This document shows positions 1 through 64,000 of a stretch of 64,000 nucleotides of DNA, piece by piece (position 1 is the first letter of the stretch; every line of letters begins with the position of its first letter). Source of the DNA: Burkholderiales bacterium (GTDB taxonomy: Bacteria > Pseudomonadota > Gammaproteobacteria > Burkholderiales > Burkholderiaceae); contig JAMFSK010000114.1 of assembly GCA_026225235.1 (NCBI GenBank), positions 248,001 through 312,000 on the forward strand, written 5' to 3'. The translations under genes and the position numbers were made by a program. The notes under the pieces are model-generated. The model did no database searches. It was not told the DNA's origin and saw only the letters and a program-made list of their open reading frames with translations.

Positions 1-542
1 TTGAGTTCTATCTCTTCGCCGCTCAGGCGGTAGCCCGACTGCTTGACCTGCGCCATGAGCGTCTTGCGCAAACGGGGCTCATGGAGCTCCTCGACCTTTC
101 CACACTCCTGGCAAACGATCAGGATGCCGTGCTGGCAATGCGTGAGATCGTGGCAGACCGCAAACGCGTTAATGGTTTCGATGCGGTGGATCAGGTCGGC
201 CGAGAGCAGGAAGTCGAGCGCGCGATAGACCGTAGGTGGCGCGGAGCCGGGATGCATGTCGCGCATCTGGTCGAGCAATGCATAGGCCTTGGTCGCGCGG
301 CCGGAGGCCAGCAACAGGCCGAGCACCTTACGGCGAATCGGCGTGAGGCGCTCGCCGCGGGCCTGACAGTATTCATCGGCAACCTCGAGCGAACGCTCGA
401 TCTCATCGGGCGTAGGCGTGCCGCGCTCGGTGTCGGCCAGGGCGCCATGCTCATGACCGTGTTCATGGGCGTGGTTGTGACTCTGAGCATGCTCAGAGTC
501 GTGCGCGTGCGCCGGATCGGGATCGTGCGAAATGCTGGACAT
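1..542 (-). CDS. zur: Fur-family zinc uptake regulator Zur (3' end cut by window edge)
   Basis: Zinc-responsive repressor of the Fur family, acting in the cytoplasm on zinc-uptake promoters. About 180 codons are visible from the ATG at 542; the stop lies outside the window. Residues 8-33 form a His-rich tail (HAHDSEH, HNHAHEHGHEHG) that could bind metal. The winged-helix part follows (LTPIRRKVLGLLL at about 66, PPTVYRALDFL at about 102). A CHDLTHCQHG stretch and a CQECG pair near residue 145 match the structural zinc site of Zur proteins. The family is clear; Zur rather than Fur or PerR is inferred from the His-rich end and the Cys pattern. No znu transporter genes are visible because the gene runs off the edge. 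Confidence 0.8.
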   Translation of the reverse strand, partial: MSSISHDPDPAHAHDSEHAQSHNHAHEHGHEHGALADTERGTPTPDEIERSLEVADEYCQARGERLTPIRRKVLGLLLASGRATKAYALLDQMRDMHPGSAPPTVYRALDFLLSADLIHRIETINAFAVCHDLTHCQHGILIVCQECGKVEELHEPRLRKTLMAQVKQSGYRLSGEEIEL

Positions 543-942
543 GACTGAATTATAAGGTCTGCCGCCAATTAGAGCTGCCGCCGTTTGAAGCACCCCCAAC
601 GCCACCAGGGTCACCGCTCGCGCACGACGCGCAGGCGCTAATTTTTAGCCGCGGCGTCATGCGCTGCGAGCTCGCTGTCGCTCGCTCGACGAGCCAAATG
701 CATTCTCCGCCGATGATGCAGTGCAATGCAAATGCTTTGGAACCGCTTGGCCGCGCTGAAAGCCTTGCCGCAAAACGCTTTTAACGCTCCACCTAACGTA
801 AAAGAATGGCCGCGTAAATGGTCAATTTCACAATCGCGGCCGGCGAGGTTTTCGCTATGCTTGCCCGTCATCCGGCCCGGCGAGCCTTGCTCGCAGGCCA
901 TTCCCGGGGTTGGCGCGCCACCCCTACCTGGATTCCCCTGCC
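543..942. other. Intergenic region between zur and GH3 gene
   Basis: About 400 bases separate two divergently oriented genes, so promoters for both should lie here. No protein with family resemblance was found on either strand, and no convincing Zur box or terminator was recognised. In-frame TTG and ATG codons at 910 and 943 both open the GH3 frame; the ATG at 943 was chosen. Confidence 0.4.
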
Positions 943-3324
943 ATGAGCCACCCGTATCAAGACCCGTCCCGTCCGATTCCCGAACGTGTCTCCGACCTGC
1001 TGGGCCGGATGACGATCGATGAAAAGATCGCGCAAATGCATGCGTTCTGGCTGATTCTGTCGGAAAACGGTGACCACCGGACCCGTTCGGATTCGTTTAC
1101 CGGCGCAAGTGACCAGGCGCAGCTACAAAACCGTCTCAAACTCGGCCTCGGCCAGATCACCCGCCCCCTGGGCAGCCATAGCGTCGACGCAGCGACCGGC
1201 GTGCGGGCGCTCAACCGCCTGCAAAAATTCCTGCGCGAAGAAACGCGCCTCGGCATTCCAGCACTGTCGCATGAGGAGTGTCTGGTCGGCCTGATGACGC
1301 TGGGGGGCACCCTGTTCCCGTCGGCAATCAACTACGGCTCGACCTGGAACCCGGAACTCATCGAGAAAGTCGGTGAGGCCATCGGCCTGGAGGCACGTAG
1401 CCTCGGCTGCCACCAGGGCCTCGCGCCGGTGCTCGACGTCTCGCGCGACGTGCGCTGGGGACGCACGGAAGAAACCTTCGGCGAAGACCCCTACCTGATC
1501 GGCGTGCTCGCCACGCGCTACGTGCGCGGTCTGCAGGGCAAGCAACGCGATCTGCTTGCGACACTTAAGCATTACGTCGGTCACTCGTTCAGCGAAGGCG
1601 CGCGCAATCATGCGCCGGTGCATCTGGGCCCGCGCGAACTCAGCGATATTTTCCTGCTGCCGTTCGAAATGGCGGTCAAGCAGGCGAACGCCGGCTCGGT
1701 GATGCCGGCCTATCACGATGTCGACAATGAGCCGGCCCATAGCTCGCATTACCTGCTCACGGAACTCCTGCGCAATCAATGGGGCTTCGACGGGCTGATC
1801 GTGGCCGACTATGTGGGCGTGAGCCTGCTGTATCAACACCATGGTGTCGCGGCAGACCCGGCCGAAGCCGCCGCGCAGTCATTCAACGCGGGGCTCGACG
1901 TCGAGTTGCCCGGCGACGATTGTGCGTCCCATCTGCGTGAAGCCTTGTCGCGCGGGCAGATCACCGAAGCGAAGATCGACGAGATCGTAAGCCGCGTGCT
2001 GAAGGAGAAGTTTCGCCTCGGCCTGTTCGAGAATCCGTTTGCCGACGAAAGCAAAATCGACTTGCAGAACGCCAACGCGAAAGCGCTCGCCCTCCAGGTC
2101 GCAGAAGAATCGTTCGTGCTGCTCGAAAACAACGGCATCCTGCCGCTCGCGCCGAACAGCGGCAAGAAGATCGCGGTGATCGGCCCGACCGCCGACGACC
2201 CGCTCGCGATGGTCGGCGGCTATAGCTTCCCCGTGCACCTGATCATCAACGACATGCAGTCCGAGGCCACGGATATCGTCACGCCGCTGCAGGGCCTGCG
2301 CGCGGTCTATGGCGCCGATGCCATTCGCTATGCACCGGGCTGCGTGATCATCGCTGAACGCAAAGCGGGTTCGCCGGTATTCCCGGGTGATGTGACGGAT
2401 GGTTCGACGCTGAATCTCGAATCGCCTGTCTCGCGCGATACGAGCCTGATCGGAGCCGCCGTGCAGACCGCACGCGAGTCCGACGTGGCCATCGTCTTTG
2501 TCGGCGACCTCGCGGGCCTGTTCCAGACCGGCACCGTCGGCGAAGGATCCGATACCGACTCACTGAACTTGCCGGGCGTCCAGCAGCAATTGCTCGAAGC
2601 CGTGGTCGCCACCGGTACCCCGACGATCGCTGTCATCACGGGTGGCCGTCCGTATATTCTCGATGGACTCGAACACAAGGTCGCCGCACTCGCGATGGCC
2701 TTCGCGCCGGGGCAGCAAGCCGGCGGAGCGCTCGCCAATGTCCTGTCCGGCAAGTCGGCGCCATCGGGGCGGCTGGTCGTCTCGGTGCCCAAGAGCGTCG
2801 GTGCAATGCCCTATTTCTACAATCACAAGCTCAAAAGCGCGGGCACGCCGATCGCGTTCCACTTCGGCAGCCGCTACCCGTTCGGCCATGGACTGGGCTA
2901 TACCCAGTTCAGCTATTCGAACCTGAGCATTGAACAGGATACGGTCGACATCGAGACGGGCGAGATCGTGGCCTGCTTCGATATCCGCAATGAGGGCACG
3001 CGCGCAGGCGTCGAGGTAGCGCAGCTGTATGTGCGCGACGAACTCGCATCGGCCGTACGCCCCGTCAAAGAACTGAAAGGCTTCGCGCGGGTCTCGCTCG
3101 ATGCGGGTGAAACCGCGCGCGTGAGCTTCCGCGTCCCGGTCGACATGCTGAACCTGACGAGCGCGACCCTGAAACGGGTGGTCGAGCCCGGCGTGTTCGA
3201 GCTGCAGATCGGCCCGTCGAGCGCCAATGTGCCGTTGCAGGCGAAGGTGAATGTGACGGGCAAGCTGCGTGAACTCGGCCGCAACTGGCGTATGGAAAGC
3301 ACCGCGTCCATCGCTCGCGGCTAG
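943..3324 (+). CDS. Glycoside hydrolase family 3 (beta-glucosidase/beta-xylosidase type)
   Basis: Hydrolyses terminal beta-linked sugars from oligosaccharides or glycosides; exact sugar unknown. 793 residues from the ATG at 943 (an upstream TTG at 910 would add 11). Domain order is that of GH3: a TIM-barrel N-domain with FGEDPYLIG, the substrate-binding KHYVGH (residues 209-214) and a nucleophile-region motif VADY with Asp at about 289; an alpha/beta C-domain (KIAVIGPTADD; GEGSDTDSLNLPG); and a fibronectin-III-like tail. No signal peptide is apparent, so it is probably cytoplasmic. It precedes the metallophosphoesterase and debranching-type genes on the same strand, but the gaps (77 and 26 nt) only weakly suggest an operon. 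Beta-glucosidase versus xylosidase cannot be settled by eye. Confidence 0.85.
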   Translation: MSHPYQDPSRPIPERVSDLLGRMTIDEKIAQMHAFWLILSENGDHRTRSDSFTGASDQAQLQNRLKLGLGQITRPLGSHSVDAATGVRALNRLQKFLREETRLGIPALSHEECLVGLMTLGGTLFPSAINYGSTWNPELIEKVGEAIGLEARSLGCHQGLAPVLDVSRDVRWGRTEETFGEDPYLIGVLATRYVRGLQGKQRDLLATLKHYVGHSFSEGARNHAPVHLGPRELSDIFLLPFEMAVKQANAGSVMPAYHDVDNEPAHSSHYLLTELLRNQWGFDGLIVADYVGVSLLYQHHGVAADPAEAAAQSFNAGLDVELPGDDCASHLREALSRGQITEAKIDEIVSRVLKEKFRLGLFENPFADESKIDLQNANAKALALQVAEESFVLLENNGILPLAPNSGKKIAVIGPTADDPLAMVGGYSFPVHLIINDMQSEATDIVTPLQGLRAVYGADAIRYAPGCVIIAERKAGSPVFPGDVTDGSTLNLESPVSRDTSLIGAAVQTARESDVAIVFVGDLAGLFQTGTVGEGSDTDSLNLPGVQQQLLEAVVATGTPTIAVITGGRPYILDGLEHKVAALAMAFAPGQQAGGALANVLSGKSAPSGRLVVSVPKSVGAMPYFYNHKLKSAGTPIAFHFGSRYPFGHGLGYTQFSYSNLSIEQDTVDIETGEIVACFDIRNEGTRAGVEVAQLYVRDELASAVRPVKELKGFARVSLDAGETARVSFRVPVDMLNLTSATLKRVVEPGVFELQIGPSSANVPLQAKVNVTGKLRELGRNWRMESTASIARG

Positions 3325-3401
3325 GCGAAGGAGAGAGGCGCACGCAAGTCAAAACGGCTGCGGCAGTACAATCGAAAGATTACTTGTCCTGGCGACCGTT
3401 C

Positions 3402-4643
3402 ATGCCTTTCTCTTTCCTCGTCCGTGCGCTGATCATCGGCGCGTTGCTGCACCTCTATATCGGGGTGCGCATCGTGCCGGCGCTGGCTGCTTTTCCGGTC
3501 GGACAGATCATCATGATCGTCTGGCTGGTCGCCTCGTATGTCCTGATCCCGATGGGCATGCGGGCGCGCCGCACCAAGAGCGACGATTCGTCGGCAATGG
3601 CCTGGGTCGGCTTGCTGACGATGGGTCTGTTCTCTTCCCTGTTGGTGCTGGGCCTGATGCGTGACGTCTTTCTCGTGATCGCACTGATCGTGTCTGCGCT
3701 CACGCATTCGGCGCTTCCCCCGCTATGGACTGAACTGTCGGCAATTGCCGTGCCGGTGCTCGCCCTGCTGTTCACGGTGATCGGTTTTGGCAACGCGCGC
3801 CGCCGCGCCGCCGTCGTCAAGGTCGACGTGCCGATCGACAACCTGCCAGAGGCGCTCGACGGCTTCACGATCGCGCAGATCAGCGATATCCACGTCGGCC
3901 CGACGATCCGTCAGAAGTATGTCGATGCCATTGTCGATGGGGTCAACGCCCTGCATGCGAACGTGATCGCCGTCACCGGCGATGTGGTCGATGGCGAAGT
4001 CGCACAGCTTGCTCCCCATACCCGGCCGCTCGGCCGCCTGACGGCTGAACACGGGGTTTATCTCGTCACCGGCAACCATGAATACTATTCTGGTGCCGAC
4101 GCCTGGGTGAATGAATTCCGCCGCCTCGGGCTCAACGTCCTGCTCAACGAACACGTCGTAATCCACCATAAGGGCACGCCCCTCGTGATCGCGGGGGTGA
4201 CGGACTACGGTGGCGGCCATTTTGATCCGGCTCACGAAAGCGACCCGGCTGCGGCCCTCGCGGGCGCACCCGCCGATGCAACGTTCAAGCTGCTGCTCGC
4301 GCACCAGCCTCGCAGCGCCGATGCAGCCGCAGGCGCCGGCTATACGCTGCAACTGTCGGGCCATACCCACGGTGGACAATTCTTTCCGTGGAATTTCTTC
4401 GTGCGCGTCCAGCAGCCCTTCACAGCCGGATTGAACAAGATGCGCTCGTTGTGGGTCTACACGAGTCGCGGCACCGGTTACTGGGGGCCGCCAAAGCGCC
4501 TTTTTGCTCCGTCGGAGATCACGCTGGTCAGGCTCGTGCCAGGCACTGCACGTGCCCACGGTTCGCGGCCGGACTATGGCATCGAACCCAAGACGCCCGT
4601 GGCGTACGAGCCCGTGACGAATTCGGCTAAGCTTCAGGCATAA
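3402..4643 (+). CDS. Membrane-anchored calcineurin-like metallophosphoesterase (YkuE/YaeI type)
   Basis: 413 residues. About the first 130 residues contain four hydrophobic segments, followed by a calcineurin-like phosphoesterase domain with the metal-binding blocks in order: SDIHVGP (about 163), TGDVVDGE, GNHEYYSG, a single His in LLAHQPR, and SGHTHGGQ. This organisation is that of YkuE/YaeI-type proteins, some of which act on UDP-diacylglucosamine-like lipids, so a membrane phospholipid or nucleotide-lipid substrate is likely but unproven. An in-frame TTG at 3384 precedes the chosen ATG at 3402; MPFSFLVRALIIG begins directly with the first membrane helix, which favours 3402. Confidence 0.85.
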   Translation: MPFSFLVRALIIGALLHLYIGVRIVPALAAFPVGQIIMIVWLVASYVLIPMGMRARRTKSDDSSAMAWVGLLTMGLFSSLLVLGLMRDVFLVIALIVSALTHSALPPLWTELSAIAVPVLALLFTVIGFGNARRRAAVVKVDVPIDNLPEALDGFTIAQISDIHVGPTIRQKYVDAIVDGVNALHANVIAVTGDVVDGEVAQLAPHTRPLGRLTAEHGVYLVTGNHEYYSGADAWVNEFRRLGLNVLLNEHVVIHHKGTPLVIAGVTDYGGGHFDPAHESDPAAALAGAPADATFKLLLAHQPRSADAAAGAGYTLQLSGHTHGGQFFPWNFFVRVQQPFTAGLNKMRSLWVYTSRGTGYWGPPKRLFAPSEITLVRLVPGTARAHGSRPDYGIEPKTPVAYEPVTNSAKLQA

Positions 4644-4669
4644 CCATCGACCAGGGAGGCTGACTCATC

Positions 4670-6865
4670 ATGAAGCAGGTCGACGACCTCGCAACGATCG
4701 CCGATCCGGCGCTCGCCATCACCGAACGTACGGAACCTGCGATGTCGCAGACGTTCGCGCTCAAGCATGAAGACACGTTCATGGTTGCCGATGCATACGG
4801 CGACATTTACGGCAGTCGCGATGGGCTGTTTCGCGACGACACGCGGGTACTGTCCGCATTCCGGCTGACCTTCGGCCCTCGCGCGCCGTCGTTGCTGTCG
4901 GCCGCGATGGGACGCGACAACGTCGTGTTCACCGCGCACATGACCAACCATCCGCTGCCGGAACTCGGCGGCACGACGGCACCCGAAGGGGTGATCCACG
5001 TCGAGCGCAGCCGCTTTCTCTGGCGCGGCCGTCTGTTCGAACGCATCACTTGCCGCAACTTCGGCAACTCCGCCGTGACGATGCCGCTGACGCTCAGCTT
5101 TGCGGCCGATTTCCGCGACATGTTCGAAGTGCGCGGCTCGGAGCGCGAGCGCCGTGGCGAACTGTCGGCGCCGGCGATCCGCCCCGCGAGTGTCCGCCTC
5201 GCCTATTGGGGCCTCGACGGCCTCGAACGCACCTCGACCGTTGCATTCTCGCAGCCGCCCGAGCGGCTCGGCCCGAACCGCGCCGACTATATGGTCAAGC
5301 TGGCGTCGAGCGGAACCTTCTCGCTGTTCATCGAAGTCGGCCCCGATGCCGAATTGCAGGGCGAAGAGGCCCCGAATGCACGACGCTACCGGCGTGCGCG
5401 GGCTCACGCGCGCCTGGCAATGCGTGCGCACCGGCTCAACGGCGCGGCGCTCCACAGCACGACACCGCTCTTCACGCAATGGCTCGACCAGTCGCGTGCC
5501 GACCTGGCCTTGCTGACCAGCGACCTCGCGACCGGCCCCTATCCGTACGCGGGCATTCCATGGTTCTCGACGCCATTCGGGCGCGATGGCATCGTCACCG
5601 CGATGGAAACGCTCTGGCTCGATCCGAGCATCGCCCGCGGCGTGCTGCGTTTTCTCGCGAGCCGGCAGGCCACAGCCACCTCGTCGTTCCAGGATTCGGC
5701 TCCCGGCAAGATCATGCACGAGACGCGCAAGGGGGAAATGTGCGCGCTCAAGGAACTGCCGTTCGGCCTCTATTACGGCGGCGTCGATACCACCCCGATG
5801 TTCGTCGTGCTGGCGGGCGCGTATGTCGCGCGCACGGGGGATAACGAACTGATCGACGAACTCTGGCCGGCACTCGAACGCGCGGTCGGCTGGATCGAAG
5901 GCGTGATCGATGCGAGCCCGAACAAGGTGCTCGACTATGCGCGCGGCGAAAAGACCGGTCTGTCGAACCAGGGCTGGAAAGACAGTGAAGACTCCGTGTT
6001 TCATGCCGACGGGTCGTTCCCCACTGGCCCGATCGCGCTTGTCGAGGTGCAGGGCTATGCGTATCGCGCCTTGCTGACCATGAGCGAACTCGCGGGCCGG
6101 CGCGGCAACGACGCGCAGGCCACCCAATGGGCCACTCGCGCCCAGGCGCTCGCCGAGATCGTCGAATCGCGTTTCTGGATGGAAGACAAGGGCTTCTACG
6201 GCATCGCGCTCGACGGTGCCGGCAAGCTGTGTGCGGTCGAGGCATCGAATGCAGGGCACCTGCTGTTCGCCGGTTTGCCGAGCAAGGAACGCGCGGCGCG
6301 CGTGGTCGATCGCCTCGGCGAAAACTGCTTCCGTTCGGGCTGGGGCATTCGCACGCTCGCGCAAAACCAGGCACGTTTCAACCCGATGTCGTATCACAAC
6401 GGCTCGATCTGGCCGCACGATACAGCGCTATGCGCGCTCGGAATGCGTCGCTACGGCGACCTCAACGGTCCGATCGAGATCCTTGAAGAGATGTTCGACG
6501 CGGCGTTCAGCTTCGGCATGCGATTGCCTGAACTGTTCTGCGGTTTTCCGCGTCGACCCGGCTCGCCGCCGATCGGCTATCCGGTCGCCTGCCTGCCGCA
6601 AGCCTGGTCGGCTGGCTCAGCCCTTTTGCTCGTGCAAGCCTGTCTCGGTGTCACGATCGATGGCCGGGCGCAGCAGGTGCTGATCGACGAACCGAGACTG
6701 CCGGCAGGTGTGCAGAGCCTGACCGTTCGGCGACTCGAGTTTGGCCCCTACCGGATCGACCTCATCTTCGAGCGTCATGACGGTGGCATCGCAACGCGTG
6801 TCGAAGGCTCGGCGGACGCCGTGGCACGCGTGCATGGCGACTGGATCCGGCGCGTCGTGATTTAA
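4670..6865 (+). CDS. Glycogen-debranching-type amylo-alpha-1,6-glucosidase
   Basis: 731 residues. The N-terminal third (DAYGDIYGSRDGLFRDDTRVLS and following beta-rich sequence) matches the N-terminal domain of bacterial glycogen debranching enzyme family proteins. The C-terminal two-thirds is an (alpha/alpha)6 glucosidase fold (TPFGRDGIVTAMETLW; HETRKGEMC; GWKDSEDSVFHADG; YHNGSIWPHDTA). Such enzymes (GH133-like) are predicted to cleave alpha-1,6 branch points or related alpha-glucosides in the cytoplasm. Start supported by GGGAGG about 12 nt upstream of the ATG. It lies 26 nt behind the phosphoesterase, and the GH3 gene is two genes upstream, giving a loose carbohydrate theme. No glgB/glgX genes are in the window. 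Confidence 0.8.
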   Translation: MKQVDDLATIADPALAITERTEPAMSQTFALKHEDTFMVADAYGDIYGSRDGLFRDDTRVLSAFRLTFGPRAPSLLSAAMGRDNVVFTAHMTNHPLPELGGTTAPEGVIHVERSRFLWRGRLFERITCRNFGNSAVTMPLTLSFAADFRDMFEVRGSERERRGELSAPAIRPASVRLAYWGLDGLERTSTVAFSQPPERLGPNRADYMVKLASSGTFSLFIEVGPDAELQGEEAPNARRYRRARAHARLAMRAHRLNGAALHSTTPLFTQWLDQSRADLALLTSDLATGPYPYAGIPWFSTPFGRDGIVTAMETLWLDPSIARGVLRFLASRQATATSSFQDSAPGKIMHETRKGEMCALKELPFGLYYGGVDTTPMFVVLAGAYVARTGDNELIDELWPALERAVGWIEGVIDASPNKVLDYARGEKTGLSNQGWKDSEDSVFHADGSFPTGPIALVEVQGYAYRALLTMSELAGRRGNDAQATQWATRAQALAEIVESRFWMEDKGFYGIALDGAGKLCAVEASNAGHLLFAGLPSKERAARVVDRLGENCFRSGWGIRTLAQNQARFNPMSYHNGSIWPHDTALCALGMRRYGDLNGPIEILEEMFDAAFSFGMRLPELFCGFPRRPGSPPIGYPVACLPQAWSAGSALLLVQACLGVTIDGRAQQVLIDEPRLPAGVQSLTVRRLEFGPYRIDLIFERHDGGIATRVEGSADAVARVHGDWIRRVVI

Positions 6866-6911
6866 ACGACTGGCATGTTGTAAGCGGGGATCCGCCGTGG
6901 CGCAGCCTGGC

Positions 6912-8879
6912 CTACGGCAGATCCTTGCGCCAGTAGACGCGCAGGATCTGTTCGTCGTCGTCCGGGCGCGAGCCGCCCCAGACGGGCACCCAGTTACCGG
7001 GCGGCCGCGTTGCGGCCTGCCCCTCGTACTGGACAATCAGCCAACGGCATGAAGTGGTGGGTTGCACTTCAAGCGGCCGATGCTCGATGCCCGTATAGAG
7101 TTCGAGCATGGGCGCTTCGGATTCGCCGAGGTTCGAGCTTGCCATGCAGTCCCCCACCTGCCAGAGCGGCGCGATGGTCTTCGCCAAGTCACGATAGACC
7201 GTCCGATAGTTTTTCGAATAGTCGATCCATGGCAGGAGCAGCGTAAACGTCAGGCCCCACAGCACACCGATGCTCGCCGCCCAACTCACGGCACCGCGCC
7301 ATGCGCCCGTACGCGGCGCGAGTCGAATCGCAACCGCCCAACCCAGCGTCAACAAGACCGCTAGTGCCACCGCAGGGCGCGGGGTAACAAGGACGTAATC
7401 GAGCGGCAGCCAGCGTGACAGTCGCTCCAGCACGGCATGCTCCTCGAGCGGGCGACCCATGATCGCCCAGGCTCCCCAGATTGCCACCATACCGATCGCA
7501 ACCATCACGCGGCTCAGGTAATCCCAGCCACGATGAAGGCGCGCAGGCAGACGCGGCAGGGCGTCGCACGCGAGCAAGGCGAGTGCGGGTGCGAACGGCA
7601 ACAGGTAAAGCTGGCGCGCCGTCGCCGACAGACTAAGCACCGCACTGCCGACTGCGCACAGCACGAACGGCACGGCCATCGCCGCATTGCGCAGCCGATG
7701 CAGACTGCCCCGCATCATGCCAAGCAAGGCCAACGGTCCAATCGGGAATGCCGAAGTCAGCAACGCGCGCAGAATGAACAAATGCTTGTCGTTTTCCGCA
7801 CCGAGCCGGGACACGGAGAAGCCGAAGAAGCGGCCGATATTGTTGTCCCAGAACCAGACTTTGAAGAGCGCAGGTGAGCGATGCGCGAGCGCCATGGGCC
7901 AGATCGTGGCAAACGGTACGAACACCAGCGTGGCCAGGAGAAGTGCGTAGCCATACCGGCGCTCGCGGCATGCGGGTATCAGCACGGCAATGGCAACCGC
8001 CGTCACGCCGAACACCAACGGCATGAACACCCCTTTCGCCATCATCGCGAGGCCCACGCCCAAACCGAGCCATAGGCCCGCCCGCGATGAAGATGATAGG
8101 CGTCCTGCCTCGACGATGGGGACCGACTCTTCGCGACCGACGGGGTACGGCATCATGCGCCGCCTCCACCGCCCCGCTCGCTCGAGCGACAACGCCAACG
8201 ACAGCATGCCGTAAAGCGCTATCGAAGCGCCCGCGAGCAAGGCCGCGTCGGTCATCAGGTCATGGGAGTGCTTGACGACCATCAGGGTCGACGCAAACAC
8301 TGCAAGCGTGCCGGCCACTCGTGCGTCAGTCAGATCGGGCAGCTCGTACACCTCGCGGACCGAGCGCGCGAGGAAAAGCAGGGTGATCGCTGTAAAGAAC
8401 GCGCTTGCCAACCGTGCCGCATCGAACACCGGCAGCCAGTGACCAAGCAGCCAGATGAAAGCGCAGGCCGTCCACGCATAGAGAGGCGGCTTCTCCATGA
8501 AGGGCTGACCGGCATTCGTCGGTACGACCCAGTCGCCGGTCTTGAACATGTGTTCGATGATGCCGAAGGTATAGGTCTCGTCCTGCTTCCAGGGGTCGTG
8601 TCCGAGCACGCCGATCAGCACATAGGCCATCACGACCATGGCACTGAGCACCCGAGCAAGAAGCACACGTTCCTGCAACAGATGACTCCGCCTCGCATCA
8701 TGAACCGGTGCCCGCCGCGCACGCACAGCGGACTCTTCTGCGAAGCGAGGGCTCATATCGCGCGCCGGACCCGGTAACGGGAAAAGCCGGGTAAACCATT
8801 CGACCCGCGTGGCGGCGCTCGGGACTTGAGCACGAACTAGACGCTGAAGCCGTGCTTTCAAACGGATAACAAGACTCAC
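6912..8879 (-). CDS. ArnT-like GT39 membrane glycosyltransferase
   Basis: Integral-membrane glycosyltransferase of the GT39/ArnT (dolichyl-phosphate-mannose mannosyltransferase-like) superfamily, transferring a sugar from a polyprenyl-phosphate carrier on the periplasmic face. 655 residues from a GTG at 8879, with at least ten hydrophobic helices. The first external loop after the first helix carries HDPWKQDETYTFGI, containing the acidic residues typical of this family, and EKPPLYAW follows. The roughly 80-residue basic, non-membrane N-terminus is unusual, so a later start (for example the Met at residue 42) is possible. Acceptor could be lipid A, O-antigen or protein. Transcribed convergently with the debranching gene, 46 nt between stops. 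Confidence 0.8.
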   Translation of the reverse strand: MSLVIRLKARLQRLVRAQVPSAATRVEWFTRLFPLPGPARDMSPRFAEESAVRARRAPVHDARRSHLLQERVLLARVLSAMVVMAYVLIGVLGHDPWKQDETYTFGIIEHMFKTGDWVVPTNAGQPFMEKPPLYAWTACAFIWLLGHWLPVFDAARLASAFFTAITLLFLARSVREVYELPDLTDARVAGTLAVFASTLMVVKHSHDLMTDAALLAGASIALYGMLSLALSLERAGRWRRRMMPYPVGREESVPIVEAGRLSSSSRAGLWLGLGVGLAMMAKGVFMPLVFGVTAVAIAVLIPACRERRYGYALLLATLVFVPFATIWPMALAHRSPALFKVWFWDNNIGRFFGFSVSRLGAENDKHLFILRALLTSAFPIGPLALLGMMRGSLHRLRNAAMAVPFVLCAVGSAVLSLSATARQLYLLPFAPALALLACDALPRLPARLHRGWDYLSRVMVAIGMVAIWGAWAIMGRPLEEHAVLERLSRWLPLDYVLVTPRPAVALAVLLTLGWAVAIRLAPRTGAWRGAVSWAASIGVLWGLTFTLLLPWIDYSKNYRTVYRDLAKTIAPLWQVGDCMASSNLGESEAPMLELYTGIEHRPLEVQPTTSCRWLIVQYEGQAATRPPGNWVPVWGGSRPDDDEQILRVYWRKDLP

Positions 8880-9113
8880 AGTAGAGGCTGATGCGGCGAG
8901 ACAGGACGCGAGATATTACTGTCGATTACAGGATTGATGGGACTGAAAATACGAGGCGTCGCCAAAACCAGACGATTGCTGTATCGATGTCCGCGCCGGG
9001 TGAGGAAATTCAGAGAGAAGGCCATGCTGTCGATGCGTCATGACGATTACAAGACACTGACAGTGGGGAACGGGGAAGGATAAGACCAACAACGAAGAGA
9101 GAGAAGACCGAAC

Positions 9114-9140
9114 TGCGCCGGCGAAAAAATCGCCGGCGCA
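9114..9140 (-). terminator. Perfect 11-bp stem-loop after narK
   Basis: An exact inverted repeat with 11-bp GC-rich arms (9114-9124 and 9130-9140) and a five-base loop lies 12 nt past the stop of the nitrate transporter. The U-rich stretch is in the loop on the minus strand, not after the stem, so it is not a canonical rho-independent terminator; a transcript-end or mRNA-stabilising hairpin is the likeliest role. The rest of 8880-9152 shows no gene. Confidence 0.4.
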
Positions 9141-9152
9141 ATGGCAAAGAGA

Positions 9153-10541
9153 TCAATGATCCGCGACGACCGGCATTGCAAACGACTCACCATCCAGCTG
9201 CTCGACACCGAGTGCCCAACTCAGCCACTGACTGCGCAGCACGACGACGCACAGGAACGCGAGCGCGGCAAGCGCGCCGAAGGTGGCAAAGCCCAATTGA
9301 TAGCTTCCCGTGCTCTCGCGCGCCATCCCCATGATGACGGGCAGATAGAAACCCCCGATGCCACCCGCGGCCCCGATCACGCCCGACATGATGCCGGTCT
9401 TGCCCGCCCAGCGATGCGGCACGAGCTGGAACGTTGCACCATTACCGAGCCCGAAACACAGGTACATGGCGAGCAGCAGCGCAATACCGACCGTACGTCC
9501 GGGTGTCAGTGCGGCAAACGCGAAATCGGCGATCGAGATGCAGGCCAGCAGCACCGTCAACGCACGCACGCCCGAGATGCGATCGGCGACGAGGCCGCCG
9601 ACCGGCCGCACCATCGCACCGATAAAGGCGAGCAGCGACATGAACAGGCCCGCATCGATCTTGCTCAGACCATAGAGCGTGGTCAGTAGTGTCGTGACAT
9701 AGGAGGCCATACCGACGAAACCGCCGAACGTAATGCTGTAGACGAGCATCATGACCCAGGTATCGCGTTCGCCCAGTACCTTGCGATACTTCGCGGGCAA
9801 TACAAAAATGGCAAGCAGTGCGCCGAGCACAGGCAAGAGCAGCACACCCGTCTTGCCGGTGCCAAGCATGCCCGCATGCACGAGCATCACGAGAGCGATC
9901 AGGCCCACGAGCGTGACCGCGAAGGCTGCGAACGAGCGCGGCACATTGCCGGATTTCTCGCCACGATCCTTGGCCCAGAACAGTATGGCCAGCGCAGCGA
10001 TAGCCAAAAACGGCAAGCCGGCGCCGGCCGCCGTTTGCCAGCCGTAGTGCTGGGCAAGACCCGGGAACATGAAGCCATCGAGCACGGCACCGATATTGCC
10101 GGCCGCGGCAAGACCGAGCACGAGACCCTGTACCTTCACCGGATAGTTGCTGCCCGCCATCGGAAGCGCCACCGCGAAGCTTGCGCCGCCGACGCCGAGG
10201 AACACGCCGAGGATCAACAACAGCTCATAGGAAGCGGCCCCTGGCATCAGGAGCAAGACCACCCCCGGAATCGCCGACAGCGTGATCCCCATCAGCGCAA
10301 CCACCTTGCCGTTGAGCGACTGATACAGGTTGCCCATCGTCACGCGCAGGATGGCCGCCGACAGTACGGGAACGGCGACCAGCAGCCCGACCTCGGCCGG
10401 GGTCATCGGGATCGACTTGCCAATAAACGGGGCAAGCGGGCCGAACAGGACCCACACGGTGAACCCGGTGTCGAAATAGAGGAAGCAAGCCAGCAGCGAG
10501 CGCCAGTCTCCGCTTTTGAGTGAATCGAGAACACGTGTCAT
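9153..10541 (-). CDS. narK: NarK/NasA-family nitrate/nitrite MFS transporter
   Basis: 462 residues, twelve predicted membrane helices, nitrate/nitrite porter branch of the major facilitator superfamily in the inner membrane. Family-type glycine-rich signatures are present in both halves: GVGGASFAVALPMAGSNYP in helix 5 and FGLGNGATFQLVP in helix 11. The reading frame is open for 51 codons further upstream, but family proteins begin around MTRVLDSLKSGDW, so the ATG at 10541 was used. No nitrate reductase or nas genes flank it in the window, so whether it serves assimilation or respiration is open. The long leader (next entry) holds a hairpin that could be regulatory. Confidence 0.8.
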   Translation of the reverse strand: MTRVLDSLKSGDWRSLLACFLYFDTGFTVWVLFGPLAPFIGKSIPMTPAEVGLLVAVPVLSAAILRVTMGNLYQSLNGKVVALMGITLSAIPGVVLLLMPGAASYELLLILGVFLGVGGASFAVALPMAGSNYPVKVQGLVLGLAAAGNIGAVLDGFMFPGLAQHYGWQTAAGAGLPFLAIAALAILFWAKDRGEKSGNVPRSFAAFAVTLVGLIALVMLVHAGMLGTGKTGVLLLPVLGALLAIFVLPAKYRKVLGERDTWVMMLVYSITFGGFVGMASYVTTLLTTLYGLSKIDAGLFMSLLAFIGAMVRPVGGLVADRISGVRALTVLLACISIADFAFAALTPGRTVGIALLLAMYLCFGLGNGATFQLVPHRWAGKTGIMSGVIGAAGGIGGFYLPVIMGMARESTGSYQLGFATFGALAALAFLCVVVLRSQWLSWALGVEQLDGESFAMPVVADH

Positions 10542-10952
10542 GGATCGTCCGGTCGTACGCAAAATGAAGCGAGCCGCAATGTCGCAGGCGCGCGAGACTC
10601 TGCAAGATGCAGACCAACCACCGTAACGGTGTGGCACAGGCAAACGGACGAACGATTGAGCCATTTCGCTGCACTGCAAATGCGCAGCGTGCACTCCACG
10701 CGTGCGGCCCGCGTGGTTCCAGTGCCCTAGGCGTGCGTCCTCTTCTGCCGACGGGGTAATGGGAGAGACCCTTCAGCTTGAAGGGCGGCTTCTCCATCGA
10801 ACGTTGCCCGCCGTGAGGTTAGTCTCATCGTTTCAGCCCAGTGACGACCCTTGCGTTTGCAACGCCGTTCAGCTTGTCGAGCGCAGCCCCCTACGTGGCC
10901 GATGGCGCCTATTGCGGCGCGCGTCGCTGCTAGCCGATCCGCACATGCGTTG
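10542..10952. other. Intergenic region upstream of narK
   Basis: About 410 bases between narK (minus) and the usher remnant (plus). The only structure seen is a 7-bp inverted repeat CCCTTCA-GCT-TGAAGGG at 10769-10785, roughly 230 bases upstream of the narK start. No coding region with family resemblance was found here. The true 5' end and signal sequence of the usher would be expected in this stretch but are not recognisable. Confidence 0.35.
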
Positions 10953-12225
10953 ATGACATTCCCGTGTCAGGCAGCAGGCTTGAGCGAGCGCATCGTGACC
11001 GCGGTTCCCTCTTTCGATCTCGGCGCGCTGCCAGCAACCAGTAGCTTGCGTGGCAAACCGAATGCAGATCTTGCGACTCGCAGCGTCCTGGTCGAAGGAC
11101 CAATGTGGGTCGACGTGATGATCAGTGATCGATTCGTCGGGCACGAGCGTGTGGAGTTTCGCGCGGCGCTCAAGATGGAAGCGGACGGGATCACGTCATC
11201 TAGGCGCACAGCGCTGGCGCCCTGCTTCGAGCGCGCGCTGCTAATTCGGGGCGGCGTCGATGAGGCCACGCTCAATTTGGCGACGTCAGTCACCTCCCTG
11301 CCTTGGGCCATGCGGAAGATCGAGCGTGCATGGCCATCACCTCGTTGTCGGCGCACGCGAATGCAACGTTCGACGCCGCCGAGTTGCGTATCGACCTGTC
11401 GATTCCGCAAGTGCTGATGGCGCGCACTGCTCGCGGCACCGTCGATCCTGCACAGTGGGATTCGGGTATCGCAACCGCCTTCGCAAGCTACACACTCGAC
11501 CTGCTGAGCGAGCCCGAGGTCGACACGCGCTCCCTGCACAGTGCGCTTCGTTACACAGGGGGCTTCAACTCGGGCCTCTGGCATTGGCGTTACCAGGGCA
11601 TGCTCAGCGCCAGCATGCGCAAGCCCCTGGAGCACGTCCCGTCGCGTTGGTTCATCGAGCGGCCACTGCCCGATGCCGGGATGATGCTCGACCTCGGCAC
11701 CGTCCATCCTGCGAATACCTTACTCGGTACAGTGCCCCTGCTCGGCGCAACGATTCGCAACGACGACCGGATGCTGCCCGATTCACTCCGTGGCTATGCC
11801 CCGCCGATCCGCGGCATAGCCACGCATCGCTCGACCGTCATCATCCGGCAACACGGAAGCGTCGTCCATAAAGCCACCGTTCCCGCGGGCCCCTTTGTTA
11901 TCGACGACCTCTACCCGACAGGGAATCGCGGCGATCTCAACGTGGAAGTCGTCGACACCCCGCGCGACGTGCAGCGCTTTTCCGTGTTGTCCACGACGTC
12001 ACCCCATATGGTGAGGCCGGGCACTGCGCGCTTTGCCTTGCCGAACAGGCGCGCGGCATGCTTCGTATCGAGCTCGCCGCAAAGGGATGGGCTTGCCAGT
12101 TTGATTGGATGCCCGAGTCTTCACCTGCCGCGGACACGCATGGAACAGCTGATCAATCCGATACAGCCCGCGTGTCTCACACAACCGACACCGTCGATCG
12201 GTCGTCGCGTATTGTGTGGCGATGA
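10953..12225 (+). pseudogene. Fimbrial usher (FimD/PapC family), frameshifted and internally deleted
   Basis: Outer-membrane usher of a chaperone-usher pilus, no longer intact. The first frame (from about 10953) gives the usher N-domain pattern (SFDLGAL, then VLVEGPMWVDVMISDRFVG, then PCFERALLIRGGV). After a shift near 11300-11340 a second frame continues with LRIDLSIPQVLM, RGTVDPAQWDSGI, DDRMLPDSLRGYAPPIRG and PAGPFVIDDLYPTGNRGDL, all hallmark usher blocks. After PHMVRPGTARFAL, near 12045, the usher sequence stops. A third frame gives a short C-terminal-like piece (LRIELAAKGWACQFDW) ending with TGA at 12223-12225. Ushers are normally about 800-850 residues, so most of the beta-barrel is missing. 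A signal peptide is not recognisable. Followed by a pilin and a broken chaperone. Confidence 0.8.
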
Positions 12226-12546
12226 CGCGTACGGATAGTGACGAGGCTTCCACGATAGCAATGACACTCATATCGATGCCCAATGAAGGACCCATACGAC
12301 AACCTACTGGGATGCCGACAACCGAGCAGACAACCGTGCCGACAACGCGCTGACAGGCCTGCTTTTCCCCATTAGTTGACCTGACCCATGCGGCATCGAC
12401 TGACCCACGGAGCGCGCCGTATCCGGTCCTTGTGCGCATGAAGACGCGCTCTAATGACTCTGACCGCACATCCGATTCAACAACGTGCGGGCGGTCACGT
12501 CGCGCGAGCACGCGCGACGCTCCCTCCTCTATCTGGAGATCCCACA
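12226..12546. other. Intergenic region before pilin gene
   Basis: About 320 bases between the usher remnant and the pilin start. No gene with family resemblance on either strand. A GGAG sequence just before 12547 serves as ribosome binding site for the pilin. It may contain remnants of lost usher sequence, but none is recognisable. Confidence 0.35.
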
Positions 12547-13149
12547 GTGCGTCACTCGTTTATATGCATGCCCCGTTGCATTGCCTTGACCCTGAGCGGT
12601 GCAACGCTTTCATTGGTTCCCCCGGCACAGGCGGCCGATGGGAAGATTTGGTTCGAAGGGAAGGTGACATTGCAAACCTGCAAAATAAACGGCCTCAGCA
12701 AGAATGCCGATCTCAAAGTCCCGTTGCCGACGGTGAGCACCAGCGCGTCGACAGGCGTTGGCGAACGGGCTGACAACACGCCGTTCGAACTCAAACTGAC
12801 CGAGTGCGCTGCTGCGGCCACCACCGCGTATCCGCACTTCGAACTCGGCTCGAGTGTCGACCAGACCATGGGATGCCTGGTCAATCTGGGTACTGGCCCG
12901 GGCTCTGCCACCAATGTTCAGGTCGCGCTGCTGAATGGGGATCAAAGCCCCGTCGATCTGGCCGCCGAGCCGAGCGAACAGAATGTGCAGATCGGTACGC
13001 TGAAACCCGTGACCACCGGCAGCCGCGAAACGTCGAAAACCACGGGTCAGGCGACGTTGAAATTCTATGCAGAATACGTTGCGACAGATGGCGCGGCTAC
13101 GGGCGGCACGGTCAACACGTCGGTCCTTTACACGATGTTGTACGAATAG
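12547..13149 (+). CDS. Type 1 fimbrial major-subunit-like pilin
   Basis: Structural subunit of chaperone-usher pili (fimbrial-protein fold). 200 residues from a GTG at 12547, chosen because a GGAG motif lies about 8 nt upstream and because it yields a clean signal peptide ending PAQA before ADGKIWFEG. Mature-protein features are the N-terminal donor strand, an early Cys (LQTCKING) paired with a Cys about 45 residues later (LTECAAA), GCLVNLGTGPGSATNVQVAL, a closing ATLKFYAEYVA strand, and a C-terminus with aromatic residues (VLYTMLYE). The frame is fully open and looks functional, although both partner assembly genes are broken, so the product could be exported to the periplasm but probably not assembled by local machinery. 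Confidence 0.8.
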   Translation: MRHSFICMPRCIALTLSGATLSLVPPAQAADGKIWFEGKVTLQTCKINGLSKNADLKVPLPTVSTSASTGVGERADNTPFELKLTECAAAATTAYPHFELGSSVDQTMGCLVNLGTGPGSATNVQVALLNGDQSPVDLAAEPSEQNVQIGTLKPVTTGSRETSKTTGQATLKFYAEYVATDGAATGGTVNTSVLYTMLYE

Positions 13150-13315
13150 GACGAGCCCCTGCGCGGCGGGTGCAACGCAATCGAGTCGCCCGCCGCGCCT
13201 GCACGCAAGTCGTGCTTTGTCACGAAGCAGACCATCGGGTGGTGCGCGAGCTCGCACCGACGGTCAACACGATTGAACGTTGCGCCTCCTCGCCCCTTCA
13301 ACAGACGGGATATGA

Positions 13316-13950
13316 ATGGGCCATTGCATCGCCGCGGTACACACCACACACGACGCATCCCGCCAACTGTCCCGCAACTTCGGGGGCGTCTTCGGGGACG
13401 TCTTGAGACCCATCTTCAGGACCGCCCTGTGCGCCTCCGGGTGTCTCGCGCCGCAGGACGTGATCGCAAACGTCGTGGTCTCCACGACACGCGCGGTGGT
13501 CGAACTGCTATCCGGCGACGCCGCCATTCGTCTGCGAAACGCACGCGAAGCGCCCGCTCTGGTCCAGTTATGGGTCGACATCGGAGACATCGCATCGATC
13601 CCTGATACGAGCGATGCCCCCTTTGAACTCACACCTTCCCTGTTCGTGCTCGACGCGGGACAAACGCAAGCCGAGCAGCTTCACTACGATGGCGAGCCCT
13701 TGCCCGACCACAACGAACGACTCTACTGGATCAACTTGCTCGACGTGCCCGCTCGCGAACACACCGACGAGCGCTCATATGGAAACGCGAGCGCGACAGT
13801 GCGCCGGCCCGCACCCTCCTCGCCGCGACCAACCCCACGGCATTCCACGTCTCGTGCGCACAAGTGATCGCGCGAGGTCCTGAAGGCCAGGAGAAATCGC
13901 TGGGCCGCCAGACGTTCGCGCCCGGAGACACCGTGCGCTTTTCCTCGCGC
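13316..13950 (+). pseudogene. Periplasmic pilus chaperone (PapD/FimC family), frameshifted
   Basis: Would be the periplasmic PapD-like chaperone for the pilin. The first frame gives the N-terminal immunoglobulin domain: VVVSTTRAVVELL, then APALVQLWVDIGD, then APFELTPSLFVLDAGQTQ, and ERLYWINLLDVPA (family: LPxDRExLFWLNvLeiPP). After the last motif the frame becomes nonsense. In another frame (around 13815-13945) the C-terminal-domain pattern ATNPTAFHVSCAQV and GRQTFAPGDTVRFSS appears. Too few bases lie between the two for a whole second domain, so there is both a frameshift and a deletion. Boundaries are approximate. Confidence 0.75.
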
Positions 13951-14025
13951 CCCCTTCCGCAGCCGACACGCCGACGCCTGCATCCAATCCACCCCACCCG
14001 TCACGTGCCGACAACGTGGCTCCAG

Positions 14026-14059
14026 ACAAAACGGCCTCGTCCGAATGGAACGAGGCCGT
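14026..14059 (-). terminator. Rho-independent terminator of wrbA
   Basis: Read on the minus strand, a 10-bp perfect stem (ACGGCCTCGT / ACGAGGCCGT; arms 14031-14040 and 14050-14059, 9-base loop) is followed by TTTTG. It lies about 105 nt past the wrbA stop and is the best intrinsic terminator near that gene. Confidence 0.7.
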
Positions 14060-14164
14060 CTGCCACGCTATCAACGATTTTGGTTCACTCGGCACCTTCC
14101 GCGGTGTCGTTCAAAGCGAGGATTCATCGCAGCAACCCGACGCTGCGCCCTGAACCCACTCGAA

Positions 14165-14767
14165 TCAGGCGGACAACTTCGCCGCGATCTCCGCCACATG
14201 CTTGCCCTGGAAGCGCGCGATATCGAGCTCGTTCGCCGATGGCTGACGGCTGCCGTCAGCACTCGCCAGGGTGGTCGCACCGTATGGCGACCCGCCCGTG
14301 ATCTCGCTCATGTTGGTCAGACCTGCGCACGAGTAAGGCACGCCGACGATCACCATGCCATGGTGCAGCAGGGTGCTATGAAACGAGGTGATAGTGGTTT
14401 CCTGCCCGCCATGCTGAGTCCCGGTCGACGCGAATACGCTGCCGAGTTTCCCAACCAGTGCGCCCTTGGCCCACAAGCCCCCGGTCTGATCGAGAAAGGT
14501 GCGCATCTGCCCGGCCATATTGCCAAAGCGGGTCGGTGTGCCGAAGATGATCGCGTCGAATTGAGACAGGTCGTCGACGGTGGCAATGGGTGCGGCCTGA
14601 TCCAGCTTCGCGCCAAACTGCTTTGCCATCTCGGGAGAAAGGGTTTCGGGCACGCGCTTCACGGTGACCTCGGTGCCGGCCACCGACTTCGCCCCCTCGG
14701 CGATGGCGCCTGCCATCGTTTCGATATGACCGTACATCGAGTAGTAGAGCACCAGCACTTTAGCCAT
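14165..14767 (-). CDS. wrbA: NAD(P)H:quinone oxidoreductase WrbA
   Basis: FMN-dependent two-electron quinone reductase of the flavodoxin-like WrbA family, a cytosolic tetramer that protects against redox-cycling quinones. 200 residues, the usual family length. Motifs are the FMN phosphate loop [12 protein letters not shown] near the N-terminus, [18 protein letters not shown] in the middle, and [12 protein letters not shown]. The frame also opens at an ATG four codons earlier (14779), but GGAGG sits 6-7 nt before the ATG at 14767 and MAKVLVLYY is the conserved family start, so 14767 is chosen. Monocistronic, with a terminator at 14026-14059. Confidence 0.95.
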
Positions 14768-14931
14768 GAAAGCCTCCATTGACAGGGTGGACCGTCGCCC
14801 CTGGGACGAGCATCCGACGGGGCACCTAGTATAGGCGCGAGATCATGACAGCAGCAGCCCGGCACACGGGCGCCACGGGTCTGGTGCGTGGCCTGCACAG
14901 GGATGGGCACAGCACCCCGGCTACGAGCCTG

Positions 14932-15216
14932 TCAGGCCGTCTTCGGTGGCAAGGCGTCGAGCCCTGCAGCCAGCAAGTCGCCCACCAGTCCATTCACGCC
15001 TTCGGGATGCGTCTCGGCCTGCTGCTTGAGCCGATCGACAAAACTCTGTTCGAGCTTGCAGGCAAACGGCACGAGCCCCTTGAGTTGGTCGAGCCGACGC
15101 TGCTCGCGACGATCGGGCTTGTCGGCATCCGGGCCACCGGCCTGGTAAGGGCCTGCGCGACGCAGGCTATTGGTGAGCTTGAGGCCCTTGTTCTTTTCGA
15201 TATCAGTCTTTTTCAC
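14932..15216 (-). CDS. Small basic conserved hypothetical protein, RHH-like C-terminus
   Basis: 94 residues from a GTG at 15216; an in-frame GTG at 15228 is also possible but has no spaced ribosome binding site. The N-terminus is Lys/Arg-rich (VKKTDIEKNKGLKLTNSLRR). The C-terminal 45 residues (LVPFACKLEQSFVDRLKQQA then GVNGLVGDLLAAGLDAL) resemble the strand-helix-helix pattern of ribbon-helix-helix proteins, so a DNA-binding or small accessory role is conceivable. No enzyme motif, signal peptide or membrane segment. It stands alone, head to head with the MFS gene, so regulation of that gene is possible but untested. Confidence 0.6.
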   Translation of the reverse strand: MKKTDIEKNKGLKLTNSLRRAGPYQAGGPDADKPDRREQRRLDQLKGLVPFACKLEQSFVDRLKQQAETHPEGVNGLVGDLLAAGLDALPPKTA

Positions 15217-15423
15217 GCAGCTATCCACCCTTATAGATCAGTCTAGATCAGTCGAACTGGCGCGCATTGTACGCGCGCGGCACGCGCGACCTTGCATATC
15301 GCAGGCACGCGGCCCACACTGCGCGCGTCGTGATCCACCATGACGATGGCCGCTCCAGGCCGCAGTAGGCGCAAACCCTTATTTCGCGCCACAGGCCTCC
15401 GGTGGCTAAATAATGGGATAAAA

Positions 15424-15440
15424 ACAGAATGAAATTCTGT
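15424..15440. promoter_or_regulatory. Candidate operator ACAGAAT-N3-ATTCTGT before MFS gene
   Basis: An exact 7+7 bp inverted repeat with a 3-base centre lies 35 bases before the MFS start, in a locally AT-rich stretch. A TAGAAT-like -10 element follows directly at about 15445-15450. A dimeric repressor binding here would block transcription of the carrier. The binding protein is unknown. Confidence 0.45.
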
Positions 15441-15474
15441 TAGATAGAATACTCATTCCCGGACAGGAGACTTG

Positions 15475-16893
15475 ATGGCGGCCTTACCGAACCCAGTGCC
15501 CACGCGCGCGCCAGGTGGCAAAACCACGGCCGCGATCAGCGCGCGGCTCGACCGGTTGCCGGCGACGCGTTCAATGTGGACGCTGGTAGCCGTGCTCGCC
15601 ACGGGCGGCTGGTTCGAATTCTACGACTTGTTTTTCACCGCCTACGTCGGTCCGGGTCTGGTCAAGAGCGGGATCTACGCCACCACGACTGCCTCGTTCT
15701 TTGGTTTCTCGGGCCTCGGCGCATTTGTCGCGGCTTCCTTCGCCGGCCTCTTTATCGGCACGCTCGTCTTCAGCTCGCTCGCCGACCGCCTTGGCCGCAA
15801 ATCGGTCTTCACGTTCTCGCTGCTCTGGTATTCAATCGCGACCATCGTGATGGCGTCGCAATCGAGCGCCGGCAGCATCAATCTTTGGCGTCTGATCGCG
15901 GGTATCGGCATCGGTGTCGAGCTGGTCACGATCGATACATATACGAGCGAGCTCGTCCCCAAGCATCTGCGCGGCCGCGCCTTCGCCCTGCTGCACGCGA
16001 TCCAGTTCGCCGCCGTGCCGGCCTGTGCGTTTTTTGCCTGGTGGCTCGTGCCGCTCAAGCCCTTCGGCCTCGATGGCTGGCGCTGGGTGGTTTGGATCGG
16101 CGCCCTCGGCGCGGCGTTGGTCTGGGTGGTTCGCCGCCGTTTGCCCGAGAGCCCGCGCTGGCTGGCTCAGCAGGGCCGCGACGCCGAGGCCGATGCCACG
16201 CTCGCGCGGCTTGAGCAACGCGTGGCCGCCGAATACGGACGAGCGTTGCCGGAACCCGAAGCCAGCGTCGAACCTGCCGACGTCAAGGCGTCGTTCAAGG
16301 AGATCTGGCTGCCCCCGTACCGGCGCCGCACGATCATGCTGATGGTGTTCAACACGTTTCAATCCATCGGCTATTACGGCTTCGCCGCCTGGGTGCCGAC
16401 CTTGCTGATCGCCAAGGGCGTAACGATCACACACAGCCTGCTGTATTCGTTCGTGATTGCGATATCGAATCCGATCGGCCCGATCTTCGCCGTGAGCATC
16501 GCCGACAAGATCGAACGCAAGACGATAATCGTTCTCTCCGCGCTCGGCATCGCTGTCTTCGGCACCCTCTTTGCATTTGAAACCGCTCCGGCTGCATTGA
16601 TGGCGCTCGGCGTGCTGATCACCGTATCGAGTGCATTACTCTCGGTCGGTTATCACGCATATCAATCCGAATTGTTCCCGACTCGCGTACGGGCTCGCGC
16701 GGTGGGTCTGGTCTACTCGACCTCGCGCATCAGCGCGATGTTCTCAGGCTTCATGATCGCTTTTGCACTTCGCCATTTTGGTGTGCTCGGCGTATTTGGA
16801 CTGATCGGCGTCTCGATGGCACTCGTGATCGGCTCAATTGGACTATTTGGCCCGCGAACCAATGGTCTCAATCTCGACGAAATTTCAAACTGA
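15475..16893 (+). CDS. MFS metabolite/sugar-porter-type transporter
   Basis: 472-residue inner-membrane carrier with twelve predicted helices, of the sugar/aromatic-acid/metabolite:H+ symporter side of the major facilitator superfamily. Visible signatures are GWFEFYDLFFTAYV in helix 1, the inter-helix 2-3 loop SSLADRLGRKSVF (motif A), WRLIAGIGIGVELVTIDTYTSELVP (helix 4-5), RRRLPESPRWLAQQGR in the central loop, and the second-half SELFPTRVRARAVG. Start at the ATG at 15475 with GGACAGGAG about 6 nt upstream; a TTG directly before it is less likely. Substrate not predictable. A candidate operator lies just upstream and a terminator follows at 16989. Confidence 0.8.
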   Translation: MAALPNPVPTRAPGGKTTAAISARLDRLPATRSMWTLVAVLATGGWFEFYDLFFTAYVGPGLVKSGIYATTTASFFGFSGLGAFVAASFAGLFIGTLVFSSLADRLGRKSVFTFSLLWYSIATIVMASQSSAGSINLWRLIAGIGIGVELVTIDTYTSELVPKHLRGRAFALLHAIQFAAVPACAFFAWWLVPLKPFGLDGWRWVVWIGALGAALVWVVRRRLPESPRWLAQQGRDAEADATLARLEQRVAAEYGRALPEPEASVEPADVKASFKEIWLPPYRRRTIMLMVFNTFQSIGYYGFAAWVPTLLIAKGVTITHSLLYSFVIAISNPIGPIFAVSIADKIERKTIIVLSALGIAVFGTLFAFETAPAALMALGVLITVSSALLSVGYHAYQSELFPTRVRARAVGLVYSTSRISAMFSGFMIAFALRHFGVLGVFGLIGVSMALVIGSIGLFGPRTNGLNLDEISN

Positions 16894-16988
16894 CTCGACG
16901 CAACGTCGACCGCCCTGTCCAATGCAGTGGATAAGGGCTGGATTTACCGCTTTCCCACTATTTTCGTAAAAGTCGGTAATTTGAAACA

Positions 16989-17010
16989 CCCCTCAAAAGG
17001 GGCGTTTCTT
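16989..17010 (+). terminator. Short hairpin terminator after MFS gene
   Basis: CCCC-TCAAAA-GGGG (16989-17002) followed by CGTTTCTT, about 95 nt after the MFS stop. A short but typical intrinsic terminator. The rest of 16894-17216 (about 320 bases) shows no other gene and should hold the waaC promoter. Confidence 0.55.
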
Positions 17011-17216
17011 CCTGTATCCACCAGCCCCGCCTAACAGCGATCTTATTTTTCCCGTAAACTCCGTCCCATGCTTTTGGAACGGTGTTCAGTCGGTGCACAC
17101 CCCGCCCGCTTCACGCTACGCAGCATGCAGAACGTGCTTTCCTGAACGTGTACGCTCACCTCGACGCCCCGCCGCTATGGCAGCGATCGCGCGAGCGCCT
17201 CAAACGAGAGCACTCC

Positions 17217-18275
17217 ATGAAAAGAATCCTGATCGTAAAGGTCACCGCCCTGGGCGACATTATTCAGGCTCAGCCTGTGGTCGCCGACCTTCATCGCGCC
17301 TTTCCCGGCGTCGAAGTCGACTGGGCAGCCGATGAGTTGTTTGCCGATGTCGCGCGCTGGAATCCCGGTATCAGCCGCGTTCTGAGCGCCCCACTCAAAA
17401 AATTCAAGAAAGCGCGCTCCCTTGCGGATTTGCGTGCGATCGGCGCCTCGATTTCCGACCTGCGCCGTGAGCGTTATGACGCAGTATGCGATCTGCACGG
17501 GGTCTACAAGAGCGCGATTATTTCGTTTATCGCGCGTTCAAAAACTCGTTTCGGATATCAGAACGCGGATCTCGGGGAACTGGGCGCGGCCTTTGCCTAT
17601 TCGAAGCGTTTCGCGCGTCGTCCCCGCGCCGGCACGTCGCAAGGCATGCGCATTACGTTGAGCGAAGCACTCGGCTATTCTATCGGCGACACACCCCAAC
17701 AGTATGGTTTGCGCATCCCCGGTGCTGAAACGCTGGTGCGCGCCGACACGCGTCCCCTCGCAATGCTGTTTCACGCCACATCGAAAGACGACAAGAAATG
17801 GGCACATGATCATTGGGTCGCCATGGCGCGTCATCTGATTCTGAATGGCTTCAATGTGTTGCTGCCGTGGGGATCGGCGAACGAGCAGGCCGAGGCCAAT
17901 GCGATCGCTGCCGCGGCGCCTGGCGCCGAAGTCCTGCCAAGGCTCAGCGTGCTCGAGGTCGCGCGCTATATCTCGCATGCGTCTCTGGTGATCGGCACCG
18001 ATACCGGTTTTACCCATCTCTCGCATGCGCTTGAGCGTCCGACCGTACTCGTACTGAGCGCGACCACGCGAGACTCGATCGGCATCGATGCACCCGGACG
18101 AGGCGTGACTGTCGGCGATGCCGGGCACCCCCCGAGCTTGCGCGAGGTGCTCGACGCCGTCGAGTCCGTCAGTACACTATCAGGACGCGCAGAACTCATG
18201 CAGCATGTTCAATCGCCGCACGGGTTCGGCGACGAAAGGATTGGTCTCGTCCCAAGCATAACCCGCGAGCACTGA
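17217..18275 (+). CDS. waaC: Lipopolysaccharide heptosyltransferase I (WaaC/RfaC)
   Basis: GT9-family enzyme that adds the first L-glycero-D-manno-heptose to Kdo of the LPS inner core at the cytoplasmic face of the inner membrane. 352 residues. Motifs are the N-terminal RILIVKVTALGDIIQAQP, CDLHGVYKSA, FHATSKDDKKWAHDHW (acceptor/donor region), LPWGSANEQAEA and VIGTDTGFTHLSHAL (ADP-heptose binding). The frame is open for 45 codons upstream, but MKRILIVK is the family start. Its last 32 codons overlap the convergent halogenase-like gene; this tail (after LREVLDAVESVSTL) is longer than usual for the family and may be a read-through extension. Confidence 0.9.
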   Translation: MKRILIVKVTALGDIIQAQPVVADLHRAFPGVEVDWAADELFADVARWNPGISRVLSAPLKKFKKARSLADLRAIGASISDLRRERYDAVCDLHGVYKSAIISFIARSKTRFGYQNADLGELGAAFAYSKRFARRPRAGTSQGMRITLSEALGYSIGDTPQQYGLRIPGAETLVRADTRPLAMLFHATSKDDKKWAHDHWVAMARHLILNGFNVLLPWGSANEQAEANAIAAAAPGAEVLPRLSVLEVARYISHASLVIGTDTGFTHLSHALERPTVLVLSATTRDSIGIDAPGRGVTVGDAGHPPSLREVLDAVESVSTLSGRAELMQHVQSPHGFGDERIGLVPSITREH

Positions 18276-19451
18276 ACTGATCATTCGGCGAATCGCAGGC
18301 GTCTTCTCCGAATAAAAGATGATGTCCTGCAGTTCGCCCGTGTACCAGCGCTCGACAAACGCGCGAAAGGTATTGATGCCCTTACGCAACGGCTCTTCAT
18401 AGTCCGCTTGCCAGTCTATCGCTTCGCCGCGCAGTTGCCGGTCGAGCACTGACGAAGCCATCGCGGCCGAACGAAGTGCGATGGTCACACCCGACGAAAA
18501 CACCGGATCGAGAAACTCCCCTGCATTGCCGAGCAATGCAAAGCCCGGCCCGTAGAGCCGCTCGACATTTGCCGAATACCCCCCGATGGTCCGCACCGGC
18601 ATCACGAACGGCGCATCACCGATTAATCGGCACAAGGTCGGTTCGGCACGAATGAGCTCACGCAGCTTCGCTTCGCGCTCGCCTTCGCTGACGTCGAGGA
18701 ACGCACTGTCCGCCACCACGCCGACCGAGGAGCGACCTTCGGAGAGCGGAATCATCCAGTACCAGACATGGGGATTCACCGGATGAATCAGCACCCCGAT
18801 CTTGTTGCGATCGGTCGAACCGGCCGGCAGACCATCGCGGACATGCGAGAACAGAGCGGTGCGCGAAGGCATCCTTGAAGGTGTTTCGAGATCGAGCAGG
18901 CGCGGCAGCACACGGCCAAAGCCACTCGCGTCGAGTACGAAACGCGCATCGACCCGATAGCTCGCACCCTGCTCCGTCGTGACCTCCAGCGAGGGGCTGC
19001 TGCCGGGATGCATCGCTACGACCTGCTCGCCGAAGTACACCTCTGCGCCTTGCGCAGCAGCGCTATCGATCAGGAGTTTGTCGAACACGGCGCGCTCGAC
19101 CTGGTAGGTGGTACCCCAGCCCGCCGAGTGCTTGTCGCGGAAATCGAAGGACGAGGTCTCGTCGCCCCGCACGAAGTACGCCCCATTCTTGAACTGAAAG
19201 CCGGCCTCGACGACCGCAGGCAGCATGCCGGCCGCTTCGAGGTAGGCCATGCTCTGCGGCAGCAGGCTTTCGCCGATGCTGAAGCGTGGAAAGTGCTGGC
19301 GCTCGATCACCCGGACCGAATGGCCGCAGCGGCGCAAAAGCGCGGCCGCAACCGCTCCGGATGGCCCTGCGCCAATGATCGCGACATCGACGCGAACGTC
19401 TCGCGGGGCACGTTCCGGCTTGCCTGCATGGCCCGACTGTCTGGTTTCCAT
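18180..19451 (-). CDS. Flavin-dependent halogenase/oxidoreductase-like protein of the polyene cluster
   Basis: FAD-binding enzyme of the tryptophan-halogenase/geranylgeranyl-reductase superfamily. 423 residues; ATG at 19451 with GAGGAAG about 7-8 nt upstream. Residues 24-36 carry the dinucleotide motif AIIGAGPSG and residues 60-66 IGESLLP. Residue K89 lies in GFQFKNGAYF, the position of the catalytic Lys in phenol-type flavin halogenases, and residues 231-236 read WYWMIP, matching the halogenase motif WxWxIP. Such enzymes occur in flexirubin and xanthomonadin clusters, whose products are halogenated aryl polyenes, so halogenation of the aryl ring is a reasonable inference; a non-halogenating monooxygenase is the alternative. 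Divergent from the methyltransferase gene and overlapping waaC by 96 bp. Confidence 0.75.
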   Translation of the reverse strand: METRQSGHAGKPERAPRDVRVDVAIIGAGPSGAVAAALLRRCGHSVRVIERQHFPRFSIGESLLPQSMAYLEAAGMLPAVVEAGFQFKNGAYFVRGDETSSFDFRDKHSAGWGTTYQVERAVFDKLLIDSAAAQGAEVYFGEQVVAMHPGSSPSLEVTTEQGASYRVDARFVLDASGFGRVLPRLLDLETPSRMPSRTALFSHVRDGLPAGSTDRNKIGVLIHPVNPHVWYWMIPLSEGRSSVGVVADSAFLDVSEGEREAKLRELIRAEPTLCRLIGDAPFVMPVRTIGGYSANVERLYGPGFALLGNAGEFLDPVFSSGVTIALRSAAMASSVLDRQLRGEAIDWQADYEEPLRKGINTFRAFVERWYTGELQDIIFYSEKTPAIRRMISSVLAGYAWDETNPFVAEPVRRLNMLHEFCAS

Positions 19452-19590
19452 CAATCTACTTCCTCGATCGCGTCAGCTACATTTTATTTTATGGACCGCT
19501 GGTGCACTATGCAGGGCCGCCAGCGAGGTCCGATTTACAATGACGGCGCCCAGCTTCATCCGCGCCCACGCTTTCATTCCAGGATTGCCT

Positions 19591-20337
19591 ATGCAGCGAT
19601 CGACTGCACCCACTTCCAGCCGTTTCGTTCCGGAGACTGCCTTCGGCACCTGGTTCCTGCGCACCTATACTTGGGAACACCACGTGCTCCGGGTCGCAAT
19701 CGCTGACCTCAAGCGTCTGCTGGGCCCCTCGCTCGACGAGATCGGGCCCGCGCCGCTGATCGTCGACGTGGGCTGCGGCCAAGGCATCTCGTTTCGCCTG
19801 CTTGACGACGCCTTCAGGCCACGCCGCATCGTCGGCTTTGACGTGCATGGCGAGTCACTCGCCCTTGCCCAACAAGCCGCCGATCGCTTCGAACAGGCGG
19901 GTGGGCCATCCGCCGAAGCCCATCGCGGCGATTGCGCGCAGTTGCCGTTCCCCGACGCAAGCGCCGACATCGTGTTCTGCCACCAGACCTTCCACCATCT
20001 CGTCGAGCAAGAAAGCGCGCTCGCCGAATTCAGGCGCATCCTGCGCCCGGGCGGATGGCTCCTGTTCGCCGAGTCGACCGACGCTTATATCAAGTCGTGG
20101 GTCATCCGGCTCTTGTTCCGCCATCCGATGGAGGTTCAAAAGAGCGCCGACGGATACCTCGCGATGCTGCGCGAACACGGCTTCGTCTTCACGCAGGACC
20201 ATGTGTCGCTGCCCTATCTCTGGTGGAGTCGCGCAAAAGACTTCGGCCTGCTCGAGCGCTTCGGGATCAAGCAGCCTCCTGCGCCCGGCAAGCGTCGCGA
20301 AACCCTCGTCAATGTCGTGGCGCGCAAGCCCATCTAG
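19591..20337 (+). CDS. SAM-dependent methyltransferase of the polyene cluster (ApeB-like)
   Basis: Class I SAM methyltransferase, 248 residues. SAM-binding motif VDVGCGQGIS at about residue 50, the acidic end of strand 2 (VGFDVHGESLALAQ), FPDASADIVFCHQTFHHL and LRPGGWLLFAEST. Aryl-polyene clusters carry a methyltransferase of this kind, proposed to methylate the aryl head group or a late intermediate. The ATG at 19591 has AGGA 7 nt upstream; an ATG at 19540 in frame (17 more residues) is possible. It is the only plus-strand gene in the cluster, divergent from the halogenase-like gene, and its stop is 5 nt from that of the exported protein gene on the other strand. Confidence 0.75.
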   Translation: MQRSTAPTSSRFVPETAFGTWFLRTYTWEHHVLRVAIADLKRLLGPSLDEIGPAPLIVDVGCGQGISFRLLDDAFRPRRIVGFDVHGESLALAQQAADRFEQAGGPSAEAHRGDCAQLPFPDASADIVFCHQTFHHLVEQESALAEFRRILRPGGWLLFAESTDAYIKSWVIRLLFRHPMEVQKSADGYLAMLREHGFVFTQDHVSLPYLWWSRAKDFGLLERFGIKQPPAPGKRRETLVNVVARKPI

Positions 20338-20342
20338 GCACC

Positions 20343-20798
20343 TTACTTGCGCAGACGTACGATCTCGCCCTTGAGCGCGACGCCCGCAATCACCGCCCCT
20401 GCGCCGCACACGTAGTCGGTCTCGCTCGAGGTCTCGTTGTCCTGGTAGTTGCTGCGGATGTTGATCACCGCGTCGCCACCCTGCTGGCGCGCGCTCTCCT
20501 GCAACTGCAGCACGGCCGACAGGAACACGTGCCGGCAGGCTTCCTCGTCGGTCTTGTTGAACGCATTGGTCTTCTTGTTGGTCGCCACCTCGCCGAACGA
20601 CTTCTCGACGCGCGGATGCGACTGGCTTGCGAAGTACAAGGCTACGTCGTCGTGAACCTTGTCCTTCCCTTCAGCCCCGCCCAATGCATCGGCAACGGCA
20701 TGGTCAGCGATACTGTCGCGCGCCATGGCAAGGTGGGGCACTGCTACCGCGAAAACCAGCGTGGCCAGGGCGGCCGTGACCATATTGCGATTCATCAT
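20343..20798 (-). CDS. Small exported protein of the polyene cluster, unknown function
   Basis: 151 residues with a signal peptide (MNRNMVTAALATLVFAVAVPHLAMA). The ATG at 20798 is preceded by GGAG at 7 nt. The mature part ends in AVLQLQESARQQGGDAVINIRSNYQ and DYVCGAGAVIAGVALKGEIVRL, a pattern vaguely like YbjQ-type domains (GANAV.. then ..GTAVVV). No catalytic motif is evident. Two Cys residues (EEACRHV, DYVCGAG) could form a disulfide in the periplasm. Position at the end of the KS operon (43 nt after the extra KS) suggests a role in pigment handling outside the cytoplasm. Function not recognised. Confidence 0.6.
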   Translation of the reverse strand: MMNRNMVTAALATLVFAVAVPHLAMARDSIADHAVADALGGAEGKDKVHDDVALYFASQSHPRVEKSFGEVATNKKTNAFNKTDEEACRHVFLSAVLQLQESARQQGGDAVINIRSNYQDNETSSETDYVCGAGAVIAGVALKGEIVRLRK

Positions 20799-20841
20799 TG
20801 CGTAGCTCCGTTGAGTGAGAAAAAGACAAACGGCCGGTGCC

Positions 20842-22098
20842 TCATGGCACACCGGCTTCACGAATCTGCTGAAACACCAGCGCCGCACAACTCCCGCCAA
20901 AACCGAAGTTGACCGACATCGCACGCTGCAGTGTCGCTTCACGACTCTGTGTGACCACAGGAAGTGCATCGAGCGCCGGGTCGGGGTCGTCAAGGTTCTT
21001 GCAACCTGCGATAAAACCATCGCGCATCATCAACAGCGTGTAGATCGCCTCTTGAGCGCCGGTGGCGCCCAGTGAATGCCCGGTCAAACCCTTGGTCGAC
21101 GAGAACGGGGGCACCTGCGTGCCGAAGACTTCGCGCAGCGCGTCGAGTTCGGCAGTGTCACCGGCCGGCGTCGATGCCGCCTGCGTGTTGATGTAGTCGA
21201 GCGGCGTGCAATCATCACCCAGGGCCAGACGAATCGCCCGTGCAATACCACCTGCACTCGGTGCGACCATATCGTCAGGGTCGGTGCACGCGCCAAAGCC
21301 AATGAGCTCCGCATAGATCGTGGCGCCCCGAGCGCGAGCGCCTTCCAGCGACTCGAGCACGACAACGCCCGCACCCGACGCGATCACAAAACCATCGCGC
21401 CGCAGGTCGTAGGGACGAGAGGACTGTACCGGCGCGTCGTTGAAATTGCGCGATAACGCAAACATCGCGTCGAATGCGAGTGTCATGCCGTCGAACAATT
21501 CCTCGGCCCCACCCGCGAGGACGATGTCTTGCGCACCCGATTCGATCAGGCGCATCGCCTGGCCGATCGCCAGTGCCGAGGTCGTGCACGCCGACGAAGG
21601 CGAGTAGACGATGCCCTGCACCCCGAACAAATGCGCGACGCACGCGGATGTCGTGCTGCTCATGGCCTGCGGCACCGTGAATGCGGGGGCGCGTTCGACC
21701 CCGCGTTCACTGACGATATCGAGTTGTGCCCGATAGGCCGAAATCGCGCCGACGCCCGAACCGATGATCGCGCCCGTGCGCGGCGAGGCAAGCTCATCGG
21801 CGCTCAGTTCCGCATCGGCAATCGCCGCGGCGGCCGCATGGCAGGCAAAGCGCGCCGTTTCGCCCATGAAGCGTTCGACCTTGCGCGGAAAAGGCGCGGC
21901 GTCGGCGACCGAGGCCACTCCTGCCACCTGGCTGCCGAAACCGCGTTGCCCGTAGGCATCGGCATGCGTGAGCCCACTGGTTCCGGCACGCAATGCCGTT
22001 GCCACGCCCTCGAGCGTATTGCCGAGGCAGGATACGATGCCCAACCCGGTCACCACGACCCGTCTGCGCTCAGGCAGACCACTCGGCACGCGCCCCAT
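20842..22098 (-). CDS. Extra beta-ketoacyl-ACP synthase with His-to-Gln active site
   Basis: FabF/FabB-like ketosynthase, 418 residues, thiolase fold. The nucleophile Cys171 is in SPSSACTTSALA, and Lys336/His341 are in TKGLTGHSLGATG. The first catalytic His of the usual NxHGTxTPxGD block is replaced: the sequence reads NTQAASTPAGD with Gln306 (codon CAG). It therefore keeps Cys, Lys and one His but lacks the His that helps decarboxylate malonyl-ACP. It may be a specialised or partner KS, for example priming, chain-length control or acyl transfer, rather than a standard elongating enzyme. Start at ATG 22098 with GAGG 8 nt upstream; a GTG at 22116 overlapping the previous stop is an alternative. 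Confidence 0.85.
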   Translation of the reverse strand: MGRVPSGLPERRRVVVTGLGIVSCLGNTLEGVATALRAGTSGLTHADAYGQRGFGSQVAGVASVADAAPFPRKVERFMGETARFACHAAAAAIADAELSADELASPRTGAIIGSGVGAISAYRAQLDIVSERGVERAPAFTVPQAMSSTTSACVAHLFGVQGIVYSPSSACTTSALAIGQAMRLIESGAQDIVLAGGAEELFDGMTLAFDAMFALSRNFNDAPVQSSRPYDLRRDGFVIASGAGVVVLESLEGARARGATIYAELIGFGACTDPDDMVAPSAGGIARAIRLALGDDCTPLDYINTQAASTPAGDTAELDALREVFGTQVPPFSSTKGLTGHSLGATGAQEAIYTLLMMRDGFIAGCKNLDDPDPALDALPVVTQSREATLQRAMSVNFGFGGSCAALVFQQIREAGVP

Positions 22099-22112
22099 TC
22101 CGCGAGCCTCGT

Positions 22113-23342
22113 TCACGAATGCCAGCGCCGCAACACGAGCGAGGTATTGATGCCGCCAAACGCGAAGTTGTTGCTCATCACATGTTCCGCATCGATGGCG
22201 CGGCCATCGTGCTGGATATAGTCCAGTGCCGCGCAGGCGGGGTCGATATCGTCGAGGTTCAGCGTCGGTGCGTACCAGTTGCGCTTCATCATCTCGATGG
22301 TCCACCACGCCTCGAGAGCACCGCATGCGCCCAGCGTATGGCCCACGTAACTCTTCAGCGAACTGATCGGCATGCGTGCGCCGAACACCTCCGCTGTCGC
22401 GTGACTCTCAGCGACGTCGCCGCGATCAGTCGCCGTGCCATGCGCGTTCACGTAGGCAATCGCCTCAGGGGCAAGGCCGGCATCCGTGAGCGCCAGGCGC
22501 ATCGCCACGGCCATGGTCGCTGCAGTCGGCTGGGTCATATGACTGCCGTCAGAATTGCAGCCGAAGCCGACAATCTCGGCGTGAATGGTCGCGCCGCGCG
22601 CCTTCGCATGCTCGAGTTCTTCAAGTACCAGGGTCGCCGCGCCTTCGCCAACAACCAGGCCATCGCGCTTCACATCGAACGGACGCGGCGTCAGCGAGGG
22701 CGCCTCGTTGCGGGTACTCGTCGCATAGAGCGTGTCGAACACCGCGACGGCCGGCCCTGACAACTCCTCGGCCCCTCCGGCCAGCATCATCTGCTGCTTG
22801 CCGGCCTGAATCGCTTCGTACGCATAGCCGATTGCCTGGCTTCCCGACGCGCAGGCGCTCGACGTCGGTACGACTCGTCCCTTGAGGTCCCAGAACAGGC
22901 CGACGTTGACCGCCGTCGTATGGGGCATCATCTGGATATAACTGTTCGACGTAATGCCTTGCATCGAGCCTGTGTCGAGCATGCGTGCGAACGCCCGGAT
23001 CGGCTCGACCGAACCCGACGACGAGCCATAGGCGACCCCCATGCGACCATCGGAGATCGAGGTATCGTCCGTCAGCCCCGCATCGGCCAGCGCCATCTCC
23101 GAGGCCCGCACCGCCAGCATCGACACCCGCCCCATTGCCCGCGTCTTGCGGCGTGGGTATTCGGCGGGCATCTCGAAGTGGGTAACCGGCGCTCCGAGCT
23201 GGGTATGCAGCCCGTCGAAGCGGGCCCAGGCGGGTACCTGCACTACCGCATTGCGTCCCGCACGCAGCGCTGCCTCGATGTCGGACCACACGTCGCCGAG
23301 CGCCGTGACGCCCCCCATACCGGTGATGACGACGCGCTTCAT
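22113..23342 (-). CDS. Beta-ketoacyl-ACP synthase of the polyene cluster (ApeR-like)
   Basis: Condensing enzyme, 409 residues. Triad complete: Cys164 in PTSSACASGSQAIG, His in NAHGTATDRGD, Lys/His in LKSYVGHTLGACGA. The N-terminal VVITGMGGVTALG and the C-terminal MSNNFAFGGINTSLV are FabF-typical. In aryl-polyene biosynthesis one KS (ApeR) performs initial condensation and a KS-chain-length-factor pair elongates; by position after the KR gene this is the ApeR-like member. Its ATG overlaps the stop of the ketoreductase gene by 1 nt (TGATG), showing translational coupling. The frame is open far upstream inside the KR gene, but MKRVVITG is the family start. Confidence 0.9.
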   Translation of the reverse strand: MKRVVITGMGGVTALGDVWSDIEAALRAGRNAVVQVPAWARFDGLHTQLGAPVTHFEMPAEYPRRKTRAMGRVSMLAVRASEMALADAGLTDDTSISDGRMGVAYGSSSGSVEPIRAFARMLDTGSMQGITSNSYIQMMPHTTAVNVGLFWDLKGRVVPTSSACASGSQAIGYAYEAIQAGKQQMMLAGGAEELSGPAVAVFDTLYATSTRNEAPSLTPRPFDVKRDGLVVGEGAATLVLEELEHAKARGATIHAEIVGFGCNSDGSHMTQPTAATMAVAMRLALTDAGLAPEAIAYVNAHGTATDRGDVAESHATAEVFGARMPISSLKSYVGHTLGACGALEAWWTIEMMKRNWYAPTLNLDDIDPACAALDYIQHDGRAIDAEHVMSNNFAFGGINTSLVLRRWHS

Positions 23343-24067
23343 CAGATGATCCCGCCGTTGACGCCGATCACCTGACGTGTGACATACGAAGCCGAATCGC
23401 TCATCAGGAAGCCAACTACCGAGGCGACTTCGTCCGGACGTCCAACGCGGTTCATCGGGACCAGCTTGAGCGCCTGGTCGAGCGGGATTTCGTCGAGCAT
23501 GCCCGTGTCGATTAGACCGGGCGCCACGCAATTCACCGTGATCGAGCGGCTGGCGAGTTCGGCGGCAAGCGCCTTGGTTGCGCCGATCAGCCCGGCCTTT
23601 GCCGCACTGTAATTGACCTGGCCACGGTTCCCCATCACACCCGAGACCGAGGCGATCGTCACGACGCGGCCGCCCTGCTTGGCGCGCACCATCGGCATCG
23701 TCAGAGGGTGCAAGACGTTATAGAAGCTGTCGAGGCCCGTCTCGAGCACCATGTCCCAGTCCTCCTCGGTCAGCGCGGGAAAAGCCGCGTCACGCGTGAC
23801 GCCAGCATTGCAGACGACGCCATAGTAGGGCCCGTTTTGCTCGACATCCGCTTCAAGCTGCGCACGGCATGCAGCGCGATCGCGCACGTCGAACTGCATG
23901 ACCCGCGCAACGCCACCTTGCGCCGCAATGCCCGAGGCGACCGAATCGGCCTCGCTGCGGCCCTGACGGCAATGCACCGTCACGGCGAAGCCGTCGGCCG
24001 CGAGCCGGTAGGCAATGGCCCGGCCAATGCCGCGGCTCGCACCGGTGACGAGGACGCGTCGAGTCAT
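23342..24067 (-). CDS. 3-oxoacyl-ACP reductase (FabG-type SDR, ApeQ-like)
   Basis: NADPH-dependent ketoreductase reducing beta-ketoacyl-ACP during polyene extension. 241 residues. Cofactor loop TGASRGIG (residues 8-15), CNAGVTRD, the catalytic Ser/Tyr/Lys in ASVSGVMGNRGQVNYSAAKAG, VNCVAPGLIDTGM, and VIGVNGGI at the C-terminus. The start overlaps the end of the dehydratase gene by 4 nt (ATGA) and its stop overlaps the following KS start, so it is translated as part of the operon. Complete and typical of the family. Confidence 0.92.
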   Translation of the reverse strand: MTRRVLVTGASRGIGRAIAYRLAADGFAVTVHCRQGRSEADSVASGIAAQGGVARVMQFDVRDRAACRAQLEADVEQNGPYYGVVCNAGVTRDAAFPALTEEDWDMVLETGLDSFYNVLHPLTMPMVRAKQGGRVVTIASVSGVMGNRGQVNYSAAKAGLIGATKALAAELASRSITVNCVAPGLIDTGMLDEIPLDQALKLVPMNRVGRPDEVASVVGFLMSDSASYVTRQVIGVNGGII

Positions 24068-24603
24068 GAATGCACACTCCCTTTGATGAATTGTTGAAAG
24101 TTATCGGGTTGGTAAACCTTGACCACCGCCCTTGCCAAACGCGTGCTGCCGCTGTCGCTGCCGTCGTCTGCGCGGCCGCTACCGCTACGAATCTCACAGT
24201 CGTAGGCGCCATGGCCACCATCGACCTTGATCGTTTCACAAACATCGATATAGAGCCGTGCATCGCACGCAAAGGCCTGCGTGAAAACATCGTAGCGCCG
24301 TGCACCGAGCAGCACGCCAGGTTGCGCAGGTCGGTGTTCCAGTCGCAAACGCAGCGCAACGTGCGCGGCAATCGCCTGCGCCATCAATTCGAGTCCGATC
24401 CATACCGGCATTGCACCCTCGGCGTCCGCGTACCACGCTGTGCCGTCGACTTGGGTCGACGCCATCAGGGTCAGTTCGGAAAACGACTCCACTTGCTCAA
24501 GCAGCTTCATCGTGCCGCGATGTGGCAACAAAGTATCGACCGACGGGAAACCGTCCGCGTAAGCGGTGTCGAAGATCGAGGCACCTTCGTCGGAGCGCGT
24601 CAT
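24064..24603 (-). CDS. Hotdog-fold beta-hydroxyacyl-ACP dehydratase (ApeP-like)
   Basis: FabZ/FabA-like dehydratase partner for double-bond formation in the polyene chain. 179 residues, start ATG at 24603, one base after the preceding KS stop. The LLPHRGTMKLLEQV block carries the active-site His and WIGLELMAQAIAAHVALR the central helix. ApeP normally works as a heterodimer with ApeI; here the ApeI-type hotdog is fused to the ligase encoded upstream in the same operon (27949-29676), so the pair may assemble in trans through that fusion. The C-terminal 30 residues are variable and Ser/Gly-rich. Confidence 0.82.
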   Translation of the reverse strand: MTRSDEGASIFDTAYADGFPSVDTLLPHRGTMKLLEQVESFSELTLMASTQVDGTAWYADAEGAMPVWIGLELMAQAIAAHVALRLRLEHRPAQPGVLLGARRYDVFTQAFACDARLYIDVCETIKVDGGHGAYDCEIRSGSGRADDGSDSGSTRLARAVVKVYQPDNFQQFIKGSVHS

Positions 24604-24604
24604 G

Positions 24605-25792
24605 TCAGTCTGCGCCCAGGATCAGGCTGGCATTGCTGCCGCCAAAGGCGAACGAGTTGCTCATCGCAAAACGCCGACCGCCGAGCGTCCGTGGTGTCTC
24701 GACCAGATCGAGGGTGGGCAATGCCGGGTCGGCGATACCGTCCCACACATGGAGTGGCAGATGCGTCGTCTGCCCTGTCAGCGTAAGCCAGGTGAACGCC
24801 AGTTCGATGGCACCGGCCGCGCCGAGTGTATGGCCGACCAAGGGTTTGGTGCCGCTCGTCGGCACACCGTCGGGGAACACGCGGTCCATCAGCGCTGATT
24901 CCATCTCGTCGTTTTTAGGAGTCGCGGTCGCGTGCAGGTTCACATACCCCACGGCGGACGCTTCGATCCCTGCATCGGCGAGCGCTCCGCGCAAGGCGAG
25001 TTCTCCCCCCACTCCTTCAGGATCCGGCGCGGACAGATGATGCGCATCGCTCGATTCGCCGACACCTGCGAGCCACGCAGGTCCCGCTTCGCGGCTCATC
25101 ACGAACAGTGCTGCACCTTCGCCGATATTGATTCCAGAACGCCGCGCGCTCAGCGGATTGGTCAGGGTCGGCGAGGTCGAGGCAAGCGATCCGAAGCCGA
25201 GCAAGGTCAGCTCACACAGGGAGTCCACACCGCCGACGATCACCGCGTCACAGAGATCGGCGCGCAACAGGCGGCGTGCCGATGCAAAGGCTTTCGCGCT
25301 CGAAGTGCAGGCCGTCGATACCGTAAACGCAGGGCCGGCCAAACCACACACTTCAGCCAGAAAGGGAGCGACGCTGCCAATTTCCATCTGCCGGTAGTCG
25401 AAGCTCGGCGGCAAACTCCCGCCCTGGTGCTGATGGTAGAGCGCAGCCTCTCCCGCTTCGATGCCTGAGGTGCTGGTGCCTAGCACCACCGCAATCCGGC
25501 CGCCGCCGTAGCGCGTACGCATCTGCTCGAGGGTCGGTTCGATCTGCGCAAGCGCGGCCAGCAGCAGGCGGTTGTTCCGGCAGTCGAGATAGCTGAGTGA
25601 TGCAGGGGGCGCCACATCGAGCGGACTCTGGACCCGGCCGACAAAGGCATGCGTCCGACCGATCGTCGCCTCGCCCATGCCTGAGGTATCCCCGGCCGCG
25701 AGACCGCGCGCGATCGTCGCCACATCGCCGCCCAGGGCATTGACCATGCCGAGCGCGTTGAGGAAATAGCGCTCCGTCGTCAACTGGACCAT
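24605..25792 (-). CDS. Beta-ketoacyl-ACP synthase of the polyene cluster (ApeO-like)
   Basis: Elongating ketosynthase expected to pair with the chain-length factor encoded at 31774-32592. 395 residues from the ATG at 25792. Cys162 in VSTACTSSAKAF, His in NLHATATPKNDEM (Ala for the usual Gly but His retained), Lys/His in KPLVGHTLGAAGA; C-terminus MSNSFAFGGSNASLIL. The start lies inside the thioesterase gene (13-nt overlap), so the two are coupled. In the usual aryl-polyene arrangement the exporter genes sit between these two; here nothing fits between them. Confidence 0.9.
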   Translation of the reverse strand: MVQLTTERYFLNALGMVNALGGDVATIARGLAAGDTSGMGEATIGRTHAFVGRVQSPLDVAPPASLSYLDCRNNRLLLAALAQIEPTLEQMRTRYGGGRIAVVLGTSTSGIEAGEAALYHQHQGGSLPPSFDYRQMEIGSVAPFLAEVCGLAGPAFTVSTACTSSAKAFASARRLLRADLCDAVIVGGVDSLCELTLLGFGSLASTSPTLTNPLSARRSGINIGEGAALFVMSREAGPAWLAGVGESSDAHHLSAPDPEGVGGELALRGALADAGIEASAVGYVNLHATATPKNDEMESALMDRVFPDGVPTSGTKPLVGHTLGAAGAIELAFTWLTLTGQTTHLPLHVWDGIADPALPTLDLVETPRTLGGRRFAMSNSFAFGGSNASLILGAD

Positions 25793-26250
25793 GCATGCTC
25801 CAGCTTGTCGAACAGCACGGACGGCGAGACGTACTGGAGTGCCTGCGTCTTCGAACAGACGGCGACCTGGATCGTATAACCCTTCGTGAGCTTTGCTCCA
25901 CTCACGTGATCGGTAATCAGATAGCCGATCTTCAGGCGGTTCTCGAACTCGACCAGTTCGGCCCGTACATCGATCAACTGCCCATACACGGCCGGCCGCA
26001 CATACTTCAAATGGCATTCTACGACCGGCCAGACAAAGCCCGAGGCGAGCATGTCCGGGTAGTCGTAGTCGAACGCGCGCAGCAGCACACCGCGCGCGAT
26101 TTCGAAATACTTGATGTAGTGCCCATGCCAGCAGACGTTCATCGCATCGACGTCGTGAAACGGCACCTCAATGGTGGAGACTCCCGACAGCACACGCCGC
26201 GCGACGGGTACGGCGCGCGGCGGCGATTCGCCACAGTCACGTTCTGCCAT
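25780..26250 (-). CDS. 4HBT-type thioesterase (ApeK-like)
   Basis: Hotdog acyl-CoA/ACP thioesterase, 156 residues. The 4-hydroxybenzoyl-CoA-thioesterase pattern is clear: VPFHDVDAMNVCWHGHYIKYFEIAR with the catalytic Asp of HDVDAMN, followed by the long helix and YGQLIDVRAELVEFENRLKIGY. Expected to release or edit acyl chains on the polyene ACPs. It overlaps the GT2-acyltransferase gene by 14 nt and the next KS gene by 13 nt. Complete length for the family. Confidence 0.88.
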   Translation of the reverse strand: MAERDCGESPPRAVPVARRVLSGVSTIEVPFHDVDAMNVCWHGHYIKYFEIARGVLLRAFDYDYPDMLASGFVWPVVECHLKYVRPAVYGQLIDVRAELVEFENRLKIGYLITDHVSGAKLTKGYTIQVAVCSKTQALQYVSPSVLFDKLEHAWSS

Positions 26251-27958
26251 CGGCTACTCCCTTGTCGTTCGATTCTGGCCGCTGCCAGAAGTCGAAGAAA
26301 TTGAACCACTGATACGGGGCCTTCCGGCAGAAAAATTCGAGGCGGTCGGCATATTGTTGCGCATAACCCCGCAGCCGTTCCGTGCGTTCAGTCCTTGGCA
26401 GCATGACACGCTCGGCAAACGGTTCGAAATAGAGCCGGTAGCGACCGCTTTCCTTGAGGCAGAAGAACAGATAGACCGGGCAACCCAGCGAATGCGCGAG
26501 CACATAGGGCCCTTGCGCAAAGCGTGCGGGGGCGCCAAGAAACGCGGCCTCGGTCGTACGGCCGTGCAACGCGGAATCGCGTGCGGGAACCCGATCGCCG
26601 ACGATCACCAGCAACTCGCCCGCTTCGATGCGCTGTTGCATCATCATCGCGGTGGCGGGACCCATATTGGTCACATGCACGAGTTGCATGCCGAAATCGT
26701 CATGCGCCTTAGCCAGCACGCTGTTGAAACGCTTCGCATGCTCGACGTAGACGATGGCCGTGATCCTCGCGTGGCCACCGGTCACCGCGAGGGCACGCGT
26801 CATCTCCAGATTGCCGAGGTGCGCACCGATGATCAACGCGCCACGTCCGCTCGCGGAGAGCGCGTTGAACGCGGCACGGTCTTCGAACTCGACGTCATCC
26901 ATCGAGAGCCGCCCCGACCACGCGGCGATCTTGTCGAGGCCCGACTGCGCGAACGACAGCATATGACGGTAGGCCGTGCGCCAGCCGGGCCGAGGCACGT
27001 GCGCATCGACACTGCTCGCCTCGTTCAGGCGGGCGAAATAGCGAAACGACGCCTCGCGCGCGGGGCGCCCCGTCAGGAGAAAATAGAACACGATCGGGTG
27101 CAGCCACCACGACGTGACACGCCGGCCAAGAATCCGCTGGCTCAACGCGAGCAGCATCATGCCGAGGCGGCTGCCGCGCTCGGCCATGCGCCACCACGAC
27201 GTATCCGTCGACGACGTTCGCCAGATCTTGCGGCCCAGGAGCATCGGCAAGCGCGGTACCATGCCGGTCGCGAGTCGTGTGTGACAGCCGCTGATACGCA
27301 CGTTGTCCCACAGTACGTCGAAATGCGACAGGCCGTCGGGCGCATAGACCACACGGGTCGGCAGCCCGACAAAACGCAGGCCTCGCCAGTGCAGGCGCAC
27401 AAGGATCTCGATATCGAAGTCCATGCGCGTGCCAAGCTTGACCCGGTCGATCAACGCGCAGACAGCATCCAGCGGATAGACCCGGAAACCGCACATCGAG
27501 TCGCGGATATCGAGCGAGAGCGTTTCGATCCAGACCCAGACATGCGTCGCGTACCGGCCGTACAGCCGTGACTTGGGCACACTGTCGTCGTACACCGGCT
27601 GCCCGAGAATCACCGCTTCGGGCGCGGCACGTGCGGCATCGATAAAGCGCGGCACGTCGCCCGCCTCATGCTGGCCGTCGGCGTCGATTTGCAGCGCATG
27701 CGTGAAGCCAGCTTCGCGTGCGGCGCGCAGCCCGGTCATCACTGCCGCACCTTTGCCGCCGTTCTGCGCGTGACGGAGCACGCGAACCTGAGAGGCGTGC
27801 TGCCGCTCAAGCCCGGCGAGGACCTCCTGGGTCGCCACATCGCTGCCATCGTCGACGATAAGGACCCGATGGCCGTGCACGAGCAGCCCCGCGAGCGTCG
27901 AAGGAATTTCATCCTTGTGGTTATAGATCGGGATCACGATGCAAGGCATTACGCGCAT
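26237..27958 (-). CDS. GT2 glycosyltransferase fused to LpxL-type acyltransferase (ApeJ-like)
   Basis: 573 residues, two domains. N-terminal (about 1-230): GT-A family 2 fold with CIVIPIYNHKDEIPSTL, LIVDDGSD, GGKGAAVMTGLRAA, the metal-binding IDADGQHE and DSMCGFRVYPL (polyprenyl-phosphate mannosyltransferase-like). C-terminal (about 290-560): LpxL/HtrB-like acyltransferase with GAHLGNLEM (His-x4-Glu) and VIVGDRVPA. The combination is characteristic of aryl-polyene clusters, where it is thought to attach sugar/fatty acyl groups that anchor the pigment to the membrane. The ATG at 27958 overlaps the ligase stop by 10 nt. Complete. Confidence 0.88.
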   Translation of the reverse strand: MRVMPCIVIPIYNHKDEIPSTLAGLLVHGHRVLIVDDGSDVATQEVLAGLERQHASQVRVLRHAQNGGKGAAVMTGLRAAREAGFTHALQIDADGQHEAGDVPRFIDAARAAPEAVILGQPVYDDSVPKSRLYGRYATHVWVWIETLSLDIRDSMCGFRVYPLDAVCALIDRVKLGTRMDFDIEILVRLHWRGLRFVGLPTRVVYAPDGLSHFDVLWDNVRISGCHTRLATGMVPRLPMLLGRKIWRTSSTDTSWWRMAERGSRLGMMLLALSQRILGRRVTSWWLHPIVFYFLLTGRPAREASFRYFARLNEASSVDAHVPRPGWRTAYRHMLSFAQSGLDKIAAWSGRLSMDDVEFEDRAAFNALSASGRGALIIGAHLGNLEMTRALAVTGGHARITAIVYVEHAKRFNSVLAKAHDDFGMQLVHVTNMGPATAMMMQQRIEAGELLVIVGDRVPARDSALHGRTTEAAFLGAPARFAQGPYVLAHSLGCPVYLFFCLKESGRYRLYFEPFAERVMLPRTERTERLRGYAQQYADRLEFFCRKAPYQWFNFFDFWQRPESNDKGVADGRT

Positions 27959-29676
27959 GCGGGCTCCCGATAAAGAATGCGGCCCGACGCACACGGCTGA
28001 CCGGCTGAAGTGAAATTGAAGTACACACGCTGGCGATCTGCCTCATGCGTCATCGTCAGCGTAAGGATGGCACCAGGCAGCACCGGTGCGACGAATTTCA
28101 GTTGTTCGAGCGACGCCACCTGACACGCAAAAGGAAGATGCTGGGCAGCGAACCGCATAACCCAGTCGACTTGCACGACGCCCGGCAAAATCGGCAGGCC
28201 GGGAAAGTGCCCGCTGAAGTGAATCAGATCGCGCGGGACCCGCAGCTCGAACTGCCATTCGTGCGCCGTCCGCAATTCGGAGAGGAGTTCGGGCTGGCCG
28301 GCCGACGGATCGAACTGTGCCGCGAGCGCCGCGGCCGCCAGCTTGCCGCGCGCATCGACCGGCAGCGCAAACCGCATCCGCCAGTGACGTGGCAGAACGA
28401 CCGCGTCGAAGTGCTCGGCCAGATGAAGCCGCAATGTCTTGACCAACGCACCCCGGCCTGCTTCACGCAGGCAGGTCGCGCCAGCTTCGCTGAGAACGAC
28501 CACAGCACCAATGCGCTCGCGCCCCCCGTCCTCCTTCGTGAGCAAGACGGTTGCCGCCTCTTTCACAAACCCATGCTTGCCCAACTGCTGCTCGATCTCA
28601 GGTAGTGACACGCGCTTGCCGTCGAGCTTGACGACTCGATCGAGCCGCCCCGTCAGCATGAAGCGGCCGTCCTCGAGCAGGTCGACGGCATCGTCGGTGC
28701 GATGCCACCCCTCGTGGTCGAGATGCGGCGAGCGCACCCGCAAGGCCCGCTCGTCGTCGCGAGCGATCTCGATACCCGGCATCGGCCGCCACGCAAGTCC
28801 GTCGCTTTGACGCCGCCATGCAATGCCGCCGGTCTCAGTGCTCCCGAAGACCTCGGTCGGCGCCACACCGAGCGCGAGCGTATACGCTTGCGCAGCGTCC
28901 GCTGCAAGCGGGCCGCCCGAGGAAAAGAAGCGACAGGGAGGTGGCTGAAGCGCGGCGAGGTCGAGTAAGCCCGGCCAGCGTGCGAGATGCGCCGGGCTCG
29001 AGATCACGACAGCGGGCGCACCCGCTGCAGCAAGGGCATCGCGCAACAGAGCCGGTTCGCCGAGATCCTCGCGCCAGAACACCCGAGCGGCAGCCAGCGG
29101 CCAGAACACCGTGAAAAGCAGGCCGTAGATATGATGATGCGGCACGCTCGCCATGACCGTCGCACGACCGATCGAAGCACCGAATTGTGCCTCCAGTGTA
29201 TGCACTTCGGCATTGAACTGCGCGAGAGTTTTGTGGATCGCCTTGGGCACACCGCTGCTGCCTGAGGTGAACAGGGTCAGGGGTGCGCCGGGATCGATCG
29301 ACAACGCCGCCTCCCCACCATCACCGTGAATGGCGAATCCGTCCAGATCGGTCAACGTCGCATCGAATTCATGCGCGAGCTGGGCAAGATGCCCTGGCGT
29401 CGAGTTGGCAGGCATCACGGGGTGTTTGCCCGCGAGCAGCAAGGCAAAGAGCGCACAGACGAAATCGTAGCGATCATCGACAAGCACCGCCCAGCGCTGC
29501 GCAGGTTTGTCTCTCAAGCCTTGCGCCGTGTGCCGCACCCGCACGATAAAGTCTCCCCAGGTCTGCGTGAGCACGCCCCCATCCACCCGGTCGCCGGCAC
29601 CGCCGACCGACCGCCCCGCACATACCGGTGCGGCGCTGTCTCGCACGGCATCGGGGAGTTCATGCAAGGGGGTCAT
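27949..29676 (-). CDS. Acyl-ACP ligase fused to FabA/FabZ-like dehydratase (ApeH-ApeI type)
   Basis: 575 residues. Residues about 1-450: ANL-superfamily adenylation domain with LTLFTSGSSGVPKAIHK (nucleotide loop), FGSTETGGIAWR, the hinge region LTGRLDRVVKLDGKRV and a catalytic Lys in DARGKLAAAAL; it should activate the aryl starter acid and load an ACP. Residues about 475-575: a hotdog domain with HFSGHFPGLPILPG and VQVDWVMRF, the His-containing FabA/FabZ motif of ApeI. In the best-studied clusters ApeH and ApeI are separate proteins. Start overlaps the membrane-protein gene by 4 nt and the end overlaps the next start by 10 nt. The starter acid cannot be read from sequence. Confidence 0.88.
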   Translation of the reverse strand: MTPLHELPDAVRDSAAPVCAGRSVGGAGDRVDGGVLTQTWGDFIVRVRHTAQGLRDKPAQRWAVLVDDRYDFVCALFALLLAGKHPVMPANSTPGHLAQLAHEFDATLTDLDGFAIHGDGGEAALSIDPGAPLTLFTSGSSGVPKAIHKTLAQFNAEVHTLEAQFGASIGRATVMASVPHHHIYGLLFTVFWPLAAARVFWREDLGEPALLRDALAAAGAPAVVISSPAHLARWPGLLDLAALQPPPCRFFSSGGPLAADAAQAYTLALGVAPTEVFGSTETGGIAWRRQSDGLAWRPMPGIEIARDDERALRVRSPHLDHEGWHRTDDAVDLLEDGRFMLTGRLDRVVKLDGKRVSLPEIEQQLGKHGFVKEAATVLLTKEDGGRERIGAVVVLSEAGATCLREAGRGALVKTLRLHLAEHFDAVVLPRHWRMRFALPVDARGKLAAAALAAQFDPSAGQPELLSELRTAHEWQFELRVPRDLIHFSGHFPGLPILPGVVQVDWVMRFAAQHLPFACQVASLEQLKFVAPVLPGAILTLTMTHEADRQRVYFNFTSAGQPCASGRILYREPACA

Positions 29677-30440
29677 CGAATCGCTTCCTCCGCTTTTCGC
29701 TGACCTTGGGATTCACTTCGAAGGTCGTCTTCGGCGCTCCGCTCCTGGATACTCTTGTGGCGAGCGACAAACAGCTTGCGATAGACCCATTCGCCCACGA
29801 TCAGCGCTCCCACGAGCCCATACGAAATCAGCCCGTTGAATGCCGCCCAGACTTCGCGTGAACACGCAAACGCGGTATAGGTCGCCAGCGTACCGTTGAA
29901 CAGGAACATCGCACACCACCATTGGGTCACCCGCCGAGTATGACGAATCACCTGGGGCGTCATCTCGGTGTTATGCGCACGCGCGAAGCGCTCGATCATG
30001 GTCGGGCCGCGCACGAGCGTGGCCCCGAACGACACCAGCAGGCCCAGATTGACGAGCGCCGGATAACAGCGCAGCACGATCTCACTATCGGTCACTACGG
30101 TCGAGAGCGAGCCGAGCGTCAACATCGCGAAGACCGACCAGTCGAGCACGGTCATGCCGGCAATCCAGCGCGGCACACTGCGCGCCTGCAACATGCGCTG
30201 GAGCCAGAACACCACAAGCAGGATCAGCGCAATGGCGCGCGGCGAACCGAAGTAGAGGCCCCCGAGAATCAGCGCGGGGTAGACAGGGTAAAGCGCTACC
30301 AGCGCCACCCGGCGTGCGAGGTCGAGCCCCCGCGCGCGGCGCGTGGCGCCTGCACCCGGGGACGCTCCGGTCTCGGGTGCCGCGCACGCATGCCCGCTCG
30401 TGGGGTCGGGCAACACAGGAGAATCGACGATCGGCGGCAT
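29673..30440 (-). CDS. COG4648-type polytopic membrane protein (ApeG-like)
   Basis: 255 residues with about six hydrophobic segments (VALVALYPVYPALILGGLYF; ALILLVVFWLQ; LDWSVFAMLTLGSL; YPALVNLGLLVSFGATL; WCAMFLFNGTLATYTAF; FNGLISYGLVGALIVGEWVY) between a Pro/Ala-rich start and a charged C-terminal tail. Uncharacterised membrane family that accompanies aryl-polyene genes between the ACPs and the ligase; function unknown, possibly scaffold or export. Given the missing MMPL exporter it is one candidate for the membrane step, though it lacks any RND-like features. Confidence 0.75.
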   Translation of the reverse strand: MPPIVDSPVLPDPTSGHACAAPETGASPGAGATRRARGLDLARRVALVALYPVYPALILGGLYFGSPRAIALILLVVFWLQRMLQARSVPRWIAGMTVLDWSVFAMLTLGSLSTVVTDSEIVLRCYPALVNLGLLVSFGATLVRGPTMIERFARAHNTEMTPQVIRHTRRVTQWWCAMFLFNGTLATYTAFACSREVWAAFNGLISYGLVGALIVGEWVYRKLFVARHKSIQERSAEDDLRSESQGQRKAEEAIR

Positions 30441-30466
30441 GGAACGTTCGGCGCGTGCAGACTCGA

Positions 30467-30712
30467 TCAGGCCGCCAGCAGCGAGTTGACCGCACCGACC
30501 ACATCGGCCACCGTGCGCACCTGCTTGAATTCCTCCGGCTTGATGCGCCGGCCTGTCATCTCCTGCAGCTTGATCGCGAGATCGACCGCATCGATGCTGT
30601 CCAGGTCGAGGTCCTCGAACAGATTGGCATCGAGAGTGACGCGCTCGGGGGCGATCTCAAAGTTCTCTTCGAAGATCTCGCGAATGCGCGCGAGGATAGC
30701 GTCATCAGTCAT
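30467..30712 (-). CDS. Acyl carrier protein (ApeF-like)
   Basis: 81-residue acidic four-helix acyl carrier protein. Phosphopantetheine site at Ser39 in LFEDLDLDSIDAVDL. Carries the growing polyene intermediates by thioester. Complete, and lies only 3 nt behind the first ACP gene. Confidence 0.93.
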   Translation of the reverse strand: MTDDAILARIREIFEENFEIAPERVTLDANLFEDLDLDSIDAVDLAIKLQEMTGRRIKPEEFKQVRTVADVVGAVNSLLAA

Positions 30713-30715
30713 GTC

Positions 30716-31021
30716 TCAACTCCGTTCTGCTTGTGCGGCCGTGCCGTCCTGGCGGGGCTCGGTGCCGCGTTGACTCTGCACCAGCTCGGCGAGCGTCGCG
30801 ATCGAACGAAAATGTTCGTGGGTGCGTCCGTCATCGGCGAGCAGCGTGAGCTGATATTTCTTGCGCAGCAAAATGCCGATCTCGAGCGCATCGATCGAAT
30901 CCAGGCCGACACCGTCAGTGGAGAAAAGCGGCGCATCGTCAGGGATATCGTCCGGCGTCATGCCGTCGAGATCGAGCGCTTCGATCAGAAGCTGCTTAAT
31001 TTCAAGTCTTAAGGAATCCAT
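30716..31021 (-). CDS. Acyl carrier protein (ApeE-like)
   Basis: 101-residue acyl carrier protein with Ser42 in STDGVGLDSIDALEIG. The C-terminal tail (SQRGTEPRQDGTAAQAERS) is longer than in the second ACP and probably disordered. Start ATG at 31021 lies 20 nt inside the acyltransferase gene; an upstream in-frame Met at 31054 would add 11 unlikely residues. Confidence 0.9.
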   Translation of the reverse strand: MDSLRLEIKQLLIEALDLDGMTPDDIPDDAPLFSTDGVGLDSIDALEIGILLRKKYQLTLLADDGRTHEHFRSIATLAELVQSQRGTEPRQDGTAAQAERS

Positions 31022-31790
31022 AGGCGAACAGACGCTGCTTGATGTGCGTTTCAATACCGTGTGTTACGGCGCGGGCGGCGAGCGCGGGCGGGGTATCCGC
31101 CTGCACCCAACGGTCGGGAACCAGTGCATCGAGTACCACGATGCGCATATGAAACGGCTGCGTGGGCACGTGATACCAGCGCAGGCGTTTGGTGAAAACG
31201 GGGGGGTCGCAATCGATCAGCACGGGCACGATCGGCGTGCCGTTCTTGAGAGCGATATGCGCGAAGCCGCGCGAGAAACGATGCAGGCGGTCGCGTGAGG
31301 GGCTGCGCGTGCCTTCGGGAAACACGATCATCGAGTAGCCCGCCTCGATCTGGCGCGAGCCCGCCTCGACGAGCTCCACGGGGTCGGCATTGCTCACATA
31401 TTCGGCCGCGCGCACGATGCCCCAGAAACACGGGTTGCCCCAGTGCGCGCTCTTCACGACGCAGCACGCCGACGGAATCAGCGAGAGCAGCACCATGACG
31501 TCGAGATAGGTCGGGTGATTCGCGACCACGACAATCGGCTTGCCCGCGCGCAGACCTTCGATACCCTCGACCGTCAGTTTCATGACGCCGATGATCTGGA
31601 GCATGCCGGTCAAGGCCCGAAAGAAGGCGTGCACGATGACCGTCACCATACGCCGGCGCGACCGGCGATGGCGCCACAAGAGGAAAACCGGAAACAGCAG
31701 CACCGAGAATACCAGACCCGACAGGCCGAACGCCGCGAAACTCGCGCCGGTAGCCACCAGGCGATACCCGCGATCAATGCGCGCTAACAT
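31002..31790 (-). CDS. Lysophospholipid-type acyltransferase (ApeD-like)
   Basis: 262-residue PlsC-family 1-acyl-glycerol-3-phosphate acyltransferase-like membrane enzyme. N-terminal hydrophobic helix (FAAFGLSGLVFSVLLFPVFLLW), acyltransferase block I VVVANHPTYLDVMVL (NHx4D), block III IVFPEGTRSPSRD, then PIVPVLIDCDPPVF. Thought to acylate the polyene conjugate for membrane anchoring. It overlaps the CLF gene by 17 nt and the ACP gene by 20 nt, which confirms tight operon structure. Start ATG at 31790 (GTG at 31793 adjacent). Confidence 0.88.
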   Translation of the reverse strand: MLARIDRGYRLVATGASFAAFGLSGLVFSVLLFPVFLLWRHRRSRRRMVTVIVHAFFRALTGMLQIIGVMKLTVEGIEGLRAGKPIVVVANHPTYLDVMVLLSLIPSACCVVKSAHWGNPCFWGIVRAAEYVSNADPVELVEAGSRQIEAGYSMIVFPEGTRSPSRDRLHRFSRGFAHIALKNGTPIVPVLIDCDPPVFTKRLRWYHVPTQPFHMRIVVLDALVPDRWVQADTPPALAARAVTHGIETHIKQRLFAYGFLKT

Positions 31791-32592
31791 GACAATGCCA
31801 GGACCAGCGCGCGCGGGGAGCTTGCCACGTCGAACCGGAAAGATGCTTGAGGGTGTGCAGCAACGCACGCGAGTGGGTGGGGAAAGCAGGCAGTGGCAGC
31901 GTCTCGCCGTCATGCCTCAGCTCTTCATGCCCCGTGTCTTCACGCGCCGTGCCGCTGTGCTCGCTACCGGCGCGACCCTCCGCGACAGCCTTGTCGAGCT
32001 CGCAATCCAGCATGTGCGGACCATTCGCATCGATCAGCAGCGCCAGAGCGCCCCGCTCGAGATCGTCCGCAACGGGTCCGTATCGATCGCCCGCCGGCTC
32101 ATGCGCATAGACCACCAGCACGGGAACACCCGGTTCATCGCGGTATTGCGCATAGGCTTCGAGCAAGGCATAGCCAAGCGTCTGCTCACCCGCCGACAGT
32201 GCGGCAGACGCACTGCGGTCATGCCGGGCAATACTCAGCACGCCGGGCATCGCATTCAACACGGCCAGGCTGAACGCAGTGGGTGAGACAGGCTGGTCGC
32301 CGACGATATCGTCGAGAATCGCAGTGGTACGGTTGAGTTCACCGTGGCGCGAGGCAAACAGCACCTTCACTTGCGCGAGATCGCCTGCGCATTCATGGGC
32401 GACCTTCATCGCCATCTTGCTGAGCGCGCTCAGCCGGCGACGCAGCATCAGATCGACGAAGGCGAGATCGGGCACACCGTCCTCGGCGGCCGACCATGCC
32501 GCCCAGCGCGCGAGCGGCATGCTCCAGCTCAGCGGCGCGCTGGCGTGCCGCCTCTCGCCTCTCGCCTCGGACCGTCCCTGTGTTGTCAGCAT
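31774..32592 (-). CDS. Ketosynthase chain-length factor (ApeC-like)
   Basis: 272-residue ketoacyl-synthase N-terminal-like (Ketoacyl-synt_2) protein with no active-site Cys, typical of the chain-length-factor subunit that pairs with ApeO-type KS. Recognisable block FASRHGELNRTTAILDDIV, then PVSPTAFSLAVLNAMPGVLSIA, and a Ser/Ala substitution in SASAALSAGE. First gene of the operon. The ATG at 32592 has AGGG upstream; the frame continues to 32661, but the extra 23 residues look non-coding. Confidence 0.82.
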   Translation of the reverse strand: MLTTQGRSEARGERRHASAPLSWSMPLARWAAWSAAEDGVPDLAFVDLMLRRRLSALSKMAMKVAHECAGDLAQVKVLFASRHGELNRTTAILDDIVGDQPVSPTAFSLAVLNAMPGVLSIARHDRSASAALSAGEQTLGYALLEAYAQYRDEPGVPVLVVYAHEPAGDRYGPVADDLERGALALLIDANGPHMLDCELDKAVAEGRAGSEHSGTAREDTGHEELRHDGETLPLPAFPTHSRALLHTLKHLSGSTWQAPRARWSWHCHVSAH

Positions 32593-32651
32593 GCGCCCGT
32601 TGCCCTGAAGAGCAAGGTGTGTCGTGGAGCGACCCACCTTACCCCGAATAG

Positions 32652-32709
32652 ATATAACCAAACTAAGTTAGCGGCAGTAAAAAGCAAATATTGAGGAAAT
32701 TAACCTCAA
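32652..32709 (-). promoter_or_regulatory. Candidate promoter and operator of the polyene operon
   Basis: On the minus strand a TTATAT -10-like element (32652-32657) lies 18 bases from a weak TTTACT -35 (32676-32681). Directly upstream is a perfect 6+6 inverted repeat TTGAGG-N7-CCTCAA (32691-32709). The region 32640-32780 is clearly AT-richer than its surroundings. Together these fit a regulated promoter for the operon starting at 32592, and the remainder of 32593-32892 contains no gene. Confidence 0.45.
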
Positions 32710-32892
32710 GCTTCTAAATCATCGCCACCAGCGCGAGTCCGCGATATTAATACAGAGCCTAGTTACAAAAAAGGGCAGCCCGATGATTCACGACAGCCTA
32801 AGCCAAGTTCCTTGCGTTGCGCAGTCTTTTAATGATGGAACTGCGCGTGACCTCTGACGCATCGCCGTCTATCGGCCGACAGAGAAACCGAC

Positions 32893-32922
32893 AAAAAAAC
32901 GGGCCGGCTAAGAAGCCGGCCC
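32893..32922 (-). terminator. Strong rho-independent terminator of the pel operon
   Basis: On the minus strand, a 9-bp perfect GC stem with an AAGA-type loop (arms 32901-32909 and 32914-32922) is followed by a run of seven T. It lies 46 nt after the pelG stop and separates the pel operon from the polyene operon, showing they are two transcription units. Confidence 0.92.
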
Positions 32923-32967
32923 GCATTTCTTACGAAAACATTTCAAAACCACGCGCTACCGGGTCTT

Positions 32968-34344
32968 TCAACCTTTCTGCAACATGTACGTTTCGTATTC
33001 CAGCCCGGCGAACTTGCGGTCTAGCAAATAGACCGACGCCAGGACGGTGAGCAACAGTGCGCCCGCAAAGCCATAACCATAAGTACCCGGTCCATAATGC
33101 AGCGTCAATGCGGTCAACACCCCATTGAGCAACACGAACACGAAGGTCAGGTTCAACACGGTACGCCGCTGGTCGAGGTAGAAGAACACGTTGAGCGCGC
33201 CGAGAAACAAGACCTGCAAGCTCGCCGCGATCACGTCAATGCGCAGCAGCGGCGCGTACAGCGTCGAGATGCCGAGTTTTTCGAGCAGCCAGTCACCAAA
33301 CGCAAAAATCAGCAGAATCACGATCGCCTGGATCTTGAGAATCTCGAACAGCCCTGCGCGCACCGTGCGGACCATCATGTCGCGCGATTCCTGAATATGC
33401 GAGAGCGTGGCGCCGCTGCGAACCGCGTCGTAAAACTCGTCGTAGAACTCGACGAAATCGGCTTCGATACGCACGAGAAATACGGCCATCCCCGGCATCA
33501 CGCACAGATAGGAAATAAACACCGGAATATCGTAAATCGCCGAGGCGCGCAGCGGTCCGATCACCTGCTGACCGGTGCCCGGGCCGAACCAGAACATGAA
33601 CTTGTCGAGCCAGACCCCGAGGTTGTAGAGAAAGCCGACAAAAATCAGACTCGGGTAGGCAAAGCGCCGGTTGATAACTTCGAACGACACAAAGCGGTCG
33701 CTGGGGTAGTTGCGGTAGATCAGGCCCGACAGACCCAGCAGCAGCACGAAATGGCCAATCACGAAACCAAGCAGGAGGCCTTCGAGGCCATGCCGGTTGA
33801 GCAAGAGCGCGGCCCCCACCGTAACGGTGTAACCGACAAAGAAGGTGCCGAGAATGTGCTTGTACTCCTTGACGCTCGACAGCACGATTGCGGCGACCCA
33901 GATATTGCTGAGGATCACGAAGCCCGTCAGCATCAGTGCGCGATAGCCGAGCGGCAGGTTGGCAAAATACGTGAACGCAAGGGCGATGCCTATCAGGCCA
34001 GCGGCAAGCGTTGTCATCAACACAATCGCGTTGAAGTTCGGCAAGACCAGGTCGATGCGCTTCTCGAACAGGCGGTCTGACATGAAGCGCGTAAAGGCCA
34101 GTTGCACAAATCCCGTGAGAATCAGGCTCGAGGCAATCAGGTAAGTCACCGAGACCTGGAACTGCGTGATCAGAAAGTCCGGAATGACCTTGCCGAGACT
34201 CAGCAAACCGATCAACAGCATGCCGATGATCGAGAGGATCAGCGGACCGGAGCTGATGACGCCCGCGTAGATGTAGGCTTTGGCGACACCCGTCAGGCTG
34301 TCGCGCCGCATCATCTTGCGTAGTTCAAAACCGATGCCAGCCAT
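32968..34344 (-). CDS. pelG: Pel polysaccharide export membrane protein PelG
   Basis: 458-residue polytopic inner-membrane protein (about twelve helices) of the flippase-like PelG family, part of the Pel synthase/transport complex with PelD, PelE and PelF. Typical start MAGIGFELRKMMRRDSLTG and helices throughout; family motifs include YIYAGVISSGPLILSI. Its ATG directly abuts the pelF stop. Last gene of the operon, followed by a terminator. Complete length. Confidence 0.93.
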   Translation of the reverse strand: MAGIGFELRKMMRRDSLTGVAKAYIYAGVISSGPLILSIIGMLLIGLLSLGKVIPDFLITQFQVSVTYLIASSLILTGFVQLAFTRFMSDRLFEKRIDLVLPNFNAIVLMTTLAAGLIGIALAFTYFANLPLGYRALMLTGFVILSNIWVAAIVLSSVKEYKHILGTFFVGYTVTVGAALLLNRHGLEGLLLGFVIGHFVLLLGLSGLIYRNYPSDRFVSFEVINRRFAYPSLIFVGFLYNLGVWLDKFMFWFGPGTGQQVIGPLRASAIYDIPVFISYLCVMPGMAVFLVRIEADFVEFYDEFYDAVRSGATLSHIQESRDMMVRTVRAGLFEILKIQAIVILLIFAFGDWLLEKLGISTLYAPLLRIDVIAASLQVLFLGALNVFFYLDQRRTVLNLTFVFVLLNGVLTALTLHYGPGTYGYGFAGALLLTVLASVYLLDRKFAGLEYETYMLQKG

Positions 34345-36036
34345 TTACGTCCCCTGCTTGCTGATCGATGAGGCGGGCGCACCCGTCGGCGCGGCGTTCG
34401 GCACCGTAGCGGCGGGTGCGGCATGCGCGGCCGCAGCGGCCGCCGCTGGGCGCTTGCCCGAGTGATCGACCGGACAACCGCCGGTCGGCTTGTCGCCTCC
34501 GGGCGCCGCATCAGGCATCTGCGCGAGCCGGTCGTAGATGCTGCGATAGGCGCCGATCATGGTTTCCTGCGCGTAATACGTTTCGACTCGCGCAATCGCC
34601 GCACGCTGCGCGGACTGCCACTTGGCTTCGTCGTGCAGCAGGCTACTGAGTGCGGCCGCCAGCGCGGTGGGGTTGGCAATCGGCACGATCTCGCCGGCCT
34701 TGCCCAGTGCGCGGTCGGCTTCGCCCAGGCCTTCGACGAGCTGACGGCACGACCCGACATCCGTGGAGACTACCGGCACGCCCGCGGCATACGCTTCGAG
34801 CACCACGAGCGGCAAGCCCTCGCTGATCGACGACAGCGTCACGATGCCGACCTTCGGCAAGACATCGTCGACACGCTGGAAGCCGAGAAACTTCACATTG
34901 CGCGACAAGTCGAGCGACTGGACCAGGCTGCGGCATTCCTGCGCATAAGCCGGATCTTCCGTTTCCGGTCCTGCGATCCAGCCCTCGACATTCGGAAACT
35001 CGCGGCTGACCGTGAAGATCGCGCGAATAAACGTCTTCACGTCCTTGATCGAGACTACACGACCGATCAGGGCAATGACCGGCGGCACGCCAGGTGCCCG
35101 TCGCGCCCGCAGCGCCGCGAAGCGCGCGATGTCGATCCCGTTAGGCACATTGCGGGTCCGGGCCGCCGGCGCGCCGTCGGCGATCTGGCGCAGCCGGTTA
35201 CCTTCGAACAGCGACACCATCTCGCTGCCGGCCGAATAACACACGCGTCCGATCGCTTCGAAAAAGCGCACCCAAAGCTCGCGGAAATAGCTGACCTCGG
35301 AGATGTCCTTCTCGAAGATGCCGCGGTTGTCACGGATCCAGTTGCTCTGCAACAGGTCGATCTTGCGTTCTTTCGTATAGATTCCGTGCTCGGAGACAAG
35401 CAGCGGACGCCGCGTCTTGTAGTGGAGCAGAGCACCGAGAAAACCTGCGTAACCCGTCGACACCGTGTGATAGACCTTCGCCGGCGGCAACTTGTCGGCG
35501 ATACGCGCCAGTTGCCACAGCGGCTTGTGCATGATCCGCACGGTCCAGAAGTAATCGGTGAACGAGGGATCCGTACAGCGTTCGTTGTACTGTTCGGTGA
35601 TGTATTCCCACGCCGTCCTGCTGTACAAAAACTGGTCTTCGCCAAGCTTGCCACCCGGCTGGATCATCGGAAACACATCCGCCATCAGATGACCGATCTC
35701 GTCACGCTGGGTCGCCGAGCGCAGCGACGCATGCAGCGCAGCCGAGCGTGCAAAGGCCTCGGGGTCGCCCAGCGCCGGTTCGGCCAGCGGCGGCGGATCG
35801 AAACGATAGAGATAGTGCGTCTCGAGGTGCACGACATTGGCCGGCAGCTCATAGAGCTGGCCGTCGTAGTCCTCTTCGCGGCTGCCGATAAAGACAATCG
35901 CAAAGGTCTTCTCGGGAAACGCGCGGATCATCTGGTCGACCCAGCTCGAAACGCCTCCGCGCACATAGGGAAAGGTGCCTTCGAGCAACAAGGCAATGTC
36001 CGCCGAAGCGGCGCGACGTGTCGTCTGTGAGTTCAT
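34345..36036 (-). CDS. pelF: Pel polysaccharide glycosyltransferase PelF
   Basis: Cytosolic GT4 glycosyltransferase that polymerises the Pel chain from UDP-GalNAc. 563 residues. N-terminal family motif LLLEGTFPYVRGGVSSWV, then IVFIGSREEDYDGQ, VYHTVSTGYAGFLGAL, and the C-terminal donor-site blocks VALIGRVVSIKDVKTFI, LPLVVLEAYAAGVPVVSTDVG. The ATG at 36036 overlaps the pelE stop (ATGA). The last about 45 residues (from TGGCPVDHSGKRP) form an Ala/Pro-rich low-complexity tail beyond the usual GT4 end. Confidence 0.94.
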   Translation of the reverse strand: MNSQTTRRAASADIALLLEGTFPYVRGGVSSWVDQMIRAFPEKTFAIVFIGSREEDYDGQLYELPANVVHLETHYLYRFDPPPLAEPALGDPEAFARSAALHASLRSATQRDEIGHLMADVFPMIQPGGKLGEDQFLYSRTAWEYITEQYNERCTDPSFTDYFWTVRIMHKPLWQLARIADKLPPAKVYHTVSTGYAGFLGALLHYKTRRPLLVSEHGIYTKERKIDLLQSNWIRDNRGIFEKDISEVSYFRELWVRFFEAIGRVCYSAGSEMVSLFEGNRLRQIADGAPAARTRNVPNGIDIARFAALRARRAPGVPPVIALIGRVVSIKDVKTFIRAIFTVSREFPNVEGWIAGPETEDPAYAQECRSLVQSLDLSRNVKFLGFQRVDDVLPKVGIVTLSSISEGLPLVVLEAYAAGVPVVSTDVGSCRQLVEGLGEADRALGKAGEIVPIANPTALAAALSSLLHDEAKWQSAQRAAIARVETYYAQETMIGAYRSIYDRLAQMPDAAPGGDKPTGGCPVDHSGKRPAAAAAAAHAAPAATVPNAAPTGAPASSISKQGT

Positions 36037-37091
36037 GTCGACCAGTATCGTACGACCGAGCGGAGCATCGGCAACGACGCTCCTTCGCCCAGTGAGGAGA
36101 GCGCGTTCACGACGCCCCGGTAGTCGCCGCGCAGATACGCGCTTTCGGCGATCCACGGCAGCAGCCGGTCACCCGGAAAACCGCGCGACAGGGCCTTCTC
36201 GAAGTATTCGTCGGCGCGCGCGACATCGTTGAGCAACAGCGACAGACGACCGCGCGTGACCCACAGGGCCGCGTTCGAATCGTCGATCTCCAGCGCACGC
36301 TGCGCGTATTTCTCGACCTGCTGCGCCGCGAAGCGCTGCATTTCTCCCTGCACGAGATTCTGATAAATCAACTCCCAGTAGAGCTCGGCGAGCATGCGGC
36401 AGGTTTCTTCGATATCGCCCGGCTCAATGTCTTCATTGAGCTTGCCGAGCAAGTCGTAGATGCGCTGGGTAATTTTCTTTTCCGCGCTGTCGAGCATCCC
36501 GTAGGCGAGCAGGCGGACGTCCTCGACCGGATCGCCGAGCAAGTCGCGCAACACGCCACCCGTGGCTCGGGTCGGCATCGACTGAATTGCAACCAGCGCT
36601 GTTACGCGGTCGTCCAGCGCAATCGCCGGGTTCGCGAGCTTGGCCTGCAGCCGCGCGCCGCTGCCGTGCGCAATCCGTGAGACGAGATACACCGCAAATC
36701 GGGGCAGCGTCACCGACCCCACGCCACCCACGTCTGCCTGACGCGGCCAGACGATGCCCCAGACAATCCCGCTTGCACAGACCAGGCTGCCGATCACCGG
36801 CACGAACATGCAAAAGGCGAACAGCAGCAGCCATGTCGCGAAAGCCGGCCGCCGGTAGCGCGGCGGCAAGACGAGACGCACGGCCGTAGCGATCAGGAGC
36901 GCGGCGATGAACTGCATCGCGATCACGGGCAGCAGCGGATCGATGGCGCTGAGCGCCTGCCAGTTCGGATGGACCAACTGCACCAGTGCGAGCACCTGAA
37001 ACAGAATGCCGAGCACGGTCGCGACCACGAGCAGGAGCAGCAACAGGATCGGGGTGCCGACGGCAGTGAGGGGAGCGGACGTCGTGTTCAT
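36033..37091 (-). CDS. pelE: Pel membrane/TPR protein PelE
   Basis: 352 residues. Two to three N-terminal membrane helices (ILLLLLLVVATVLGILF; IAMQFIAALLIATAVRL; WLLLFAFCMFVPVIGSLV) followed by a cytosolic alpha-helical TPR-like part (ELYWELIYQNLVQGEM; EIDDSNAALWVTRGRLSLLL). This layout is that of PelE, which links PelD and PelF in the inner-membrane complex. Start ATG at 37091 lies 4 nt after the pelD stop. Confidence 0.9.
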   Translation of the reverse strand: MNTTSAPLTAVGTPILLLLLLVVATVLGILFQVLALVQLVHPNWQALSAIDPLLPVIAMQFIAALLIATAVRLVLPPRYRRPAFATWLLLFAFCMFVPVIGSLVCASGIVWGIVWPRQADVGGVGSVTLPRFAVYLVSRIAHGSGARLQAKLANPAIALDDRVTALVAIQSMPTRATGGVLRDLLGDPVEDVRLLAYGMLDSAEKKITQRIYDLLGKLNEDIEPGDIEETCRMLAELYWELIYQNLVQGEMQRFAAQQVEKYAQRALEIDDSNAALWVTRGRLSLLLNDVARADEYFEKALSRGFPGDRLLPWIAESAYLRGDYRGVVNALSSLGEGASLPMLRSVVRYWST

Positions 37092-37095
37092 GGCG

Positions 37096-38496
37096 TCAGG
37101 CTTCGAAACCGCATCGTTGCAACAAACGCTTGAGCGCCAGACCATTTGCCCGTGGCGCAACGTGCAGCGTATGCACGCCGATGCGTGCCGCCTCGAGGCT
37201 CAGCCCGAACTGCGCGTGCAGGCTTTCCTCGATCCGCGCTAGATACCCATCGACCCCTGCCCCGTCCGTCGCCGGCATCAGGTTCAGGAAAATCGAATGA
37301 TCGGGCGTCTGCAACGACCAGGTCAAATCGAGCGAACGGCGCCGGCGGTTGATGTGTTCGAGTAGCGAGTCGCCCTCGTCGTCGCGCGGAAACACGAGCG
37401 CCACCAGCGACGATTCGATACTCGCATCGCGCTGCAGGCGTTCGAGCCGGCCGAGGTCGACGGCGAACTCATACGGCACGGTCGGCACTTCGGCAACGAT
37501 CGCATGGGCAACCGCCGCGTGCTCGACGCCATCCGCGTAGTAGCCCAGCAGCACCAGCAGAAACTGCAGGTTGTCGTGGTTCAGCGACAGGAACGGCATG
37601 CGCTTGATCACGAGCACGCCGAGCAGATCGCCTTCGCTCGTCGAAAGCGGCGCGCAGGCGACATATTGCGTATTGCCCTCGCGCGCTTCGTCGACATTGG
37701 TCAAGTGGGCGAGCGAGCGCGTCGTGATGCAGTGACGCACGAGCGGATCGGCCGGATCCACCGCGAACGCTTCGCCGACGTGCGCGATAGCGGCACTGTC
37801 GGTGGTGTGACTGTGATCGCCGGGCAAATTGCCCTTGCGCGCCGGCACGATCGCCGCCACTTCAAGCTGGCAGACCTGTGCGGCAAATTCGAGAAAGTCC
37901 GTCGCGTTGGGCAGGCCACCGCGCTTGACTTCGGCAGCGGCCGTCGCCGTCGTCTGGCGCAGACGCGTGATCGAGTCGCGCAGCGTCGCCGGGCGCGTAA
38001 GCAAGTCTTTCTCGAGACGCTCATGCGACAGGTGCAACAGATAGTGGCTGTTGGTCAGCGAGACCAGCCGGTCGTTCAGGTATTCGTTGAGCGCGCGTGC
38101 CCGTGCAGAGCGCATGCCCCACGTGTCGCCGAAATGACCCGCGAGCAGCGTCTGGATCGCACCGCCCACGAAGAACACGACCGGAAAGACGTCGCTCGAC
38201 GGCCGACCATACAAGCCGTACCAGGCCGCCACCAGGGTGAGCACGGCGACCATGCCGAGCAGCGTGCCGTAACGCAGCGCGAGCACCAGCGGGAACAACC
38301 AGATCCACGGAAACGGGCCCGACATCCACAAGGGATCGCGCCCACCGAGCAGCGCGGCGGCGACGATCACCACGGCCATCACCACCAGCACCTCGATCAC
38401 GGCGATCGGGCGGGTGGTGACCGGCGTCAGCCAGCGCCGATAGCGGCCCGGCTCGGCGAAGGTCCCGCGGCGCGTATCCTGCGCAACGTTAGACAC
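37096..38496 (-). CDS. pelD: c-di-GMP receptor PelD
   Basis: 466 residues. Four N-terminal membrane helices (AVIEVLVVMAVVIVAAALLGG onward), then a GAF domain and a degenerate GGDEF domain. A c-di-GMP inhibitory-site-type RxxD (RSLD in NRRRRSLDLTWSL) lies in the GGDEF part, as in Pseudomonas PelD, where binding switches Pel synthesis on post-translationally. GGDEF catalytic residues themselves are absent. The start chosen is the GTG at 38496, with AAGGA 7 nt upstream; an alternative Met at 38529 would overlap pelC. Confidence 0.92.
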   Translation of the reverse strand: MSNVAQDTRRGTFAEPGRYRRWLTPVTTRPIAVIEVLVVMAVVIVAAALLGGRDPLWMSGPFPWIWLFPLVLALRYGTLLGMVAVLTLVAAWYGLYGRPSSDVFPVVFFVGGAIQTLLAGHFGDTWGMRSARARALNEYLNDRLVSLTNSHYLLHLSHERLEKDLLTRPATLRDSITRLRQTTATAAAEVKRGGLPNATDFLEFAAQVCQLEVAAIVPARKGNLPGDHSHTTDSAAIAHVGEAFAVDPADPLVRHCITTRSLAHLTNVDEAREGNTQYVACAPLSTSEGDLLGVLVIKRMPFLSLNHDNLQFLLVLLGYYADGVEHAAVAHAIVAEVPTVPYEFAVDLGRLERLQRDASIESSLVALVFPRDDEGDSLLEHINRRRRSLDLTWSLQTPDHSIFLNLMPATDGAGVDGYLARIEESLHAQFGLSLEAARIGVHTLHVAPRANGLALKRLLQRCGFEA

Positions 38497-38509
38497 GGCG
38501 TCTTCCTTA

Positions 38510-39079
38510 CTATTGAGTAACGGGCGCAATCAGCGCCGAGATCAACTTCTGGCCGACCGACGACAACGACGAACGGCTCCAGCCCGTCCGGTTGCCCGTC
38601 GCGCTCCAGATAATCGCGCCGCTCTGCACGTCGATCACCTGCAGGGTCACGCCAGCGGCCGGTTCACCGTCGACGCCAACCTTGTAGCGCCATTCTTCGA
38701 CCGCACCCGTCACCGCGTACTTGACGTTTTCCTTGCGTGCCCATTCAAGCGCACGATCGGTCGCGCCGCGTTCGGACGGATCGACCAGCGTCTCACGGTT
38801 AAGGTTGGCCGGATAACGCTTGACGTTCGAGAAGCCCGAGCTCGTCAGCAAACTCTGTGTGATCGCTTCCACGGCCAGGCCTGCCTGCGGTGTTTCCGTA
38901 TAGTTGACGACCGGGAGGACCGCCCACGAGTCGTCGCGCGAGACCTTCGGCGCGCTGCTCGAGTCGATCGACGCGCAACCGCTCAGTGCGGCGAAAACCG
39001 CCGCTCCGGCGATCCACGTAGCCAGACCGCGCACCCAGTTGGCGCGCCCGGCGCCGGCAAAACGCTTGAACCCTTGCAT
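38510..39079 (-). CDS. pelC: Pel outer-membrane lipoprotein PelC
   Basis: 189-residue lipoprotein with a lipobox (AVFAALSGC) that leaves a lipidated Cys at about residue 35, then a periplasmic domain (DSWAVLPVVNYTETPQAGLAVEAI; TGAVEEWRYKVGVDGEPAAGVTLQVIDVQSG). PelC assembles a ring on the periplasmic side of the PelB channel and funnels the polymer. Start ATG 39079 with GGGG upstream. Complete. Confidence 0.9.
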   Translation of the reverse strand: MQGFKRFAGAGRANWVRGLATWIAGAAVFAALSGCASIDSSSAPKVSRDDSWAVLPVVNYTETPQAGLAVEAITQSLLTSSGFSNVKRYPANLNRETLVDPSERGATDRALEWARKENVKYAVTGAVEEWRYKVGVDGEPAAGVTLQVIDVQSGAIIWSATGNRTGWSRSSLSSVGQKLISALIAPVTQ

Positions 39080-39143
39080 GATGTAATCCCCTGATTCCTG
39101 ACAAAACTTTTGTTGAACGACTGTGCCTCGGCGCGCTGGCCGC

Positions 39144-42100
39144 TCAGAACAGCCACCGATAACGTGCGCCAATCTCTGTCGTCGAAGTGCCCAGATGCGA
39201 GACCGCTTCGTGCTGGTAATACAGGACGGCGTGATCGTTGCCAAACACACTGCCGGCCAAGCCGACCAGGACTTGCGGACCCCAGCCGAAATTGCTGTCG
39301 TGGATCAGGCCGACGTCGAGAAACGGCCGCCACGCACGCGTATAGCGATCGAGAAGGTCCGTACCGAAGCCTGCCGCCACGCCGTACTGCGAATAACTTT
39401 GCGGAATAAAGGTACTGGCCGTCGGAATATCGCCGACCGGCACCAGGCGCTGCAGGAACGGCACGTTGATGCCGTCCGCACTGTAGTTGCCGTGCGTACC
39501 GACCAGGCGCACCGTCCAGTCCGGATATTCGATCCGGAAGCGATAGCCAATTTCACCATCCACCAGCCCGCCGCTGCCGATGCGCTCGCGCTCCTGCGTA
39601 TAGAAGCGATCGCCTTCCAGCGAACCGCGTACATAGACGCGTGGCAACACATCCCATTCGAGTTCGGCGCGCATGAAGTCTTTGACGCCGCCGACCTGGA
39701 TTTCCTGCGACTCGTCGGCGAGCTGGTTACGTCCCGTCTGGAACGTAAAGCGCAAGGTCGAGCCACGGCCGAATTCGGCCGACAAGGCCTCGGCGTAGAA
39801 CTCGGTGAGTGCGGTGCGCCGGCCGAGCGTCACGGAGATGTCTTCATCGTTGGTCTTGTAGTGGCCGATGAAGTTGTAGGTACGGTCAGTCGACGGCACG
39901 CCCGTGAGGATCAGCGCGTTGGTCGTCTCCTGGTTGAGCTGGATGCCCTCGAGGGCGACCGAGAAGTGATCGGTCAGCGCGAGTTCGGCGCCCGCTTTCC
40001 ACTCGATATAGTCGAGCGGGCTCGCCACCACGCTGCGCACGCCGGTGTAGACGGACTGGTCACGATCGGTGGCCAGGTTCGTCAGGCGTTCGTGCAAATC
40101 ATCGTTCGCCGGCGCGCCATTAAGGCCGGTAAATGCCAACGCTTCGGCTTCACCCTGGCGATCAGCCATTTCGTATCCATCAACCCGATCGGCGATCTGC
40201 GCACGACTCGCGCCCTTCGAATCGAGGATGCGATTGATCGTCTTGACGTCGTGATCGGCGAGCGCGACCGACAGCTCAGCGTCGACCGGACGGGTCAGCC
40301 GATTGGCGTACTCATGCGCGAGCCAGGCCTTGGCGAGCGGATCGGACTCCTGCGAACGCGCCCATGCGACCGCGACTTCGATTGCCGCGCTCGAGATCTG
40401 CCGTTGCTCGCGCAACTGCCCAGGCGTCATGCCGGCGGTCGTGAGCGGATCGACCGACGGTGCAAGCCCAATCTTCCCGCCCGAGACCTGCGGCGAACGG
40501 CCGGCGTTTGCGTCAGGCGCATCGGCCCCCGCCACCCCACCCGCTGCGTTCGGCGTATCGACCGGCGGCAAGCCGCCGACATTGCCCAGCACACTCGCCT
40601 GCAATTCGGTCGTGTCGGACTGTTCGCCATCGGCGCGCAGCATTTCGATCAACACGCGCTTGGACGTATCGCCGTTTTCGAACAACTGGCTCAGCGCGAC
40701 ACGGCGCTGGCGCAGTTCGTCGCGGCGCTCGACATCGTCGTTCGACAGCGAAACCGAGAGATGCCCATGACGCGGCGCGCCGGCCGGCAGCGGACCGCTG
40801 TCGGGGTCATGCGGCATCAGGGTGGTCCAGACATAACTACGCAGCGACCATGCCGTGTCGTCGTGCCCCGCGGCTTCTTCCGCATCGGCGAGGGCCAGCA
40901 CCCAGAGGGGGTCGCCCTTCGAGGAAGCCGCTTCACGGCGGAAATACGGCAGCGCGTCGTTGGGCTGATTGAGCCGCACGAGGCCGGCCGCATAGGGCCC
41001 CCACAGCGCGGCGACCTGGAGCGAACGATCGCGCCAGCGCACGATGGTGGCGCGCAGTTCGGCGTCGTCGCCAAAGTCGACCAGCGTCCACATATAGGCA
41101 GATTGCACATCGGGTGACGCACCCGGCAAGCTCGCCGCGCGGCGCAGATCGCGCAGGGCTGCATCCGGCTGATGAGTCTGGCGCTCGTATTCGGCCACCA
41201 TCGACAGCGCATCCGGCGTGTCGTCGATCACAGCCCGTTCCTTTGGCGTCAACGAAGCCAGCAGGTTCGCGACGCGCTGCCAGGCGCGTGCCTGTACGTA
41301 GTAGTAGATCGCGTCCTGCAGGGCCCTTGGCACACCGGTATTGCGGTACTGGAGTTCTGCGATACGACCCGCGTCGAGCGGATGGCCATCATAGAAATAG
41401 GCCATGTCGCCGAGATCTTCATCGGTCGCGTGACCGCCCGCCAGCAATTGCCGATAGGCCTCGTGCGCCGCTTCGTCGTTCTGAAGCAGGCGCGCAAGCT
41501 GACCGTAGGTCCGCCAGAAGTCGGCATTGGCCGGCGTCGCGCCCGGCAACGCCACCTGAAGCGCGCCAAATGCGCCTTCGTAGTCGCGGTGCGCGTAATA
41601 GAGGTTCGCGAGCTGGAGCGAGTCGTCCGTATTGGGGCCGGCAATTCGCAACAGCTCGATGTAGGTCGCTTCGGCAGCGTCGTCGTGGCCCGAGCGTTCG
41701 GCTAGTGCCGCATAGCGACGCATGACCGCGACGCGCTGCAGGCCCACTGCGCGATGCTTGAGGAAGGCCATGGCGTCATCGGGACGGCCCAGCCGTTCAT
41801 AGGCATCGACTACCGCGTCGATGCGCTTGAGGTCCCGCGGACTCTGGTCCGACTGGTGGAGCAGCGCGTCAACGTAGGCTTCGTCATCGTTGAGCGCCGG
41901 TGCGAGGCGCAGCACCTCTTGCCACGCGTCGGGGGCATTGGTCACTTTCGCGTCGGCGAGCCAGGCCTGCAAGGCCACCATCGGCTGGTTGCTCCATTCG
42001 GCGGCCTGGGCCAGACGGCGCTGCCAGACCGACGAACTCGGGTCCGCTGTGACACGACGCTGCGCAAGGCGCATGGCGCTCGGCACATCGTTGCCTTCGA

Positions 42101-43397
42101 GGAAAGCCTGGAAGGCGAGATCGTCATAGTGATCCCGATCTGCCGCACTCATCGACGCATGGATCGGCGCCGCAGCTGCCGCGCCGGACGCCACAGGGGT
42201 CGAAGCCGCCAAGGCGGAAGTGACTGGGCCCGATGCTGCCGGTGAGCCCGTCGATGAACCCGAGGGCAAGGTCGCGCTCACTCGCATGATGCGCACCGCG
42301 CCCATGTCTCGCGCCTGATGGCCGCGCATCGGGCCATCGGCGAATTGCCAGCCGCCCAAGTCGCTCGCATGCGCAATCGCCGGGTGCCACATCGTCCAGC
42401 GCGCCGCATGGCCATGGTCCGCCACCCGACGCGTGCCGCGCCGCGAGCTCGCCGCGCGCGCGTCAGCCAGGCGATCGCGGTCGTCCATCTGGCTTGGATC
42501 GAGGGCACTCGTAAGGTCTGACAGCACCTTCGCGTAGTGCCGGATCATGTCCGGACGGTTCGCCGAGCGCGCGACATTGAGCATCGCCTCGATGGTGCGG
42601 GGATCGTTACTGAGGCGACCGAGATGCTTCTCGCCTTCCGTCAGCGCCTGGTCGAGCAGACCACCCGCCTCAAAAGCCGCCAGTGCCGACATGAAGTACC
42701 GGCGCTGCTGGTCGAGGTCACCGACACTCGATTGCGCCGAAAAATACGCCTGTGCCGCGCGGTCATACGCCTGCGAGCCGAGTGCAAGCTGCGCGATGCG
42801 CATTTGCGTGTCGACGCCGCTGGTGTGATCGGCGGTCGCGAGTTCCTGATAGAACACGATGGCGGCCTGCGACGCACCGGCTGCCGTCGCGCGTTCAGCC
42901 AGGGTGCGCAATTCAGGCGCCTGCCACTTGTAGCGGGCCGCATCGTCGAACTGACTGCGCAGCCGGTTCATGGCTGCCGGGCGGTCCGGGTTGTCCTGCG
43001 TCATGCCGTAGGCAAGCGCTTCGCCGACACCGGTCTTGACCAGCACCGCCGAGCGCTGTTCGTCTTCGTCGCTCGACTGGGCCATCCGGTCAGCCAGATG
43101 TTCGGCGTCCGCAAAGCGGCCCACGCGCAGGTACTGCGCGGCCAGCACACCGATGAAATCACGGTCGTCTGGGGCCACCCGCAACCATGCCTCGAGGTAG
43201 GCGACCGACAGCGCATTCGGCTTGTCGCTCTCGAGCAGGCGCCGCTGCAAGGTATTGCGCGGGTAAGCGGCCGCGAGCACGCCGACCACCGCGAGCGCGA
43301 GCAGGATCAACAGCCAGGGCTGCAGGATCCGGGCGCGTTCGCGCGTGACGACGCGCGTGCCCTCTGGCGCGGAGCCCTGGCTTGCGTCAGGAGCCAC
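39144..43397 (-). CDS. pelB: Pel outer-membrane secretin-like porin PelB with TPR domain
   Basis: 1417 residues, start GTG at 43397 (GAGG 6 nt upstream, overlapping the pelA stop by 11 nt). One N-terminal helix (PWLLILLALAVVGVLAAAYP) anchors a long periplasmic TPR superhelix that binds PelA, and the C-terminal about 300 residues form a 16-stranded beta-barrel (VYVRGSLEGDRFYT; GAGFGTDLL-type strands, ending GARYRWLF with a terminal aromatic). The protein is about 220 residues longer than Pseudomonas PelB: a Ser/Ala/Gly-rich insert lies around nt 42150-42270 and a Gly/Ala/Pro-rich one around 40440-40620 (both between TPR blocks), which looks like repeat expansion. Central region 42290-42480 is unusually rich in Arg/His/Trp. 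Confidence 0.92.
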   Translation of the reverse strand: MAPDASQGSAPEGTRVVTRERARILQPWLLILLALAVVGVLAAAYPRNTLQRRLLESDKPNALSVAYLEAWLRVAPDDRDFIGVLAAQYLRVGRFADAEHLADRMAQSSDEDEQRSAVLVKTGVGEALAYGMTQDNPDRPAAMNRLRSQFDDAARYKWQAPELRTLAERATAAGASQAAIVFYQELATADHTSGVDTQMRIAQLALGSQAYDRAAQAYFSAQSSVGDLDQQRRYFMSALAAFEAGGLLDQALTEGEKHLGRLSNDPRTIEAMLNVARSANRPDMIRHYAKVLSDLTSALDPSQMDDRDRLADARAASSRRGTRRVADHGHAARWTMWHPAIAHASDLGGWQFADGPMRGHQARDMGAVRIMRVSATLPSGSSTGSPAASGPVTSALAASTPVASGAAAAAPIHASMSAADRDHYDDLAFQAFLEGNDVPSAMRLAQRRVTADPSSSVWQRRLAQAAEWSNQPMVALQAWLADAKVTNAPDAWQEVLRLAPALNDDEAYVDALLHQSDQSPRDLKRIDAVVDAYERLGRPDDAMAFLKHRAVGLQRVAVMRRYAALAERSGHDDAAEATYIELLRIAGPNTDDSLQLANLYYAHRDYEGAFGALQVALPGATPANADFWRTYGQLARLLQNDEAAHEAYRQLLAGGHATDEDLGDMAYFYDGHPLDAGRIAELQYRNTGVPRALQDAIYYYVQARAWQRVANLLASLTPKERAVIDDTPDALSMVAEYERQTHQPDAALRDLRRAASLPGASPDVQSAYMWTLVDFGDDAELRATIVRWRDRSLQVAALWGPYAAGLVRLNQPNDALPYFRREAASSKGDPLWVLALADAEEAAGHDDTAWSLRSYVWTTLMPHDPDSGPLPAGAPRHGHLSVSLSNDDVERRDELRQRRVALSQLFENGDTSKRVLIEMLRADGEQSDTTELQASVLGNVGGLPPVDTPNAAGGVAGADAPDANAGRSPQVSGGKIGLAPSVDPLTTAGMTPGQLREQRQISSAAIEVAVAWARSQESDPLAKAWLAHEYANRLTRPVDAELSVALADHDVKTINRILDSKGASRAQIADRVDGYEMADRQGEAEALAFTGLNGAPANDDLHERLTNLATDRDQSVYTGVRSVVASPLDYIEWKAGAELALTDHFSVALEGIQLNQETTNALILTGVPSTDRTYNFIGHYKTNDEDISVTLGRRTALTEFYAEALSAEFGRGSTLRFTFQTGRNQLADESQEIQVGGVKDFMRAELEWDVLPRVYVRGSLEGDRFYTQERERIGSGGLVDGEIGYRFRIEYPDWTVRLVGTHGNYSADGINVPFLQRLVPVGDIPTASTFIPQSYSQYGVAAGFGTDLLDRYTRAWRPFLDVGLIHDSNFGWGPQVLVGLAGSVFGNDHAVLYYQHEAVSHLGTSTTEIGARYRWLF

Positions 43398-46278
43398 AGT
43401 TGACCTCGACTTGGTGATATTGAATGTCCTGTCCGCCCGAGGCCGACAGATCGAGATGCAGGTCGTCTGGGCCCCGCCGCGCGACCGCCTTGCCGTCGAG
43501 ACTGACGCGGCAGGCGCCGGCGTTCGCGAGATCAAGCGAAGGCTGGTAATAGCCACCCGCTTCGAAGGTCAGCGAGCGCGGGCCGCGCACCATCTTGCGG
43601 ACGTAGGCACTCGCGGTCTTCACATAAGGTTGCGCACCGGCACTCGGCGCCAGCGAGAAACGCGCGCTCGAGTCCGCCATGTGGATATACGTGCCGTCCG
43701 GCGCCGGGGTGAAGCCGGCGACGTTGTTGGCTGTGCCCAGGTCAGGCGTGACAGCCGTGGGATAACGCAACTCGCGCAATGCCCCGTTGCCCCGCACCAG
43801 CCAGCCATCGCCATCGCGTGCGACTGCAAAGTCTTCCCAGTCGAGCACTTTGCGCGTGTATTCCGAGGTGTAGATGGGGAACACCGACTGCTTGAGCACG
43901 CTCTGGTAGATCTGTTCGAGCGCACGCAAGGAGGCGATCTTGGTGCCGCTATACATATGGAAATAGAGGTCGATCGGCTTGAAGCGGCGCGGCTCGTCTG
44001 TCATCGCGAACGTTTCGAGTACGCGCGTGAAGCCGTAGAACGGGCCCTGCCAGTCGTCGGTATAGACGTTCTCGTCCTGGTTCGGCGCGTAGACCTGGAA
44101 CGCGTTGGATCCCTTGTCGACACCGATCGGGGCGATGTTGGTCCAGCTGTCGGCGGTCTTGGTGATCACCGTGTCGCCGCCGTTGATATTGAGCGCGCCG
44201 GCTTCGTACGTCATCCGGACAGCCACGCCCGGCGGCTCGCAATTGCCCGACCACTGGAGGATCTTGACCTTCTTCCCCGGTGGCGCGAGACGCGAATTGA
44301 TGTAGTGAATCGAGCCGCCGATTTCGCGGTCGAGACTGAAGGTGTAACCCGGAATATTCAGGGAGAACGCCGAATCGCCCCCGCCTTCGTCGACGTTGTG
44401 TTTCAGGCGCTCACCCGTGCCTTCCTGCACGTCTTCCCATTCGAACGGATGCGAATACGTATGGGTGCCGATTTCGACATTGGGCAGCGCGAACATCGCG
44501 CGGGCGATCTGTTCGAGGCGCGGCGACAGTTTCGGATAGAGACCCGTGGGTCCGACTTCGCCTTCGATGACCGACAGGGTGGTCGGCACGCGATACTTGC
44601 TGAAGAGCTGTTCGTAGAGTGCCTGCCCCGAATAGTCCGGCCCCGGAAATTCGCAGCGCGAAGCAAACCCGTCGCCGTCGACGTGGACCATGAAGAAGCG
44701 GCGGCCATTTTCCGACGTCGTGTCAGGCATCGGCATCGGCTGGAGCGCCAGCGCGCGGCGCATGAAGTCGAGCGGCTGGATCGCCCAGCGCTCCTGCCCG
44801 ATGGTGTTCAGCGAGGCGATCGTGTACGGCGACAGCGCGTAGCCGCCCCACCGAGTCAGTGCAACCGGGTCGTAGACGAAATCGCCGGCAGACAGGCGCA
44901 GCAGCGAAGTGTCGTCCTCGCCGATTTCAATGCCGTCGGCATCGCGCGCATCCGGTGCAGGCATCACTTCGAAGCCGACCATCGGGTCTTTGCTGACGAC
45001 CGACACCGGACCACGCGGCCGGCCGTCGAACACCTTGAGGCCCAGCGTTTCCGCCGCCTCAGGATTCATCTGGAAACCGAAATCGCTAAAAAACACCGCA
45101 CGCACGTTGTCGGCAATGCGGCCGAGCACCCAATGCTCCCAGACTTCGCTGCCGTCGACCGGCGTGCGTTCGAACCAGACGACAATGCCCGCATAGCGGT
45201 CAGGCGTCACATGGTCGGGAAACGGATGGCCGAGGTCGGCGTACTCGATCGTATAGCCGAGATAGTTAAGCGGCATGGCGAGATCGCGCACCCCAGCGCT
45301 CTCGTCGATCGGTTGGGTGCCGTCGCGGTCCTGAACGAGCAGGATCTTGCGCGGCATGACTTCGATGCGACCAATGCCGATGGTGTCGAAGGTCGGGTCA
45401 GTGACATAGGGAATCAAGCCAATCGGCGCACCCGCGGCGCGCACGTCCTTGGCATCGTCACGCGCGCAAACCCGATCCGTGGCCGCACAGAAGTCGATCG
45501 CTACGACGGGCACCTGGAAATCATGATGGATGCGCTGTGCGTCGGCGAGCGTCGCCGCACGCTGGGCTTCGGGCACATTGACGAAGGCCTGCCGTGCCAC
45601 GTCGAAAGTGTGGCCGACCGAACCTGTCACGTAGGCATAGAGGTGAGGATGGCTCTGGGGCAGTAAATCTGCGCCGCCGTACTGGACGATCCGCGCGTTT
45701 GAGAAATGCTGTGCGACCGTGTCGATCAACGTCGCCACATTGTGTTCGCGTGTCGCGCGCACTTCCGGGCTGGTCGAGGCGGCAAACAGCTTGTCGAGGC
45801 CGTCAAACGCAAAGCCGCGGTAGCCCTGCTGCCATAGCGGCGCAAGGGTCTGGTCGACGAAACTGCCGGAGAGGTTGGTCGTATCCGCCGCCACCCCCGA
45901 CAGGTCGACACGGGCGATCCAGGCCGTATGCGGCAGCGCATGGGCCGACGGCTGAAAATCGCTCGAAGGGCCCACGACGACAGCGTCATATGCCTGCAAC
46001 AGCGTGACTACAGTAGTGGGATTGCTATAGAAGAAAGCGATATTCGGCGACGCATCGGGCAGCGTCGCGCCAGCGGAGGCCGCCTGGATGCCGGCCGCGT
46101 CCACGAGAGGCAAGATATTGGCAATCTGGGGAACCTGAGCCTGCACAGGCAGAGCGAGCGTCAATGCCGCGGCCCACGCCCATGCTGCAGACCGGCCGCT
46201 GCACAAGCTGCGCCCGAACCCCGAAACACGTGTCGCCCTGTAAAGCCCCCGAACAAATCCAAGCGTATTGCGATGCAT
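43387..46278 (-). CDS. pelA: Pel deacetylase PelA with degenerate hydrolase domain
   Basis: 963 residues with signal peptide ending ALPVQAQ (about residue 48). Residues about 78-330: GH114-type hydrolase fold (AFFYSNPTT; GFAFDGLDKL; IDFCAATDRVCARDD), but active-site blocks are lost compared with the separate hydrolase at 46873-47742 (SVGE, NRGFE and FESLYRGW are not conserved; the general acid/nucleophile Glu position reads Gly219). Residues about 500-800: CE4-like deacetylase with the metal Asp in HVDGDG and the His pair in HTYSHPFEW. PelA deacetylates Pel in the periplasm. Start ATG at 46278 has no clear ribosome binding site; an in-frame Met at 46344 is possible. First gene of the operon. 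Confidence 0.9.
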   Translation of the reverse strand: MHRNTLGFVRGLYRATRVSGFGRSLCSGRSAAWAWAAALTLALPVQAQVPQIANILPLVDAAGIQAASAGATLPDASPNIAFFYSNPTTVVTLLQAYDAVVVGPSSDFQPSAHALPHTAWIARVDLSGVAADTTNLSGSFVDQTLAPLWQQGYRGFAFDGLDKLFAASTSPEVRATREHNVATLIDTVAQHFSNARIVQYGGADLLPQSHPHLYAYVTGSVGHTFDVARQAFVNVPEAQRAATLADAQRIHHDFQVPVVAIDFCAATDRVCARDDAKDVRAAGAPIGLIPYVTDPTFDTIGIGRIEVMPRKILLVQDRDGTQPIDESAGVRDLAMPLNYLGYTIEYADLGHPFPDHVTPDRYAGIVVWFERTPVDGSEVWEHWVLGRIADNVRAVFFSDFGFQMNPEAAETLGLKVFDGRPRGPVSVVSKDPMVGFEVMPAPDARDADGIEIGEDDTSLLRLSAGDFVYDPVALTRWGGYALSPYTIASLNTIGQERWAIQPLDFMRRALALQPMPMPDTTSENGRRFFMVHVDGDGFASRCEFPGPDYSGQALYEQLFSKYRVPTTLSVIEGEVGPTGLYPKLSPRLEQIARAMFALPNVEIGTHTYSHPFEWEDVQEGTGERLKHNVDEGGGDSAFSLNIPGYTFSLDREIGGSIHYINSRLAPPGKKVKILQWSGNCEPPGVAVRMTYEAGALNINGGDTVITKTADSWTNIAPIGVDKGSNAFQVYAPNQDENVYTDDWQGPFYGFTRVLETFAMTDEPRRFKPIDLYFHMYSGTKIASLRALEQIYQSVLKQSVFPIYTSEYTRKVLDWEDFAVARDGDGWLVRGNGALRELRYPTAVTPDLGTANNVAGFTPAPDGTYIHMADSSARFSLAPSAGAQPYVKTASAYVRKMVRGPRSLTFEAGGYYQPSLDLANAGACRVSLDGKAVARRGPDDLHLDLSASGGQDIQYHQVEVNCGS

Positions 46279-46872
46279 AAATTCGTACGACCGTTTAATT
46301 TTTGTTGCGGGCGCAAAAACATGCCGCCCGGACCCCGTCGCCACTCGCGACGTTCAAACGGCCATTCATCACCCGATATGTGAAGGCAGCCGTGCCGACG
46401 CAGTGCAGCCTGTATCGGCTGCTTCCTGGCAGGTTTGTCGAGACAAATCGGAAAAGCGGACAATGAGGCGCTCTATGGCGCTTGCCGGTTAACGAATCTT
46501 TTACCGGACTACCGCTGAAGACCGCGATTAACGCACCTTAACCAGAGGCCAAGGACGCTAAAGGGGAGCGCTTGCGACGAGCGCGCAGTGGGTGCGGTCA
46601 TACCGAGTCTTAATGGCTCAAACCCGGGAGCGATTGTGTTTTAACTTTCAGTTCAACGCAATCATTTTTTCCATATTATCGCGGCATACACGAGTTTCAG
46701 TTTCAATTTAGTGCGCTGGCGCACATATTGTTATCGACACTGACACACACGCTTGATTCCCGTGTAGGAACTGGCTCACAAGCGAGGCGCCGCGCGGGTC
46801 TTGGCCGAGCCTTTTCCAATTTCTTCTTACACGGGTTAACGGCAGACCTGTAGGAAGAATTAGTCTTTCTGA
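46279..46872. promoter_or_regulatory. Pel control region with spaced repeats
   Basis: About 590 bases without a gene between pelA and the GH114 gene, both minus strand. It holds a long-range inverted repeat CCCGTGTAGGAA (46759-46770) / TTCTTACACGGG (46824-46835), 11 of 12 bases, and a third partial copy CCTGTAGGAA (46847-46856). There is also a pair TTTCAGTTCAA (46646-46656) and TTTCAGTTTCAA (46695-46706). The stretch 46630-46730 is AT-rich and could be a binding site for H-NS-like proteins. The pelA promoter should lie here. Confidence 0.45.
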
Positions 46873-47742
46873 TTAATACGAGGTATTGCCGACTCCCATC
46901 GTCTGCAGCCCGCCATCGGCGACCCAGGGCAGCATTCCCACTGCGCGGATTCGCGCCGCTGTGTCCTCGGCACAGGCGGTATCAACCGGATCGCAGTAGT
47001 CGATTGAGATCAAAGGCAAGCGGTAGCGCTCGCGAATCGTGCTTGCCTGGCCAAGCAGCCAGTCGCGGTCAGGCTGGGAGACCTCGACATATTGCTGCAT
47101 GGTCTGATTCCAGCCGCGATACAGGGATTCAAACGCCACGGCATCGACAATGTCGTGAATCGCCGGAAGCAACTCGAATCCGCGATTGAGGATCAAGTAG
47201 GCGCCCGGAAACCGAGCGTGGATGGCGCGGATCACGGCGATGAGACCGGCTTGCTGAGCGGCGCGCGCGGCATCGGTCGTCGCGACCAGTTGATAGGAAT
47301 CCAGCGTGTCGAGGAAGAACCCGCGATAGCCCTGCCGCCAGAGCGGCGCCACCACCTTGTCGACCACGAAGGCCGGCCAGCCGGGCACCGTCTGATCGAC
47401 CACCGACGAATGCCACGCGTCGTTGGTGCCGTGCAGCCAGCCAGCGGGGAGGTCCGCGAAGTAGGCCCGCGACGGGTTGACCTCACCCACGCTCACGTAG
47501 GCGTACCAGGTGGGTTTTGACGGCGGCACGCTCGGTGCGGGCGGCACGAACCCGTGATCGGGCTCGATCACGGCGGCCTCGTAGTGCGAGAGCGCGTCGA
47601 CGGGTGGGTGTTTGCCGTAGAAGAAAGCGATCGAGCGGAGTTCAGCGGCCGGGTCGGCGCCGTCGGTGTCGGCGAGCGCGGTGCGGCCCATTGCAAACCA
47701 TGCCGAAACCACGCAGATCAGCGCACGCGCCCGTCGCCCCAT
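46873..47742 (-). CDS. Secreted GH114 endo-alpha-1,4-polygalactosaminidase-like hydrolase
   Basis: 289 residues with a signal peptide (ARALICVVSAWFAMGRTALA). Single GH114 domain matching the PelA hydrolase domain: IAFFYG, YAYVSVGEVNP (Glu87), WRQGYRGFFLDTLDSYQL (Asp145), ILNRGFELLP (Glu190), AVAFESLYRGW (Glu205) and LISIDYCDP. All the active-site motifs seen in functional PelA hydrolases are present. Likely cleaves the alpha-1,4 GalNAc Pel polymer in the periplasm or outside, taking the place of the lost activity in the local PelA. Immediately upstream of the pel control region; may be its own transcript. Substrate inferred, not shown. Confidence 0.85.
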   Translation of the reverse strand: MGRRARALICVVSAWFAMGRTALADTDGADPAAELRSIAFFYGKHPPVDALSHYEAAVIEPDHGFVPPAPSVPPSKPTWYAYVSVGEVNPSRAYFADLPAGWLHGTNDAWHSSVVDQTVPGWPAFVVDKVVAPLWRQGYRGFFLDTLDSYQLVATTDAARAAQQAGLIAVIRAIHARFPGAYLILNRGFELLPAIHDIVDAVAFESLYRGWNQTMQQYVEVSQPDRDWLLGQASTIRERYRLPLISIDYCDPVDTACAEDTAARIRAVGMLPWVADGGLQTMGVGNTSY

Positions 47743-47829
47743 GGAAAGTCGCCCCGGAAAGTGGGCGCCGGCGGCGCCTCTTGTGTTGAGCGCGCATTAT
47801 GCCGGAGCCGAACGCCCGTACTGGACACT

Positions 47830-48213
47830 TTATTCGGCGTCTTGCTCTGCGAAGACTTTCTGCGCAAGATGGAACGCCGAATTGGCGGCCGGCACGCCGC
47901 AATAGATCGCAGTCTGCATCAGGATTTCCTTGATCTCGTCGCGCGTCACGCCGTTGTTTTTTGCGGCGCGCAGATGCAGCCCCAACTCCTCGCTGCGGTT
48001 GAGCGCCACCATCATCGCGATCGTCGCCAGGCTGCGCGTGTGACGCGGCAAACCCGGACGGGTCCAGATATCGCCCCACGCATGACGCGTGATCATGTTC
48101 TGGAATTCGCTGGTGAGCTCGGTCAGGTTCGCAAGCGAGCGCTCCACGTGGGCGTCGCCCAGAACCTCACGGCGCACCTTGAGCCCGGCTTCGTAGCGTT
48201 CGTCTTCCGTCAT
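47830..48213 (-). CDS. pcaC: 4-carboxymuconolactone decarboxylase PcaC
   Basis: 127-residue carboxymuconolactone decarboxylase (AhpD-like fold) that converts 4-carboxymuconolactone to beta-ketoadipate enol-lactone. Motifs: RYEAGLKVRREVLGDAHVERS, ITRHAWGDIWTRPGLPRHTRS (with the proposed catalytic residues), EIKEILMQTAIYCGVPAANSAF. The ATG overlaps the pcaD stop by one base (TGATG). Last gene of the operon. Confidence 0.93.
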   Translation of the reverse strand: MTEDERYEAGLKVRREVLGDAHVERSLANLTELTSEFQNMITRHAWGDIWTRPGLPRHTRSLATIAMMVALNRSEELGLHLRAAKNNGVTRDEIKEILMQTAIYCGVPAANSAFHLAQKVFAEQDAE

Positions 48214-49052
48214 CACGCTTGCCCCAGGAAGTCGAGCACGGCCCCGTTGAACTCGCCGACCCGCTCAAGGTTCGAGATATGCGAGGCGTCGAGTTCGAGA
48301 TAACGGGCGCCCCGGATCGATTCCGCGAGCTCCTGGCCCTGGGCGGGCGTTGCTGCCAGGTCGTGGGTGCCCGTGATCACCAGCGCGGGGGCGAGGATGT
48401 TATGCGTCTCGCCGCGCAGGTCGGCCACTCGCAGGGCATCGCAGTTCGATGCGTAGCCTTCGCCGTGGGTATGGACGAACACGTCGCGGATCTGCGCAAA
48501 CATCAAAGGCTCGCGCTCGATGAAGTCCGCCGTGAACCAGCGTGGCAAGACGGCGCCCGCCAGCGCGGCCATCCCTTCGTTGCGCGCTCGATCGGCGCGC
48601 GGACCCCAGACTTCGTCCGACCCGATTTTTGCCGCCGTATTCGACAGCACCACGCGATTGACACGGTCCGGATAGCGTGCCGCGAGCGCCACACCGGTGA
48701 GGCCGCCCATCGATATCCCGCAGAAATGTGCGCGTTCGATATGCAGTTCGTCCAGCAAGCCGATCACGTCGCCCGTCAGTTGCTCAATCGTATAGCTGCC
48801 CGCGGGCGCTGCCGAATGACCATGGCCGCGCGTGTCATAGCGCAGCACGCGGTAGTGCGTGGCGAACGCGGCGAGCTGCGCTGTCCACATCGAGAGGTCG
48901 CTGCCCAGCGAATTAGACAACACGAGCCACGGCGCACCCGATGCGGTGGCCGCGGCGGCATCGACGACGGGGGCGCCGACCGCGTTATCGGCACCCGCGG
49001 GACCATCGACCCGGTAGTGGAGATCGACGCCCTTCACGCTCACATACGGCAT
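48213..49052 (-). CDS. pcaD: 3-oxoadipate enol-lactonase PcaD
   Basis: 279-residue alpha/beta hydrolase that opens beta-ketoadipate enol-lactone. Nucleophile Ser in FCGISMGGLTG, acidic residue in TGTHDLAATP and His in DASHISNLE complete the triad; oxyanion region SNSLGSDLSMW. Residues 25-41 contain an Ala-rich insert (DNAVGAPVVDAAAATASG) not usual in the family. Start ATG at 49052, within the operon. Confidence 0.92.
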   Translation of the reverse strand: MPYVSVKGVDLHYRVDGPAGADNAVGAPVVDAAAATASGAPWLVLSNSLGSDLSMWTAQLAAFATHYRVLRYDTRGHGHSAAPAGSYTIEQLTGDVIGLLDELHIERAHFCGISMGGLTGVALAARYPDRVNRVVLSNTAAKIGSDEVWGPRADRARNEGMAALAGAVLPRWFTADFIEREPLMFAQIRDVFVHTHGEGYASNCDALRVADLRGETHNILAPALVITGTHDLAATPAQGQELAESIRGARYLELDASHISNLERVGEFNGAVLDFLGQA

Positions 49053-49065
49053 AAGTGGTTTCCTT

Positions 49066-50427
49066 TCACGGCTTGAACGCTTGATGGGACGCCAGCGCCG
49101 CATCGACCATCGCGTGGGCCTGGCCTACGTAGTGTGCCGGATCGAGCAGATGTTGCAACTGCTCCCGACTCAACTGCTCGCTGACCGCGGGGGTGTCGCC
49201 GAGCACTTCCAGCAGGCTGCGGCCCTCCTTGACGGCGGTCTTCGAGGCTTGCTCGACGAGATGATGCGCATCGAGCCGGCCGATCGAATCACCGAGCGCC
49301 AGCATGACCGCTTCACCGAGAATCAGACCGCGGGTGATGTCGAGGTTGCTGGCGAGGCGCCCCGTGTTGATCTCGATGCCGGTCACGATGTCGCGGATCT
49401 GCGCGAGCGCGCCGCCTGCGAGCCTCGCAAGGTCAGGCACGGCGTCCCACTCGGCCTGCCAGCCGCCCAGCGCGCGCTCATGCTCCTGAACCATCGCCGA
49501 GAACACCGTGGCGACCAGACCCGGGGCGCGCGTCGCCGCCGTGAGCACCGCCGCGCAACCGACCGGGTTGCGCTTGTGCGGCATGGTCGACGAACCGCCC
49601 TTGCCTGCGGCGGCCGGCTCAGCCAGCTCGCCGATCTCCGTCTGCATCTGTAGGGAGATATCGCGCGCGATCTTGCCGAGCGTGCCAATCAACATACCGA
49701 ACCAGGCAGCCGTCTCGGCAATACGATCGCGTTGGGTGTGCCAGGGCAACGCCGGCAGTACGAGCCCGAGGTCGTCGGCCAGCGAGTGCGCCACTGCAGG
49801 TCCGGCCTCCCGCAGGCTCGCCAGCGTGCCCGCTGCGCCGCCGAATTGCAGCGCCAGTACGCGCTCGCGCAGATCGAGCAGGCGAGCGCGATGACGCGTG
49901 AGCGCATCGAGCCACTGCGCGAACTTCAGGCCGAGGGTGATCGGGAGCGCTTGCTGAAGCCAGGTCCGTCCCACCATGGGCGTCGCGCGATGCATGCGCG
50001 CCTGCAATGCGAGCGCATCGCAGGTGTGCCGGAGATCCTGATCGAGCAAGGCGAACGTCTCACGCAACTGCAGGATGAGACCCGTGTCGATGATGTCCTG
50101 GCTCGTCGCTCCCCAGTGCACATACTTTGCCGCGTCTGGATCGACCTGCTTGACTCGCGCCGTCAGCAGCTTGACCAGGGGAATCGCGAGGTTGCCGCCA
50201 GCCGCTGCACCCGACATCAGCGCCGCACCGTCGATCCGCTCGGCGCGGCAGGCGGCTTCGATCACCGCTACGGCGCTGCGCGGGATCACGCCATGCGCGG
50301 CCGATGCCCGTGCCAACGCGGCTTCCACATCGAGCATGCCCTGCACTGTCGCGCGCGGCGACCAGACTGCATTGACGGGCCCGCTGCCGAAAATCAGGTC
50401 GGTCAGTCGGCCGCTTGCTTCGAACAT
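49066..50427 (-). CDS. pcaB: 3-carboxy-cis,cis-muconate cycloisomerase PcaB
   Basis: 453-residue member of the fumarase/aspartase superfamily. Signature GSSTMPHKRNP with the catalytic Ser loop, plus WGATSQDIIDTGLIL and GRTWLQQALPITLG. Lactonises 3-carboxy-cis,cis-muconate in the protocatechuate branch. Start ATG at 50427 (a TTG at 50442 is also in frame). Complete. Confidence 0.93.
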   Translation of the reverse strand: MFEASGRLTDLIFGSGPVNAVWSPRATVQGMLDVEAALARASAAHGVIPRSAVAVIEAACRAERIDGAALMSGAAAGGNLAIPLVKLLTARVKQVDPDAAKYVHWGATSQDIIDTGLILQLRETFALLDQDLRHTCDALALQARMHRATPMVGRTWLQQALPITLGLKFAQWLDALTRHRARLLDLRERVLALQFGGAAGTLASLREAGPAVAHSLADDLGLVLPALPWHTQRDRIAETAAWFGMLIGTLGKIARDISLQMQTEIGELAEPAAAGKGGSSTMPHKRNPVGCAAVLTAATRAPGLVATVFSAMVQEHERALGGWQAEWDAVPDLARLAGGALAQIRDIVTGIEINTGRLASNLDITRGLILGEAVMLALGDSIGRLDAHHLVEQASKTAVKEGRSLLEVLGDTPAVSEQLSREQLQHLLDPAHYVGQAHAMVDAALASHQAFKP

Positions 50428-50457
50428 CGCTTCAGGTGTCAAATTCGGTACCCACCG

Positions 50458-51030
50458 TCAGAAGTCGAAGAACGCGGTCTCGGCATGGTCGCCGACACCT
50501 TGCACGACGACATTCCACGTCAGCGTATCCGCCGCCTCGGCCTGCGCCACGAGGGTCGCACGTCGCGTCGGAGGCACGGCGTTGAGCAGCGGGTCACTCG
50601 CATTGGCCGGCGCATCGGGGAAGTAGACGCGCGTGTGCAAGGGCTTGAGCAGCCCGCGCATGGCGACCTGTACCGCAATGTGCGGCGCCTGGGTCTGACC
50701 GTTTGGCCCGGCGACCGCGCCCGGCACGATCGTTTTCAGCGCGAAGCCACCGTGGGCATCGGTGCAGACGCGGGCAAAGCCGCGAAAAGCCCGTGCGGGC
50801 TTGCCGTCTTTGTCGAGTGTGGGGAACACGCCGTTTGCATCTGCCTGCCAGAATTCGAGCACCGCGTCGGGCACGAGGATGCCGTTGCCGTCGATCACTT
50901 TGCCTCGGATCGTGACGCGTTTTCCGGGGATCTCCGTCGTGCTGGCGTCCTTGATGAGGTCGCCGCCATCGAGCCATTCGAGGCCGATCCGCAGATAGGG
51001 ACCAACAGTTTGTGAGGGTGTGCCGAACAT
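50458..51030 (-). CDS. pcaG: Protocatechuate 3,4-dioxygenase alpha subunit PcaG
   Basis: 190 residues. Alpha subunit of the non-haem iron intradiol dioxygenase; structural partner of PcaH. Motifs SQTVGPYLRIGL, GKVIDGNGILVPDAVLEFWQADANGVF, APHIAVQVAMRGLLKPLHTRVYF. Start ATG at 51030, four bases after the pcaH stop. Complete. Confidence 0.94.
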   Translation of the reverse strand: MFGTPSQTVGPYLRIGLEWLDGGDLIKDASTTEIPGKRVTIRGKVIDGNGILVPDAVLEFWQADANGVFPTLDKDGKPARAFRGFARVCTDAHGGFALKTIVPGAVAGPNGQTQAPHIAVQVAMRGLLKPLHTRVYFPDAPANASDPLLNAVPPTRRATLVAQAEAADTLTWNVVVQGVGDHAETAFFDF

Positions 51031-51034
51031 CTTC

Positions 51035-51742
51035 TTATTTCTCCATCGGCGTCGCGTCGCGACCCCGCAAGACGATATCGAACTGGAAGCCCAGCGCCCA
51101 TTCGGGACGGGTATGTTCCCAGTCGAAAGTTGCAATCATTCGCTCACGTGCGATTTCATCGGCGGTGCTGTTGTAGATCGGATCGAACTTGAGCAGCGGG
51201 TCACCCGGAAAATACATCTGCGTCACGAGACGCTGCAGAAACGCATCGCCGAACACCGAAAAATGGATATGGGCCGGGCGCCACGCGTTGTGATGGTTGC
51301 CCCAGGGGTAAGCGCCGGGCCTGATCGTAATGAATTGGTAGCGGCCTTCATGATCGGTCATGGTCCGGCCCGCACCCGAGAAGTTCGGATCGAGCGGCGC
51401 GTCGTGCAGGTCGGCCTTGTGAGGATAGCGGCCCGACGCATTCGCCTGCCAGACCTCGACGAGCTGGTGGCACACCGGCCGCCCGTTTTCATCGAGCACC
51501 CGGCCCGATACGACGATTCGCTCGCCGAGCGGTTCGCCTGCATGTTGACGCGTGAGATCGGCATCGATCTCTCGCACGGTGTCATGACCGAACGCGGGCC
51601 CGGTCAGTTCGGACAAGGTTTGCGGCACGATGACCAGCGGTTCGCGGGGTGCGCGCTTGACGCTCGAACGATACTGCGCGAATTGATGTTCCGGCTGGCT
51701 ATTCCAGTAAGGCCGGCGGTACTGCCCAAGCTCTGACGACAT
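51035..51742 (-). CDS. pcaH: Protocatechuate 3,4-dioxygenase beta subunit PcaH
   Basis: 235 residues, catalytic subunit. Iron ligands are visible: Tyr in RYPHKADLHD, Tyr in PGAYPWGNHHNAWRP and His-His in RPAHIHFSVFG. Opens the protocatechuate ring between carbons 3 and 4. Start ATG 51742 with GGAG upstream. 56 nt follow the pobA stop. Complete. Confidence 0.95.
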   Translation of the reverse strand: MSSELGQYRRPYWNSQPEHQFAQYRSSVKRAPREPLVIVPQTLSELTGPAFGHDTVREIDADLTRQHAGEPLGERIVVSGRVLDENGRPVCHQLVEVWQANASGRYPHKADLHDAPLDPNFSGAGRTMTDHEGRYQFITIRPGAYPWGNHHNAWRPAHIHFSVFGDAFLQRLVTQMYFPGDPLLKFDPIYNSTADEIARERMIATFDWEHTRPEWALGFQFDIVLRGRDATPMEK

Positions 51743-51798
51743 GCGGTCTCCTTCCAGATCAAGATTCCAGGCGGCATCGAGGCCGCCCTCAAGTGATA

Positions 51799-52977
51799 TC
51801 AGGCTGCAAACGGCAGGCCGACATAGTTCTCGGCCAGCGAGCGCGCCGCGGCCTGCGATGACGAAACATATTTGAGCTCCGACATCTTCAGGCGATTGAC
51901 GAATGGGGTCTCGTCGAACGACGGATGCAGCATGTTCGTCATGAAATACGAAAAGTGCTCGGCGCGCCAGACTCGTTCGAGGCAATGCGTGGAATAACCG
52001 TCAAGCAGATCCTCGCGGGCGTCACGATAGCGCGCAGCCAGCGCTTTCGAAAGTGTACGCACATCGGCGACCGCGAGGTTCATGCCTTTTGCGCCGGTCG
52101 GCGGCACGATATGCGCGGCATCGCCCGCAAGAAACAGGCGGCCGTATTGCATCGGTTCGGTCACGAAGCTGCGCATCGGCGTCACACTCTTCTGGGTGAT
52201 CGGGCCACGCGCGGGCAGCCAGCCCTGGTCGTTTTCGAAGCGCGTGAAGAGCTCGTCCCAGACGCGGTCGTCCGACCATTCTGCGAGGTTCTCGTCGGGC
52301 TGACACTGAAGATAGAGGCGCGTCACGCTTGGCGAACGCATGCTGAAGAGTGCAAAGCCGCGCTCATGATGGGCATAGACCAGCTCGTCTGCCGATGGCG
52401 GCGCATCAGCCAGTATGCCGAGCCACGCATAGGGATAAACACGCTCGTAAGTCCGCAAGACGTCTGCCGGAATCGCCCCGCGTGAAATACCGTGGAAACC
52501 ATCACAGCCTGCCACGTAGTCGCAGTCGATGCGATTTTCAACGCCAGCATGCGTGAAGAGGACAGTAGGATGGTCGGTCTTCAGATCATGGAGCGAGACA
52601 TCGGCCACATCGAAAAACAGCGTGTGGTCGTGCTGCTGCGCCGCGGCAATCAGGTCTCGCACGACTTCGTGCTGCCCATATACGGTAATTGCCCGGCCGC
52701 CTGTGAGTTCGCTCATGTCGATCCGGTGACGGCGACGTTCGAACAGAAGCTCGATACCGTGGTGCAGCAAACCTTCGCGTTGCATGCGCTCACCGAGGCC
52801 GGCTTCATTGAGGGTATCGACAGTACCTTGCTCAAGCACCCCGGCACGCACGCGGTTCTCGCAGTAATCGCGCGAGCGGGTTTCGATGACAACGGAATGG
52901 ATGCCTTGCAAACGCAAGAGGTGGGAGAGCAACAAGCCCGCTGGGCCAGCGCCAACGATCGCAACCTGGGTACGCAT
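51799..52977 (-). CDS. pobA: 4-hydroxybenzoate 3-monooxygenase PobA
   Basis: 392-residue FAD monooxygenase producing protocatechuate from 4-hydroxybenzoate with NAD(P)H. FAD site GAGPAGLLLSHLLRLQG at residues 9-25; DG-type motif in DYVAGCDGFHGISR; the FAD-ribityl motif FLAGDAAHIVPPTGAKGMNLA. First gene of the operon; start ATG at 52977 with GAGGAG upstream. Divergent from the LysR gene (129-nt control region). Complete. Confidence 0.95.
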   Translation of the reverse strand: MRTQVAIVGAGPAGLLLSHLLRLQGIHSVVIETRSRDYCENRVRAGVLEQGTVDTLNEAGLGERMQREGLLHHGIELLFERRRHRIDMSELTGGRAITVYGQHEVVRDLIAAAQQHDHTLFFDVADVSLHDLKTDHPTVLFTHAGVENRIDCDYVAGCDGFHGISRGAIPADVLRTYERVYPYAWLGILADAPPSADELVYAHHERGFALFSMRSPSVTRLYLQCQPDENLAEWSDDRVWDELFTRFENDQGWLPARGPITQKSVTPMRSFVTEPMQYGRLFLAGDAAHIVPPTGAKGMNLAVADVRTLSKALAARYRDAREDLLDGYSTHCLERVWRAEHFSYFMTNMLHPSFDETPFVNRLKMSELKYVSSSQAAARSLAENYVGLPFAA

Positions 52978-53066
52978 GAGTGTCTCCTCAAACCGCTTAT
53001 GGAATTGTTGCGCCTGATTCTCCACGCAAATCCCACTATTCGACAGAGCGATTTAGGAGATATGCT

Positions 53067-53085
53067 TTATACGCCAAAACGATAA
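53067..53085. promoter_or_regulatory. LysR-type T-N11-A box in pobA control region
   Basis: TTAT-N11-ATAA, a perfect dyad of the LysR binding type, sits between pobA (start 52977) and the divergent LysR gene (start 53107). It is the natural binding site for the LysR product, controlling both its own gene and the pobA-pca operon. Confidence 0.65.
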
Positions 53086-53106
53086 TCACCCCAGAGATGA
53101 CAACCC

Positions 53107-54069
53107 GTGCATGATCTCGATCTGAACCTGATCCCGTTTCTCGTCGCCCTCGACGAGAAACGCAGTGTGAGCCGCGCCGCGCGTGCTCTCGGTGTGAGCC
53201 AGCCGCGCGTGAGTACCGCACTCGGGCGATTGCGCGAGTATTTCAACGACCCGCTCTTTGTAAGAACCTCGCGCGGCATGGAGCCCACCCCGCGAGCGCT
53301 TGCCCTGGTGCCTTCCGCACGCGAAGCCCTCGACCGGATTCAAAAGGGCATGGTGGAAACCCAGCGTTTCGACCCAGCAACAACGCCCGATACATTTTCG
53401 ATCGCGCTGTCCGATGTCGGCGAAATCGTCTTCCTCCCGCAGTTGCTGCGCGCCTTCGGGGAGCTCGCACCGAACGCGAGTTTGCGATCGGTCTCACTGC
53501 CGCCGGTTCAGGTCGAACGTGGACTTGAAAGTGGTGAAGTGGATCTTGCGGTGGGGTACTTTCCCGATCTCGCCGGGACGAACTTTTTCCAACAGCGCCT
53601 TTTTACGCACCGCTTTCTTGTGCTGATGCGCAGTGAGCATCCTCTCGCCTCGGGCAAGCTCACGATCGAACAGTTTGCGAGTTGCGGCCATGCTGTCGTG
53701 CGGGCCGAAGGTCGCAGCCAGGAAGTGCTGGAAAACTACCTCGACCGCAACCGGATACGTCGACGGGCAGTCCTGGAAACTTCGCATTTTATGAGTCTGC
53801 CTTTTATCCTCGCGAAAACCGACTTGATCGCCACCGTGCCACACGCCATCGGGTACGCCTATGTCGCCGAGCATGCTTCGATCACCTTCGTCGAGCCACC
53901 GTTTACGCTGCCTCGTTACGACCTCAAGCAACACTGGCATCGGAAATTTCACAACGATCCACGCACGACCTGGTTACGCCTGTTAGTGACCAGCCTATTC
54001 AACGACGAAAAGGACGAGTGGCCAAAGGAACCTGCCGATCGCGCAAAAAAATCGCCACGTCCCGCTTGA
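53107..54069 (+). CDS. LysR-family regulator of pob/pca genes
   Basis: 320 residues from a GTG at 53107. N-terminal helix-turn-helix DEKRSVSRAARALGVSQPRVSTALGRLRE, typical LysR, followed by an effector-binding domain (TFSIALSDVGEIVFLPQLL; NGRSQEV-type region; AIGYAYV). It is likely the activator of the pobA-pcaHGBDC operon, with 4-hydroxybenzoate or a pathway intermediate as effector (inference). The resemblance is to the NodD/LinR-type branch and not clearly to known PcaQ, so no symbol is given. Confidence 0.85.
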   Translation: MHDLDLNLIPFLVALDEKRSVSRAARALGVSQPRVSTALGRLREYFNDPLFVRTSRGMEPTPRALALVPSAREALDRIQKGMVETQRFDPATTPDTFSIALSDVGEIVFLPQLLRAFGELAPNASLRSVSLPPVQVERGLESGEVDLAVGYFPDLAGTNFFQQRLFTHRFLVLMRSEHPLASGKLTIEQFASCGHAVVRAEGRSQEVLENYLDRNRIRRRAVLETSHFMSLPFILAKTDLIATVPHAIGYAYVAEHASITFVEPPFTLPRYDLKQHWHRKFHNDPRTTWLRLLVTSLFNDEKDEWPKEPADRAKKSPRPA

Positions 54070-54083
54070 GGGAACGTGGCGAT
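54045..54083 (-). terminator. Terminator of the Asp/Arg-rich gene, inside the LysR 3' end
   Basis: On the minus strand a 10-bp perfect stem plus 3 further pairs (arms 54051-54063 and 54068-54083, one bulge) is followed by a T run (54045-54050). It terminates transcription from the gene at 54127-56253 and lies partly within the last codons of the convergent LysR gene, so it may serve both. Confidence 0.8.
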
Positions 54084-54126
54084 TCGGGAAGACAACTACT
54101 CCATCCAAGCCAGGCAATTGCCTCGT

Positions 54127-56253
54127 TTAGTGATGGCCCGTCATCCGATGCCAAGCGTCGCGGACCACACGCTTCACATGATCCCATTCTGAAGAGTCAC
54201 GCGTGCGCATCACATCGCGCCCACGCGAGTCCACGAAATCCCCGTCGCCTTCATAGCGACGGTCGTCGTCATCGTAGGCATCAGCCGCGATCGGCGCACC
54301 ATCATCCAGCGCCCGGCGCGGAATGCTCGACCGGTCGTCGAGCGGTGAACGCAAGCCGAGTTCGGCCCGCAGGTCCGTGGCCGGATCGACCGGCGTCTCG
54401 GTGTAAGCCGTGCTTGATGTCTGCATACCGGCCGAGTCGAGACGTTCGGCATTGAGGCGCTCGAGGTTCATCCGCTCGGCATCGACATCGCCCGCCTCGA
54501 GGGCTTCCGCTTCATAACGAGCGGTGCGTTCGTCCATGGCTCGCTCGTCCATCGAGGCGTAGTCACTGAGCGTTTCCTGGCGCACTGCTGTTTCACGTGC
54601 GGCCAGCGGGTCTGTCGTTGAACGGCTACTCGACAGATTGTCTTCGCGGGTGATGAACGCACTTTCGTCGCGCATTCCCTCTACCACGCTTGACCGCTCG
54701 CCCATGCGCGAAGCCATACGGCTATCATCACGGGGCGTTGTTGCACCGCGATTCAGCGCATCGCTTTCTGCACGCGAGGCGAAGCTGCTGTCATCCTGAG
54801 TCGCCGCGTTGCGCAGGGTGACGGGATCATCCGCTCGACGTGAGTAGATGCGTACATTGCGGCTGATCGGTGAACCCGTGGTATCGCCCGTTTTCGGGGT
54901 CGGGCTCGTGGTCGACGTTGAGACCTTCAGCGCCGGCGTGAACGCAGCGCCACTTAATTTTGAGGTCGATTGTCCCGAGGTCGATTGCAAGGCGCCCGGC
55001 GTGGCTTGGGTCGCTCTCAACCCGTGGTTGTCGCGACGCAGGGTTGCATCGCGGTCATCCACCAACACCTCGCCGCCCGAGGCCAAAAGATGGTCCGCCT
55101 CACGGCTCGACACAAGTTCGTGGTCAGCCGCATTAGCGTCAGACCAACTCGCACGTTCGAGGGAGCCGCCTGAAGTCGACGCGGACGAGACCACGCCGCT
55201 CGAGGCGGTCGGCGCGACCGTGCGTTGCGTCTGACTCTGTATTTGCCCCAACGACTGCATCCGATCCTGAGCTTGCTGTTGCACGCGTTCGCGCACACGC
55301 TGAGCCTCGATGCGCTCAGCCTCGATCCGGTCTGCGGCCCCGCGATCTGCCTGCGGACGCATTGCCTCGATGCGATCGGCTTCGTCGCGCTGGAATTCGC
55401 CTGATACCGGACTCATACGATTGAGCGCGTCACGCTCGTCTTCCATGCGATCCGCTTCAGTGGGGATCTCCGCCATCCGGCTCGCTTGCAAACGATCCGA
55501 TTCCAGGTAGTCGGCCTCGCTGCGCCCAGCACTTGAATAGCGTGACGGCGCGCCGAGAGGCGGAGCATCCAAAGAGTCGACTCCTATGCGATCCGCGTGT
55601 CTGCGGCTCACCTCCATGCTGCCGGTGTCCAGCGGGCTGCGCGCGGCGCGATCGCCCGCATACCCCGTCGTATCAGCAGGGTTCATGCTCGCTACATTGC
55701 CTGGCGTGGCCACTGAACCCATCACCATACGCTGCGTCGAGCCACTCCCAAATCCATCGTCGTAGCCGGCACCTTCGTCGCCGACATGCAGTGGCCTGCG
55801 CCAGCTCGCCACACGTTCCTCGAGATCGTAGGCACCTGATCGGATGAGAATATCGGAGGCCAACGACTCCTCGAGTTCATCCTCGACATTCACCGCGACC
55901 AATGCGCCCCCCCGCCGAATCGCCTCTTCGTATTCAGCCATCTCAGCGCGTTCGTCATCCGGACTGAACAACTCCCGGAAAAAATCCGAGAGCCGATCAA
56001 GCGGACCCTCTTCGGGCAGGGCATCTCCGGCACGGCCTTCCATCGCGGAACCCAGCCCGGTGCGCCGGCCATCGAATGCTTCGCTCCCAAGGCCCGGTGC
56101 GGCCTGGTACGCCATGCCTTCATCGACACTTCGCGGTGTGCCGCCACCGCTTACGCGGACTGAGGCGGGCAGAAATTGCGCGTCCAGCAGCGCAGCTTGC
56201 GCGCGACGAGCTTCCTCGGAAGTCTCGAATACACCTACGACGGTCTGTCTCAT
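54127..56253 (-). CDS. General-stress-protein-17M-like protein with long Asp/Arg-rich repeat region
   Basis: 708 residues. Start ATG at 56253 with GGAGGG 4 nt upstream. Residues 1-155 match the GSP17M/YflT-like domain (RQTVVGVFETSEEARRAQAALL; GPLDRLSDFFRELFSPDDERAEMAEYEEAIRRGG). Residues about 160-660 are low-complexity, with many DRIEA/ADRMxDER-like and RADDPVTL-type units rich in Asp, Arg, Ala, Met and Ser, predicted disordered. The C-terminus returns to a defined motif (WDHVKRVVRDAWHRMTG). No signal peptide or membrane segment. Probably a desiccation/stress-type cytosolic protein; function unproven. Confidence 0.75.
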   Translation of the reverse strand: MRQTVVGVFETSEEARRAQAALLDAQFLPASVRVSGGGTPRSVDEGMAYQAAPGLGSEAFDGRRTGLGSAMEGRAGDALPEEGPLDRLSDFFRELFSPDDERAEMAEYEEAIRRGGALVAVNVEDELEESLASDILIRSGAYDLEERVASWRRPLHVGDEGAGYDDGFGSGSTQRMVMGSVATPGNVASMNPADTTGYAGDRAARSPLDTGSMEVSRRHADRIGVDSLDAPPLGAPSRYSSAGRSEADYLESDRLQASRMAEIPTEADRMEDERDALNRMSPVSGEFQRDEADRIEAMRPQADRGAADRIEAERIEAQRVRERVQQQAQDRMQSLGQIQSQTQRTVAPTASSGVVSSASTSGGSLERASWSDANAADHELVSSREADHLLASGGEVLVDDRDATLRRDNHGLRATQATPGALQSTSGQSTSKLSGAAFTPALKVSTSTTSPTPKTGDTTGSPISRNVRIYSRRADDPVTLRNAATQDDSSFASRAESDALNRGATTPRDDSRMASRMGERSSVVEGMRDESAFITREDNLSSSRSTTDPLAARETAVRQETLSDYASMDERAMDERTARYEAEALEAGDVDAERMNLERLNAERLDSAGMQTSSTAYTETPVDPATDLRAELGLRSPLDDRSSIPRRALDDGAPIAADAYDDDDRRYEGDGDFVDSRGRDVMRTRDSSEWDHVKRVVRDAWHRMTGHH

Positions 56254-56612
56254 GGTTCCCTCCAGTGAATAGCCGTGCCTACGACACACGCAAGGGGTGT
56301 ACCTGCTTGCGGCAGGCCCACTGGGCATGCTCGGCACCGGAAGTCGAAAACAATGGTGCAGTGCGTTTTTCCGCAGTTTTACAAGGCGTTTGAAACGTGG
56401 GCATATCGCGAACAACGAGGCAGCGCGGGTCGTCGATATAAAGGAGTGGTCAGCGAAGCACGAGTGGGAAACGATGCGGATAGATGAGGCAGATATGACA
56501 GATAGCTTAACAACGCTTGCCGGCTCGATGCATGGCTTCATTCACGAACGCGCATCATGTTTGCCGATAAGGAGCGAGGCCCACGCAAGCGTGGAGCCCC
56601 GACTGAGACGGC
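56254..56612. other. Intergenic region between stress-type and exported genes
   Basis: About 360 bases between two minus-strand genes. A short hairpin with CCACGC/GCGTGG arms (56581-56594) lies 20 nt behind the exported-protein stop without a T run. Otherwise nothing is recognisable; the promoter of the gene starting at 56253 should be here. Confidence 0.35.
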
Positions 56613-57218
56613 TTATTTAACAGGTGCGCCGTTACGCGTAATCCGGACCGCGGCAGCGGAAACGAAGTCGGCTTCCACGCTGTCGCCGACCTTCAGGTTA
56701 TCGAGGGAGATCTCCGGCGGCGCCTGGAACACCTGGGTATGCGAAGGCCCACGGAGGGTCACAAGTCGTTTCCTTCGATCGATCTTCTGGACTGTTGCGA
56801 TGATCTTCACACTGCGCACCGAGGCCGTCACGCCGCCCGAGGCCGGTGTCGTTGCGTCTGAATCGATGCGCTCGCGAATACCATTCGAATCGACCTTCGC
56901 AGCATGCACCAGGAGCGCGTTGCGGTATGCCACTTCGACCACGTCGCCGACCTTGAGGTCGTGCACGTCACCAACGGCTGGATCCACATCGACGGCGAGC
57001 TGGTTGCCGCGTGGTCCTTGAAGCGTCACGCTATTCGCGTCTGTGTCGATCGCCACCACGCGGGCGTGGACGTGAATCAGTACGGCCGCGCCGACAGCGG
57101 GCTGCGTGCTGCTGTTTTCTTCGACCTGCGCGGCGGCATGCGCGGCCCCAGTGCAAGCCAACAGTGCCGCAACGACGGACACGCGTGCGATGTGCGACAT
57201 GCTCTTTACTTTTGCCAT
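56613..57218 (-). CDS. Exported protein with two OB-like repeats, function unknown
   Basis: 201 residues with a signal peptide ending ACTGAAHA. The mature part contains two similar segments (VVAIDTDANSVTLQGPRG..LKVGDVVEVAYRN and VQKIDRRKRLVTLRGPSH..LKVGDSVEADFVS), an OB-fold-like tandem repeat seen in several secreted Burkholderiales proteins. The ATG at 57218 is preceded by GGAG at 7 nt; the second Met at 57200 is less likely. No catalytic residue recognised; periplasmic binding or structural role possible. Confidence 0.7.
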   Translation of the reverse strand: MAKVKSMSHIARVSVVAALLACTGAAHAAAQVEENSSTQPAVGAAVLIHVHARVVAIDTDANSVTLQGPRGNQLAVDVDPAVGDVHDLKVGDVVEVAYRNALLVHAAKVDSNGIRERIDSDATTPASGGVTASVRSVKIIATVQKIDRRKRLVTLRGPSHTQVFQAPPEISLDNLKVGDSVEADFVSAAAVRITRNGAPVK

Positions 57219-57479
57219 TCGGCTTCTCCAGGGGGAAAGCGGACTAAAGAATTACATTATCGATGGCAATCGAGTTAATAATCCACCGCATATTTTATTG
57301 CACGCCAATGATTAGCGGAGGCATTAAATCGATTATCAAATATCAATGCATTCAGAAAGTCAGCAGTCAACGGCACGCCCACAGGACCTTTGTCTTACGA
57401 GCCTCGGACGGCTACTTCGAAGGGGATGGGTGCGCGTGGGTCACATCTGTACCGCAGGCAATTCGGTGATCTGAACGAT

Positions 57480-58286
57480 TCACTCGGCCTGGCTTGCATT
57501 CGCCATCTGACCGAGGCGCCTGAGCCGCGCCTGATGACGCCGCGCGCTCAGACGTTTGAGGAAGGTGCCAGCGTGCGGATCGCCAAAATGAAACAGGGCA
57601 GTGCTGCGTATGCTGCGCGGCAGACAGGGCTGATTCGCGTGCAACGATCGCATGCCCCAGAAAAAGTAGATATTGCCCGGCTCCATCTTGACGACCTGCG
57701 CGCCAAAACGGCGTTGCGCCCAATGCGATTTCCAGATGCGGCAGGCGAGCGGGCTTTCGACCATCACCTTCTCGATGATATTGACAATTGCATTGCGCCG
57801 GACACGACGCAGATTCGGGAACAAGACCAGATCGCCCGGCAATTCATAGGGCGCCGATGGAATCATCAACGGAACGAGTGCCGTAACGACGTATGAGTCG
57901 TAGTGAAAAAGATAGGAATGTCTGAGGCCGACCGAGCCGGCGAGCACGCGCAGCGAGGGGGCGGCCGGCCGTAGATCCGGTGCTTCGCCTGTCGCATGTC
58001 GATAGAGGCCTTTCAGGATGGCTTCAATCGCATTGGAATGTGCGACAGCGGCGAGTGGGCTTTCTTCAATCCACTCGCGACCCGCGAGTCCGAAGTACTG
58101 GCCACCATGCTGCTTCAGTTCGTGATCGACATAGCGCCGTGATCGTTCGAGCAAAGGACGCGGGACGGCCGCTTTTAGCACCCCCACGCCGCATCGGTCG
58201 ATGGCCGCGGCCAGCGCGGCGATCTCGTCACCCGCCAAGGGGGGAAGCAACGTGTCGTTCTTGTCATCGCGGCTGGGCGTTCGCAT
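57480..58286 (-). CDS. Phytanoyl-CoA-dioxygenase-like 2-oxoglutarate/Fe(II) oxygenase
   Basis: 268 residues. Iron-binding facial triad candidates: HYD (His/Asp) in FHYDSYVVTAL and a distal His in RSLHANQPCLPRSIR, with the 2OG-binding Arg just after. The core otherwise has family-like MIPSAPYELPGDLVLFPN. Start ATG at 58286 has AGAAGGG at 7 nt; an upstream frame extension is unlikely to be translated. Substrate unknown. Neighbouring intergenic DNA (57219-57479) is AT-rich. Confidence 0.65.
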   Translation of the reverse strand: MRTPSRDDKNDTLLPPLAGDEIAALAAAIDRCGVGVLKAAVPRPLLERSRRYVDHELKQHGGQYFGLAGREWIEESPLAAVAHSNAIEAILKGLYRHATGEAPDLRPAAPSLRVLAGSVGLRHSYLFHYDSYVVTALVPLMIPSAPYELPGDLVLFPNLRRVRRNAIVNIIEKVMVESPLACRIWKSHWAQRRFGAQVVKMEPGNIYFFWGMRSLHANQPCLPRSIRSTALFHFGDPHAGTFLKRLSARRHQARLRRLGQMANASQAE

Positions 58287-58456
58287 GGACAGACCCTTCT
58301 TCTTGTTAGCATGACGTAAGAATCGCGGGGCCATGACAACTACCCACTACCGGCAATAGCGACACTGAAGCGATGCTAGGACGTGAAGGAAAGCCTATCT
58401 GTACGGTAAGTAACTAATGTGTGGCGTGCATGCAGCACGACATCCAGCAGCGGGGA

Positions 58457-58696
58457 TCAGGGATTGTGTTGTTCACCAGGCAATTCAGCCCCGTGAGCGC
58501 GCACTGCGGCGATCAATTCGGCGGCCGTGATTTCATAGCGAATATCGCGGTGAATCCCCGGTTTTTTTTCATTGATGTCCACCAGCAGCACGGCTTTTCC
58601 GTCTCCCGTTGCCTCGAGACGCACGAGCCTGAGCTCCTGCCCGGTGGCTTCATCCACCTCGATTAACAACGTCATGCTGCCTTGCGCGCCACTCAT
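58457..58696 (-). CDS. Small conserved hypothetical protein
   Basis: 79 residues from the ATG at 58696 (GGAG 7 nt upstream). Sequence: an initial SGAQGSMTLLIEVDEATGQEL, then AVLLVDINEKKPGIHRDIRYEITAAELIAAVRAHGAEL. No recognised domain, signal or membrane helix; mixed alpha/beta composition suggests a small folded protein. Codon usage and ribosome binding site support it. 58697-58972 shows no further gene. Confidence 0.55.
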   Translation of the reverse strand: MSGAQGSMTLLIEVDEATGQELRLVRLEATGDGKAVLLVDINEKKPGIHRDIRYEITAAELIAAVRAHGAELPGEQHNP

Positions 58697-58972
58697 ACTG
58701 CTTCTCCAATTCCCATTATCTGCATCAATTCTAATGGCTCGAGGCAATGGGCGCAGCGACTTGGAGGCACTGTATTTTCAACGTGGAATGGCAACGGGCG
58801 ATTGACAGCGCCCTGCCTTCCGGGCAAGCCGGACCGCCCGGTCGGTACTTCCTCCCGTTTGGAAGAAGCCGTCCGTCAGCGTCACAAGGCGTCCGGAAGT
58901 CTTTGCCGCCTTAAGATCCGCCAGTCGGTTCAGCCGATGATTGATTTCATCTAAGCCAGAACAATAAGGTAT

Positions 58973-59647
58973 TCATTCATCGCTATCCGCTAATGGCGCC
59001 GGCCACCGGTTCTCGTCCACGCAAGATGAAATCGAGAGGCGTTGTGCCCAGCCCTCTTCCTGCAACATCGGTTTTTCGTAGAAGCGCTCGACGTGCCCAA
59101 GGCAGAGGACGGCGACGGGCTTCGCGTCGGCGGGCATATGGAACAGACGCTGAACAGCCGCAATGTCAAACAGCGAGACCCAACCCATGCCCAATCCTTC
59201 GGCGCGCGCGGCCAGCCACATGTTCTGGATCGCGCAGGCCACCGAAGCGAGGTCCATCTCCGGCAAGGTCCGTCGACCGAAGATATGGCGCTCCCGGTTT
59301 TCCATCAGCGCAACAATCAGAACTTCGCCGCAGTCGAGAATCCCTTGCACCTTGAGCCGCATGAACTCGTCCGCGCGTTCGTTCAATGCCTCCGCTGTCG
59401 CCAGGCGTTCGGTCTCGACGATGTCGTGCAGCGCAACACGAATGGCGCGATCGGTGACGCGCACGAAACGCCACGGCTGCATGAATCCGACGCTCGGCGC
59501 GTCATGCGCAGCCCCGATCAGCCGCGCCAGTTGCTCCGCAGGCACCGGCGCGTCGGTAAAGTGACGCATGTCGCGACGTTCCCGGATCGCGCGATAGACT
59601 GCGGCGATCTCCTGATCCGAAAAGCGGTGAGACGTCGACTCGGTCAT
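58973..59647 (-). CDS. bluB: 5,6-dimethylbenzimidazole synthase BluB
   Basis: 224-residue nitroreductase-like flavoenzyme that fragments FMNH2 to the lower ligand of vitamin B12. Signatures RERRDMRHF near the N-terminus, DAPSVGFMQPWRFVRV, ERHIFGRRTLPEMDLASVACAIQNMWLAARAEGLGMGWVSLF. Located two genes from a nickel/cobalt permease, fitting a cobalamin theme. Alternative: a general nitroreductase, but the GRRTLPEMD block is BluB-type. Confidence 0.85.
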   Translation of the reverse strand: MTESTSHRFSDQEIAAVYRAIRERRDMRHFTDAPVPAEQLARLIGAAHDAPSVGFMQPWRFVRVTDRAIRVALHDIVETERLATAEALNERADEFMRLKVQGILDCGEVLIVALMENRERHIFGRRTLPEMDLASVACAIQNMWLAARAEGLGMGWVSLFDIAAVQRLFHMPADAKPVAVLCLGHVERFYEKPMLQEEGWAQRLSISSCVDENRWPAPLADSDE

Positions 59648-59731
59648 AAGTCAGAGATGAAGAACTACGTTGAGGATCTGCGTCCCCTCGAGGAGGCGCC
59701 GGCACCCCGCGGGTGATACCGGCCCTCATTA

Positions 59732-60124
59732 TCACAGCTTCGGCGCGTACTGCATCTCACCATTGCCAAACGACCAGTCTTCCCGCTCCACGCTGACAAG
59801 GCTGATCCAGATGTCTTCCTTGCGCAGTCCAGTCTTCGCATGGATATTCTCTGCGACCGCCTTGTAAAACGCCTTCTTGACTTCAGTTGTGCGACCTGTG
59901 TTCCAGGTAATCTGAATAAACACGATGCCCGTTGAATAACTGACGCCCAGATAACCCTCCGCGGGGTACACGAGTTCGTCGCGCGCATGCCGCGTGATGA
60001 CCTGGAATTTGTCATGCTGGGGCACATTGGCGATCTCACGCATCGCGTCATAGATGACTTCGCTGATCGTACGGACAACCTCAGCCGACGCATCGCTTGA
60101 TAGATCGATTCGAACAAAAGGCAT
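59732..60124 (-). CDS. Tautomerase-family protein
   Basis: 130 residues with the catalytic Pro1 directly after Met (MPFVRIDL), as in the 4-oxalocrotonate tautomerase superfamily, here in the single-chain form (Tautomerase_2). VFIQITWNTGRTTEVKKAFYKAVAENIHAKTGL is the second core segment. Substrate unknown. Lies between bluB and the permease gene on the same strand. Confidence 0.85.
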   Translation of the reverse strand: MPFVRIDLSSDASAEVVRTISEVIYDAMREIANVPQHDKFQVITRHARDELVYPAEGYLGVSYSTGIVFIQITWNTGRTTEVKKAFYKAVAENIHAKTGLRKEDIWISLVSVEREDWSFGNGEMQYAPKL

Positions 60125-60212
60125 GACAACACTCCTTCGATAAAGGTATTGGACGGCGGCGCAAGAGCAACCCTTGGCCCATCACCACATGGCTCGGTTT
60201 GTCTGGTTGTAC

Positions 60213-61277
60213 TCAGACCGATTCGGACCGGACGTCTAGGTCCTCGAATCGCTTCCATTTGTAGAACGCTGCCGAGAGCAGCCAGCTCACAATAAACACG
60301 GCGACGATGACGTAGCCGATCATGCCGAAATTGTCGTTGAGGCTAGCCACTGCACCCCAGAACGCGCCGCTCAGATGCATCTGGTCCGCGAGCAAGCCAA
60401 GCCCCTCAATGCCGCCGACGAGCACGGCCACGAGAACCGAGATCGAAGTGATCGTGATGTTGTAGTAGAGCTTGCGAACGGGTTTGACGAAGGCCCAGCC
60501 ATAGGCACCCAGCATCAGGATGCTGTCGGTCGTGTCGATCAGTGTCATGCCCGCGGTGAACAGCACCGGAAATACCAGGATCGACCACACCGACATGCCT
60601 TGAGCGGCACCCGCCGCAGAGATCCCGAGCAGGCCGACTTCAGTCGCGGTATCGAAGCCGAGGCCAAACAGAAACCCCAGAAAATACATATGCCCGCTCT
60701 TGGTGATCAAGCGGAACAGCGGCCGGAACAAACGCGCCAGCAAACCCCGATTGGCCAGCAGCAAATCGAGATCTTCGTCGACGTACGGCTCGCCACGCCT
60801 CACGCGCCGAAACACGCGGATCACCGAACGCAGGATCACCAGGTTCATCAGCGCGATCGCAAAGAGGAACACCGTGGATACGAGCGTCCCGACCAGACCG
60901 CCGACTTCCTTGAAACCGGCCATGCGGCTTTGCATGGCAAGCGCCGTCACGGCGATGCCAGCCGAAGCGAGCACGACGATCGTCGAATGTCCGAGCGAGA
61001 ACATCAGACCCACAGTAATCGGTCGCTTCCCCGCTTGCATGAGCTTGCGCGTGACATTGTCGATGGCCGCAATATGGTCGGCGTCGACAGCGTGGCGCAG
61101 CCCGAATGAGTATGCCAGCAAGCTGGTTCCCATCAGCAGCGGATAGTGATGGAAAGCAATGAACGCCCAAATCCAGGCAGCGACATTGAAAACGAGGAGC
61201 GACACGTAGAGGCCGGTGATTTTCTGCCGCAGCTCGCCGCGGTCATCGCCAAACAAAGCCCTAGCGAATCCTGTCAT
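60213..61277 (-). CDS. NiCoT-family nickel/cobalt permease (HoxN/NixA type)
   Basis: 354 residues, about eight membrane helices. The metal-binding signature RHAVDADHIAAIDN (HxxxDH type) in helix 2, FSLGHSTIVVLAS, and GLGFDTATEVGLLG. High-affinity uptake of Ni2+ or Co2+; the nearby bluB suggests cobalt for B12, but no B12 riboswitch could be found upstream. Start ATG 61277; the leader contains a hairpin CGCCC-TGAA-GGGCG at 61307-61320. Confidence 0.88.
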   Translation of the reverse strand: MTGFARALFGDDRGELRQKITGLYVSLLVFNVAAWIWAFIAFHHYPLLMGTSLLAYSFGLRHAVDADHIAAIDNVTRKLMQAGKRPITVGLMFSLGHSTIVVLASAGIAVTALAMQSRMAGFKEVGGLVGTLVSTVFLFAIALMNLVILRSVIRVFRRVRRGEPYVDEDLDLLLANRGLLARLFRPLFRLITKSGHMYFLGFLFGLGFDTATEVGLLGISAAGAAQGMSVWSILVFPVLFTAGMTLIDTTDSILMLGAYGWAFVKPVRKLYYNITITSISVLVAVLVGGIEGLGLLADQMHLSGAFWGAVASLNDNFGMIGYVIVAVFIVSWLLSAAFYKWKRFEDLDVRSESV

Positions 61278-61547
61278 TGTGATATCTGGTCCGGGTCGGT
61301 ATGTGACGCCCTGAAGGGCGCTTCGACCGATGTGTGCTGGAATAGGTCTGCCGGCAGAATAATACACGTCAAAACACGGGAACCGCGCTCGGGCATGCGC
61401 GCCTCCGGGCGTAGGCCCTGGACTTCGGCAAAAACCCACGGCGCAAAGCATGGGTGATCACAATTCGACACCCTTGCTCTGGTACAGTGCGCCCGCACGG
61501 GTCTCGCGACCCTGTGCCATCCGATCAAGACTGGGAGTTTGTTTCAA

Positions 61548-62264
61548 ATGCATCCGCTCGACAATCCCGCCTGGAATGCGCTCATCGGCGTCCAGCGTGA
61601 AATGGGCCTCGGCAACGATCTGGCCCGCCGGTTTCACCCCGAGATTTCTCCCATCGCTGCCCTCGCCGACCCGAGTTCGGCCGCATGCTGGGACACACTC
61701 GCAGACCTGATCGAAGCTGAACAAACCGTGGGTGTCCTCGGCTATCCCGCAGACGCGCCCCACAGCCGCCTGACGGTCCCTTGGCACGACACGTTTGCGC
61801 AGATGACCTGCAGCCCCGAAAGCTTTCGGAATCCGGCGAGCGCGCCACCCGGCTTGCAAATGCGTCAATTGACAATTGACGACGGCCCGGCAATGGTCGC
61901 CCTGGCCCGCGCCACCGAACCGGGGCCGATGGAGATCCGCACTGTCACCCTCGGACGTTACCTCGGCATCTTCGACGAGCAAGACGGCCTGGTCGCCATG
62001 GCGGGCGAACGCATGCGTCTCGAGGGCTTCGTGGAGACCAGCGGCGTGTGCACCGACCCGCGCTACCGGGGAAGGCAATACGCTCGCGTGCTGGTCAGCG
62101 CAATCGCCGAGCAAATTATCGAACGGGGCGAGACCACCTTTCTGCACGTCCGACAAGGCAATCCCGGCGCCGCCGCAATTTACGAAAAGCTTGGATTCTC
62201 GGTACGGGCGACCTTCGAGATCGCCGGAATCACCCGCCGGTTGCCTACGGCCGAGCAGGCATAG
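61548..62264 (+). CDS. GNAT-family N-acetyltransferase
   Basis: 238 residues. The N-terminal half is variable. The C-terminal half is a GNAT domain with VCTDPRYRGRQYARVLVSAIAEQIIERGETTFLHV (acetyl-CoA loop RYRGRQYA) and NPGAAAIYEKLGFSVRATFE. FR47-like. Start ATG 61548, with GGGAG about 10 nt upstream; a TTG at 61539 also opens the frame. Substrate unknown. Confidence 0.75.
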   Translation: MHPLDNPAWNALIGVQREMGLGNDLARRFHPEISPIAALADPSSAACWDTLADLIEAEQTVGVLGYPADAPHSRLTVPWHDTFAQMTCSPESFRNPASAPPGLQMRQLTIDDGPAMVALARATEPGPMEIRTVTLGRYLGIFDEQDGLVAMAGERMRLEGFVETSGVCTDPRYRGRQYARVLVSAIAEQIIERGETTFLHVRQGNPGAAAIYEKLGFSVRATFEIAGITRRLPTAEQA

Positions 62265-62405
62265 CTCGCCAATGTGTCGACATTCGCACTACGATTGTTC
62301 CGATGTTGCGAAGAGTCTATTCACCTGCATGGCCTGTATCTAATCACGCACAAAAACTATATTCGTGACTTCTGATGTGCGCTACGGCCTCGCGTCGTGC
62401 AAGAC

Positions 62406-62705
62406 ATGCCCTCATACGAAGAACTGTTGACGAAAAAAGCGCAGCTCGATGCCGAGCTTAAAAAAGTCTTCCTCGATGAACGCAAGCTCGCGATCGATGA
62501 CATGCGGCAGAAAATGGCTCGCTACCGCATTTCGATCAGCGAGCTGTTTGGAAGACGGCGCAACGCCGAGACTCGCAAGCGGCCCGCACCCAAATATCGG
62601 GACCCTGCGAGCGGTGCCACGTGGTCCGGCCGCGGCAAGCCGCCGGTCTGGATTAAGGAAGCGACTGACCGAAACGCCCTGCTGATAGTCGAGTCGGAAA
62701 CCTAA
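62406..62705 (+). CDS. H-NS-like nucleoid-associated protein
   Basis: 99 residues. N-terminal coiled-coil oligomerisation part (MPSYEELLTKKAQLDAELKKVFLDERKLAIDDM) and the C-terminal AT-hook-like DNA-binding domain with PKYRDPASGATWSGRGKPPVW. Global silencer of AT-rich DNA. A GTG three codons upstream is another possible start. Followed by a large hairpin. Confidence 0.9.
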   Translation: MPSYEELLTKKAQLDAELKKVFLDERKLAIDDMRQKMARYRISISELFGRRRNAETRKRPAPKYRDPASGATWSGRGKPPVWIKEATDRNALLIVESET

Positions 62706-62714
62706 GTGTGATGT

Positions 62715-62753
62715 CCCGCCAGGATCGGTGAGCCGAACACGATCCTCAGCGGG
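62715..62753 (+). terminator. Hairpin after the H-NS gene
   Basis: Two-part stem (CCCGC/GCGGG and GGATCG/CGATCC, 62715-62753) 9 nt past the H-NS stop. A T-rich run is lacking, so termination efficiency is uncertain. Confidence 0.45.
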
Positions 62754-62961
62754 ATCTGTAACAGGCAGTCTGCACAACCGGGTCGATTCAGTGCTAACAG
62801 CACCTCGCGAGTGATGCGGGCGATGACTTCCAGGGTCAATCTTTAAAGCGTAATAGACGTATGGCAATCTGAGGCGACCACCCCGGCCGGCGCCTTGCCG
62901 TAAGATGGAGTCCGCCCAGGCGCTCCCACCGACGCCTTCCTCCTGTTCCGACCCCTTGATC

Positions 62962-64000
62962 ATGACCCGTCGCTTTATCCGCCTTGCCATCGTGCTGGGC
63001 CTTATCACTGCTGTCGGTCCGTTTGCGATCGACATGTACCTGCCCGCCCTCCCCTCGATCGGCGGCGCGCTCAACGCCACGCCAGCTCAGGTGCAGGCGA
63101 GCCTGATGGCGTTCTTCGTCACACTCGGACTCTGCCAGCTCGTCTACGGGCCGCTCGCTGACATGATCGGCCGCAAGACGCCGATCTATGTCGGCCTCGC
63201 GATCTTCACGGTCGGCAGCATCGGATGTGCGTTCTCGCCGACGATCAATGTCCTGATCGGCTTCCGCGCGGTCCAGGCGCTGGGGGCCTGTGCGGGCATG
63301 GTCGTGCCGCGCGCCATTGTGCGTGACCTGCATACGGGCCACGACGCCACGCGGCTCATGTCGCTGTTGATGCTGGTGGTGAGCGTGTCACCGATCCTGG
63401 CGCCCTTGACGGGGAGCTTCATCATTGCGGCGTTCGGCTGGCGCGGGGTGTTCTGGGCGCTGACAGTCGCAGCCGCGATCGCTTTCGTGCTCGCCGCCAC
63501 GCAATTGAAGGAAACGCGGGAGGCACATCACCGCGCCGAGAGTTCATGGGCCAGCGCGTTCGCCGGCTATCGCAAGCTGCTGACCGACCCGACCTTTCTT
63601 GGCCTGACCTTTGTCGGCGCGTTCGGTCTGTCGTCGTTTTTCGTTTATCTCGCGAGCGCCTCGTTTGTGATCATCAATCACTATGGCCTGAGCCCCACGA
63701 TGTTCAGCCTGTGCTTCGCGGTCAATGCGGCGTCATTTTTCGGGGTCAGTCAGCTCACGGCGCGCCTAGCGGCCCAACACGGCTTGCCTAAGGTCATCCG
63801 CACAGCCGTTACCGGTTTTGCGATCGCAATGAGCGCGGTCGCTTTGCTGTTCCTGGCCGGCGTCGACAGCCTGCCGCTCATGATGATTTTCTTGTTCATC
63901 GGCTATGGATGCCTGGGTCTGGTGCTGCCGACCACGGCCGTACTGTCCCTCGAAAATCACGGCGCAATCGCTGGCACGGCTTCAGCCCTCCTGGGGGCGT
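62962..64000 (+). CDS. Bcr/CflA-family MFS drug exporter (3' end cut by window edge)
   Basis: Inner-membrane H+-coupled multidrug exporter. 346 residues are visible from the ATG at 62962, about ten membrane helices; the stop is beyond the window. Motif A GPLADMIGRKTP in loop 2-3, FRAVQALGACAGMVVPRAIVRDL (motif C/D region of DHA1 drug exporters), APLTGSF. Typical of bicyclomycin/sulfonamide resistance transporters. The window ends at an internal codon, so the last helices are not visible. Confidence 0.85.
   Translation, partial: MTRRFIRLAIVLGLITAVGPFAIDMYLPALPSIGGALNATPAQVQASLMAFFVTLGLCQLVYGPLADMIGRKTPIYVGLAIFTVGSIGCAFSPTINVLIGFRAVQALGACAGMVVPRAIVRDLHTGHDATRLMSLLMLVVSVSPILAPLTGSFIIAAFGWRGVFWALTVAAAIAFVLAATQLKETREAHHRAESSWASAFAGYRKLLTDPTFLGLTFVGAFGLSSFFVYLASASFVIINHYGLSPTMFSLCFAVNAASFFGVSQLTARLAAQHGLPKVIRTAVTGFAIAMSAVALLFLAGVDSLPLMMIFLFIGYGCLGLVLPTTAVLSLENHGAIAGTASALLGA

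Follow-up and report, generated by a model that had tools for sequence, protein, structure and literature searches.

A degenerate hydrolase domain in PelA and a separate GH166-type hydrolase gene at a Burkholderiales pel locus

The pel operon and the adjacent hydrolase gene

The window, by which we mean the whole 64,000-nucleotide stretch analyzed (Burkholderiales bacterium, contig JAMFSK010000114.1, positions 248,001 to 312,000), carries a pelA–G operon recognized by profile matches and gene order. All of the features described here lie on the minus strand. The product of pelA (43387..46344) is characterized, by phmmer and modeling, as possessing a degenerate hydrolase domain, an α/β domain, a CE21-type deacetylase, and a β-rich end. 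The remaining genes are pelB (39144..43556; PF24604, PelB C-terminal barrel, E 5.5e-66), pelD (37096..38529; PF16963, PelD_GGDEF, E 1.3e-41), the glycosyltransferase gene pelF (34345..36156; NF038011, PelF, 813 bits against a cut-off of 100), and pelG (32968..34344; PF16933, E 1.2e-155), together with putative pelC (38510..39250), assigned from its position and a weak PF13036 match (E 6.8e-4, below the cut-off), and putative pelE (36033..37160), assigned from weak TPR matches and operon position only.

A further gene (46873..47742), located outside pelA–G and 528 bp before pelA, encodes a 289-residue protein with a signal-like N-terminus, which phmmer, modeling, and PF03537 indicate to be a standalone GH166-type hydrolase. 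Both this gene and pelA are open frames at the coordinates given by a first-pass annotation of the DNA. A scan of positions 46200–48300 revealed no promoter-like sites, where 0.4 were expected from shuffled sequence, and three terminator-like sites against 2.0 expected; the promoter scan having returned nothing, expression of the standalone gene here is only presumed. The same genome contains a third GH114-like match.

Active sites of the two hydrolase domains

The window PelA matches structure 9CGY by phmmer (E 2.8e-142), and its model (mean pLDDT 83.5) superimposes on that structure with a Z score of 45.2 across 806 residues. The degenerate domain (residues 98–330; 45355..46053) resembles 5TCB, the hydrolase domain of Pseudomonas aeruginosa PelA (Z 24.1, rmsd 2.4, 222 residues, 22% identity), and so has the GH166 barrel fold; the barrel blocks are modeled at a pLDDT of at least 90, except for residues 151–160 (78). 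In a phmmer alignment with 5TCB and the E218A mutant 5TSY, the column of the catalytic residue (Glu and Ala, respectively) is occupied by Glu in the 289-residue protein (FESL) and by Gly in the window PelA (TGSV). This residue, Gly241 (codon 45622..45624), is placed at the position of PaPelA Glu218 by both alignment and model; it is numbered from the listed GTG start and is the Gly219 of the first-pass annotation, which counted from Met23. The catalytic Asp, by comparison, is kept (Asp181, equivalent to PaPelA Asp160 by alignment and model; codon 45802..45804). Its block, FAFDGLD, is the only motif to survive: SVGE reads DLSG, NRGFE reads YGGAD, and the stretch from SVGE to the PLW helix measures 20 residues versus 47 in intact domains. 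As regards the Glu and the two motifs, the alignment agrees with the first-pass annotation, which had described these losses with the Asp block retained; the shortened loop goes beyond its account. It had also named what would speak against this, namely another Glu occupying the catalytic position in the structure; in the model, none of the barrel strands is followed by a Glu in its next eight residues, and a substitute catalytic Glu was ruled out on this basis.

The deacetylase part (approximately 43825..44712) has the catalytic base, metal triad, and catalytic acid of PtPelA and PaPelA (D556, D558, H628, H632, and H796, with H554 and E758) in a motif alignment to 9CGY, and these seven residues are invariant in 46/46 aligned PelAs. 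The earlier proposal that PelA now only deacetylates is upheld as regards the retained deacetylase residues and the lost hydrolase site; that its hydrolase domain no longer cuts Pel is what alignment and model together would predict.

The closest solved relative of the 289-residue protein is the PelA hydrolase domain, both by sequence (phmmer against 5TCB, E 5.3e-48) and by fold (5TCB, Z 28.9, rmsd 2.5, 247 residues, 37% identity), ahead of the GH114/GH191 structures Ega3 (Z 19.3), FsGH114 (Z 17.8), and TM1410 (Z 24.2). It does match the Pfam model PF03537 (Glyco_hydro_114; 66.6 bits, cut-off 27), but since the same model reaches the domain of PelA itself (19.2 bits, below the cut-off) this match alone is not decisive for family membership. 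The protein had been filed under GH114; on sequence and modeled structure GH166 fits better, and the GH114 enzymes are not its closest solved relatives. The claim that it retains the active-site pattern is confirmed: Asp145 (codon 47308..47310) and Glu205 (codon 47128..47130) correspond, by alignment and model, to PaPelA Asp160 and Glu218, and SVGE, NRGFE, and the 47-residue loop are all present, the latter three being a criterion that was found here and not a published one for GH166. Its proposed secretion is suggested by the signal-like N-terminus, and it might equally remain periplasmic; its cutting of Pel, as a GH166 endo-α-1,4-galactosaminidase, is likewise predicted from sequence, as are its substrate and location.

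Distribution and ancestry

Among 115 distinct PelA hydrolase domains scored, 70 are intact, with a loop of 47 residues in every case, and 45 are degenerate, with loops of 5–22 residues; the loop is again 47 residues in 37/37 standalone proteins, all of which keep the Asp/Glu pair. The SVGE Glu is present in 70/70 intact, 37/37 standalone, and 3/45 degenerate domains, the NRGFE Asn in 70/70, 37/37, and 0/45, and Glu at the Glu218 position in 70/70, 37/37, and 5/45. The degenerate set shows no single replacement at this last position, which may be G, D, A, P, H, Q, E, or a gap. Of the degenerate domains, 39/45 retain Asp at the D160 position, and both residues occur in 2/45 as well as in the named loci L213 (Paraburkholderia xenovorans LB400) and L214, such that residual hydrolase activity may persist in some degenerate PelAs; the PelA of P. 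phenazinium LMG 2247 (L229), which carries the arrangement, has the Asp without the Glu. PelAs sharing an identical stretch of 200 residues entered the counts a single time, hence the 13 orphan genomes described below contribute 12 sequences; the counts leave out L003 (a fragment), two ORFs of L206 (G160, where PelA is broken by a stop), L061 (a duplicate), one further fragment in L095, and the partial L204, whose motifs are intact. Degeneration of this domain is therefore a clade-wide trait, beyond chance, and the arrangement is not specific to the source genome. Sequencing error or accident in one genome was ruled out, because the same state is seen in Pararobbsia alpina (L208/G329) as well as in the main clade.

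In a sample of 249 family genomes, a standalone GH166 gene accompanies the degenerate operon PelA in 30/30 cases and is found in 0/46 of the others with a readable PelA; this count of 76 leaves out G455 (PelA fragments lacking a hydrolase match), G445, G495, and G536, and some PelA classes (e.g., G397, G468, and the canonical copies of G367 and G448) were assigned from a hydrolase match of >300 bits in an ORF of ~1000 residues. Family f42 adds 3/3 genomes. Named genomes, which overlap partly in species with this sample and of which 43/80 loci entered the comparison, give 33/33 with the arrangement against 0/10 found by way of an intact PelA; ORF size (297–507 residues) was the basis for counting standalone matches in the 33, and their motifs were aligned where the species is also in the genome sets above or is that of L208. 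Genome counts are not independent, because the pairing may trace to one ancestral event followed by retention. Thirteen family genomes carry a degenerate PelA that stands apart from any other pel gene across the 14.5–19.5 kb examined, and also possess a canonical PelA. Three genomes (G445, G495, and G536) have a pel cluster and a standalone hydrolase without a PelA deacetylase. A standalone gene without the pairing is also seen in G274 (PelA not found), in G937, next to a canonical PelA, and in G732 (no PelA match).

The standalone gene lies after pelG, on the same strand and mostly close to it, in 30/33 genomes with the arrangement; in Pararobbsia it precedes pelA. The first-pass annotation had suggested that matrix trimming is uncoupled from export. 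This does not sit well with the usual gene order, since a hydrolase gene that closely follows pelG on the same strand is probably expressed jointly with the operon.

Phylogenetic analysis places 28/29 standalone representatives among the Burkholderiaceae PelA hydrolase domains. A single origin of the standalone genes was neither rejected nor shown (AU p 0.26 with 28 standalone rows; 0.77 with the 24 that remain without the hydrolase-only loci and G342; four long rows were left out of these tests). On the deacetylase tree degeneration requires three changes, and a single clade is rejected (AU p 1.8e-9), whereas the hydrolase-domain tree puts all of the degenerate domains on one side of a branch, a grouping that might be an artifact of long branches or a result of domain exchange. 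The two trees disagree on how often degeneration arose.

A probable division of labor in Pel processing and comparison with known systems

We consider it likely that Pel processing in these bacteria follows a division of labor, in which PelA deacetylates and a separate GH166 enzyme cuts. The operon would make and export Pel in the usual way, with PelA deacetylating the polymer through its predicted intact CE21-type site; its hydrolase domain, with Gly241 in place of Glu, the motifs lost, and the loop shortened, would leave Pel uncut, and the barrel would be retained as a scaffold or polymer guide. Endo-cleavage would fall to the exported enzyme encoded beside the operon, itself a presumed descendant of a Burkholderiaceae PelA hydrolase domain. 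In Pseudomonas, where this step yields the released form of Pel, losing the hydrolase activity abolishes that form and increases adherent biomass. Secreted Pel is reported to arise through hydrolysis (PMC9894940). Behind this proposal stand four observations from sequence and models: PelA has lost its hydrolase site residues, the standalone protein has an intact site, the two are strictly paired in the sample, and the dead domain is under purifying selection. Genomes G445, G495, and G536 are not explained by it in its simple form. A bolder version, which we put forward tentatively, is that, across this whole Burkholderiales clade, a pseudo-glycosidase domain of PelA continues to hold or guide Pel, uncut, at the export complex, and the freed GH166 enzyme, the product of an eighth pel gene, releases Pel at a place or time of its own.

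That the degenerate domain is merely decaying and without function is unlikely, even though it diverges faster relative to its own deacetylase part (median ratio 1.46 over 435 main-clade pairs) than intact domains do (0.79 over 585 pairs) and has a somewhat higher dN/dS (median ω 0.142 over 77 pairs, orphan copies included, versus 0.101 in the comparison). The maximum ω is 0.43, and neutral decay was rejected with values well below 1. The domain has moreover been kept in eight named genera, its barrel is modeled at the same place as in 9CGY, and 28 positions that are conserved in at least 95% of the intact domains in the comparison persist in at least 80% of the 33 main-clade degenerate ones. 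Because it is under purifying selection, the dead domain probably has a structural or polymer-binding role.

It is more doubtful still that the PelA hydrolase remains active through a rearranged site, the standalone protein being a second hydrolase used, for instance, in recycling or in attack on the Pel or galactosaminogalactan of other organisms. The same purifying selection would suit such a reading, as would the Asp kept in most degenerate domains and the pair kept in two. Against it stand the Gly at the Glu position here and the varied replacements elsewhere, the loss of the NRGFE Asn and the 47-residue loop from all 45 domains and of the SVGE Glu from 42/45, and the absence from the model of any other Glu close to where a barrel strand ends. 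Furthermore, D149 and E207 of PtPelA are reported to be required for disruption of Pel biofilms, which alanine mutants of either residue cannot achieve (PMC12022489). That the standalone gene is unrelated to Pel, a GH114-type galactosaminidase placed there by chance, is very improbable: Pfam does file the protein under Glyco_hydro_114 and the gene does lie outside pelA–G in the window, but its nearest relative by sequence and fold is the PelA hydrolase, its homologs nest among PelA domains, and both the position after pelG and the 30/30 versus 0/46 pairing tie it to the operon.

In this Gram-negative clade PelA has lost its hydrolase site, yet every such genome examined has a separate hydrolase gene. 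The clade offers a natural experiment for asking why bacteria that make Pel hold on to an enzyme that cuts it, and whether that enzyme has to ride on PelA and PelB. It also provides a set of small, single-domain proteins as candidate Pel hydrolases for work on biofilms.

The window PelA shares with those of P. aeruginosa and P. thermotolerans (GH166 plus CE21; 5TCB, 9CGY) its domain layout, deacetylase residues, and place in a pelA–G operon; it differs in that its hydrolase domain has lost the Glu and the motifs along with most of the loop, the intact copy being a separate gene. By comparison, the 2025 PelA structure paper describes the active-site residues of hydrolase and deacetylase as conserved in full-length homologs, with both activities possibly essential (PMC12022489). 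No report of a degenerate PelA hydrolase domain was found in the open-licence literature, covered mostly at the level of titles and abstracts. GH114/GH191 endo-galactosaminidases such as Ega3 and TM1410 have a fold like that of the standalone enzyme, with lower similarity than GH166. In G893 and G738, Gammaproteobacteria of other families with a split pelA, a separate hydrolase with the catalytic pair stands beside a deacetylase-only PelA; the separation is as here, without a retained dead domain. The pel operon of Bacillus cereus ATCC 10987 is described as encoding PelA_DA and a separate hydrolase, PelA_H (BCE_5582), so that deacetylation and hydrolysis reside in separate proteins and the hydrolase gene flanks the operon, as in the window; its PelA consists of the deacetylase domain only and its hydrolase gene is divergently transcribed (PMC7112168), whereas the window retains the dead domain, and its operon is Gram-negative and includes pelB and pelC. 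A split Pel hydrolase is thus already known from Gram-positive pel operons as described in that source.

The hydrolase sites of PelA and its neighbour

The pelA gene (43387-46344, minus strand; a frame of 985 codons) and the standalone hydrolase gene (46873-47742, minus strand; 289 codons) are separated by 528 bp. PelB, PelD, PelF and PelG, downstream of PelA, were firmly identified with family models, while PelC and PelE were assigned from weak matches and operon position. The genome (6.1 Mb in 201 contigs; completeness 83.8%) has as its closest relative in hand G329, of the same genus, with PelA identity of 78%. Past pelG lie ketoacyl synthase, acyltransferase, coumarate-CoA-ligase-like and glycosyltransferase/acyltransferase genes (26237-32661), a set which we take to recall an aryl polyene cluster. 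The genome also holds a third GH114-like match on contig C20 (13619-14173; L002), inside a 408-aa frame.

Both proteins were aligned by phmmer to two entries for the hydrolase domain of P. aeruginosa PelA, 5TCB and the E218A variant 5TSY, which together mark the catalytic Glu column directly. The standalone protein places Glu205 in this column and Asp145 in that of D160; PelA possesses Gly241 and Asp181, respectively. In P. thermotolerans PelA the equivalents of the catalytic pair, D149 and E207, are described as required for Pel biofilm disruption (PMC12022489). The first-pass annotation had held that the hydrolase domain of PelA is degenerate and that a separate neighbouring gene keeps the active site. 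Both points are upheld: the catalytic Glu is replaced by Gly241 (its Gly219, counted from Met23), the loop measures 20 residues versus 47 in intact domains, and the neighbour retains the pair. Motif matching to published residues reveals that the deacetylase residues of PelA are kept (H554, D556, D558, H628, H632, E758 and H796), these positions being invariant in 46/46 aligned PelAs.

The standalone protein was modeled as a barrel (mean pLDDT 82.0) with 5TCB as best structural match (Z 28.9, rmsd 2.5, 247 residues), followed by GH191 (Z 24.2) and then GH114 Ega3 (Z 19.3). The predicted fold is consequently GH166-like and not GH114, the family to which the protein had initially been assigned. 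The PelA model (mean pLDDT 83.5) matched full-length PelA, 9CGY (Z 45.2, rmsd 3.2, 806 residues), and its residues 98-328 matched 5TCB (Z 24.1, rmsd 2.4, 222 residues). Strand limits were taken from the secondary-structure listing; on that basis the catalytic positions of both predicted models sit where strands 4 and 6 end. A different Glu at the catalytic position of PelA had been named beforehand as refuting the loss; in the PelA model none of the eight barrel strands is followed by a Glu within the next eight residues, so this test does not refute the claim.

Distribution of the degenerate domain and the standalone gene

Related PelAs were surveyed for the same loss, as the first-pass annotation had proposed, across 300 order-level and 249 family-level genomes together with fetched regions, and 115 distinct PelA domains were scored alongside 37 standalone proteins. 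Seventy domains are intact and 45/115 degenerate, the latter comprising 33 of the main clade and 12 orphans with no other pel gene in the stretches around them. The SVGE Glu is found in 70/70 intact, 37/37 standalone and 3/45 degenerate sequences; the corresponding values are 70/70, 37/37 and 0/45 for the NRGFE Asn, 67/70, 34/37 and 2/45 for the NRGFE Glu, 70/70, 37/37 and 39/45 for Asp160, and 70/70, 37/37 and 5/45 for Glu218. At this last position the degenerate set carries D (13), P (8), A (8), G (7), E (5), Q (2), H (1) or a gap (1), and only 2/45 retain both Asp and Glu. Between SVGE and the PLW helix lie 47 residues in 70/70 intact and 37/37 standalone sequences, as against 5-22 in 45/45 degenerate ones. 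By manual count, 80 named loci comprise 29 intact and 51 degenerate PelAs; 43 of the latter belong to Pararobbsia, Paraburkholderia, Caballeronia, Burkholderia, Trinickia, Pandoraea, Robbsia, Chromobacterium and a few less clearly named records, and eight are second copies in Ralstonia or a close relative. Thirteen PelA domains from outside the order were examined (class-wide sample, 369 genomes); none is degenerate, the loop measuring 45-47 residues where whole; Gln replaces the SVGE Glu in one (L294), and another (L297) is cut at its N-terminus.

A manual tally of the 249 family genomes gave 80 with a PelA-query match. The standalone gene is present in 30/30 whose operon PelA is degenerate, in 0/13 with a lone degenerate plus a canonical PelA, and in 0/33 with canonical PelA only, that is, 30/30 against 0/46; these are not independent events, because common descent links most of the main clade. 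Of the remainder, three have a standalone hydrolase without a PelA deacetylase and one has PelA fragments without a hydrolase match. A canonical-type PelA also occurs in three of the 30 (G311, G454 and G509; the G311 copy is possibly broken). In family f42 of the order-wide sample the pairing is 3/3, and among 43 named genomes, which overlap the unnamed set, it is 33/33 versus 0/10 for the others. G274 (order-wide sample) carries the gene after pelG, and no PelA was found there, even by profile search.

Several loci depart from these arrangements. In genus group g7 (G445, G495 and G536; L158-L160) an intact standalone hydrolase precedes pelB and pelC, with pelDEFG divergent; no PelA deacetylase was found in these genomes, even by profile search, and in them Pel may remain acetylated or be deacetylated by another enzyme. 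The Ralstonia group g152 (L165-L176) and G449 (L164) possess PelA-like proteins with degenerate hydrolase domains in addition to canonical PelA; none of the 13 stretches (14.5-19.5 kb) around these genes contains other pel genes, and the neighbours of L165 include a chemoreceptor gene. In G160 (L206) a stop codon breaks the PelA frame between its hydrolase and its deacetylase part.

Gene order and evolution

Of the 30 family genomes, 28 have pelA-pelG in one stretch around the degenerate PelA, and in two (G523 and G529) contig ends split the operon. When the three f42 genomes are included (n=33), the standalone gene is located after pelG, in the same orientation, in 30, precedes pelA in two (the window and P. 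alpina) and lies on another chromosome in one (G342). The gap between the pelG match and that of the hydrolase, which includes the N-terminal leader of the hydrolase, is 86-391 bp in 27/30 and 1253-1500 bp in 3/30. This common position argues for joint expression with the pel genes in most species. In the window enzyme an N-terminal hydrophobic stretch precedes ALA-D, a pattern read by eye as a putative signal peptide; on a similar reading, the L151 and L153 copies look like lipoproteins. In G274 (L098, 6979-8391 and 8539-9384) a GH114-type gene with a GH114-associated domain is divergent to the standalone GH166 located after pelG.

The tree of deacetylase parts (78 rows) requires three changes to account for the degenerate state, and one of them corresponds to a clade with full support that comprises 25 representatives and includes the window; forcing all degenerate rows together is rejected, whereas the hydrolase-domain tree joins them. 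All but one (G274) of 29 standalone representatives group with 24 intact family PelA domains in one supported clade, and these 28 thus derive from PelA. The median ratio of hydrolase to deacetylase-part divergence is 1.46 in 435 main-clade pairs versus 0.79 in 585 intact pairs. Median dN/dS is 0.142 for the degenerate domain versus 0.101 for its own deacetylase part (77 pairs, orphan copies included); in intact PelAs (163 pairs) it is 0.108 and 0.132, respectively. Although it diverges faster than its own deacetylase part, the degenerate domain is constrained rather than freely decaying.

Proposed roles and known systems

PelA would deacetylate Pel and hand it over to PelB, its dead barrel presumably being retained for structure or polymer guidance, and the standalone GH166 would cut Pel. 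In Pseudomonas, secreted Pel is reported to be generated by the hydrolase, and adherent biomass to rise when the hydrolase is lost (PMC9894940); by analogy, control of Pel release and biofilm mass by the standalone enzyme is expected in these bacteria. The observation itself (PelA site lost, neighbour intact) is confirmed; the interpretation first suggested, that cleavage has moved to a separate enzyme, is partly supported.

A 2025 PelA structure paper describes hydrolase and deacetylase residues as conserved in full-length homologues (PMC12022489), and no description of a degenerate PelA clade was found in the open-licence literature, covered mostly at the level of titles and abstracts. Outside Burkholderiales, standalone GH166-like genes occur in G937 (C1:2508130-2508921), which has a canonical PelA, and in G732 (C27:12297-13070), which has no PelA match at 1e-20. 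A deacetylase-only PelA of 695 aa is present in G811 (L296), with no GH166 match in the genome at 1e-10. In the Gram-positive B. cereus, the pel operon is described as encoding a PelA with the deacetylase part only, the active hydrolase being a separate protein (PMC7112168). It resembles the present system in that the two activities reside in separate proteins; here, however, PelA retains a dead hydrolase domain and the intact copy is encoded separately. Other Gammaproteobacteria also possess a deacetylase-only PelA, with the separate hydrolase gene adjacent (G893 and G738; L306 and L308) or on other contigs (G813; L309 and L310). Compared with such split pelA genes, the dead hydrolase domain is here still present, together with an intact separate gene.
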